Origin: Mesostigma viride | Taxonomy: Eukaryota > Streptophyta > Mesostigmatophyceae > Mesostigmatales > Mesostigmataceae | Assembly: GCA_009746045.1 (NCBI GenBank) | Contig: RPFO01000050.1 | Location: 5,621,277-5,685,276 of the forward strand | Direction of reading: 5' to 3' | Length of the DNA: 64,000 nucleotides | Shown: positions 1-64,000 of the stretch, one piece after another | Numbering within the stretch: position 1 is the first letter of the stretch | Layout: every line of letters starts with the position of its first letter | Translations under genes and position numbers: made by a program | The notes under the pieces: model-generated | Databases searched by the model: none | What the model was told of the DNA's origin: nothing | What the model saw: the letters and a program-made list of their open reading frames with translations, nothing else

Positions 1-39
1 GAGGCAGGGCCAGGGGGTTGGGTGGGCCAGGGAGGGTAT

Positions 40-345
40 GCTTCAGTAACGACTGGGAAATATGATTGGAATAGGCGAGGGCTCCAGCAAGGACTGGGAA
101 ATATGATTGAAACAGGCGAGGGCTTCAGCAACGACTGGGAAATATGATTGAAATAGACAGGGCTTCAGCAAGGACTGGGAAATATGTTTAAAATTGGCCA
201 GCATCAGCAACCACTGGGAAATATGATTGAAATAGGCGAGGACTTCAGCAACGACTAGGAAATATGACTCAAATAGGCGAGGACTCCAGCAAAGACTGGG
301 AAATATGATTGAAATGGGCGAGGCCTTCAGCAACGACTGGGAACA
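40..345. repeat. 41-43 bp minisatellite, about seven units
   Basis: Units of roughly 41-43 bp built around 'gactgggaaatatgattgaa' recur with scattered substitutions and small indels. No coding potential is evident. It borders the CCCA-rich block to the right and lies in, or downstream of, the unfinished 3' part of the short-chain dehydrogenase gene. Confidence 0.85.
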
Positions 346-375
346 TCAAAAGAAGAGCGGTGTCAACAGAGTAAA

Positions 376-1572
376 CACCCACCCACCCACCCATCCACCC
401 ACCCACCCACCCACCCACCCACCCACCCACCCACCCACCCACCCACCCACCCACCCACCCACCCACCCACCCACCCACCCACCACCCACCCACCCACCCA
501 CCCACCCACCACCCACCCACCCACCACCACCCACCACCACCCACCCACCCACCCACCCACCCACCCACCCACCCACCCACCCACCCACCCACCCACCCAC
601 CACCCACCCACCCACCCACCCACCGCCCACCCACCCACCCCCACCCCCCCGCCCGCCCGCGCGCCCGCCGCCCGCCCGCCCGCCCGCCGCCCGCCCGCCG
701 CGCCGCCGCCCGCCCGCCGCCCGCCCGCCCGCCGCCCGCCCGCCCGCCCGCCGCCCGCCCGCCCGCCGCCCGCCCGCCCGCCGCCCGCCCGCCCGCCCGC
801 CCGCCCCCGCCCGCCCGCCCGCCGCCGCCCGCCCGCCCGCCCGCGCGCCCGCCCGCCGCCCATCCCCCCCCCCCACCCCCCCCACCCACCACCACCAACC
901 CACCACCACCCACCCACCCACCCACCCACCACCCACCACCCACCCACCCACCCACCCACCCACCCACCCACCCACCCACCCACCCACCCACCCACCCACC
1001 CACCCACCCACCCACCACCCACCCACCCACCCACCCACCCACCCACCCACCCACCCACCCACCCACCCACCCACCCCCCCCCCCCCGCCCGCCCGCCCGC
1101 CGCCCGCCCGCCCGCCCGCCCGCCGCCCGCCCGCCCGCCCGCCCGCCCGCCGCCCGCCCGCCGCCCGCCGCCCGCCCGCCCGCCCGCCCGCCCGCCGCCC
1201 GCCCGCCCGCCCGCCGCCCGCCCCGCCCGCCCGCCCGCCCGCCGCCGCCCGCCCGCCGCGCCGCCCGCCCGCCGCCCGCCGCCCGCCGCCCGCCCCCGCC
1301 CGCCCCCCGCCCCCCCATCCCCCCCCCCCCCCCCCCCACCCACCCACCACCACCCACCCACCCACCCACCCACCCACCCACCCACCCACCACCCACCCAC
1401 CCACCCACCCACCCACCCACCCACCCACCCACCACCCACCCACCCACCCACCCACCCACCCACCCACCCACCCACCCACCCACCCACCCACCCACCCACC
1501 CACCCACCCACCCACCCACCCACCCACCCACCCACCCACCCCCACCCACCCACCCACCCACCCACCACCAAC
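376..1572. repeat. Alternating CCCA and CCGCC low-complexity array
   Basis: About 1.2 kb of CCCA tetramers alternates twice with blocks of CCGCC/CGCC repeats (about 645-870 and 1085-1315). Such low complexity keeps several frames open over 400-500 codons on both strands, but the apparent proteins are only Pro-Thr-His or Gly-Trp-Val repeats and are not genes. On the minus strand it follows the second exon of the dehydrogenase, so it is probably part of that gene's intron 2. Confidence 0.9.
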
Positions 1573-1575
1573 AGC

Positions 1576-1850
1576 AAGGGCAAGGGCGAGGGCGAGGGCG
1601 AGGGCGAGGGCGAGGGCGAGGGCGAGGGCGAGGGCGAGGGCGAGGGCGAGGGCGAGGGCGAGGGCGAGGGCGAGGGCGAGGGCGAGGGCGAGGGCGAGGG
1701 CGAGGGCGAGGGCGAGGGCGAGGGCGAGGGCGAGGGCGAGGGCGAGGGCGAGGGCGAGGGCGAGGGCGAGGGCGAGGGCGAGGGCGAGGGCAAGGGCAAG
1801 GGCAAGGGCAAGGGCAAGGGCAAGGGCAAGGGCAAGGGCAAAGGCAAACA
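1576..1850. repeat. GAGGGC hexamer array ending in AAGGGC units
   Basis: About 36 copies of GAGGGC are followed by about ten AAGGGC copies, a homogenised hexanucleotide satellite with a directional variant switch. It lies immediately downstream (minus strand) of the donor site of dehydrogenase exon 2. Confidence 0.9.
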
Positions 1851-1876
1851 AGAACGATGACGTCAGCGTGGTGTAC

Positions 1877-3011
<1,135 letters not shown>

Positions 3012-4633
3012 TGTGCCTGGTGGGATGAGCCAGTCCTGTAGCGTCTCCTTGGGCGTTTTGTGTGTAACACCAAATGCGTCGGAAGGCGGAAACGGCTTTT
3101 GCCGACGCCAAGTGATGAGCAGAGCTATGGATTGTTAACCCCACCCGAGAGGGAGCACTGTGAAACTACTGCTAATTTGGCTGCTGGCACGGCATCTGGC
3201 TGTATTCTGGACCTTATGGACATGGTCGCTTGAGACAACGCCATTTTCTATCTTTATATCCATTTCCTCAGCTACCTGCAGCACTAGTTCCCGAACACGT
3301 TGGTCAAAAACTAAAGGACGCCTGTAATAAGAGAAAATAGTAACTACTGATCAACGATGGCCGTTACAGAGTGCGATGTCTGTAATATCATTGTCTTGTA
3401 CTGCCGGTTATTGTAACTCTTCAGTTTTTGAAACTTTATGCCATGCCAGGTGGCGGTGGTGGAGTGAACCTCGGAAACCGAACATCCTTCGGCTCATCGT
3501 TTGCAAACATCGTGCTTGGCTGCCAAGTCCAGTTACTTTTAGTCCGTTTCTGTCAGGTTTCAGACTTTCAGTTCATATTTGCGTGGCGGGAACGGAAGTT
3601 ATTGAACGAATTCTAAAGTTCATAATTATTTGCGACTGTTCCGTGACTGTTCTGGCATCTAGGTAGATGGGATTCGCAATCGGTGATGGGCAGAAGATAT
3701 TTAAGTACTTGGGACTATGAACATACATGCCGGGTGTCTCGTATCGGGGGCGAGTATCCACTTGGCATGAACCAGAAAGCATCAAGTGTACACAAAGTTT
3801 CGCATTTCGTACGGAAATGAAATTTTACTGTGTCTCAGGTTTGGCTCATTGTTTTGGATGGTGCTCACCAAACTGCACGCTCCACATCTTGTTGCGCGAA
3901 CCTGCGTATCTTACAGAACACAGTAAACATCTAGAAGCATCCATCCAGGGACGCCTGCAAAGACGTGCTGGCACGGACGGCGGCGCCTTCCATTAGCTTC
4001 TGGGCAACGGCGCCAGGTGAAGTCCTCCATGGATGCTTCACCTGCGCGCTCCTCGCGCGCACTGCGCAGGCTCGCGCGCCATAAAAGACGTCGATCACCG
4101 ATGAGTACTCAGCCCCCAATGGCCCCATGGCCCAGGCAACGCCTTCAAATCCTGACTTGTAGTTGGTCTGTCAGTGGAATTTGACAATTTTGCATCATTC
4201 TTGGCTCTGAATCCAGCCGTGCTAGCTAGCGATACCTATCCACCCGAAGCACGTTTGGTGTCCCATTTACTACTCGAGAGTCTAGAGAGCCAAGCGTGTT
4301 ACTTGGCCATGCCGGCATGATTTAATCGAGCGTGTAGGTGTCGGTTCACGTTCAACCTTCCCGTTGCTGCACTGGTTGATTCATCGTCTAGTAATCGATT
4401 GATATTACGGCAAGGCAACTGCGCTTGTTACTTTTATATGGCCCGAGTGATGAAAGGCGTGGTTACAAATTGCTTTCCGCACTCGGGTCCAGTGGGCAAG
4501 GTCTACTTCACGTCTGAAAATAGTAAAAAGACCAAGCACTATGTCATCTGCGAGAATGCTTCTGCGTCCAATGGCCTTATGGTGGTTGAGATGATTTCTC
4601 CGTAAACGCACTGTGGCTAATGGTGTGTTAGAA
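3012..4633. other. Divergent intergenic region between SDR and PARP-Deltex genes
   Basis: This is probably the shared upstream region of two divergent genes. I recognise no conserved coding segment. A 68-codon plus-strand open frame at 4399-4605 (first ATG near 4438) has protein-like composition and ends 29 bp before the ATG chosen for the PARP gene. It could be a missed N-terminal exon, an upstream ORF or chance; no convincing donor links it to the next exon. Other short frames at 3376-4128 show no family resemblance. Confidence 0.5.
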
Positions 4634-7600
4634 ATGGGAAAGAGGAAACATCGTCCTACCGTTCTTTTCCCTGTTGTAAACGCCCTGCCACCTCATCTTG
4701 CTCATCTTCAGACAGGGCTGAGCTCTGGTTCGGGCCAGCTGTCGTGGCCATCTTCACAGCAAGATCTACGGGCATGCGGCCCCGGGGATGCAGCGGAGCC
4801 GCCTGTGACGACAAGGAAAATCACGTGGCATGGGAATGACCGGAAGCGGCCACCTCATTGGCAGGGAGGGGATTGCTCCAAACTCTTCGAGCTCATAGAT
4901 TTGCCTACCAGCAGCCTGGAGTATGCCACAATTGCCAGTAAACTGACGGCGGTGGGGCTGCACGTGTCGTCGGTTCGCCGCGTGCAAAATTACGAGCTGT
5001 GGACTCGCTATGCAACCGAGCGGAGTTCCATGCTGCGCGTCAAGACAGGCGGAGCCCCTGTCCCAGGCGCCGAGAAGATGTCAGAATACGATTTGAATCA
5101 GGTACTGTCTTGGACAAGCCATTGGTATCATCAGCATGCCTTTTGAGTAGCAGGCGGCTTCATTGTGATTGCATCGTGCTTAGCGTGGCAAGGTTTGCTT
5201 TCTGATTTTGCTCATTTGCTGTGCTTTTCGACCGCGTTCTTGGATCTGAAAACCTAGACGGTCTTATTTTCATGTTCGCATAGTTTAATCATCTCTAAAG
5301 AGGATGCATGTATTTTCAGATAAATCTAATTTTGCATTCTCAGATAAATTGAAGTTGCAAGTGGTAGAGAAACTTGCGTAGCCATGGTATCTGAGCTTGA
5401 CCACAAGGCCCGCCCATGGCCGCCTTTAGCCAACACGCTATTCTTATATTAGGCTAATGACTGTGAGATTCTGCTGGTGGACTTAGGATTCCAAACGTTT
5501 TGTTGATTTGGTTTTGATTTATTTTTGCTGCGTTTTTTTTTTTCTGTCGCTTCTTCCGTTATGCCGCGGCTTCTTCTCAAATATATTCCATGTCGGCATT
5601 GCCCCCCCGCCTTCCCCCCTTCCAATGTTCTCGGCCTGCTGCGTCACGCCTGCCAGTGCCTCCTCTTCCACTGCAGCAGCGCCAAGGCCGACGTGATCTG
5701 CGCACAGGTACTTAAATAGATGGCCACAAACATGAATCAATGGTCACAAAAGTAGATGGCCACAAACATGAATGAGGCCCTGGCAGTGTGGCTAGGGGGG
5801 GGAGTTCAGGATGTAGTGTTTTGTATGTGTTTGCGTTTCGATGTGATTTACATCTGGAGTGTCACATGGCAGCAGGCACAGGCTATGTAAGTGTTCTGGC
5901 CTGATGAATCACAGAGTGATCTGGACAGGTAGGGATGGTTGATCTCCATGCGCGGCCAATTTTATTTGTTTGCCTATCTTGTTACGAAGTCCTGAGGCCA
6001 TATGCCTTTTGCGCTGGTGCACGAGCGTGGCAACGGATGGTCATTTCCCTCTGCCATATCTTCTTTTTCTTGAGCCATGCCCTGGTCCAGTTGGCCCCTT
6101 CATGGTTTTGCCCACGCTATCGGTTATGGCTCATATTCGCATTTGTTTAGATCTGCAGAGTGAAACCTTTTCTCCTTGAACGAAGCTTTTTCTTTCCTTT
6201 CAAGAAAGGGAAATGGTCCCATTTGTTACCACTGCAGCCTGACCTTTCCCTTGTAAAAACCACTCTGACTTCTCCCTGCAGGGTCTCGATGCGCGGCTTG
6301 CCAATGGGGGCACCTTCGGCCGTGGTACGTCCTATGTACTATCATAACTTTGGTTTGGAGCGGCTATCTAATTGATGCCTGCCAATGTTGTTGCGAAGCA
6401 TGTTGCACGTATACGTTTGCTGTACACATTATGCCGATTTCGTGACTGTGTGTCAAGGGCTTGTGCCCCTGTCCTGCGGCCCTGAGCAGGGTGGGATGCA
6501 TGGAAGTAGTGCCGCGTCCAGTGTAACAATATCTGATTATATTACATTCTCCCTTTTGTGCATTTCTCAGAAATAAACACGCCGCGACCCCAATATGCTT
6601 ATGCATGCCCCTAAACAGTCCGGTACACAGTGTCATGCAGTCCGGTAACGAACAACTGAAGCAAGTGCCCCTAAACAGTAGCAGGCCATGCAAAACAATG
6701 GGAGGGTGAGTTCCTTTAGTTAGTTCCACGTACACTAATTATAAAATGTGTTCCACCATGGGTGCCCCCCCCCCCGGTCCGTCCGTCCGTCCTTACCTTC
6801 CTTGATTCCTGCCCTCCCCAACCTCTCTCCCTTCCCCCTCCCCGTCCCCCCCCCCCCGCCCCCCTCCCTAACCTTCCGTCCTTCCTGCCCTCCACAAACC
6901 AACCTTTCATCCTGCCCCTCACCATTTGTCCTCCCCCCTCCCCCCTCCCCCTCCTCCACAACCACGACCACAAGCACAACCACAACCGCAACCGCAACCG
7001 CAACCGCAACCGCAACCGCAACCGCAACCGCAACCGCAACCACAACCACAAAACACAAAACACAAAACACAAACCACAAAACACAAAACACAAAACACAA
7101 ACCACAACCCATAACACACAACGCACCCCCGCCAGGGATCTACCTGTCGGATGACCCCCGCAAGGCGGCCCAGTACGAGCGCTCCAACACGCACTGCATG
7201 TACGTGTGCGCGGCCGCGCTGGGCGACTGCAAGGCCGTCTCGAGCAACGGCTCCTTTGTGCGCGAGCCCGACAAGGCCCCCCACGAGCGCCGCACGCTGC
7301 TCGACCTCTGCTTCGACTCGATCGTGGGCAACACCGGCTTCAACGAGTATGTGCTCTTCCACAAGGACAAAGTGTGCCCGCTCTACGTGGTCGTCTTCTC
7401 CCATGGCAGTAGCAGCAGCACTAGTAATAACGGCAGCAGCAGCGGCGTGGGCCCAAATTCCGCCAGCAGCTGGGCCGCCACCATGGCGAGCGTGTGGGCC
7501 GGGTGGGGGTTGAATGGGCCCACGTCGACCTCCTACCCACCGGTGTATTTGCCACCCCCGGGGGGGTCCAAGCTGCCCCCCTTTGCGTGGCAGACGCGCG

Positions 7601-10170
7601 CAACTAGCAGCGACCGGGGGCGGGGATGGGCCTGCAGCGGCTCGGGGGGCAGCCGTCATCGACACCCCCATTGGATCCCGGTCTCCTCGTTGGCGTCGTC
7701 TCGGGGCGCAGGCGGCGAGGACGGCACCGGTGCTGTTTCTATCCCCCGCCACCACGAATTCCACCTCTACCTGGAGGACTTCTACGCCATCGTGGCACCC
7801 TGCCCGGCACCAAGGGGGGTTCCATCGCTCGCTGACGTCACCTTGGTCGACAACATGGCCGGCGAGGTGGAAGAGGTCGTGGTGCGGCCACCGAGCAGTC
7901 TGGCAGGTGCATCGCCAGCGACCGTGGCGGCGACAACCGGCTGCAGGTACCAGGGAGGGGCCGCGTCGGCGCCAGCTGTCGCGCCGTCTCTGGCACGGGC
8001 CGCCTCGCTGGCGCGGCCCGCGGTGGTTGATCTCACGGATGATGTTGTCGTGATCGACGATGATGCGGGCGGCGATGGCGCACCCGGGTCAGCGGCGAGG
8101 TGGGCACGGGTCGCCAAGGCTGTCACTGCCTTGTCGGCGACAGTGTCAGGCATGGGTGGAACCACAGGCGTCCAAGCAAGTACTGCGAGGGCAGCCAACG
8201 CCGCCGCCTCTACCACAGGCCTCGCGAGTGCCGCGAACTCGGCAAGCGCCTCCATGAACACCGCACCAGGAAATGTCTCCAGTAGCAGCGCGACACCTGT
8301 ACCGCCTGCACCCATGGGCCACGACGCGCAGGGATGGGGGCACGCGAGCCGCAAGCGTGGCCGGGCCCTACCAGCGTCTGCCAGCATTACCCTGTACGAG
8401 TCGGATGATGATGACATCAGCGTGGGGGCGCGTGTGTCAGCGGGCCATGCGGGCGTGGCTGTCACCGGTGGGGGTGCGGGCGCGGGTTTGGGCACGTTCG
8501 GGCTGCTGGATCCTGCGGGCAAGAGTGCAGGCATGCATGCCTCCGGCGTCATCGCGTCGTTGAGTACTGCCGGCGGCAACACCAGCGATATCGCCGGCAA
8601 CCAAGCCAGCGCGGGTGCCGGAAACAACGCCGGCGTTAGTGCGGCCAAGGACACCAGCACTGGTGCGGTCTTGACAGTGGATCTCACCGCTGATGACGAT
8701 GACGCTGCTGACGGTGACAAGGACGGGAGCAAGCCGGGCAAGGTGGCTGAAAACGTCCGGCGCAGGAATCCCGGTGGCAAGGCGTTTGTGCGCCAGAAGC
8801 GGGGCGGCCGAAAAGTGGCTGCGGCGGGTGCACCGCATGCGGCTGCCTCCCAGGGGACTGGGCCCTCGGGCACCAACACCGTGGGGGGCAGCGCGGCGGT
8901 TACTGGTTCGGCCACCAGCACTAGTCTGTTGGATGGGGGCAGTCATACGGGAAGTGGCAGTCTTTTAGGCGGGGCCGGTCTGTCGAGTGGCGGTCTCACG
9001 GGAGGTGGCAGCCTGATGGGGGCAGGGATTCCTAGTATGGGAGGAGGCTGCTCTAGTGTGGGCGAGGGTGTGGGGGCGGGTACGTCGCTTGCGTCCCTGC
9101 CATTGACGCTGTCGGCAGCAGCGCTGACATCACCATCATCCTCGACGCTGGCATTGGCGGCGGCGGGCATACTGTCAAGTGCACCCACCACCACCAGCAG
9201 GGCACCACTGCAGTCGTCACAGCAGCCAGGGGCACCTGCCAGCAGCAACGGCAAGGGCAAGGCAGCAGTCGGCGTCGCCTCCACCCCCAATGTCCCCCCA
9301 GGCCAGCCAGGGACCCAGTCCGTCGCGAGCTCAGCTGTCGGCCATGGTTCCACCGGGCAGGTAGAGACTACCGTAGCACCAGGGGGGCTGATAGGCGCGC
9401 CGGCGTCGCCGCTGCCGCAGCCGCCCGCGGCTGCGTTTGATTGGCGGGAGCGGCTGCTGCGTGCCGACGAGGCGGGCGGCGCTGATAGTAGCGACGGTGG
9501 TCATGGAGATGCAGCAGCTTCCCACGGCAGCGCCAGCGGCGCGGGCGCCCCCCACCCTGGCAGGGACGTCGGCGGCCCGCGGTGCGCCATCTGCCTGGAC
9601 GCGCTCATCGCCGGGGACCTGGTGATGGAGATGGGGTGCGGCCACGTGGCGGGCCATGTGGGGTGCTGCCGCGAGCTGGTCAGCACGCGCGTGCTGGCGG
9701 ATGGGTCGCAGACTGTGAGCTGCTGCCGCTGCGTCCAGTGCAACCGGTTGTTCGGGACGCGTGTGGGCACGCAGCCGCTATCTGCGCGCATGAACGTTAG
9801 GTTTCCACAAATGTATCTGGGGGGCGCGGCGGCCCCTGGGGCGATCGAGATCACGTACCATGTGCCCTCGGGGGTGGAGGACCCGGACGGGGACAACCCT
9901 GGGGCCCGGTTCACAGGGACGAGTCGCGTGGCCTATCTCCCGAACACGCCGGAGGGCCTGCGGGTGCTGGATTTGCTCAAGCTCGCGTTCCAGCGGCGGC
10001 TCATTTTCAAGGTGGGCACGAGCGTCACGACCGGCATGAGCAACGTGGTGGTGTGGGCGGGGATTCATCACAAGACATCGCCCGCGGGCGGCGCGTCGTG
10101 GTTCGGGTTTCCGGATGATGGGTATTTGGACCGGGTCACCGAGGAGCTGAGGGAGCGAGGCGTCTGCTAG
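4634..10170 (+). CDS. PARP - RING - Deltex C-terminal (DTC) fusion protein
   Basis: Exons 4634-5101, 5657-5707, 6282-6324 and 7136-10170 join with GT-AG introns and matching phases (0, 0, 1) to give about 1198 residues. Residues ~95-275 form a PARP catalytic domain: the YELWTRYATE region, the H-Y-E triad as His161 (LLFHCSS), Tyr190 (GIYLSDD) and Glu258 (NEYVLFHKD). The usual HG[S/T] is HCS here. A disordered Ala/Gly/Ser-rich linker (~290-1000) carries acidic SUMO-interacting-like motifs near 484 (VVDLTDDVVVIDDD) and 699 (VLTVDLTADDDD). A RING finger starts at Cys1004 (CAICLD...GCGHVAGH...CVQC) and runs into a DTC domain with GTQP, YHVPSGVEDPDG, GTSRVAYLPNT and IHHKTS, ending at 1198. Known Deltex RING-DTC proteins are ubiquitin E3 ligases whose DTC binds NAD+/ADP-ribose. 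Start uncertain: ATG 4634 is the first in frame; upstream exons are possible. Confidence 0.87.
6970..7120. repeat. CAACCG hexamer and ACAAAAC-type repeats in PARP-Deltex intron 3
   Basis: About ten CAACCG units, then A/C-rich heptamer-like repeats, run to within 16 bp of the acceptor at 7134-7135. The C-rich tract 6765-6960 precedes them. They keep the exon 4 frame open upstream of the real exon start, so the open frame beginning at 6748 overstates the coding region. Confidence 0.8.
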
Positions 10171-10206
10171 AAGAGGGCACATAGGTATTAATGAATTCAA
10201 TCAGGA

Positions 10207-10264
10207 TAGGATTGACATGCTGGTTATTGGGAACGGGTCACTGAGGGAGCGAGGCATATGCTAG
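10207..10264 (+). repeat. Decayed copy of the DTC coding end, 3' of its stop
   Basis: The stretch 'gggtcactgagggagcgagg' followed by a TAG repeats, with substitutions, the last ~45 bp of the preceding coding sequence (…gggtcaccgaggagctgagggagcgagg…TAG at 10130-10170). It is not open as an exon. It matches the edge-duplication pattern seen in the other genes here. Confidence 0.75.
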
Positions 10265-10985
10265 GATCGAATATTTTTCGAGGCAACCAGCACACGCTCG
10301 ACATATAACGAGGAATTTATACCATAATTTTCCTGTCAAGTTTGTTGAGATAACTCTTCCTGGACAGACACACTAGATATGCCTGTTGGCGATCCGCTGT
10401 CGAAGTACCATATTGATTGCTCTCGCTCCTTATGTTCTTGGAAATGTGGAGCCAACGACGATTCTGTAGTGTAGCTTTCTGCATGCGAGGCAATAGCTTC
10501 AGAGTGGCGATCAGAGAGCAACCCTGTCAATATACGAGTTCATAGGTGCCTGGAAACGTGCGTGGTTGCCATGCGCTTGGCATGCCTTGTAGCATTGGCC
10601 GGTGGGCATGGTTTCTCGTTGTTTTGGGCTGGCTTATCAAGAGACAACCAAAATATTGGCTTATGGCTCTAATTTGTACATTCAAATACACACATCTACT
10701 TTTTATTCCCTTCTATGGTAGCTTTTGTTAGGAAACTTGTTAATTAGTAGCAGTATAGCGTCATTCTCATCATCAAGGAGACAACCAGCGCAGGCCAGAA
10801 ACATCATGATCAAAAGGTAAACCCAATTTTCAACCGTTATAGACCTGGTAAAGGGAAAATGGAATATCAAGGAGACAACCAGCGCAGGCCAGAAATCGGG
10901 AGAATCCGGACCATGGAAAAGGGAATTAAAATGGAATATGTTGATGTTGTTGACCGGGCAGCTCTTGTCCCATGCCTGTATGCAG
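10265..10985. other. Intergenic stretch with two short retroelement insertions
   Basis: No gene recognised. It holds two fragments of the family whose antisense end is TCAAGGAGACAACCAGCGCA, at 10773-10801 (29 bp, flanked by CATCA on both sides) and 10867-10914 (48 bp, flanked by imperfect direct repeats of an A-rich sequence ending AATGGAATA). Confidence 0.6.
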
Positions 10986-11273
10986 GATTTTGGGATGTTC
11001 TATGTGACACAACTGCCTGAAGATGCAGGGCTTCTGGGACTATCCGTACTCCGCGCCCGCATGATTGACAAGGAGAAATGGGCTGCCATCTGCGATAAGC
11101 ACCTCCCTGAGGGGTATGCTCCTGTTCTCTCCCCACGGGCCCCGCGGCCCGTCGCTAGCCAGGGTAGAAGTCCGCAGGTGGAGGTTATTGGCCCTGAGGA
11201 TAGCCGCTACACTACCGCCTCGTCTGCAATTACAGTAGAGGACAGCTCGGATGAGGATTACATCCCCATCTAG
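10986..11273 (+). CDS. Hypothetical terminal exon, acidic C terminus
   Basis: An open frame of 95 codons follows a plausible acceptor (…tgtatgcag at 10985) and ends with TAG at 11271-11273. The predicted segment includes LPEDAGLLGLSVLRARMIDK, then KWAAICDKHLPEGYAP, a Pro/Arg-rich stretch and a C terminus ITVEDSSDEDYIPI, which resembles a SUMO-interacting or acidic docking motif. I do not recognise a family. It may be the last exon of a gene whose earlier exons are interrupted by the insertions at 10.8 kb, or a non-coding open frame. The only support is its length and its ordered composition. Confidence 0.3.
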   Translation, partial: DFGMFYVTQLPEDAGLLGLSVLRARMIDKEKWAAICDKHLPEGYAPVLSPRAPRPVASQGRSPQVEVIGPEDSRYTTASSAITVEDSSDEDYIPI

Positions 11274-12917
11274 TGCTTAATGGTTGGGGAATGATGCAGA
11301 CGATATTTGTTTAAACTTTTGTGTAATTATTTTTTCTAATGAGATTAGCATAGTACTCCGTGGCATGCCTTTGCGCATGACACGCAAGTACTTAAGTACT
11401 TAATTGGGATGTTCTTTAGTATCGGTCCCTGGATGTATATTGCGTCAGACAACGTCTTAAACAACCTTAGTATTTTGTGGGTCAAGCTATAGGCTCAAAC
11501 GCTGAGTTGATAGACAGGCAATCAGGAATTGCTTGCCAGGGCTAAGTAATTTGTTGATAGGACAACTGATCATGATGTACGTACAAGTTGCCCAACATGC
11601 ATGTAATGGTACATCAGCATGTGTGTGCAGTTTATGATGCGTGCAATCGAGGCGTCGCTGAGCAAAAGCGCCGATTGCCGCCTAGATCACGATGTGATAG
11701 TATGTATGTCCCATGCGTCCAGGAATAGTTGTCTCACGTAATATCCCGGCCACTTCAATGTTTTTCTAGCATGGGTGTCGGCCGGACATAGGGTCCTCAT
11801 ACTGCACGACAGTCAGACTCCAGAGAACGTTTGCGCCTACAGTACGCTGAATGATATCCCGTTGTCAGTCGGTTTGACACGTCTGCCGCATGCAAGAGGA
11901 GCTGCAAATTGCAATGCCCTGCAGCGAGAATACCGGCTTGGCAAGTCTACCTTAAGGTAACGTGTTTTCTAACTAGATGGTCAAAATATATCCATGATGG
12001 TCGGCGAGCGGGCATAGCAGATTCGGCGCTTGCAAGGCCTTCTCGAGCGGCTCCTGACCACTTCAAGCAAACACGAAGTCTCGGCACGCCGTGACGCGAC
12101 CTTGTACCTTGCACCTCACCGTGCACGACTACCTTGTACCGTGCAGGCAAACAAAACACGTAACATTTCTCAAAGTCGCAATACTGTCGCAGTATCTCGG
12201 ATGTGAGAGGTACCAGTGAAACAGATCGCAGTTAGCTGTCCCCCCACTGCTCCAATCCACGTCCGCTGGAAAACGCCTATTCACAAGAGACCTGTCTTAG
12301 CCGGGGACGTCGTTTCCACATGGGCTTGAAGATGTAGCGCGGCTAATGTCATAGTACGAAGCGCCGAAGGCTATACTTGAGAGTTGATTATACTCGCGAT
12401 TCGTGTCCTCGACATTCCAAGCTGATCGGAGAGTCATCATTAGCTTGCATGCAGCAGCCTGCAACAAGCCCCGAAACCGCGCCACTGCTGGGAAGTGGGA
12501 ACCGCTGGTGGACCTTGGTGGACATAATTGCGGGGTCACGTGACCGGCGGGGTTCGCTGCCAGAATTATCTCTCCCGTTGGGTGGCTACAGCCTACAGGC
12601 TGCGCATGTATTGCCGATTGCGAAACTAATGCTGCCGTCTCGGAGTACTAGACAGCGCGGGCCGGGGCGGCGCGCGGCTGTACAGCGTGCGCAGCTTTCC
12701 CCGTGCCAAATGCCAGGCAGCATTTGCTAAGACCAATAAGCGTTCGCAAGTACCCGGCTTGGCAGCGTCCGCCATCGCGACATTTCGGCGTGGGCACCGT
12801 TGATAAACATTTAATAATCGGTTCTGTAAATACCAATGTCAACCTGCCGGTGGAAATTATGCCATTTTTACGATTAGAGGTCGGCCGCTGTGAGTAACGC
12901 TAGTTTATATAGCGGCA
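11274..12917. other. Intergenic region, no gene recognised
   Basis: Mixed-composition DNA between the hypothetical exon and NOP2. Open frames of up to about 117 codons (for example 12377-12730) show no known motif and overlap on both strands. It should contain the NOP2 promoter, but I see no diagnostic element. Confidence 0.5.
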
Positions 12918-15900
12918 ATGGCGCGGCCCATGGGAGGAAAAGGGCGAGGCGGAGGCGCCGCACAATTGGGTCGGGGGAGCGGTGGTGCAACAGCGAAAGG
13001 TAGCAATGACGATGATAAGCGAAAAGTCGTGAAGGGAACTGGTGGCGCTGGTAACAGGGGTTCCGCTGCTTTGAGGGATGCAGGTATGTCAAAGATTCCG
13101 ACCAGGGGCGCTGCCGCCCAGTCTCCTAAATTTCCTGCGAACGCGCCCAAAGGAAAGGGTGGCAATGCGACAAAAGGAAAGGGTGGGGGTGCATTTTCGG
13201 ACGAAAACCGGAAATGGTTGAAGCCCGTCGCTGGGAAGAGGAAGGCTGCACCGGAGAGTGACGAGGAGGATGACGACGACGAGGACGAGGAGGATGAGGA
13301 GGCAGACTTCGGGGAGGAGTTTAGCGAAGGAGATGACGATGATGCTGGAACGGATGACGAAGAAGGTGACGAGGACGAGGACGAGGACGAGGACGATGAA
13401 GAGGACGGCGAAGAAGATGATGAGGATGAGGATGACGACGAGGATGGGAGCGACGAGGATGAAGAGCCTGCCAAAAAACGGTCTGCCAAGGCCAAAGGCC
13501 CCGCTAAGAAAGGGGACCTGTTCGGTGACGCCGACAGCGACGACGATGACGTCAAGGGTTTCGACGACATGATGGACGACTCGGACGACGATGACGACGA
13601 CGATGAGCACGGCTCTGACGAGGACGGAGACGATGATGACGAGGATGATGATGACGATGATGAGGAAGAGCTGGCAATTGAGAAGAAGGCACGGAAGCTG
13701 GACGCCAAGCGTGCGCGCGAGAAGGCGGAGGCGGACGCTGAGCTGGCAACGAACATCAAGGAGACGGAGCGCTTCACGCTGCCAAGTGGACAGGAGATCG
13801 AGGCGGAGACGCTCGCGGGCGCTGACCTGGCGCTCGTCCAGCGGCGCATCAAGGACGTGAGTCGGCTGGCGCGCATTGGGCGTCGTTGGATTAACACGCC
13901 TTGGCCTCTGGACTAGTTTCAGGAGTTCTTGTTGCCATTAACCTTTCTGTTGCCATTTCCATTTGCCTCCCTCCCTTACGTTTCTTCCACCTCCCCTTTT
14001 TTTTTGCATGGTGTTGTGGGTTGTGGGAGATGTATAACGACAGCTGGTCATTACATATCATAAAATTTTTCATCATATCAAATTTGTGCAATTGACCGCC
14101 TCCATTTCTGTCCACAGTCTCTGTTCATCAAACGTTGTGTTTTTATTGATAATCATGTCTTCGTGGCTTGGACAAGAAACATAGTTGGGGGGAAAATGGG
14201 TTAGTACTTGCGACCTGGCTATGTTTATCCTCCCATGCCCATATATTTTATAATCATATATATTGCCCATTCCTAGATGATTTTCATTCCTAGAGAGAGA
14301 TTCCTAGGGGGCTGGCAGGTTTCCGGCCTAATAGGGTAGTTCATGTGTAGTTTGTACTTTTAGCAGCTGGCCATTCTGTGGGCTGGCTCGCACTTCCATG
14401 TTTCTCTAGTTCACTTTCTTTTCCCTCCATTGCTTGGATCATTTGTGTGTTCATTATTGATTAATATATATGATATGTGTAATGTCTAAATAATGTATAT
14501 GATTTATGTAATATTTTGCTTCCCCAGGTCGTGGCGGTGCTGAGCAACCTCAAGCAACTGCGGGAGCCGGGCAAGGCGCGTGCTGACTACGTGGAGCAGC
14601 TGACGCGCGACCTGTGCCAGTATTACGACTACAGCCCGTACCTCATGGAGCAGTTCCTGCAGATGTAAGTATTACTTCTACAGCCCGTACCTCATGGTGC
14701 AGTTCCTGCAGATGCATGCGCTGCTCATGTTGGTAATGATAACGATGCATGGTGGTGACCTGAAGTGGTAAGCCTAGTTGCAGTCATGTGCGTGTACTAC
14801 TACGACCCGTATCTGATGGAGCAGTCCCTGCGGCCTGCAGACGTAAGCGGCGCGCATGATTGCGGTCATTATGATCAAACTGTGGTTTTCGTTATCTTGA
14901 TTATCATGAGTAGTAGAATTTTCGGTCATTGTGACTCTGATGTATTGCTGTGGTGATCTATTGTAGGTTACCATCACACTACCTATGGGTGGTGGGTGTC
15001 CCCCACAGCCGAGAAAGTTTCAATGTTTTCCCTACACATCATCTTCCGTGATGATATCGCCCCACCTCAGTTTACAGACACACACGCATGCACACGCACA
15101 CCAGTACCGGAAATAATTCCAACCAAACCAAACCAAACCAAACCAAACCAAACCAAACCAAACCAAACCAAACCAAACCAAACCAAACCAACGCAGCCCA
15201 GCCCAGCCCAGCCCAGCCCAGCCCAGCCCAGCCCTACCCTACCCTACCCTACCCTACCCTACCCTACCCTACCCTACCCTACCCTACCCTGCCCTACCCT
15301 ACCCTACCCTACCCTACCCTACCCTACCCTACCCTACCCTACCCTACCCTACCCTACCCTACCCTACCCTACCCTACCCTACCCTACCCTACCCTACCCT
15401 ACCCTACCCTACCCTACCCTACCCTACCCTACCTACCCTACCCTACCCTACCCTACCCTACCCTACCCTACCCTACCCTACCCTACCCTACCCTACCCTA
15501 CCCTACCCTACCCTACCCTACCCTACCCTACCCTACCCTACTCTACCCTACCCTACCCTACCCTACCCTACCCTACCCTACCCTACCCTACCCTACCCTA
15601 CCCTACCCTACCCAACCCCAAATTAGATCTAACCACAAGTTAGATTCAACCACAAATCCCCGCACGTGAATCCCTGGCCACTTTGCACACCATAATCAAC
15701 CCATCCATCATGGCAACCCCGCGGCAGGTACGCGATTCATGAAAGACTGAAGGACTGAACTAGGATCCATGCACCACTGGGGATCACCAAACCGTGTGAA
15801 TTATTCCTCGAAACCTATAACCGGTGATCACCAAACCCTAAAATGAATTCCACCCACCACACCCGCATAATCCTGCATGGCCCCACAACCCTAGTAGGAT

Positions 15901-18900
15901 GTGGTACGCAACATCCCAGTAGTGGTACCCTTGATCCAGAATTTGATGCATCAGCCCTTTCCTATCAACGAAAGGGTATCAAACATTTCACCCGTTATCA
16001 TCCGCAACATGTACCTTCTTACCCGCCCACCCACCCACCCACCCACCCACCCACCCACCCACCCACCCACCCACCCACCCACCCACCCACCCACCCACCC
16101 ACCCACCCACCCACCCACCCACCCACCCACCCACCCACCCACCCACCCACCCACCCACCTACTTCCCGCACGCACGCATGCACGCACCCACGCATGTACG
16201 CACGCACCTATCTAACTCCCCCCTACCTACCTGCCCAGGTTCTTGGTGGGCTTCCATGGTAACGAAACTCTATGGATTCTAACTATCCTTCACACCCACT
16301 ATCCGGGACACAGGAAGTCGGTGGGCTAGCTGCTCGAGTTCCTTGTAATCATAACTAACCCTATCATCCATATTCCACCCTAATCATCCCACGTGACTGG
16401 CCTAACAGGTACTTGGTCGGCGAGCTGCTCGAGATCCTCTGAGTCATCACTAAACCCTTCAGCCATATTCCGCCCATTTTATCCTACTTGCTCCTGATTC
16501 AGGTACTCGGTCGGCGAGCTGCTCGAGTTCCTGGAGGCGAACGAGGCGCGCCGGCCTATCACCATCCGCGCCAACACGCTCAAGACGCGCCGCAAGGAGC
16601 TAGCCGCATCACTCATCGGGCGGGGTGTCACGCTTGACCCGATTGGCAAGTGGTCGAAAGTGGGGCTCGTTATCTACGACTCCAAGGTGCCGATCGGGGC
16701 GACGCCCGAGTACATGGCGGGGCACTACATGGTGAGTTGTGGCAGGGCACGACGTTGTGAGTGGGGCTGAAGGACAGGGGGGGACAAGGCGTTGGGGTTT
16801 GTGGTTGTTTATGCGGGAGTAGTCTAATGTGGGATATGTCTTATGAGAGAGGTGCCTATTGAGGTGGGACGTGTCTTATGAGAAAGGTGCCTGTTGAGGT
16901 GCTTATTGGGGCGACATCGTAGTGCATGGTGAGACACAGTCACGGTTGTAAATTAATTAATGGCGAGGCGTTACATGGTGAGTTGGGGTGAAGGGAGTGT
17001 GGGATGCATTCTTTGTAGCACTGACAGGAGCCTCAAAACCTATCGCAGGGTGTTCTTACTGGGGACCTCCTTGATTGGGGACTCAATTTTCGGGGCTACC
17101 CTAATATTGTTTCTCCTTCTAACAGCTGTCCGTATAGTGGCATATCTGTAATCTATTGGAGGATGGGCTTCAAGGCACCCTCCCACCTATCGCACATGCT
17201 TGTCCTGTTATTATTCATCATATTTGGTGTATCCTATCTAATCTTTTTCTCCACCCCCCCTTGTAAACCTTTGTTTTTTTTCCACCGCCCCATTCTCATC
17301 CCCGCACCACACACACACACACACACGCACACGCCCCCCCACCCCACCCGCCAGCTGCAAGCGGGCTCCTCCTTCCTGCCCGTGATGGCGCTCGCCCCCC
17401 AGGAAGGCGAGAAAGTTCTCGACATGGCGGCGGCGCCAGGTGGCAAGACGACGTACATCTCGGCTCTCATGCGCAACACGGGCACCGTCTACGCCAACGA
17501 GCTCAAGCCGCAGCGCCTTGCCTCGCTGGCGGCTAACATTCAGCGCATGGGCGTGACCAATGCCATCGTGTGCAACTATGACGGGCGAGAGCTGCCAAAG
17601 GTCGTAGGAGGGGTCGATCGCGTGCTGCTCGACGCGCCCTGCTCCGGCACTGGTAGGTCATGAGGAGGGGGGAGAAAGGATAGGGGGGAGGGGGAAGGGG
17701 CGAGACCGCATGCTGCTCGACGCGCCCCGCTCCGGCATTGGTAGGTCATTAGGATGGGGGAGAAAGGAGAAAGCGGGGGGGGGGGGGGGGGGCGAGACCG
17801 CATGCTGGTCGATGTGCCCTGCTCCGGCACTGGTAGGTCATAGGGGGGGGTGCGGGAAGGAGAAATGGGGGGGGGGAGAACCGCGTGCTGGTCGATGAGC
17901 CCTGCTTCAGCACTTGTAGGTTATTTGTGGTGGTGGGAGGGATGGGAAAAAGGAGGGGAACAGGGAGGGAAAAGGGAGGGGGGAAAGGGAGGGGAAAAGG
18001 GAGGGGTAGGTTGACGAAAATGGGGTGCTTGGAGGCAGTGTGTCGTCCTGGCACAAGAGCGTGGTGGGTGATGGGGGTGCTTGGGGTTAGGGGGTCGCTA
18101 GTTGGTGTTTGTTATGTCGCCTCTCGTTGACATCTAAAGTGGTGTGATCTGTGACTAAAAGTTTTGGTAGTTGTGTTCTTCTCGGGTACGGGTGCGCCTT
18201 TCTATGGGTTCGGACACACATAATGTATTTGCCGCAATTCGCGTAAATGACTGTCTTTTTTACCACCGCTCTCATCGCTAACTGAAATTGGAAACTTGCA
18301 TGTCGCTGCCCATTTTTGCTCATTTGGCGCTGCCCTTGCCTGCCTGCCCCCCATCCCTGTGCCCCCCCACCAGGTGTCATCTCCAAAGACCCCTCGGTCA
18401 AGCGCGGCAAGACGGACAAGGACTTCCAGCGCTGCTCGGTGCTGCAGCGCGAGCTCATCCTGGCAGCGATCGATTCTGTCAACTGCCACTCCAAGACCGG
18501 GGGTTACATCGTCTACTCGACATGCTCGGTCATGGTGGACGAGAACGAGGCGGTCGTCAACTACGCGCTGACGCGGCGTGACGTCAAGCTGGTGCCAACG
18601 GGTAGGCTGTCGGCGGTCGTGGTGGTGGTGCTCTCGTAGTGGTAGTTAACATGGTTGGTGTGCCTCATGGGTGGTTTGTTGGGTGTTAAACCTGGTATAA
18701 GGGGACATGATGTCCTATGCCATGATGGGAACATTATGGTATAGGGCATCATGATATAGGACATCATGGTATAGGGCATCTTGATATAGGAGACATCATG
18801 GTATAGGGCATCATGATATAGGACATCATGGTATAGGGCATCATGATATAGGAGACATCATGATATCACGTCATGATATAGGACATCATGGTATAGGGCA

Positions 18901-20505
18901 TCATGATATAGGAGACATCATGGTATAGGGCATCATGATATAGGACATCATGGTATAGGGCATCATGATATAGGAGACATCATGATATCACGTCATGGTA
19001 TAGGGCATCGGGATTTCGGACATCATGATGAAGACATGACGTCAAGCGGGTGCCACCTGTGCGTGATGATGGTTGTATCCAGTGGAGGTTTCTGTTCCGG
19101 AAGCTGATGATGGTGATGGTGATGGGTGCTTGGCCATTCATGAGGAGGAAACATACCTTGTGTCATGTGTGGTGTATTAGGGAATGAGATGATGGTAGAT
19201 GATTTGTTCTTTGGACGGGGTGCAACGTCAAGCTGGTGCCCATCGGTGCCTAGTGATGATGATGACGATTTGCAGACATGGAAGAGAATCAATATTTATA
19301 TGCTTTCCTACCCCCTTCCATCCTGTGTTTGGCATGTCTCCCTAAATCTACCTACTTATGTCCATCTCTGTTCCTGTCTCTCTGGTTCTCCTCACCCCCA
19401 ACCCCCACCCCCACGCTCCCCCTTTTCCCGTCCCCCCCCAGGCCTCGAGTTTGGCAAGACTGGTTTCACCTCCCACCGAGGCAAGGCTTTCCACCCGTCC
19501 CTTTCGCTCACGCGCCGCTTCTCGCCGCACCAGCACAACATGGACGGCTTCTTTGTGGCCAAGCTCAAGAAGCTCAGCAACCGCAAGGACGGGCTTAGCA
19601 TGGGCCACCACGACGATGAGGGGGCGGCAGGGGCGCAGCCATCTCCCGGGAAGAAGGCGCGGAAGGAGGGGGAGGGCGAGGAGGAGGACGAGGAAATGGA
19701 GGACGCGGAGGGGGAGGAGGGGAAGGGGGAGGGCGATGATGGCGAGGAAGACGGCGGTGATGGAGAAAAGAAGGCTGGTGAGAACGGGGCTGCGAAGAAG
19801 GGTAAGGGCAAGGGGAAGAAGGGCAAGGGGGACGCGGCGGGCGACAAGCCCAAGAAGCCCAAGGGCCGCCAGGCGCGCAAGCTCATCCCTCCCAGGGAGC
19901 AGATTGCCGAGGACCGTGAGGCCAAGCGCGAGGCGCTGCGGCAGGTCAAGCGGCAGAAGAGGGAGGCCGACGAAGCAGCCAAGGCGGCAGCAGAGGCCGC
20001 CGCGCTGGCGGCCAAGGCAGCGGAGGCGGCCGCGAAGAAGAAAGCGCCATCTGGCGCGGGGGGCAAGGCCGTAGCAGGCACGCCAGCCAAGCCGGAGGCA
20101 AAGGTCGCCGGCAAAGGTGGGCCGACTCCAGCTAAAGCTGGTCCGACACCTGCCAAGGTTGGTGCAGCGACCCCGGCGAAAGGGAAGGCAGTGACGGAGG
20201 GCGAGGCACCGGTCAAGCGGGTAGCACCGACACCGGCCAAGCCTGTTACTAAGGAAGCCGCGACACCTGCTAAGGCGTCTGCAACACCTGCGAAGGTGTC
20301 TCCAACACCTGCCAAGGCGTCTGCAACACCTGCCAAGGCGTCTGCAACACCTGCTAAGGCGGCAACGACACCAGCTGCTGCTAAGGCGGCCGCGACCCCC
20401 GCCAAAGTGGGTGGTTTGACGAAGGCGATGACGCCAGGTAAAATGGATGCGAAACTGATAGCGACGCCTGGGGGAAAGAAAGTGGGCAGCACACCTAGGA
20501 AATAG
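12918..20505 (+). CDS. NOP2: NOP2-type rRNA (cytosine-C5) methyltransferase
   Basis: Nucleolar SAM-dependent enzyme that in yeast and human methylates a cytosine of large-subunit rRNA and is needed for 60S assembly. Six exons (12918-13856, 14528-14664, 16503-16731, 17355-17652, 18374-18601, 19442-20505) join in phases 0, 2, 0, 1, 1, giving 964 residues. The N terminus is basic then strongly acidic (Asp/Glu runs ~115-260). The conserved core begins near 285 and includes [28 protein letters not shown] and [12 protein letters not shown]. The SAM-binding loop is [10 protein letters not shown] at 458-467. Motif [10 protein letters not shown] has Cys531 and the catalytic cysteine is Cys585 in YSTCSVM. 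The C-terminal third is an Ala/Lys-rich tail with about ten TPAK repeats, like those of nucleolin or histone H1. The introns contain decayed copies of exon edges and several satellites. Confidence 0.95.
14668..14844 (+). repeat. Two decayed copies of the NOP2 exon 2 donor edge
   Basis: The end of exon 2 (…acagcccgtacctcatggag…ctgcagat|gtaagt) recurs at 14668-14714 (…acagcccgtacctcatggtg…ctgcagatgc) and at 14793-14844 (…acgacccgtatctgatggag…gcagacgtaagc). The second copy retains a donor-like GTAAGC. Both lie in intron 2, in the same orientation as the exon. Confidence 0.85.
15119..15613. repeat. Three pentamer arrays: CCAAA, then GCCCA, then CCCTA
   Basis: In NOP2 intron 2 about 14 CCAAA units (15119-15192) change to about 8 GCCCA units and then to about 75 CCCTA units (15233-15613). 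All have a 5 bp period and run without a gap. CCCTA/TAGGG resembles telomeric sequence but is a pentamer and lies inside a gene, so it is not a chromosome end. Confidence 0.92.
16022..16162. repeat. CCCA tetramer array in NOP2 intron 2
   Basis: About 34 CCCA units without interruption, followed by CGCA-rich DNA. Same motif as at 376-1572 (CCCA) and 41895-42110 (GGGT). Confidence 0.93.
16231..16441 (+). repeat. Decayed copies of the NOP2 exon 3 acceptor edge
   Basis: The start of exon 3 (cag|gtactcggtcggcgagctgctcgagttcctgg at 16503) is preceded by copies at 16308-16345 (acagg…gtgggctagctgctcgagttcc) and 16403-16441 (acaggtacttggtcggcgagctgctcgagatcc), and a weaker one near 16231. Intron sequence around 'ccatattcc(a/g)ccc' repeats with them, so the duplicated unit was about 95 bp and spanned the splice site. 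The near copies soon reach stops. Confidence 0.87.
17701..17922 (+). repeat. Three decayed copies of the NOP2 exon 4 donor edge
   Basis: The motif IV exon end (gcgtgctgctcgacgcgccc…actg|gtaggtcat) at 17617-17660 recurs at 17701-17749, 17794-17840 and 17880-17922. Each copy keeps a GTAGGT donor-like site and adjacent G-rich intron sequence. Divergence from the exon increases along the series. The copies would encode [16 protein letters not shown] and DEPCFSTC-like versions of the catalytic motif. Confidence 0.9.
18700..19020. repeat. Minisatellite of 'tatagggcatcatgatatag' units in NOP2 intron 5
   Basis: Units containing 'gacatcatggtatagggcat' and 'catgatatagga(ga)catcat' repeat about ten times, with a higher-order pattern of three or four units. 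Non-coding. Confidence 0.85.
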
Positions 20506-20633
20506 CTAGGCCTCGGGGAATAGTAGAGTAGTTTTCATTTTTAGAGGTGGGTAAGTGGGCGGATACTCGTTGAAGGTGCCGCTCAACTGTATCCAGAGTA
20601 AGTACACCAGCAAGCAGTCAATTCCTGTATTTT

Positions 20634-20639
20634 AATAAA
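20634..20639 (+). terminator. Possible poly(A) signal AATAAA after NOP2
   Basis: AATAAA lies about 130 bp downstream of the NOP2 stop codon in an AT-rich stretch. It fits a eukaryotic polyadenylation signal, but a single hexamer is weak evidence. Confidence 0.35.
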
Positions 20640-20770
20640 TATGCTTTCTGGTGCATTGCCAAACTGGGCTTGTATATTTGATCAATCATTCATGCTCTTT
20701 ATTCATGAGTTCTTGCCCATATCTTCCGGCCCATGATCCGTACAACGATTGCGTGTTTGCCACGATTTTG

Positions 20771-21354
20771 TGTAACAGTATTTTCTGACAGCGTGTATAC
20801 TGTTACATCCAAGTACGCGAACTTGGTGTTCAGCGTTCAGTGTAATCTGACTGATGTCATATAGGATCTTTCTGACGTAAGGGGTGTAAAGCATATCTAG
20901 AGAGAACCTTACCGGTTCGTCTGTGTTCTGATTGGCTGAGACCTGTGAGATTGCGTTGGACTCCTCTGTGTCGAAGGAGACATAAGCTTTGCCTGTTTGT
21001 CACCATAGCCATCAGGCGGATACCCCCAACAATGTGAAGTTATTTCTAATAACCAAACATCCTCACTTCAGGCCCTGTTATTGGACAGCCATATCCGATA
21101 GACAGGAAGTCTTGTGTCTGTATGAGCAAGCAGAGAGACGCCCGACCAAAAGGGGACCACCGCTCTCTACCGACGGAGTAAGGTCTTGTAGGAAACTCCT
21201 CTAGACAAGAAACGACCACCCTCTAGGATTCCTGGAGAGTGCTAGGGATTTCCCCTGTCTCTCGGGATTTGATAAGTCCGTTCTGTCTTCAATGACAGGA
21301 GGTAAAAGATCTGTGCATTTAGTGGAGCAGAGGCCACCATTTTATTCTGTTACA
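20771..21354 (+). repeat. 5' LTR (584 bp)
   Basis: Begins TGTAACAG and ends CTGTTACA, forming the short terminal inverted repeat of LTRs. No difference from the 3' LTR was found by reading the two side by side. Confidence 0.94.
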
Positions 21355-21355
21355 T

Positions 21356-21373
21356 TGGTAATCGGAGGTTTGA
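21356..21373 (+). promoter_or_regulatory. Candidate tRNA primer-binding site
   Basis: TGGTAATCGGAGGTTTGA begins one base after the 5' LTR. TGG complements the CCA end of a tRNA, as expected of a primer-binding site. I did not identify which tRNA matches. Confidence 0.7.
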
Positions 21374-24300
21374 CCTCTGAACTGACTTATCAAAGCATGG
21401 GACGAGTTTCCGTGTACTGACTCTTTCAGTATACATCAACCATTTCCGCCTACCTACGTTTTTTCTACCGAGGGAAGAACAAGAACGATAGCATTCGTCC
21501 TGGTTGAGACATTTAGAAGAAAGCTTTCTATCTAGCTCAGCGGCCAGTCACCTGGCGGTTTCACTAACCCTGCTGAACTGTATAGAGTGCATTCTTCACT
21601 TGGCAGCGAATTTCGTTTTGCAGTCTGTCAGTGTTGCGGAACAGGCTATGCGTCTGGCATGGGACGTTCTCATGAACAAGCCGAGCCAGACCACATTTTC
21701 CTGAGCCCAAGCTAACGCACCAGACCAGCCAACTCAAGTGATTCTGCTGCTGTCGCCTATTCGACACTGCGTCAATCTGCCCGACCCGCTGAAACGGCAA
21801 TGAGCTCTGCACGACAACAACAATCAGCCGACGCAGTGTGGTGGTGGCAACGAGTTCTTCCAATCGTGTCAATGCCTTCTTTTTCAACGACTACATCTGC
21901 CAGTTTTAGTGACAATATCTTAATGTTTCGGCAACAACCTTTCGCTCTAGCGCCGACGTTTTGCTGTAGCAGCGACATCTGGTTGTGGCGACAGCGTCGT
22001 CTGCTGCAACGGCATCTGCTAGGCCAACATCTCGAAAAGCAGGTGGGCACCTGGTGATCTCTTTTGGTTGCAGAAGAGATGCCTATAGGGTATGAGACAT
22101 TTTTCTTACTGCTCACCACCATGATGCTAGAATGGAGAAGACCCAGTCCTGTAAGCAGTTTGGAGGAAGGTCTTTTCCCTGTTCTAGTCATGGCCTGTAA
22201 AAAGGGTGACAGTCCCATGTCTCTCAAGGTGTGCTGTCATACTGCTGACACCTTGACGGTGTTGTGCCTAACACCTGCGTGCCTAGTTAGAGAGTGCTGG
22301 CTTCTTCCCCCATAGGGTGGGAGGAGAACAACCTAGTTGTTCCCATCATTACATTATTCCATGCCTGTGATGCTGTTTTAGCATTGCTGTGTGAGTCTGA
22401 GCTTTTAGCACTCACCATAGGCTTGTGGGGAGTTGATGTTTTGATTGGTGCCTGTCACTGCCCTCTAGTAGTGTATCTGGTACATTGTAGGGTCTCACCC
22501 ACCGTAAAAATTTTCTGGGAGGGTGTGGATCTGACCAGACACCTTGTGCATGGTTCTGGCACGTACCAGCACACAGACAGATAGTTAGTAATAGAAAGGC
22601 TATCCATTCCAGGATGGTTTTGATAGTCAGTAGTTTATTTAGAATACAACCAGGACTCGGGTCAGCCAGCATTCAATGTTATTTCTTGGTGCAGGCTGAA
22701 AAAATTGTACCCCTGTCCTGGGTAGTCACGGGCACTTGTATTATCTATAGATGGTGTGCTCTATTGCATCTATGGCTTGGCTTGCCTCTGTAGATGTGAT
22801 AGTGTACTGCACTCTATAGATAGTATGACGTGCACCTCTTCAGTTGCATAGACATCTTGCAGCTGTAGGTAGCTCTACTGCGGTGCCTCTTTTGAGTGCA
22901 TCCTTCTGCAGTGCCCCCTTGGGCGCATCTCTGCATGTTCTCTGGTCTTGCACACATATGAGGTGCCTTGATTGCGTGAACTAGCTATTTTGTTCACTGC
23001 TGAGAACATTGTAATGGGCAGGGTCAAGTATTTTCTTTTCTTCTTTTTTAGTAGAAAGGATGCTTGTTCACTGGGTCCCATAAGGAGTATGGTCATCAAG
23101 TTCGCTGCATAGGACGTACTTTACGTCTGCCCTTGATGACTCAGGTTGGCAATAATTAGTTAATTGCCATGCCTTTTAGCAATCAGCTATAGTCATAGTT
23201 TTACAGCTGGCTTGTCCTAGACACGTGGGCTGTGACGTGTTGACTCTTGTCACCCTGTGTCTTGGTTAAGACCTGCTGCTTAGGGGAGCCACTAACACCC
23301 CCTGTCACCTGATTTAGGCCATACAGTAATATATAGTATTATAGGCCACCTGTTGGGAGAAACAGTTTGTTTGTCTCCTGACCCTGCCAAGGTTGCCTGT
23401 ACTGTTTAGTCCTAGTTTTAGGTTGCCTGTATTTTCTGTACCAGTTTTGGGCTGCCTGTTGGGAGAAAATAGTTTGTTTCTCTCCTAACCCTGCCAAGGC
23501 TGCCTGTAGATTCCAAGTGCCTAACTCTTACGTCAGTCACTCAGGTTTACATCTTTCTTGTGGCCATTGGGATGGTGTAGACGTTGTGCTTATCATGGAT
23601 GACGTCTATACAGTTGCCCCTGGTTGCCTTATTATGGAAAGATGTACAGTTGGTTGATAGATGCGTGACAGTTGTTTTCAGTCGTGAAAGCAGTCACTAG
23701 CATCTGTCCCAGTGTTGGATATACCAGAATCCCCACGTGGTTTTGGTTGTTTGCAGTGGTATTAGAGCTTGCCCGAGGATATATGCTGTGCCAGTACGCC
23801 ATGGCTGAGTTTTAATTATTATGCTTTTTCCTTAGTGATCTGGACTTCTATCACTTGGGCTTTCTCTTCATGTAAGCCTTTCTTGTTAGCTCTCTGCTGA
23901 CAACTGATGAAGTTCTTATGGTCAGAAACAGTGGGACTCATACTTCGCATGTGCTTCCCTGTTTTCAAGCTCTCTCTCTCTCCGTGTGCAGTCTGTGACT
24001 CCAGTGCACCAGATATACAGACTGTGTGCATACCTAGAGTACTCATCTTCTTCGGTTCTCACGGTTATGAGAGCTTTGAGTATTCGCAAGGCCTATGGAG
24101 TGGCCTAATGGTGTGCATCTTTTGGAGCAGTGGACATCATGAACAGAGTTGCTAGGGTGTGTCAAGGACGTTTTGTGGCTATCATAACAGGGATGCAGAC
24201 GAGCATTCATTAAGTGTGGAGTTTACCGGTGACTCTTGTTGCTCTAACTCCTCACTGCTTGTCAATTGCTTGCCTTTGTTATTGATCCTTGCCACTGTCC

Positions 24301-26722
24301 TCTTGACCCCCTTCTGATCTTTCCTTGCTTGCTAATCCTTGTCTTGGGAAGCTCTCACCTCTCACCTCTGTTCATTTCTTTGTCTATCTTGCTGCCTCCC
24401 ATGAGTGGACCTTGTGGTATCCTCTCCTGTCTGTCTGAGAGCCTCTCTCTGATAGAGTTTAATTAGGTACAACAGTATGCTGGCATCTGTACCCTGAGTG
24501 CCTACTCACTCACCTTCAGTTGTACATACATGATGCAAGGGGTCTTGCTACAGCTCTTGAGTATTTCTCTGTGCTGACGGACCCTTCCGCCCTTGAGCTG
24601 CCCACAGTACAACAGTGTTCTGGATCAATGGACAATTCTTGTACCTAGGATGGGTTGTGATACTGTTGCTGAGAGTCTTAACCTAGGAGCTGTGAGCTCT
24701 CTTTGTGTTGACCTCGTCAGCCTTACCCGCTGCTTGACATCAATCTGCAACCTTATGGCTGTCAAGGATTAATCCATGTTGTGTGGTCTCACAGGAACAT
24801 CTTATGGAGGGAGCCTGTCTGACCTTGTTGTCTTGTGGGTTTGAGATGCCCTCACCCCTACACCTTGACAGGGTTGGCTGGCCCCATCCCCCTTCCTGTG
24901 ACTAACCCATGACTGTCCTGTGACCACACCGTTGGCAGATTGTTGGCAGTATGCCTGCTGATTGCATCCAGTTAATCAGTGGCAGATTTGGGAACGAGTT
25001 TGTCTGCTGGTGGTATCCAGTTCACCATGCAGAGACAGTACCTCTGTTTGGCCAGTACCTTCTGGTTGTTTCCCGTTTACCCGAGGCGGCCAGATGAATG
25101 AATACGCTTACGTGCTGGTTGTCTCCAGTTTACCAGCTGTTGAGTAATTGGACCATGGCTCTGCATGATCAATGATGTGCTGAATTGCCTTTTCAGGTGT
25201 CACTAATACTTGGCACAGAGTGATGCATTGAGCCTTGATGGTCGCGGTCTTGGGTGACCTGAATCGTTCCAAGACCATTGGTTGCTCTCACCATTCCAGT
25301 TCAGTGAGAGAGACTGATGAGTGTGCCTTGTTCATTAAGGGCCACTTGTTTGCGGGTTGAGATGTGGCTGCAGGCTTTCCCTCACCCTCGCCCCCTGAGT
25401 CTTGTCTTAGAGGGGAGGAGATCTATGAGGTCTATGGCAGATGGACATCACTATTTGCCTGTGAAACTGATAGGGCTTTTCAGTTTCTTCTTTTGTTACC
25501 TCATAGATCCCATTCTGTCCTGGTGACGTGTGCCTTCTTCATGGCAGACTTGCTGTGGTCACCTGAATGAGGGCCTTAGGACATTTTCTGTCTTCCAGTT
25601 CTGGGCCTATGGTCTACATGAAAGCTGTGGTCAGCGTGCTTTGGTCAGCAAGTTGACAGTGCTTCCAGTGGTTGACATCCAGAGACGTCTTCCTGCTGCG
25701 GTTTTCCTTCTAGGAGCCGATCCAGTGTTTGACCTGCAATCCAGTATGTGGACCTTGGATGGAGAATCTGGAGTGGCCAGATTTGGATGGGTTGGAGAAT
25801 CTGGGGTGGCCAGATTTTGGAGATCAGTTTTCACAACGTGCTTGCACTGATCCAGTTGTGGGAGACCTTGTCTTGGACGCGTGGACTTGGTGCAGCCTAC
25901 CTACTTTCTATGGATCCAGTTTGGGATGTGCAGATATGGCATAGTCTTTGTTGCTAGTGGGATAGGCAGAGAGAATCTGTTATGATGCTTATTGTGATGG
26001 GCATGGCGGATTCCATGAGTGAGCCCTCTCAACACTGTGGTTCCTCATTCTCTGCTTATGTGTCTTTTGAGGCCGTACTTGCCTTTCTTTAAAAGACACT
26101 TCCTGTACCAGCAGATGCAGTTCCAGTTATTTTTCCAGTTCCAGATTTGCTTCCAGTTGCTATTTCCAGTTCCAGTTCCAGTCCTGTTTGCAGAATGTTT
26201 CAGTCTTCATGACTTTAAGACGCTTGTTCCTTTCAACTGCCTTGATTGATACCAGTTGTGATGACAATGAATCTGCAGAGTACTATGGTCTTTTCTTTGT
26301 TAGGAGTTAAAGATGAGACCAGTACTGTACCCGTTAGTCTTTTCTCTGGCTGGAGTCCCAGGAGAAGACGGTAGATGATTTAGAGTTTTGGGTTTTATTT
26401 TGTTTGATTTCTGTGTTTTTGAGTTTTGTGTTAGCGTGACAACTTCCTCCCCAGATAGGTTGTGTGTTATGTGTTCAGGCTGTGAGTCTTGCCCATGAAC
26501 TCAGTTCCCAAGAGGGTTGATGACGCCTTTGTGGTCGAGACTTAAGGCCTGGAGGGATGACTGGGTCATGCGGCCAGCCTGTGATTTGCAGACCATTTCC
26601 TATGTCCATAGACTCAGATCCTTGCAGGGTCAATGATGCCATGTTGGCTGAGACTTGAGGCCTGTGGGGATGCTGGCAGTCATGCGACTGGTCTGTTTGG
26701 CAGAGCTGGTAGCTCTGTTCTT

Positions 26723-26733
26723 GGGGGGAGGAA
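26723..26733 (+). promoter_or_regulatory. Polypurine tract before the 3' LTR
   Basis: GGGGGGAGGAA abuts the first base of the 3' LTR, the expected place for plus-strand priming. Together with the primer-binding-like site it fixes the element's orientation as plus. Confidence 0.88.
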
Positions 26734-27317
26734 TGTAACAGTATTTTCTGACAGCGTGTATACTGTTACATCCAAGTACGCGAACTTGGTGTTCAGCGTT
26801 CAGTGTAATCTGACTGATGTCATATAGGATCTTTCTGACGTAAGGGGTGTAAAGCATATCTAGAGAGAACCTTACCGGTTCGTCTGTGTTCTGATTGGCT
26901 GAGACCTGTGAGATTGCGTTGGACTCCTCTGTGTCGAAGGAGACATAAGCTTTGCCTGTTTGTCACCATAGCCATCAGGCGGATACCCCCAACAATGTGA
27001 AGTTATTTCTAATAACCAAACATCCTCACTTCAGGCCCTGTTATTGGACAGCCATATCCGATAGACAGGAAGTCTTGTGTCTGTATGAGCAAGCAGAGAG
27101 ACGCCCGACCAAAAGGGGACCACCGCTCTCTACCGACGGAGTAAGGTCTTGTAGGAAACTCCTCTAGACAAGAAACGACCACCCTCTAGGATTCCTGGAG
27201 AGTGCTAGGGATTTCCCCTGTCTCTCGGGATTTGATAAGTCCGTTCTGTCTTCAATGACAGGAGGTAAAAGATCTGTGCATTTAGTGGAGCAGAGGCCAC
27301 CATTTTATTCTGTTACA
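26734..27317 (+). repeat. 3' LTR (584 bp)
   Basis: Same length and apparently the same sequence as the 5' LTR, followed directly by TTTTG, the target duplication. Confidence 0.94.
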
Positions 27318-27350
27318 TTTTGGTCCATCCAGTTTGGCGTGTTGTTGTTG

Positions 27351-27652
27351 TCAAGGAGACAACCAGCGCAGGCCAGAAATCGGGAGAATCCGGACCATGG
27401 TAGCTCGAGCCTGCCGATATCTTGTCCGCGTGTTCGAGTCGTTCAGGATGATGAAGATGAATGGTGATGGAAATGTGTATCCTTGTGCATTGAAATTATG
27501 GCTGGCTTACGTGTAGAGCGACTAGATGACCTAGACGGTGGGGCCGGAAACAGCATGCTTGATCAGGGCGTGTGTTTCGAGCCTAACTGGCCGGGAGTGT
27601 CTAGTGGTGAGCACCATTGCTGCGATCGCTCTCCCACCATTTACGAGGATTG
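27351..27652 (-). mobile_element. About 300 bp retroelement copy, conserved 3' end at 27351
   Basis: Read on the minus strand it ends …CTGGCCTGCGCTGGTTGT then CTCCTTGA. Its whole length matches, with divergence, the segment 57786-58110, including the parts 'gggagagcgatcgcagca', 'aaacacacgccctgatca' and 'gtcatctagtcgctct'. Several much shorter copies share only the end at 27351 (see findings). I see no coding sequence in it. It may be a SINE or the tail of a LINE. Confidence 0.7.
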
Positions 27653-27704
27653 TTGTTGTTGTGTCCCACGCCGCAGTCAGCAGCAGATCGAGTTCTATAT
27701 AGTG

Positions 27705-27900
27705 GCCGAGGGCTGGATATTCTGATCAGGCACTCCGCAAAGGTGAAAACCATTTGCGTTCAGTGCCGGGCCGCGGAAAACGCGAATGAATCCGACCGGA
27801 ATCGAACTGGGGACCTCTCGCACCAATTTTGCTGACTGTAGGACGGACATCTCCGGTTACCATGGCATCGCCAACTTACACCTACAGTCATCTGCAAAAG
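27705..27900 (-). repeat. SINE-like repeat with a B-box-like motif, copy 1
   Basis: On the minus strand the segment contains GTCCCCAGTTCGATTCCGG, which resembles the T-arm and RNA polymerase III B box of a tRNA. A second copy lies about 370 bp downstream in the same orientation. A convincing A box or full cloverleaf was not found, so this is not a tRNA gene; a tRNA-derived SINE is possible. Confidence 0.5.
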
Positions 27901-28084
27901 TTCTCCTGTCCGGGGAGTGATGCAAGCCTTTCGGATTTGGTACTAGATAAATCACTCGAGATCTGTGTGTAGGAGTACTACACACGTGTCTGCACGCGAG
28001 ACTTGTTCAGTCTCGCACCGTGAGACGGGCTGAACACGGCTGAAACCTTCTTTTTAGTAGAAGGGGGCGTAGCCGGTACTATCG

Positions 28085-28295
28085 AAATCAGCCAAGCGTA
28101 TATTCTGATCAGGCACTCCGCAAAGGTGAAAACCATTTGCGTTCAGTGCCGGGCCGCGGAAAACGCGGAAAAACGCGATCTGCAAATGAATCCGACCGGA
28201 ATCGAACTGGGGACCTCTCGCACCAATTTTGCTGACTATAGGACGGACGTCTCCGGTTACCATGGCATCGCCAACTTACACCTACAATCATCCGC
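28085..28295 (-). repeat. SINE-like repeat with a B-box-like motif, copy 2
   Basis: Near-identical to 27705-27900 except for a short insertion (about 13 bp near 28165) and a few substitutions. Both start after 'tattctgatcaggcactccg' and end near 'caacttacacctaca'. Confidence 0.55.
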
Positions 28296-28337
28296 TGGAT
28301 ATATTTGTTTGGCGTGTATTTGTTTGGCGTGTATATC

Positions 28338-28376
28338 AAGTGAGACAACCACAAATATATTTTAGTTGTCTCACTT
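28338..28376. repeat. Perfect 12 bp inverted repeat hairpin
   Basis: AAGTGAGACAAC (28338-28349) and GTTGTCTCACTT (28365-28376) flank a 15 bp AT-rich loop. A related segment at 28670-28736 has similar ends (aaatgagacaa … ttgtctcactt). They could be tiny MITEs or paired retroelement ends. Confidence 0.7.
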
Positions 28377-28766
28377 TATGTATTACACACTACAAAGTCT
28401 TCATGCATGCATGACTTTTGCCACATCCAAAATTTTGAGCATGACTCGATCTCTGCAAGTTCTAAATGGCAGAGCCGTTGTTCTCATTTAGCCTTTCTGC
28501 AATTTCTAAACGGCAGAGCAGTTGTTCTTATTGCGCCTAGCTGAGCGCAAGAAAATTCATCATATCCCACAGGATTGTCCAAGGTCCTGGCTTGTATACA
28601 TGTTGCGGCACATCGTGTTCAGGCAATCGTCGACTTCACAAATACGGAAGCCGGAACTTGTGACGATCAAATGAGACAATTAGCACAAGCTTGACATCTT
28701 CAAAATTTTTACTCATACAAGATATTTGTCTCACTTGCTGCGCCTACTAGAGCATCCTGTACCGCT

Positions 28767-39516
<10,750 letters not shown>

Positions 39517-40675
39517 ATGTGCTTTCAGTATCGAAAGCCGTTAGGTAAGGATCCTGGTGTGCTTAAAGCATGGAGTGATAACGATGTTATGCTCTGTTAC
39601 TGCGCCTGCAGGTACCTGGAAGCAGAAAGAGTTACCTTCTAGCTCGTCGTCGCCATGAAAGCTGTGCGCGAGACTGATGCGAGCCAAAACTTTGACAGCA
39701 GCTGTCGCCGGTCGGGAGCAGACTGTTGACAGCTGCAGTCTGCCACGCTGTCCCCTCGAGTCGGAGTCGAACGCGCGCGCATATCAAAAGTTCTTGTACT
39801 GTAGACAACCTCATGCAGGACAGTCTAGTACCAGCACTACTGTACTGTACATAGTGGACAGCCACGCTGGGGGTTTTCCGGGTAAATACTAGGTAAATGG
39901 GTATCTTTATTTCCCAATTAGGAGACCTTCGTTGGAGCCACGCCCTGGCCACGCTGGAGTTTGTCGTTGTTGCTTGTTGTTGTTGTTGTTGTTGCCACCC
40001 TGGAGTTGACAACAGTAGACCGGGAATTTACGCTGTACTGTACTGTACGGTGATTGATACTGTAGAATAGCCCAAGAGAGCCAGGCAGCCAGCCCAGCCA
40101 ATAGGTATGCGGGGCGCGGCTTGCGTGCCGGAATGCCGGTCATTGCTGGCCGCTTATCCTTGTCCATGGATCTCCTGACAAAAGAAAACCTTCCAGAATG
40201 GAATTCAGGGCCATGAAATCGAGTACCCTGCGTACCAAAGTCCAGGGTTGTAACTTTTGACAAATCTACGTGTCAAGACGAACCGGGCATGCCTGGTTTA
40301 CGCGGGTGTTGCTGGCCCAATTCACGATCAGTCAGCCAGTTAATTTGCCAAGCCGGGGAACCGACAAAGATCGCCTGTGTTTTTTTTGCGCGTGGCGTCT
40401 TGTTCCCCTGTGTCGGATTTGACGGTGCTTATCAATTTCGCTACGGCCGAGGTTCAGCCTCGGACAAGGAGGAGGATCAAAGGTCCGAGGGGAAACGGGG
40501 CGCGGGCGACGAGACGAGGCGAGGGCGATAAGAGCGCGCAAGTTCGTCGCGGTTACGGCGGAGCCCCTTTGCGATCGCGCGCCGTGGTTGCCAGCGGGGA
40601 GACAGGCGGACGCGTTAGTTTTGAGGGGAGTTAGGAAGATTGTGACCTGTTTCCGGTAGATAGCCAAAATTAACC
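39517..40675. other. Divergent intergenic region upstream of NBR1
   Basis: Separates the minus-strand exon at 39516 from the NBR1 ATG at 40676 and should hold both promoters. A short TGT/TTG trinucleotide tract sits at 39967-39996. Overlapping short open frames show no recognisable domain. Confidence 0.5.
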
Positions 40676-43600
40676 ATGGTTGTCCCTTTCAAGCATTCCC
40701 TTGGGGAGGACATCCGCCGGACGTCACTTTCCTTGGATGGTCTGACGCTTGCGATGTTGGTCGATATCGTCAAAGCTGCTTACGGTATTGAAGGGAGACG
40801 GCAGGTTTTCCTCAAATATCTTGATGAAGATAAGGAACCGGTACGTTACGATGAGAATTCTCTGTTTTTGCTTCCTTGTCGGGGACTGTTCCTGCTTTAA
40901 TAGCGTCGCTGGCGGAGGGTAATCTTTCCTTATACAATTCGATTAATTGACGGATTTGCTGGGAAAGATTGTATTAGTATCGGGGTGATTTTGAAGCAAG
41001 AAGGCGGCTGTACACAATGACTCCCAATTTTCCATGGTGACTAAAGCATGGTCAACGATCTCTTTACATCTTCCGATTGTGCTTGCTGCCTGCTATGCGC
41101 CTTGCCAATTCGCAGATTACCTTGGCCAATGAGACGGACATGAGGGAATTGTTACTTCAACTTCGCAGCCACGCTATTCCGCCACCTGTTCGCTTGTTTG
41201 TTGGGGTCGGGAAGCCTCCTACCCCGCAAAGTCTCCCAAAAGGTAAAGAGCAGATTCATTCATGTGTTACCGTCCTTGAAATGCTTAGCCTAATCAATTG
41301 AACGTTGTAGCTTTCTCTAAAGGAACACTTTGTAGGACTCTTGGTATAGGGTATTGGAGTCATCCGACCTGACAACCAAGCACCCTGGGCACTTTTCAGA
41401 CAGTTCAGCCATGAAGTCACTTTTCTTCAAGCCTGTGCATAGCTCATCAAACATGTGACGTCAAGCAGCTCTTACACGGAATTGATAGATGATGTGATAG
41501 ATGATGAATGGAGGATGCGAGTAGGGTATAGCTTTTCGCCATGTCACCTTACGCAATGGCGACAATATTACGTGCTAGTCAAAAAAGTTGTCTGTATATC
41601 TGCGTTATCATGTGTTATTACTGGTCGCTGTGCTTATCAAGTGCCCGTATCTTCGTTATCGTTACTGGTATTGCTTATCAGCGTGCTTGTCAAGTCCCCT
41701 GGGGCTACCTTTTCTCCTTTCCCTATGTTTTGAGAGAAGGGAAGCTGGGGGGGGGGGGGGGGGGGGGCGGGAGGGCTCTGGGAGGATTAATTATTATCAC
41801 ATAGGTTCAGAGATAGCAGCGGGGCGGGGAGGCGGCTGGGAAATTTGGGGGGAAGGGGGGGGGGGGGGGGGTTGCGGGACCACAGAAGATGGTTTTTGTG
41901 GGTGGGTGGGTGGGTGGGTGGGTGGGTGGGTGGGTGGGTGGGTGGGTGGGTGGGTGGTGGGTGGGTGGTGGGTGGGTGGGTGGGTGGGTGGGTGGGTGGG
42001 TGGGTGGGTGGGTGGGTGGGTGGGTGGGTGGGTGGGTGGTGGGTGGGTGGTGGGTGGGTGGGTGGGTGGGTGGGTGGGTGGGTGGTGGGTGGGTGGGTGG
42101 GCGGGTGGATGTTAAGGCATCTTTGTAGTCCAACGTTTTTAGTCAGTTGGCAAAACTCGATAGCTAGCCATTTAACTAATGCGAAGTACTGGATTGATGG
42201 TATAGCTAGAGTTGCCCTCTTGTAGATTCGTTCCGATGTTTTTCTGTGCTTTATTCCTCCATCGCTTTCTTCCTCGGTCGCTCAAATTATTCTGCCCACA
42301 GCGCGCGGCAGCACGTCAACTGCGGATGACAAGTCCAGGGACTGTCCCGCCGGCTCCGTGTCGCGCTACCTGCTCGCTGCTGGCCGGCCCGGATCCAGCA
42401 ACCAAAGGGAGCCTGTGGTTCAGCCTTTGGTTGCGAGGGAGCCCGCCGTGAGGGACACGTCTGGTGTCAAGGAACCGGCTGCTGGCGTCCCCCGCGTTGG
42501 CACGGATGCCAGTAGCAGCAAGCCGGCCGCTTGGACCGTCGGCGTGCCCACGCCTGCACCGGGAAAATCGACGACCGTGTCCACGCCAGCACCTGCGCCG
42601 GCAAGGGCGGCGGTACCTGTGCTGGCAAGGGCGGCGGTGCCTGCGCCCGCGCCTGCACCTGCGCAGGCCACTTTGCCTGCATCCTTGACCTCGCCGGCAC
42701 CGGTGGCCGCGCCAGCGCCGCCAGCGGTGCTTGCGCCGGCATTGGCGCTGTCACCGTCACCGGCAGCACCCGCAACAGCAGCAGCACCGGCTGCTGCACG
42801 CGCAACAGCAGCAGCAGCAACCGCTAGAACAACGACAACTACGACGGCGGCACCTTCAACAACAAGGGGGCCTGTTGTTGTGGAGCCGCAGGTGACGGCC
42901 GCCAGTGCTCCAGTGGCGGTCGGCAGTGCTCCGGTGGCGGGCAGTAAGAGCCGCGGCAGCCACGGCGCGCGTGCAGCAGAGGGCAACCACAGGGGTGGCC
43001 TGTTGTTTGAGGAGGTGCGCCCGGCCCCGTGCGCGCCCCGCGCGGTGCACTGGGGCATCATATGTGACGGGTGCGAGTCTCAGCCGGTGGTCGGCGTGCG
43101 CTACAAGTCCTTGGACAGGTGGGTTTGCTGAGAATGTAGAGATGGCTTGTATTTTAGAAAGTTTGGGACCTGTCCACGTGGTGTGGGTTGATACTTGATG
43201 CGAGTAAGTGTGCGATCGTGAAATGTTAACCCATGAATCCACAGCATCCCCCCATGGGTTGTGGGTTAACCCTGGGTATGCCCCTAAAACCCCTCAGGCT
43301 CCGGGAGAGGCCTTTATACTCTCCCAAACCGGAGCCTCTGAATGTGTTCCAAGCCTTTATGTGGGCTCTGGACCACGGGGCAGCCTTACTGCATCCGCTA
43401 TGAGTCAGCCATGCTTTTCCCTTGCAGAGAGCCACTCTCTGCTGAGACGCCATCATGCCCTAGCCATTGCTTAGCCATGATCATCTTCCACCCCATGTCC
43501 GCAACTTTGTAGAGCTGCTGGAATACATGGTGGTGCAGGTGCACCTCAGTTGTGCACCCCGAGTTGGTGGCAGTTTACACCCACCACCTGCAGGTTGTCA

Positions 43601-45360
43601 CCTAGAATGTATTGAAAACCATATGCCCCTTCCCAGGGATATGTGTTACATATCCTCCCCAAGGAGGTATGTCCTTAATTAATTAATTAATTAATCAATT
43701 AATTAACTAACCCACACACACACACTCACCGCTCTCCTGCCTTTTCCTACCAGGCTCGGTGTTGACCTCTGCAAGGCATGTCTGTCGATCACTATGTGGC
43801 TCGAGCGGATGGCTTCCAAGGCCGGACGCTGAACTGCGCGAGATGTATCGGATCACCACACATTATCCCCCCACATTCACCTTGTCATCTCACCCCCACC
43901 AGGTCGGGCGTTGGCCCTGTGTGAGGCATATTAATGAGCACAATCAACTCCCGCCATCAGCTGTCGTCCCACCCCCACCAGGTTCGACTTTGGCCTCTGC
44001 AAGTCATGTCCGATGGATCGCAACGCGTCTAACCGACCAACACCCCACTCCCCTCCCCCACCAGGTTGGACAGTGACCTCTGCGTGACGTGTTTAATGAA
44101 CACAATGAACCACCCCATTCACCTTGGTTTAATGAACACAATGAACCACCCCATTCACCTCGGTTTAATGAACACAATGAACCACCCCATTCACTTCTTC
44201 ATCCCCTCCCCCACCAGGTTTGACTTCGACCTCTGCGAGATCTGTCGCTCGACGGGCCGTGTGCCCGGGCTGCAGAATTTCGAGGTCATTTCTCTCGGCC
44301 GGCCGCGCAACCGGCGCGCCTCTGGCTGCCGCCAGGTAGCACACGAAGGCGTGCGCTGTGATGGGTGCCAGGAGAGCCCGCTGGTGGGGCCGCGGTTCAA
44401 GTCCCTCGACCGGGACGACTACGACCTGTGCGAGCCGTGCAAGAACCTGCTGGAGATACGGGTGCCCGCCTACCGGCGCGAGGCCTTTGTGCGCATCGAC
44501 AAGCCGCGCCCACAGCCGTGGCAGCAGGCGCAGACCTACGTGCGCTCCCGACTGCCCGCCGATGGCAATGCCCCGTTGACGCCCGGTAGTGACAAGGATG
44601 CCATCGCCACCCCTGCGGCGGTCGAGCGGATCGCTTCCACTAGCGACAAGACGTCCCCGACAACCCTCCCACCGGCGGCCTTTTCCCCGGCAGCCACAGC
44701 CACAACCACAACCCCGGCCCCGGCTGTGCCTGTGCTACCTGCGGTGCCATTGCCGGCACAGTCGCAGCCAGATGCGCCGAGGCCGCCCACGCCTTTGCCG
44801 CAGTTGCCGTCCGCCCCTGCTCTGCTGCATGCCACGCCGGTGGAGCCCAGCGCCGCCCCGACGTCGCAGCCACAGCTGCAACAGGCACAGCCGCTGCCGC
44901 AGCCTCAGGTTCAGCTTCAGCTTCCGGAGGCGTCATCGCCCAAGGTTTCCTCCCTCAAGGCCTCCTCGCCCAAGCTTCCTTGCGGCCAGCAAGCTTCCTT
45001 GGCCAGTGCGGCCAGCCCGGTGCGGCCGGCTTCCGCCGGTGCCCCGGTCGTTGTTGGCGGTGCGGCTGCCCATGGTGGCGGCGGCACGCGCCACCAAGTG
45101 TTCCGCTCGATTGGCCCCCGCCGGCTGATTGATGCGTGCTTTGTGTGCGACGTCAACTACCCGGACGGCAGCCAGGTAAAATACGCAGTGGGTGGTTGAC
45201 CCTCCTGATGTCATTCATTCTGGGTGTGGTGTGTGGCGGGGTGGCCACCCACCAGGGTGTGTGGCGGGGTGGCCCTGCCAATGATGAAATCGCTCATGGT
45301 TCATCGGTGGTCTGAAGGGGCCTTCGTGGCCCCCCAATTGTTTCATGACGGCGTGTTTTT

Positions 45361-45396
<36 letters not shown>

Positions 45397-48300
45397 TGTG
45401 TGCTTGTTTGCTTGTGTGTGTTTTCGTGCAACCAAATCCTGTGGATTCGAGAGTAATACGTAGTTGTCGATGCTCGTTCTTTTGGAAGGGGTCTTCTGCG
45501 TGACTGTATAGGCTGCGCTTGACCAAGGTTACGTGGAGTCCCCTCACTGGGGTGGCGCCAGCTATTACGCCTATTTTTACCTTGGTTTTTCTTCCGCTGA
45601 GCTTGTGCATGAGCATACCCAGATGTATGGCCTGCGCTGGTTGTCCCATTGATACCCCTTGATGACATGCTTCAGTCTTCACCCCTTGATCGTGATCCTG
45701 GTTATGATTTTGAAGGCCTATGTTCCCTTGATGCATCATCCTTGATTATGATGTGCATATGTTTCATCCCTTGCTGGTAGATGCCACCACGCAATGTCCC
45801 AAACAACCACGACCACCAAGTCGCATCTTTGGTGCTTTGCACATGCCCCTAGCGACACCGGCGCACTCGCTTGGATCCCGCACATCCTCCGCACATTCTT
45901 CGCGCTTGGATCGCGCCACTACCAACAACAGCCACCACTGTGTCCTAACAACAACCACCACCACCACCACCGCGTCCTAACAACAACAACAACAACAACA
46001 ACATCAACCGCGTCCCGAACAACAACAACAATAACAACCACCACCACGCAGGTCCCTGTGGGAACGCCCTTCACCAAGGCATGGCGCGTGCGCAACGCGG
46101 GCGTGAACCCTTGGCCCATCACCGCGTGCCTGCTGCAGGTGGGCGGCGATGACATGGCGGCGGTCCTGCCCACCGCCATCACCACCGCCAACGCCACCAC
46201 CATGGATGGCTCCGCATCAGCAAGCATCGCCGCCGATGCGACCGGGTCTCCAACGGATGCCAGCAACAGCCGCGATGGCGACAAGGCCAGCGCTATGGTT
46301 GCCAGCAATAGCCATCTCAGCGCCAGCGGGGCGGCAGCAGCCGCCACCAAGCGGGATTATTCTTGTGTCCCCCCCGGCGCCGAGGTGGAGCTCCGCGTGC
46401 CCATGCGGGCGCCACGTGTCGCCGGCGTGTACGAGAGCTATTTTAAGCTGGCGGCTGGCCGGGGCGGGCCCCTCTTCGGCCACCGCGTGTGGTGCTCAAT
46501 CATCGCGGTGGAGGCCCCGCCGGCGCCGGCCCCTGCGAGGGAGGCGGTGGAGGTGTCGTCTGCGGATGTGCTGGTTGTGGAGGTGCGGGCAGCGGCGGCA
46601 GGGGGGGATGTCACGACCGATGTGGCAGCCGATGCGTCGGTGAGCGGCGGGGAGGGCAGGGTGGTCGGGATCGTGGCCGCGGGGGTCGAGCGGGGCACCA
46701 CATCAGGGGAGAAGGCAATGGAGCGGCCGTCACCGGCGGCTGACGAGGATAAGGGACATGGCAAATCACAGGGAGGCGATGAGGTGATGGAGGAAGCCCA
46801 GGTGACTGAGGGGCAGCTGGTGCCTGCGGTGTCAGCGCCAGAAGTGTCCGCGCCAGCAGTTGTGTCATCCCAAGGAGTGCCGTTGCCAGAAGTGACGCCT
46901 CTGGCCGGTGTCTCGGACAGCGCAGCGTCCAAGCTTGCGGCCATGCTGGGGGAGGCCCTGGCCGCGATGCTGGCGGCGCCCTCTCTGCCCTCTGTGCCCT
47001 CTCTGCCCTCTGCGCCATCCGCGCCCTCGGTTGCGGTCGGTCTGGCGGAGGCAGGGGAGGTGCAACGGATGGATGTGGACACCCCAGCGGGGGCAGAGGC
47101 CCCAGCGCAGGCAGTGGAGGTGGAGGGAGAGGCGGAGGCAGAGGCTCAGGCCGATGCCGGCTTATCTGCGCATGCGCGGAGGGTGGCGGCGTTGGTGGCG
47201 GATGATGAGGACGAGGAGGTCATGGCGTCTCCGGTGGCCGCGACGGGTGTGGTTGGGATCCCAGCGGAGAGGGTGCAGGCGGCCGCGGCGCAGGCGGAGG
47301 CGGCGGCTGCGGGACAGGAGGCGGGGGCTGAGGACGAGCAGGAAGAGGAGGGGGCTGATGAGGGAGGAAAGGATGCTGACGAGGAGGGACGGCAAAAGGA
47401 GGAGGGCGGAGCAGATACCGGGGCGGCCAGCAGCGACTCGGAGTATGTGGACGTGGGCGCAGAGGAGTTGTCCCTGGATGAGCAGGACCAGGCCCTGGGG
47501 CGGCCGCAGCCGGAGCCGGAGCTGGAGTCACCGCAGGCGCAGGCGCGTACGGCAGGTGGGGAGGCAGAGGCATGCGAGGGAATGGAAGGGGAGGAGGCGG
47601 CCGCGGCGGAGACTCGTGGTCAAGAGCGGGAGCAGGCGGTGGTGGTGGAGGGGCTCGCCAATGGCGAGACCTTCGGGGAGGAGGTGGAGGCTGAAGAGCC
47701 AGCGACGCCAGCGGCGGCAGATACGGTCATGGAGGTGGAGGCGGCGGCGGGCTCTGATGAGGGTGCAGGGCCGGTCGAGGTTGCCGCGCAACTGGAGGCG
47801 CCGCGGGTGGCCCCCCTCATCTCGTCGCCGAGTGGTGGGTTTGAGGAGGTGACGGCAGGGGGGGAAAGCAGTGGGAATGGCGCCGGCGAGGTTCCGGTCG
47901 AGGGCAAGGGCGGAGAGTACGCCTGGACAGAGCTTAAGCAGGAGGAGGGCAAGGAGCAGGAGGAAAGGTTAGAGGATCGGGAGGAGGAGGAGGAGGAGAT
48001 TCCTCGGCTGGTTGACACTGGGTCAGAGGACGAGGAGGAGGAGGAGGAGGTCCCTGCGCTGGTTGACTCTGGGTCAGATCATGAGGACGAGGATGATGAG
48101 GCCCCTGGGCTGGTTGGCTCTCGGTCAGAGGATGGGGAGGACGAGGAGGAGGTCCCTAGGCTGGTTGGATCGGGGTTGTCTGAGTCGGGGGCCTACCAGG
48201 ACGTGCTAAGGAAGTTCTGGCGGCTGCGCGGCGAGGATGAGGAGATGGAGGAGGAGAGAAAGGAGGAGGGAAGGGAGGGGGAAAGGGAGGAGGAAGGGGA

Positions 48301-48787
48301 GGAGGGAAGGGAGGAGCAGCAGGAGATGCTTCTCTCGGTTGTCTCCTCTTCGTACGAGCAGCCAGGGAGCCCAAAGGAGCTGCTTGGCAACGAGGAGATC
48401 CTGCCAGCAGCCACGGAGGAGGGGGCGGAGGAGGGGGCACACCCGCAGGGTGTCCAGGCAGGTGGCTCCTCGAAAGGCGAGCAGCCGAGTGAGGTCCGGC
48501 CGTACGCTTCCACCGGCGACCATACTCCCCGTTCGCTGGGCGGCCGCTCCCCCAGCTTCCCCCCCGCGGCATCCTCGCCCAAGGGCCCTCAGGCTGGCGA
48601 GCTATCTGATCAGCATGTCGTCCCAACGTGGACCGCGGTGGACCTGGGCCCCAGCATCGTGCCTGCCCCTGCATCGCCGGTGCGCGGGCAGCGTGGGTAT
48701 GAGACCGATGGCTCCGTCTCGTCGACGTCGGACGACTGGCACCTGTGCGAGGTGCCGGGGGAGGAGGAGATGCGGGCAGGGCGCTGA
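40676..48787 (+). CDS. NBR1: NBR1-type selective autophagy receptor (PB1-ZZ-ZZ-FW)
   Basis: Cargo receptor expected to polymerise, bind cargo and tether it to ATG8. Exons 40676-40840, 41116-41242, 42302-43118, 44218-45175 and 46052-48787 join in phases 0, 1, 2, 0 to give about 1600 residues; the ATG sits in ACCATGG. Residues 1-90 form a PB1 domain with the basic N-terminal patch (FKHSLGEDIRR) and acidic OPCA-like KYLDEDKEP. ZZ fingers are at ~350-380 (CDGC…YKSLDR|FDFDLCEIC) and ~412-448 (CDGC…FKSLDRDDYDLCEPC). The FW (four-tryptophan, NBR1 central) domain spans ~665-842 (VPVGTPFTKAWRVRNAGVNPWP to VWCSIIAVE). The long acidic tail has possible ATG8-interacting motifs YVDV (1154), FEEV (1286) and WTEL (1314). 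No UBA domain is visible, unlike plant and animal NBR1. Two ZZ fingers are also unusual. Confidence 0.92.
41895..42110. repeat. GGGT tetramer array in NBR1 intron 2
   Basis: About 50 GGGT units with a few GGT slips, preceded by poly-G runs at 41748-41768 and 41852-41871. Complement of the CCCA motif at 376-1572 and 16022-16162. Confidence 0.93.
43225..43690. mobile_element. Dispersed repeat copy in NBR1 intron 3
   Basis: Shares diverged blocks with 52382-52660, 52700-52985 and (inverted) 55085-55320: a GCAGAGAG…CTCTCTGC palindrome, 'gctgagacgcc', 'ctagaatgtattgaaaacca' and 'cccagggatatgtg', ending near an ATTA tract. No coding sequence. Probably a non-autonomous element of unknown class. Confidence 0.65.
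43754..44217 (+). repeat. Four tandem copies of the NBR1 exon 4 acceptor edge (ZZ half-finger)
   Basis: The real exon start at 44218 (ccaccag|gtttgacttcgacctctgcg) is preceded by copies starting at 43754, 43903, 43982 and 44065, each after a good pyrimidine-rich CAG acceptor. Splicing to copies 1, 3 or 4 would give LGVDLCKAC, FDFGLCKSC or LDSDLCVTC in the same phase as the functional FDFDLCEIC. Copy 4 stays open through to exon 4. Copy 2 quickly stops. Confidence 0.88.
44091..44198 (+). repeat. 36 bp repeat, three units, between acceptor copies 4 and 5
   Basis: Units of 'tttaatgaacacaatgaacc accccattcacctcgg' repeat three times. Because 36 is a multiple of three, the frame from acceptor copy 4 stays open through them as LMNTMNHPIHLG repeats. 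Confidence 0.88.
45176..46051 (+). other. NBR1 intron 4 with TG tract, retro-fragment and CAA/CCA repeats
   Basis: Contains a TG microsatellite (45363-45393), a fragment near 45627-45655 related to the GGTTGTCTCCTTGA family (tggcctgcgctggttgtccc), and CAA/CCA trinucleotide runs (45945-46045) directly before the acceptor. Confidence 0.7.
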
Positions 48788-49856
48788 GGGGGCGCGTTAT
48801 GGAGAGAAGAGGACGAGGGGGGGGGGGGGGAGAGGAAGAAGAGGGGTGTTTCTGAGGAACTGGCGCTCTATCATGCGGGTGGGGCGCTGTGTAAGTCCCG
48901 CAGAGGGGGCGATGTCAAGAAAAAGCAAGGCTTTTACGGGGCGGGGCGTTCAGTGGTCGAGGTATTAAGGGAGCCTGTGGGTGAACCAGTGTACGCCGCT
49001 ATTTGTGCTATACTGGCTTACATGCTATCTTCTGAGGAACCAGAGTATAAAATATTATAGTTTATATTCTATACTATATTCTATACATATGCTGTCACAT
49101 ATACATGTCAGAATCAAGTACCATCCCCTCCAGGGCGCGCATGGCAGTCTCCTGGGAGGTCGCGGAGTCTGTCCTGAACAGACCGTCACTGCATGGGGCC
49201 ATGGGGCGGGGCCTTGGAAAATTGTGTCTATATCATGGAGAACGTTTGGTAGGTGGCTGTGGTTTCCGCTGGCTGGCAGAGGGGAAGATGGATCTGCTGC
49301 TGGTGCCGTGCAATTGTACAGACATTCAGATTATTGTGCACGGTCCAGCGCCCTGGCTGCCCCGGAGGGCCGCGGCTTTGTATTGGGGCTACGTGTGCGG
49401 AGCAGTAATTCGTAGCACACAAGCTCCTTGTTATGTAAATAGGCTTCTGGCTGGATGCGCGCAGTAGATGCCCTGACGTCGTCGTGAGGCTGATAGTTGG
49501 TAGAGTATAACGAAGCCAGTAGAGTATAGCCACAACAAGCAGTTGTGTGCACAAAAGCACACTGCACAAAGTATTGTACCGGGTATGGGTGGGATGTCAT
49601 GCATGCACACGTGGCATGGATAGCTGCTTCACGCTGTCTAGGGCTTCAGCCTTCGTCCATGCTCCTGTGGGGCGTGTCTCGTTTTTGAAAACTTCGAAAG
49701 TTTGGGTGGGCACCTCAATTGATTAAGAAGATGTCAGGGAGTGAAATTCGATTGAATTAATCAAGTGTTGCGTTTTACCTGTGCAAATTTAATTGATGAT
49801 GAATCAAATCGATTAATAAACATGTGCAATTGAATCTGCATCACATGAGCATAAAT
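48788..49856. other. Intergenic region 3' of NBR1, no gene recognised
   Basis: A poly-G tract (48819-48830) follows the NBR1 stop. An open frame of 120 codons at 49105-49467 has no recognised domain. AT-rich toward the LINE insertion at 49857. Confidence 0.5.
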
Positions 49857-52166
49857 TAAAAAAAAAAAATTAAATTATAACATGCCTCCGTGGGGAGGTC
49901 ATGTAGCACATATTCCATGATGGATGGGGTGGAGGAAGCCGCGTGGTCGAACTATACTAACGCTAGGCTATCTAGAAAATCCTAACTACACTACTCATCA
50001 AAACGCCTCCTCCGCTTGGGGGGAGGTGGCTTGCCCACAGGGTCGGGCGTGTGCGCCTTGACAATCTTCTTCCACCGCGTCTTGTCCTGCATGACAGTCC
50101 AAAGACGGGAGAGAGAGTGTATGCGGTGCTCAAACTGGGCTGGGACCACTAGGTCGTCCAGCAACATCTGAACGTAGTTGGTGACAGGTTTCCCTACCCT
50201 TTTGGGAATGTCCGCGGGGCCAGGCCAGGTCAGAATATGCCGCCCTGGCTGGCCAAGCCGCTGGGGGCCGGCCAGACCAAGGGTGGTGTCGACCTGGCTA
50301 GTGCGGGCAAGGTGTCCTACAAATGCTATCCTACGCTGCCTAATCTCGTCCGAAACACGAGGCATGCCATGATACAAAGACTCTGATGACGGACGCTCGG
50401 AAAAACCTACGTTAAGGACCTGCCGGAGCATCCTGTAAACTGTGCCGTCGAGCCGAGCTGCCAGTTTGGGTGGGAGGGTCCACGCCTCGGCGCCATACGT
50501 GAGCACCGTGAGGACGAGGACCTTGAAGAGCATGCGTTTGCGGTGCCCGTCCAGGCCCTTCGAGCGCCAGTAAGGTGTGAGCGAACGGAGCTTGGCCCAG
50601 GCGAGGGCGATGCGGGTGTCCACATCGTCGTCGGTGTCAGGAAGCCAGCTCCCCAACAGCTTGAAGCGGTCGCGGAACGGGACCTCCGTCCCGTCGAGCA
50701 GGCGCGGCAGCGGTGGTTTACTGGAGGCCCCTATCACCATCGCCTCAGTCTTGACACTAATCTCCAACCCCACCGCCCGCGCCTCCAGGCCCAGGCAGTC
50801 CAGCCAGGTCTGAATGTGCTCGGGGCTCTCGATGAGGGTGGTATCATCCGCATAAATCAGGTCGGCAAGGCGGTACCCCGGTCTAACCCCGCCGTGCTCT
50901 TTCACGTTAAGGATGTCCAAGCCTGGCTCGAACCCCTTAAGAGCAGTAAAGCGCGCACGTGCCCGGCGCATGACGTGATCCACGACAATAATGAACAGGT
51001 ATGGGGACAGGACACAACCTTGCCACACCCCGTGGTGAAGGGGGAATGGTGGAGTGGTGCCCTCCGCAGTCCGCACTACTGCCTGTGAGCCCTCATACAG
51101 TCGGCGAATGGCAGCAATAAACGCAGGTGGTACCCGATCCAGAGCTAGGATGGCCCAAAGAGCCTCCCAGAGAACCGTGTCAAAGGCCTTGATATAGTCA
51201 ACAAAAATGAAGACCAGCGGCAAACTGTCAGGGGGAAGTCGACGCACCTCCTCCATCAACCGGCGCGCGACAAACACAGCCATGACAGTGTTACGACCAC
51301 TACGGAAACCCATCTGAGACTCACCCAGGTGTGGGTCCAGCGCGGCGCGGAGCCTGTGCAGCATCATGCGCATGAAGACCTTCAGCGCGGCGCTCTGGAG
51401 GCAGACACCCCGGTAGTTGCCGGGGTCAGCAGCAGAGCCCTTCTTGTACAGCATGACGCGGATGGCCGTCTGCCACTCAGCAGGCGGAGGCTCGTCAGAG
51501 AGCAGGACACGGTTGCAGAACGCCAGCAGAAGATCCCTAACCGCCAGATCAGGGGTCTTCAGCAGCTCAGCAGAAAGGTGGTCGGCACCGACCGCTGCAT
51601 CGTACCGCAGGCGAGCAAGGGCGCCGTCCAATTCCTCCAAAGTGAAGGGGGGACAACGTCGTCAGTGGCAAGGCGGCCCTCCTGCAAGGCGGGGACTTGG
51701 TAGTCCGCGGCCGAGGAGGGGGGCGCCGGTGGCGGCGGGGGTCCGGCGACCCCGAGGCGGGCGGCCGTCTCGGGGTGCAGCGGCGGGGGGGGGGCGCGAG
51801 CCCCACCGGTCAAGGAAACATTGTGGGCCAACCAGCGGTCAAGGCTTACCGGCGCCGTGCCGTCCCCCGTATGCTCCACCGGGGTGCGCTGCCGCCGGCC
51901 GCCGAGCCGGTCGAGGTGGTACCACATGTCCTTGCCCTGGTTGCGGGCCTGGCAGGCCTTGGCATCCGCGATGCACTGGGCCGCCTCCGCGTCCTGAGCG
52001 TGCGCGTAGGCCTCCACAAGGGCGGCCTTGAGCGATGGTTTCTGCAGCGGGTCCCGGTTACGCTTGAGGCGGTGCCGGGCGGCCAAGACCTTGGGGTCCT
52101 GGCGGTAGAGCGGGCCGGGGCGGCGGCGGGGCATGACCGGCAGGTGCCGGGCCGCCAGCAACGGGG
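49857..52166 (-). mobile_element. 5'-truncated non-LTR (LINE) retrotransposon with 15 bp target duplication
   Basis: CACATGAGCATAAAT occurs at 49842-49856 and 52167-52181, flanking a 2310 bp segment that encodes reverse transcriptase on the minus strand. The 5' end falls inside coding sequence, so the copy is 5'-truncated. The 3' end (sense strand) finishes …cacggaggcatgttataatt and then a T-rich run instead of poly(A). A 70 bp fragment with the same 3' end lies at 55332-55401. Confidence 0.88.
49991..52166 (-). pseudogene. LINE reverse transcriptase ORF, frameshifted
   Basis: The frame 51640-49991 holds the RT core of a non-LTR retrotransposon: YRGVCLQSAALKVFMRMM, MGFRSGRNTVMA, motif A FIFVDYIKAFDTVLW, motif B GVWQGCVLSPYLF, motif C YADDTTL, then KLLGSWLPDTDDDVDTRI and a C-terminal region with a basic PKRRRR tail. 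The upstream part (52166 to ~51650, including LYRQDPKVLAARHRLKR and WYHLDRLGGRRQ) lies in another frame. The break is a C run near 51648-51653: adding one C would join …TDDVVPP to FTLEELDGAL. No endonuclease domain remains because of 5' truncation. Confidence 0.9.
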
Positions 52167-52381
52167 CACATGAGCATAAATCCTCAACGAAATGCAAAAA
52201 TGGCATGGGATGGGTGTCTCTCTAGCCTTGAGTTGTATGTGAGAGATACTGATCACTGTGGAGCTAGCCGTCCTGCATCATGCAGCTTAATTGAATCATT
52301 AATTAATTAATTAATTAATTAATTTTAATTAATTAATTAATTAGGAACATAACTCCGTGGGGAGTATTAATTATTAATTAA

Positions 52382-52985
52382 TTATTAATTATCAACATCA
52401 CTCCGTTGGGAGTAGATGTAGCACATAGCCCTGAGAAGGGGCATATGGCTTTTAATACATTCTAGGCTACTTCATGCAAGGGTGGGAATGTAAGCTACCC
52501 CTGCTCTAGGTGCACCAGGGCACCCGCACCCTCATGGTCTATCACGCTATGCCCGGGTAAGGGGGGGAGCATGCCTGTGAGGGGGAAGATCATCATGGCT
52601 ATACAAAAACTAGAGCGTGGCATCTCAGCAGAGAGCAGCTCTCTGCATGGGCACAGCATTACTAAATAAAACTAGGCATCGTCTGGAGTGTGGCTCATCA
52701 TAGGCACACATGGACATGACTGGGGAGTATATGTAGCACATATCCCAGAGAATGGGGCATATGGCTTTTAATATATTCTAAGCTACTTCCTGCAAGGGTG
52801 GGAATGTAAACGACACTTGCTCTAGGTGCACCAGGGCACCTGCACCCCCCAGAGTCTCAAGCTCAACCCAACTAAGGGGAGCCTGTCATTGGGGGGGAAG
52901 ATCATCATCAAGGAGACAACCAGCGAGGCCAGAAATCATCATGGCTATACAAGAGCTAGAGCGTGGCATCTCAGCAGATGCCACG
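52382..52985. mobile_element. Two tandem copies of a dispersed repeat, one interrupted
   Basis: Copy 1 (52382-52660) and copy 2 (52720-52985) share 'gcatatggcttttaatacat', 'gcaagggtgggaatgtaa', 'tctaggtgcaccagggcacc' and 'ctagagcgtggcatctcagc'. Copy 1 includes the palindromic gcagagagcagctctctgc. Copy 2 carries a 27 bp insertion absent from copy 1. An inverted relative lies at 55085-55320. Flanked on the left by ATTA/TTAA repeats (52285-52395). Confidence 0.7.
52908..52934 (-). mobile_element. 27 bp insertion flanked by ATCATCA duplication
   Basis: The filled site reads aag-ATCATCA-(27 bp)-ATCATCA-tgg, while the sister repeat at 52585-52600 has the empty site aagATCATCAtgg. The insert is the terminal 27 bp of the family seen in full at 27351-27652. 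Confidence 0.8.
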
Positions 52986-53124
52986 AGCCACGAGGTAGCC
53001 ACGGCTGACGGCGGAGCTCATAACTTTCACGTTTGGGCACTGAATTCGGCTGTGAATATCACAATCGCTTCGTCTCTCTAAGACGCACATGCTGATATAA
53101 TTTTCCGAAGCTATTACGCAATAT

Positions 53125-54950
53125 ATGGCGAGCAAACGCTCCTCCGCGCAACGCAGCCTGGCGGCTGCACTCGGCCCTGAAAGTACGTCTGCAGCTCCGG
53201 CTGCAGCTTTGCCCACTGGCCCAGAAGGCAGCGGCGCCACTAGCCAAGCGCAGCCCCCTACCGGGCTCGCCTGAGTCGCCAGCAGCGTCGCCTGAACCCA
53301 AGCGCAGTCGCCCTGCCGAGCGGACTTTTGAGGAGCACGACTTTGACGCCAGCCAGCCCGGCTTTTTTGACAAGCTCACCGAAGACCGCATCCTGAGCTA
53401 CGTGTTCTGGGGATCACACGCCTCGCTTATCAAACTGTGCAAACAGCTATTCCACCAGGGTCGCCTCGTCGATTCCTACCTTCGGAAGCGCCCTTACGAA
53501 TACATCCTCACCGCCCCCCGCCCACGGCTGCAAATATACACCCTCTTCTCCCTCCTTGGACGCTCCATCGGGGAGCTCTGGCCCCCGGCCAAGCCCATCA
53601 CCACCACCTTGACCGAATCCTCCATCCGCTCCCTCCTCCAGGAGGCCCTCACGCAGCACGTGGCCCCCCTCGCTGGAGATGTGGCGGCCATATGGGCGGC
53701 ACGCTGGCTGCCGAGCTTCCGCTCCTCTCCACCATCTCCACCGCGCCACCGGCCACCCTCCGGCTCGCCTCCTCCGCCGCCACCATGCACCCCCACCTCC
53801 GACGCCATCACCGCCCAGCTCCGCGACATCGACCAGCGCCTCAAGGACAATGCCATCGCCATCGAGGTCCTGCAAAACACCGCAGGCCTCACTGCCCAGG
53901 CGGTGAAGGACCTTGCCGCCAAGCCAGCCCCCGCTGGCCTGGCTGGCGCTGCTCTTCCACCCAGAAACTCCCAACATACCTAGTCGCGTGCGCACGGCTA
54001 ACGCGTGCATGCACCGCTAACGCACGGTACTGACAACCAGCCATAGCCTTAGCTTAGTCCTTGTACAGCCATGCTACGTCCTGGCTATGATCAGATTACT
54101 CGCCCACGCTCCTTGTTATGCCATGCTCACATCAGTGGGTCTTATTGCACCCACAGATTGCCGGATCGTTTACACACAGTTTAGCTAGCGTGTCCGAGTG
54201 CAGCTGTGGCATGCCTTTGGCATGTAGGAGAATGCCCAGGGGCCTCTGCCCTTTCTCCTGTTGTGCACACACAGGGATTAAAAGCACTTCGGTGCTCCGT
54301 GACTCCCCAACGGCAGCACGTGTTTAATTAATTAATAAATTGATTCCACCCGAGACCTGGGCGGACATGCTTAAGCTGCACACCACCTCCACCACCTCCG
54401 CCGTGGCAGCCCAGCTCCAGCGGCAGACGCTTGACCTGACCTCGAGGAGGCCGAGCTCGCCAAGGGCAGCCTGAATGTCATCGTCAAGAACTTCGACATG
54501 GAGGAAGGTGAGAATTCTGAGAAGCTTGCACGTGCGTTTGAGAGCAAAATCCTTTCAATCGCATGGGCCTTCTTGGTGAGATTAACTCTGGTCGCCCACG
54601 CGCGTGGGGTAAGGCAGGCGCGCCCCCGCTTTTTCTCATCTTTAAGAGCCCATCGGACAAGATTTCGTTTCTCAGACGCCGCAAGCTAGCGGCTCGAGAA
54701 CACTCCCTTTACCGTGGACGACGACTTGACCCTGGCGCAGCAACACCGGCGACGCCGGAGCTATATGGCCGACCTACCTCCAGCTCCGGCAGACCAAGGC
54801 GGGACAGCGCCCGGTGTACTGGAAGTGGGCGGCCATCTACGTCGGCCACAAGCCCTGGCACGCTACCCACCCGACCATGCACCGCGGCTCCAGCGACTCC
54901 AGACGCGCCCCAGCTTAGAGGAATGCAGCACGGCAGTAGTGTAGATCGAA
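53125..54950 (+). pseudogene. ORF1-like retroelement protein remnant, copy A
   Basis: From ATG 53125 an opening frame (MASKRSSAQRSLAAALG) stops at 53272; the next frame continues with SPASPEPKRSRPAERTFEEH, GFFDKLTEDRILSYVFWGSH and a Pro-rich part ending at 53983. A 381 bp insertion (53963-54343) with TTCCACCC on both sides interrupts it. Beyond it come TWADMLKLHTTSTTSAVAAQ, LNVIVKNFDMEEGEN, FLIFKSPSDKISFLRRRK and a DLTLAQQHRRRR region. The last two match the RNA-binding part common in ORF1-type proteins of non-LTR elements (a '…LTxxQRxxRRxL' helix). Copy B at 55690-57045 is a diverged inverted relative. Frameshifted and interrupted, so not functional. Confidence 0.65.
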
Positions 54951-55084
54951 TAGTTAGACCGTGGCCTTGTACATGCACTATACCAGCTCAGATGCCTGGC
55001 ATTTTTAGTCATGTACATGTGTGCCTATGATGTGCCACACTCCAGATGATGCCTAGCTTTATTTCATTACATGTATGCAGTGCC

Positions 55085-55320
55085 CATGCAGGGAGTCACT
55101 CCCTGCTGAGACGCCATGCCCTAGCTATTGTATAATATAGCCACATGTGATAATCTTCCGGCCCGCCCCCCTATGACGGGCTCCCCTTAGTTGGGTTGAG
55201 CTCGAGACTCTGGGCGGTGCAGGTGCCCTTGGTGCACCTAGAGCAATTAAGTGTCGTTTACATTCCCACCCTTGCAGGAAGTAGCTTAGAATGTATTAAA
55301 AGCCATATTGCCCCTAAGTT
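55085..55320. repeat. Inverted copy of the 52.4-53.0 kb dispersed repeat
   Basis: Reverse-complement matches to 52720-52985 include 'ggtgcacctagagcaa', 'cattcccacccttgcaggaa' and 'ttagaatgtattaaaagcca'. It begins with the gcagggagtcactccctgc palindrome. Confidence 0.75.
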
Positions 55321-55331
55321 CTCTGGGATAT

Positions 55332-55401
55332 TAAAAAAAAAATAATAATAAATTATAACATGCCTCCGTGGGGAGATCATGTAGCACATATTCCATGATC
55401 C
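55332..55401 (-). mobile_element. 70 bp LINE 3'-end insertion with 13 bp target duplication
   Basis: TTCTCTGGGATAT occurs at 55319-55331 and 55402-55414. Between them lie 70 bp that match the 3' end of the LINE at 49857-52166 (aaattataacatgcctccgt and gtagcacatattccatgat). It is an extreme 5' truncation inserted in a repeat. Confidence 0.85.
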
Positions 55402-55689
55402 TTCTCTGGGATATGTGCATGCTACATATATTCCCAACGGAGTTATGTTCCTAATTAATCTCAGCAGAGAGCAGCTCTCTGCATGGGCAAAGCTGGGCTA
55501 AATTCTTAATGCACTGATCATCCATGGGGCCGGGGGTCCCATTATAGGCAGGGCGTAACTAGACTGCTGAAAGCAGTCATAGTCCATGGGGGCCATTATG
55601 GGCGCACATGCGTGAAGGCCACATGCTGGGCTAAGCCTGACTAATCTACACTACTGTTGTTATATATTCCCTAGACTGAGGTGGCAGGA

Positions 55690-57045
55690 GGTGCTTGCCA
55701 GGGCTTGTCAGTGGTCGACGTGGATGACCGCCCCCCTCCAGTATACTGGCTTCCCCCCGGCGCTCTGCCGGAGCTGAAGGTAGGTCGGCCATAGCTCGCG
55801 TCGCCGCTGGTGCTGGGCCAGGGTCAAGTCGTCGTCCAGCGTTAAGCGAGTCCCCAAGAGCTTCTTGCGGCATTTAAGGAAAAACAGCTTGTCTGCCATG
55901 TACCTATGAGGTGAGGAGCACGGGTGCCGGGCCAGCCTTATCCGGCCGCGCGCGGGGGAGGCCGGGACAGCCGACATCCGCAGCTCACCAGTGAGTTGCA
56001 TGGGGGCAAGAATGTCGCGTTTAAATGCCGTGCCGAAGAGTCGTCGAGGTCTTGTCTGCCGGCTGGTCGCCAGCGCTTGACGATGACGTACATTGTGGCT
56101 GCGCTGGGTGATGTCGGCCTCCTCACGAAGGTCGCGAGTGCTTGTTGCTTGAGCTGTGCCGCGATGGTGGAGGTGGTGGAGGTGGTGTGGCCGGTGCTTA
56201 ATAAGCAAGTCCGCCCAGGTGGAGGGAGCATCGCTGGCCGGGCCAGCAGATGCCGGCTGGGCAGCGATGTCCTTCACCGCCTGGGCGGTGAGCCGGGCCT
56301 GCGGTGTCGCGTGCAAGCCGCTCAAGGGCGGTGGCGGTGGCTTGGAGGCGCTTGCATGTCGAGGTCGAGGAGCTGGGCCTTGATGTCGGCAGTGAAGGCG
56401 GAAATGGCAGTGGAGGTGGAGGCGACGGTGGTGGAAAGGTGAGGGAGCTCAGTAGCCAGCGTGCCTCGGGCGTTGCTGCCACATCGGCAGCAAGGGGGGT
56501 CACGTGCTGCTGGAAGGCTCACTTCCGTAAGGATGGATCGAACGGAGTGTGGATGCGGAGATGGATGGAGCCCAGATCTCGCCGTCAGTCTGAGCGCATG
56601 AGAAGGGAGCAAAGCCGATGAGGTGCTGAAGGCGAGGGCGGGGTTGGGGATGATCCGTCACATAGGTGAGGGGGCACCATTTGCCATCCTCAAAGATGAG
56701 ACGTACGGTCGATGCTGTGGAGATGGATGCACAGGTCGTAAAGCGAGGCGTAGTCCCCGTAGTTCTAAGATGCAATGCGGAGCATCGCTCGGAGACATGT
56801 TGAGCCATTCGGTAATCATCGACTTTGAAGGCTTGAGGCCGGAAGCGCGTCTGTCCAGCGTGGTGCTGGGCGGCTGCGTTTGGGATCTGGCGATGCTGAA
56901 GGCGAGGCAGCAGGAGCCGAGTGCACTACCAATGCTTGAGTAGTCTCACCGCTGCCTGGGAGGCCGAAGCTGCAGGCGATTTTTTGTGGCTCATCGCAGT
57001 CGCCAGGCTGCGTTGCGTGGTCTAGCGTTTGCTCGCCATAATGTC
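55690..57045 (-). pseudogene. ORF1-like retroelement protein remnant, copy B
   Basis: Minus-strand relative of copy A. It begins with ATG at 57045 but meets a stop at the sixth codon. Recognisable parts include TTSTTSTIAAQLKQQALATF, KLFFLKCRKKLLGTRL and DDDLTLAQHQRRRELWPTYL then GKPVYWRGAVIHVD, in several frames. The 5' flank (57200-57310) matches 52985-53105. The fragment at 57046-57193 of another family separates the two. Confidence 0.65.
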
Positions 57046-57049
57046 AATC

Positions 57050-57193
57050 CACAAGGATACACATTTCCATCACCATTCATTCTTCATCATCCACACACAC
57101 AACGACTCGAACACGCGGACAAGATAACGGCAGGCTCGAGCTACCATGGTCCGGATTCTCCCGATTTCTGGCCTGCGCTGGTTGTCTCCTTGA
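57050..57193 (+). mobile_element. About 145 bp copy of the GGTTGTCTCCTTGA-ended family
   Basis: Matches the terminal half of 58110-57786 and 27351-27652, ending ctggcctgcgctggttgt ctccttga at 57193. It is inserted between the ORF1-like copy B and its 5' flank. Confidence 0.7.
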
Positions 57194-57324
57194 TAATATT
57201 GCGTTTTAGTTTCGGAAAATTATATCAGCGTGTGCGTCTTAGAGAGACGAAGCGATAGTGATATTCACGGCCCAATTCGGTGCCCAAACGTGAAAGTTAT
57301 GAGCTCCGCCGTCAGCCATGGCTA

Positions 57325-57478
57325 CCTCGTGGCTCGTGGCTCGTGGCTCGTGGCTCGTGGCTTGTGGCTCGTGGCTCGTGGCTCGTGGCTCGTGGGTCAT
57401 GGCTCGTGGCTCGTGGCTCGTGGCTCGTGGCTCGTGGCTCGTGGCTCGCGGCTCGTGGCTCATGGCTCGTGGCTCGTC
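57325..57478. repeat. GGCTCGT heptamer array
   Basis: About 21 heptamers with single-base variants; the corresponding spot in copy A (52980-52992) has only one or two units (gccacgagccacgag on the other strand), so the array expanded after the copies diverged. Confidence 0.9.
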
Positions 57479-57583
57479 GAATTGAATCATATCGGGCCGG
57501 AAGTCTCACTCATAATGTCGATCGGGCCGGAAGTCGTGCAGCACGTGATCGGATATTGAGACAACTATAATCACATCGATATG

Positions 57584-57613
57584 ATTTCTGGCCTGCGCTG
57601 GTTGTCTCCTTGA
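57584..57613 (+). mobile_element. Solo 30 bp end of the GGTTGTCTCCTTGA family
   Basis: atttctggcctgcgctgg ttgtctccttga stands alone, with GATA on each side. No further similarity to the longer copies extends upstream. Confidence 0.6.
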
Positions 57614-57785
57614 TAATCACATCTATATAATATAAAAAGCGGTGTGCACAAGAGTTGTCTCACATTTAAAACACACACACACACACTAGTCGAGATCTGC
57701 GTATGGCTAACATAATGACTGACTAGCTAGCTAGACATTGATTCAGTGGTTTTCTGTTTGCGGGTATATTTCCTCGTTGTCTCCT

Positions 57786-58110
57786 TGATATTTCCTCGTA
57801 TAAATGGTGGGAGAGCGATCGCAGCAGTGGTACTGGCACCACTAGGACACTCTTGGCCACTTAGGCTCGAAACACACGCCCTGATCAACTAGCAAGCTGT
57901 TTCCGGCCGGGCCCCACCGTTTAGGTCATCTAGTCGCTCTTCGTGTAAGCCAAGTAATAATTTCAATGAACAAGGCTACACATTTCCATCTCCATTCATA
58001 TTCATCATCCTGAACGATTCGAAAACACGGAAAAGATAACGGCAGGCTCGATCAAGCTACTATTTCGTCCGGATTCTCCCGACTCTTGCATGTGCTGGCT
58101 GTCTCCTTGA
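57786..58110 (+). mobile_element. About 325 bp copy of the GGTTGTCTCCTTGA family
   Basis: Full-length match to the reverse complement of 27351-27652, more diverged at its end (gtgctggctgtctccttga). It is preceded by another terminal-like piece 'gttgtctccttgata' at about 57776. Confidence 0.7.
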
Positions 58111-58742
<632 letters not shown>

Positions 58743-58904
58743 CACGCACATACATACACACATACATACACACACGGGGTGGGGTTCATAGCAGTCGTGA
58801 AGGTCGCCACATCATGCAGGCTTGCCCGCCAGACCCATTACACCGGGTAGAAGTATAGCAAGCACCCTTTGGTAAATTTATCTAATTGTTTTCAGTATAA
58901 TATA

Positions 58905-58943
58905 TCCAAGAGACAACCAGCGCAGCCTGCGCAGGCCAGAAAT
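58905..58943 (-). mobile_element. Short end of the GGTTGTCTCCTTGA family with internal repeat
   Basis: ccaagagacaaccagcgcag cctgcgcaggccagaaat: the conserved terminus, with an extra 'cagcctgcg' creating a gcgcag-cctgcgc hairpin. Lies between the microsatellite and the WD40 gene. Confidence 0.6.
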
Positions 58944-59239
58944 AACATACTACAAGTATATCTGAATTCAGCTTAAGCTCCTGACCTTTTACTCCATCAT
59001 TAGGGTACCAACAAATAAGGTGCTCCGGGGCCACCCGTTGCAGGCACGTGCAGTTTCAATGACGAAGTGTTCAGTTTCAACGACAGCGTGATCGGTTTCG
59101 ATGGACGGACAGGGCTGGCTGCCATTCAGTCCACAAAGTAGCCGGGTTTTGCACCTCAATGAGATACATCTCGAGACCAGCATCACTATCCCAAATCAGG
59201 GCACCTAGATCCTCAGCTTTTGTCTCCTCCACTTGGCCC

Positions 59240-59275
59240 CATCAGGGCACCTTGACGAGGTACACCCCATAAATA
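59240..59275 (-). repeat. Decayed copy of the WD40 coding end, 3' of its stop
   Basis: Minus strand gtgtacctcgtcaaggtgcc ctgatgg resembles the real gene end acgtacttgatcaaggtgcc atgagc at 59605-59580. It would encode VYLVKVP followed by a stop. A fainter copy (atgtatctcattgaggtgca) lies near 59147-59172. Confidence 0.75.
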
Positions 59276-59584
59276 GGCAAATCACACTTAGTAGCACTAC
59301 TACCGTGTGATTGTACCTTGTGCCGGAGGTATGGCTCGTCAAGCCCTGGCTACCAAAGTCAGGGCACACCATGACCGGAACACGCGACCGACCGAACCAC
59401 CGATCTACCAGCTCTTGGACATCAAGCAAACACGTGACCGACTAAAGCACCTACTGCTTTGCAAGGCAACCCGTTTCCCAAAGTGGATGGTTTCCGATTG
59501 TATGGGCGGATCCTGGTCACCCTGCTCATGGCACCCGAATCAGACACGTGACTGACTTAAGCACTGACAATGAACAAAACCAGC

Positions 59585-60942
59585 TCATGGCACCTTGATC
59601 AAGTACGTCTTGTCCTGCGAGCCGACCGCGAGCGTGGCACCATCCGGGCTGAACTCCACCATGTGGATCGCCTTGTCCTCATTCAGCCGGCCCACGTACG
59701 CGCCCGTCTTGTAGTTGAGCACGCGCACCTCATTCGAGTCGCTCCCGCCGGCCGCCACCAGGTCGGCCGAGGGCCCCCGCCCGAGCTTTGCTGAGTAGAT
59801 GAAGCAGGCGCGCGTCGGGTCGACCTGGGGGAAGGGGATGTTCTGGACCAGCTTCCCGGTGGCATAGTCCCACAGCTGGAGCGGGTCCTCGCGCCGCCAG
59901 GAGCCTGAGGAGGGGGGGGGGGGGCAGTGGGGTGTTGTGGGTGACAAGTGCGATGTTGCGGAATCAAATAGCCAGCGACGAATTGCTCATAAGTGCGCCA
60001 AATAGCCAGTGGGGTCTTGCGCATAATCCAGTCCAATAGCCAGTGGGGTCTTGCACATAATCCAGTCCAATAGCCAGTGGGGTCTTGCACATAATCCAGT
60101 CCAATAGCCAGTGGGGTCTTGCACATAATCCAGTCCAATAGCCAGTGGGGTCTTGCACATAATCCAGTCCAATAGCCAGTGGGGTCTTGCGCATAATCCA
60201 GTCCAATAGCCAGTGGGGTCTTGCGCATAATCCAGTCCAATAGCCAGTGGGGTCTTGCGCATAATCCAGTCCAATAGCCAGTGGGGTCTTGCGCGGAAGC
60301 GAATCAAATAATCATCCACTGTGAATGGACGAATATGGATTATATGGATTCATGATAGAAACACCCAGTGGTATGCAAGATCATTAAGGCCACTCTCACA
60401 CTTGGTCCTGGAACCAATCTTTTTTTAGGGGTACGACCTATTTTCGGAAGTTCCTCTCACGCTTGGCCGAAATTCACCCTACTTCCGCTCCGTCCTCTCA
60501 CGCTTGGCCGAAATAGATTCCTAATCCCAAATTGGATCGTCGCGGCGCCCTGCTGTTTGGCTGGGCGGCACCAATTTGGGCTTGTCCCAGCCCAGGCTTG
60601 GGACAAGGACGAAATTGGTAACTAGGACTGCTCTGAGCGTGTACTGAACAAAGTCGTGCGTCCTGCGGAATGTAGCGTACCAAGTACGTACTTTTGAGTC
60701 CGATGTACTAAGTTTATGTTCAGCTGCGCATGTCTTTCCCACGCATGCCGTAGCTTCACGACAACAAGTTGTGGAAACGGACCCGAAAATGGGATTCGGT
60801 CACCCGGAATAGGCTACGGAGAAGGTGCTTGTCCCAAGCACCGAAAGAACCTGGGACAAGTTGGGGACGGATCCGAAAAAACAATAGGTTCCGGGCCCTC
60901 AAGCGTGAGAGTGGCCTAAAAACCTACTACTATGTATATAAC

Positions 60943-61006
<64 letters not shown>

Positions 61007-62812
61007 GAACAAAGAGCGCGCAGTTGCCAAAATGTTGTTTGAACAGCCCATGCGGTTACCCGAGAAAAAATAAGATCGAGGAAAAAATGACACAGCCAGT
61101 GGGCTTGCCCATCGGTTTACAATACAACCAGATCGGTGCTGCGTAACAGTAATCAAGCAGCCAGCGTGGTTGCCATTCATCTATTCCACAACCAGTCCTC
61201 AACCATTGGTCGATTGTGCATCGCCCATGCAGTGCGGCCGATGACGAGCGTGGCAGTTGGCACATGCCAGGGCGTCAATCATAAGGCCGCGGCTAACTAA
61301 ACATGGGGGAGGGGAGGGGGGAGGGGGAGAGATGTGAGATGGCTTGCATGTGACGGCTTAGATGGATAGATGCGATTGCCTAGACCCGAATCAGCGTTCT
61401 TAGGACTTACCCCTCGCGCGTTCTTATAAGTTTGATAGCACCGCCTATACCAACACCTGTGACCACGAGTATGGGGTATTCCTCGCGCACTATCTCCTAC
61501 GTCCACAATTCCACCATGTATCTGTCTAATCACGTACTATTCCTTAAGGGCATATGTATCTATATAAGAATGTACCATTACTTTCCAAAGCACATACCAC
61601 ATCCATAGCTCTACCACTTGTCTAGAGAATTCCTAGGGTTGCAGATACCGCATTCTAATTCTGTCACGCTCACGCTCCTGTGGTATCTAAACAAATCCAC
61701 CTTTCAGCACCACCATAGCACGCGCAACAGCGACTGGCCACGCGCCACATGTTCTCTGCTAGAGCAAACAAGAAGATTGACAATGCCTCCACAATGTGAA
61801 GACTATAGCTTCCCAAGGAGACCCCTATGGGGCTGGACAGGGGCGCTTGGAGCGATTAGAATCATTAGATTCCCATGTATAGAACATGATGACACTTAGA
61901 AAGACTGTTAACATGAAACTTGGTGTCCCTACATCACTGGAGGTAAATTTTCGGTCGTCAAGCCATACCTGTGAGGACGGTGTTGCCCCGGACATCCAGC
62001 GCATCGCCGCAGATGTGCGGCCCAAAAATGCTCCGCACCGAGTAGCCCACGCGCGTGTCCCAAATTTGGATCGTGTTGTCCCAACCGGCGCTCATCACAA
62101 CGTTGGCGTCTGTGGGGTGGAACCGGACCGCGAACACGCGGTTCGAGTGGCCCGTCGTGATCTCGCCCTGGATCGAGCTGTCGTTGCCGTGCTCCAGGGT
62201 CACCGTCAACTTTTTGGTCGCCTCGTCGTACACCCTGACTTTGCAATCCCTGCCGCCCGACGCGAACAGCGCCCCGTCGGGACGGTAATCCATCGCGTAA
62301 ATGTGGTTACCCTCCTCGTGAATGCTCGCCATTTTCTTCCCGGACGTCGCGTGCCACTGCTCCAGGTCGCCGTGGGCATTCCCGCGCATGAGCACGTGGC
62401 GGGTGGTGGACGAGCCAGCAACCTCGGGCCGAAATGCCAGGGTTGTACACGGGAGGTGCTCATTATGGAAATCCTTACCAAACACGTGAGCAATCTGCCC
62501 ACTAGAGACATGGATTAGCTGGACACCGCCCTCCAACAAACCACTCGCTAGATAATCTCCGTCCGGAGAGAAGCGCGCGCAAAACGGCTCCTCTTCCTGG
62601 GGTATTGTAGCCCGCGGCTGCAAGGGTGCCGCGCCTCTCAGTTTTTCGAGTTCTCGCAGCGCCATTGGATCCTCTTTGCGTGGCGCCATTGCCATGGATC
62701 CGGCACTTTGATGATGCTGCAGGAGCTCCCGGCTAATTCTTTGAGTCGGAACTTCTACATATTGTCCTCCTTCTCCGTCATCCATCCCCGAATCATCCTC
62801 TGGGTCATCCAT
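59585..62812 (-). CDS. WD40-repeat protein
   Basis: Two exons, 62812-61969 and 59904-59585, joined in phase 1 across a 2064 bp GT-AG intron, encode 387 residues. An acidic N terminus (MDDPEDDSGMDDGEGG) precedes WD repeats from about 85, with blades ending at or near LIHVSSG, EQWHATSG, RVYDEATKK, IQIWDTR, LQLWDYATGK, VRVLNYKTG and TYLIKVP. The whole second half would make a seven-bladed propeller. The GPHICGDALDVRGNTVLTGS and NPLQ/DPLQLWD region looks like a conserved protist family, but I cannot name an orthologue or role. WD40 proteins usually act as scaffolds. The gene diverges from the coiled-coil gene at 63800. Confidence 0.9.
60001..60297. repeat. 34 bp minisatellite, about nine units, in the WD40 intron
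   Basis: Units 'aatagccagtggggtcttgc' + '(a/g)cataatccagtcc' recur every 34 bp with almost no variation except an A/G alternation (gcacat in the middle, gcgcat at the ends), a sign of recent homogenisation. Confidence 0.93.
60940..61003. repeat. ATT trinucleotide microsatellite
   Basis: About 20 ATT units in the WD40 intron. Confidence 0.93.
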
Positions 62813-63799
62813 ATCGCAGCCTACAGAATTCGTGCGCCACTAAAGCGTCGGCTTAGCCTAGTAATGCCACCTTATTAAACCAGGGCTATCTTACCTCGAT
62901 CTGGAGCAACTCGAATTGATTGCAGTCTACGTCATGTTTAATTCCATTTTCGCCATGGCCGGGTAAGAGTTAATTTAGATGCGTCCCAGCGGGCAGCTTA
63001 AGGGAAGCCGGGATATCAAAAATCCGCACGCGGCGCGCCAATTTACAATGCTAGCGGCTGTCCCGATCTCGAGTCCCCATGAGTACAATCATGTCCTACT
63101 TAGCGCGTGGACACCTACTCAGGGTCAAATAGGTTCCAAAATGTTCCGAAGACCCGTCTGCCCGATAACTCTAGTGTAGAAGCCCAGGAGAGCTACACGT
63201 GGAAGGCTCCAGGCACATGCTATCGGCAGGACTGGCCGGCGGCTGCAATCTGCATGTATCTTTTCGTGCGCTGCATGTATCTCACTCATGCGCTGGAGCC
63301 TGGATCTATAACAGTTTTGCCGCGGATTCCGGAATCGGGGGTTGCGTGAACTGTGTAATTTTGGTCTAAGCCTGGCTTTATACATTGGTGTAGTGCAGTT
63401 CGCCATGGCCGATTGTAGCCGCTAGAAACTGATTAGAGAGTAGTCTATTGTTTGCGTGCCATCGAGTACCGATAGCATGAAGCATATCCATATGGGCAAG
63501 CGATGCAAACACGCACGTACGTACTCTTCCCGAATGCAGAACTGACCGCAATTCTTCCAGGGATCTACATGCAACAACTACACTATACAGTTCCCCATTT
63601 CGTGAAGGAGGCATTAAATCTGTTTGCGTAACCGTGCTCTTGAACTGCATCGCTGCTTTGGCTACAACCTTGAATAGAGACGGTGGGAAGGAAGCATCTC
63701 GGCACTTTATCAAAGTTAGCAATCGCTTGGCTCTGCTGTATCCGGTGTAGAACACTCCCTTGGCTGCTCGAGCAGGCGGAGGTTCGTTAACAAGTCAGA
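62813..63799. other. Divergent intergenic region between WD40 and coiled-coil genes
   Basis: Probably carries both promoters. A 125-codon minus-strand open frame (63755-63378) has no recognised domain. I see no other feature. Confidence 0.5.
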
Positions 63800-64000
63800 A
63801 TGGGAACCGCATCATCGCCTGCTCCAGGAGATGACGAGTTGCAGGAAAAGCTGATGCGAGCATTGACATGGGAGCTCCGGAAGAAAGGCCAAATTATCGA
63901 CCAGTTGCGGCAACAGCTTCAGAATAATGGCATTGAGGTGTCCAAACCCGCGAAGCATCGTGAGTCCGAGCATTCCGTTGGAGGGAGTGTGGAAGCAGCC
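63800..64000 (+). CDS. N terminus of an unidentified coiled-coil protein (partial)
   Basis: From the ATG at 63800 the frame stays open for 67 codons to the window edge. After MGTASSPAPGDDE comes a charged helix LQEKLMRALTWELRKKGQ and IIDQLRQQLQ with heptad-like leucines, then a polar stretch. A leucine-zipper N terminus of this type occurs in cGMP-dependent kinases among others, but the visible part cannot tell. The gene continues to the right. Confidence 0.55.
   Translation, partial: MGTASSPAPGDDELQEKLMRALTWELRKKGQIIDQLRQQLQNNGIEVSKPAKHRESEHSVGGSVEAA

Follow-up and report, generated by a model that had tools for sequence, protein, structure and literature searches.

A gene of four exons in Mesostigma viride (contig RPFO01000050.1) most likely represents a genuine fusion of PARP and Deltex, in which known modules make up a new architecture. 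The gene lies on the forward strand, as do all its parts described below, of a window of 64,000 nt (the whole stretch of DNA analysed), and re-splicing of this window yielded a protein of 1198 aa. As predicted from its sequence, this single gene would encode a PARP12-like ADP-ribosyltransferase, a long flexible linker with SUMO-interacting motif (SIM)-like stretches and a C-terminal RING-DTC ligase, and we estimate at about 0.6 the probability that it does so and that the product works as proposed below. A first-pass annotation had placed PARP, RING and DTC in a single spliced frame, and for two of these domains this was borne out by Pfam, with matches to PARP (PF00644, E 3.1e-13) and DTC (PF18102, E 1.5e-43); the residues that it had singled out (His161, Tyr190, Glu258 and Cys1004) were recovered at the same positions of the re-spliced protein.

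Gene structure

Exon 1 (4634..5101) contains the start codon, a basic N-terminus and the N-terminal part of the PARP domain with an RVQN motif. It is followed by exon 2 (5657..5707), with the LFHC segment that includes the triad His161, by exon 3 (6282..6324), with the GLDARLANGGTFGRG segment of the PARP domain, and by exon 4 (7136..10170, stop codon included), in which the remaining PARP domain, the linker, the RING and the DTC follow one another in a single frame. The three introns all have GT-AG borders and carry stops in all three frames, and their GC content (45-53%) was lower than that of the exons (57-73%). At intron 1, the acceptor AG follows a run of 168 bases that lacks any AG (AG starts at 5485 and 5655); an alternative start of exon 2 was ruled out, as 5655 is the sole AG start within 5486-5674. 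Since the alignment with PARP12 (residues 85-276) crosses all four exons, the intron joins are supported by homology. Elsewhere in the window, nothing that duplicates the PARP, linker or RING-DTC parts was seen at E values up to 1, the Rfam scan of the window gave no match at the gathering score, and exon 4 had no NCBIfam match at E 0.1.

The PARP domain

The Pfam PARP profile matched residues 107-227 with 50.1 bits, exceeding the cut-off of 26.7 bits, and the match covers only positions 21-129 of the 199 in the profile. Among PDB entries, PARP12 matched the catalytic domain best (E 4.5e-14), and in this alignment the triad was in register, H161 (5669-5671, exon 2), Y190 (7141..7143) and E258 (7345..7347) standing opposite H, Y and I of PARP12. 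On the catalytic domain and the triad in register, the predicted protein belongs to the PARP (ARTD) family. An insertion of 11 residues with respect to PARP12 immediately precedes the triad His, and downstream of it the gaps are of 3 residues at most. Neither a WWE domain nor a macrodomain was found in the protein with Pfam at E values up to 1. Whereas PARP12, a clade 3 PARP, has Ile at the position of the triad Glu and Gly after the His, the Mesostigma protein has Glu258 and Cys162, so that the PARP "HG" motif reads H-C. A Gly after the triad His is typical of catalytically active PARPs, and because Cys162 replaces it PARP activity is not assured.

These features bear on an alternative that we regard as unlikely, namely, that the PARP half of the fusion is degenerate or non-catalytic and binds NAD+ or ADP-ribose in the manner of PARP9, with the RING-DTC as the working part. 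The replacement of the Gly by Cys162 and the partial coverage of the Pfam profile speak for it, and so does the precedent of PARP9, which is described as lacking catalytic activity (PMC12687431 and PMC13224862) and which associates with a Deltex ligase. On the other hand, all three triad positions are filled, one of them with the Glu that is described for PARP14 as the catalytic residue needed for polymer formation (PMC13224862), and the alignment with PARP12 continues past the triad His with small gaps only.

The linker and its SIM-like motifs

The PARP domain is followed by an Ala/Gly/Ser-rich linker (residues 279-1003; 7408..9582) that is coding in the frame of the gene. Over 7412-9583, there were no stops in frame, the two other frames having 13 and 26, order-2 simulations of the same stretch produced a mean of 12.9 stops with none of 2000 stop-free, and RNY codons amounted to 41.5% in frame compared with 12.2% and 26.1%. 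Just past the PARP domain, an in-frame ATG (Met304; 7483..7485) lies in the Kozak-like context GCCACCATGG, and an internal start there could yield a PARP-less protein. It might be argued from this ATG that two products are made, full-length protein plus a shorter RING-DTC form (or mainly the latter), leaving writer and ligase largely separate. We find this improbable: the frame runs unbroken and stop-free from PARP to linker, at a GC content like that of the exons, and the Kozak-like context may not be the start context that the host prefers. Still less credible is an artefact of assembly or annotation that united two unrelated genes, one for a PARP and one for a Deltex protein. Repeats do adjoin the gene, including tandem repeats in intron 3 (6956-7122), but the PARP domain bridges that intron, and within exon 4 alone a single frame with continuous coding bias runs from Tyr190 and Glu258 through the linker to the RING and DTC, with no tandem repeat scoring at least 50. 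A weak tandem repeat was present within the linker (a 15-mer in 2.1 copies, score 44).

Returning to the fused chain, the linker displays a pair of SIM-like motifs, VDLTDDVVVIDDD (residues 485-497; 8026..8064), of which only VVVIDDD passed our strict rule, and a further one that also passed it, VDLTADDDD (residues 702-710; 8677..8703). A weaker SIM-like stretch, ITLYESDDDD (residues 605-614; 8386..8415), falls outside the strict-rule count. The two strict clusters were equalled in 1 of 5000 shuffles, a figure to be read with the patterns having been written after the motifs were seen. The earlier suggestion of SUMO recruitment through VDLT-type motifs finds support at the level of the motifs, which exceed the shuffles, and recruitment itself is something that we infer. 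SUMO-targeted ubiquitin ligases of the RNF4 type carry SIMs upstream of a C-terminal RING module, and the predicted SIM-like motifs of the Mesostigma protein are placed likewise; RNF4 is not known to have a PARP or DTC.

The RING-DTC module

The DTC profile matched residues 1065-1197 (9766..10164) with 148.6 bits, well over the Pfam cut-off of 25 bits, and the C-terminal 206 aa matched DTX2 (3.4e-35), DTX1 (9.7e-34) and DTX3L (4.7e-31). Directly N-terminal to the DTC, as expected of Deltex (DTX) E3 ligases, lies the RING (9583..9741). We assigned to it eight putative zinc ligands (C1004, C1007, C1022, H1024, H1028, C1031, C1053 and C1056) in the pattern C-x2-C-x14-C-x-H-x3-H-x2-C-x21-C-x2-C. 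DTX2 aligns through the RING from the first CxxC and DTX1 through its second half; with respect to DTX2, there are three instead of two residues between the two His, and the Pro of C-P-x-C is missing. In Pfam the RING was sub-threshold (zf-RING_11, E 0.007 with the whole protein and 0.00096 with the isolated C-terminal part). The domain search proposed in the first-pass annotation placed PARP and DTC above the cut-offs and left the RING below, though with its ligands and the DTX2 alignment.

By spacing, His1165 (10066..10068), Phe1177 (10102..10104) and Glu1191 (10144..10146) are the counterparts of His582, His594 and Glu608 in DTX2 and of His707, Tyr719 and Glu733 in DTX3L. The catalytic His and Glu of the DTX2 DTC are both kept, and mutation of His582 and Glu608 impaired NAD+ ubiquitylation by DTX2 (PMC7615817). 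With a DTC, an adjoining RING and the catalytic His/Glu, the predicted C-terminal module is of the Deltex type. The AR insertion is absent (FT--GTSR, compared with FTARGFPR in DTX1/2 and YP--GIQR in DTX3L); the significance of the AR motif near the DTC pocket is discussed in PMC11460948. Membership in the DTX3/DTX3L subgroup was considered and dropped, since the RING has two His as opposed to the single-His RING-HC that PMC8424196 gives for DTX3L. Phe1177 also departs from the Tyr at the DTX3L 719 position. When the RING-DTC part and two bacterial relatives were submitted to structure prediction, the mean pLDDT was 47.7, too poor to be used.

Comparison with known systems and proposed mode of action

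The PARPs and Deltex ligases of human cells are distinct polypeptides that are brought together in complexes. The comparison with PARP9/DTX3L made in the first-pass annotation is apt: human DTX3L-PARP9 (with PARP14) also sets a PARP-type domain alongside a RING-DTC, and DTX3L shares with the Mesostigma protein the catalytic His and Glu of the DTC and the absence of the AR insertion. In contrast to the fused chain, however, the human partners are separate polypeptides and have KH, RRM and macrodomains, none of which was found here. Since PARP9 is described as inactive, PARP7-DTX2, or PARP14-DTX3L as proposed, is the better analogue with an active writer. Human DTX2 is the best structure match of the C-terminal module, and DTX1, DTX2 and DTX4 are described as having a RING-H2 with two His, as here; they differ by the AR motif in their DTC and by their WWE domains (PMC12687431). 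PARP12 is without a C-terminal RING-DTC and carries a zinc finger and WWE upstream of its PARP domain (PMC4245714). PARP and ubiquitin-conjugation domains do occur within one protein in fungi, moss and Chlamydomonas, whose PARPs of the PARP6/8 type can include a UBCc (E2) domain, and in a Dictyostelium PARP with an N-terminal U-box (PMC4245714 and PMC2964712), but these have E2-like or U-box domains instead of RING-DTC. The earlier statement that no characterised protein is known to have the full architecture agrees with the literature covered, in which none was found.

A PARP-Deltex fusion is functionally sensible because PARP7 and DTX2 make the hybrid ADP-ribosyl-ubiquitin mark and the same is proposed for PARP14 and DTX3L (a 2025 review, PMC12687431). 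By analogy, the PARP domain would attach ADP-ribose to a target or to its own protein, the tethered DTC would grip that ADP-ribose (or NAD+), the RING would supply E2~ubiquitin, and His1165/Glu1191 would activate the 3'-hydroxyl, ubiquitin being moved onto the ADP-ribose. Writer, reader and ligase may in this way act in cis. Translation as one chain, both activities, intra-chain transfer and SUMO recruitment are steps that we infer, and the complete relay, with ADP-ribose written on (SUMO-marked) targets that the same polypeptide then ubiquitylates in cis, is a tentative proposal, doubtful as a whole. Basic clusters suggest that the protein is probably nuclear.

Work on the biological function of ADP-ribosyl-ubiquitin is still in progress. 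A natural gene in which writer and ligase are joined provides circumstantial evidence for a coupling of both reactions by evolution, and it offers a one-protein system for testing the coupling of ADP-ribosylation and ubiquitylation. Were the relay true, PARP-Deltex pairs would have in this fusion a natural "Rosetta stone" and, the organism not being an animal, the hybrid mark would extend outside animals.

Relatives of the RING-DTC module

Searches for RING-DTC relatives confirmed none among 2, 28 and 27 pattern-matched stretches of viral contigs, and plasmid and phage records had no match at E 1e-5. In bacterial and archaeal contigs, a first scan was negative (0/37) and a scan with the DTX alignment yielded 2 of 43. 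Although a macro-macro-DTC protein of Endozoicomonas cretensis (L001:5340-8459) is bacterial and has macrodomains instead of PARP and no RING that we could find, its DTC was 51% identical in the best segment and, as in the Mesostigma protein, is joined to ADP-ribose-linked domains.

Gene model and PARP half

Re-splicing of the window by motif and splice-site inspection placed the gene on the + strand in four exons (4634-5101, 5657-5707, 6282-6324 and 7136-10170). Joined, these encode a protein of 1198 aa closed by a TAG stop, which reproduces the residue numbering of the first-pass annotation (His161, Tyr190, Glu258 and Cys1004). The introns open with the donors CAG/GTACTG, CAG/GTACTT and GTG/GTACGT, end in GCCAG, TGCAG and GCCAG, contain stops in all frames and have a GC content of 45-53%, against 57-73% in the exons; the only AG starting within 5486-5674 is the intron 1 acceptor. 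Residues 279-1003 form a linker rich in Ala, Gly and Ser. Over 7412-9583 (2172 bases) the coding frame holds no stop while the other frames hold 13 and 26, order-2 simulations of this stretch gave a mean of 12.9 stops and a minimum of 3 (0/2000 stop-free), and RNY codons make up 41.5% of the coding frame versus 12.2% and 26.1%. The linker is therefore almost surely coding, with the PARP and DTC ends in one open frame. Its third-position GC (65-78%) is lower than that of the PARP (93%) and DTC (86%) parts of exon 4, which fits a weakly constrained, low-complexity sequence. An in-frame ATG at 7483-7485, within GCCACCATGG and directly after the PARP domain, is a possible internal translation start.

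In the PARP half, hmmscan matched PF00644 at residues 107-227 (50.1 bits, cut-off 26.7; profile positions 21-129 of 199), and 22 distinct solved-structure sequences were found at E 0.001 or better. The best was PARP12 (4.5e-14), followed by PARP15, PARP14 and, weakly, ZC3HAV1 (PARP13) and tankyrase-2. The PARP12 alignment extends over residues 85-276 and thus crosses all three introns; it places the triad at His161, Tyr190 and Glu258, with an 11-residue insertion immediately before the triad His and gaps of at most 3 residues beyond it. At the third triad position PARP12 has Ile instead of Glu, a residue that permits polymer formation and does not prove it. Counting against PARP activity, Cys162 occupies the place of the Gly that follows the triad His and that is, to our knowledge, near-universal among active PARPs. 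Whether the predicted protein would be an active PARP is the chief doubt.

RING-DTC half

PF18102 was matched at residues 1065-1197 (148.6 bits). For the C-terminal 206 aa, the solved structures with an E of 0.001 or below comprised three distinct sequences in all, DTX2 (3.4e-35), DTX1 (9.7e-34) and DTX3L (4.7e-31). The RING has eight putative zinc ligands and, in a scan of the isolated C-terminal part, scored below the Pfam threshold (19.2 bits, cut-off 27). It is covered entirely by the DTX2 alignment and in its second half by that of DTX1; the DTX3L structure begins downstream of it. Mutation of DTX2 His582 and Glu608, both conserved among DTX proteins, is reported to impair NAD+ ubiquitylation (Zhu et al. 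2022, PMC7615817), and DTX3L His707, Tyr719 and Glu733 are described as needed to ubiquitylate single-stranded nucleic acid, an activity attributed among the five human DTX proteins to DTX3L and, less, DTX3 only (eLife 2024, PMC11460948). Placed by the spacing of DTX2 582/594/608 and DTX3L 707/719/733 on the structure alignment, the counterparts of His582 and Glu608 are His1165 and Glu1191, while Phe1177 stands where DTX3L has Tyr719 and DTX2 has His594. The AR motif, given as present in DTX1, 2 and 4 and absent from DTX3L and DTX3 (PMC11460948), is also missing here. On this basis the DTC is DTX3L-like. The RING, in contrast, does not resemble that of DTX3L: its two His are as in the RING-H2 type reported for DTX1, 2 and 4, and only one His is present in the RING of DTX3 and of DTX3L (PMC8424196). 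Its linchpin, the residue after the last Cys, is Asn1057, where Lys (DTX1, 2, 4), Gln (DTX3L) and Gly (DTX3) are reported (PMC7615817). Neither the two-His RING nor the insertion ahead of His161 moves the main reading, but both restrict what "DTX3L-like" can cover. Because RING/DTC swaps between DTX2 and DTX3L reportedly abolished ssDNA ubiquitylation and retained biotin-NAD+ ubiquitylation (PMC11460948), we predict the NAD+/ADP-ribose reaction, which the nucleic-acid one may or may not accompany.

Precedents, relatives and proposed working

No PARP-RING-DTC protein is described in the literature searched, which lies mostly outside the subscription journals. Proteins that combine PARP with ubiquitin-conjugation domains are on record: some of the PARP6/8 type carry UBCc, and one from Dictyostelium has a U-box (PMC4245714, PMC2964712). 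The sources also report PARP14, PARP9 (inactive) and DTX3L as separate, associating proteins (2025 and 2026 reviews, PMC12687431, PMC13224862), the hybrid ADP-ribosyl-ubiquitin mark as made by PARP7 with DTX2 (PMC12687431), and 577 plant PARPs from 175 species in three clades, with members in few algae only (PMC12785305). Scans of bacterial genomes, built on a few short peptide patterns that miss distant relatives, yielded two DTC genes, both in Endozoicomonas, a genus listed in the literature as a coral symbiont. In E. cretensis (OODV01000002.1, L001:5340-8459) a 1040-aa ORF joins ADP-ribose-linked domains, in the form of two Macro stretches (PF01661), to a Deltex domain, its C-terminal DTC (PF18102, E 7.3e-53), which shares GTSR and FG features with ours. 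The second is in E. elysicola (NZ_JOJP01000001.1, L002:7908-8465; E 2.7e-40). Pfam at E 0.5 found neither PARP nor RING in either ORF, and no match in an overlapping ORF (6955-7950) just upstream of the latter.

The first-pass proposal of one gene joining PARP and RING-DTC stands: at the sequence level the fusion is real and well supported, unusual and testable. Since all its modules are already known, it is a variant rather than a new kind, novel in their combination. A tethered writer and ligase is the most economical reading. The length of the linker, about 725 residues, would let the DTC reach ADP-ribose on its own chain or on a shared target, SIM-like motifs would recruit the protein to SUMO-rich sites, and basic stretches (residues 3-5, 70-72, 593-595 and 729-731) would suit a nuclear location. 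Under a strict rule the linker holds two SIM-like clusters (VVVIDDD, VDLTADDDD); shuffled linkers gave a mean of 0.018 and reached two in 1/5000, for patterns defined after the motifs had been seen. Further, weaker candidates outside this rule are VDLT (residue 485) and ITLYESDDDD (residue 605). With an inactive PARP half the protein would approximate PARP9 plus a Deltex ligase on one chain; with an active one, it would be a one-protein source of the hybrid mark.

Other features of the window

Close downstream of the gene, a 150-aa ORF (10821-11270, +) has C-terminal SIM-like acidic stretches (VEVIGPEDS, ITVEDSSDEDYIPI) and no Pfam match at E 0.01. ORFs at 44033-45196 and 45752-48784 (+) match the Pfam families for a ZZ zinc finger (PF00569) and for the Ig-like domain of NBR1 (PF16158), and are perhaps pieces of a single NBR1-type selective-autophagy receptor gene. 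On the - strand, a reverse transcriptase ORF (49994-51661; PF00078, E 5e-24) is likely a retroelement, and a WD40-repeat ORF (61961-62839) has the THOC3 beta-propeller as its best specific profile (E 4.1e-24, under the family cut-off). The open frame of a short-chain dehydrogenase ORF (2271-3134, -; PF00106) enters 168 bases of (GA)n (2576-2743); this array may be intronic, or the gene may have decayed. Simple tandem repeats form very long arrays of CACC (376-1566, about 304 copies), CCCTA (15232-15618, about 78), CGGGG (37695-38620, about 188) and a 34-mer (60001-60294, 8.6 copies at 99%).
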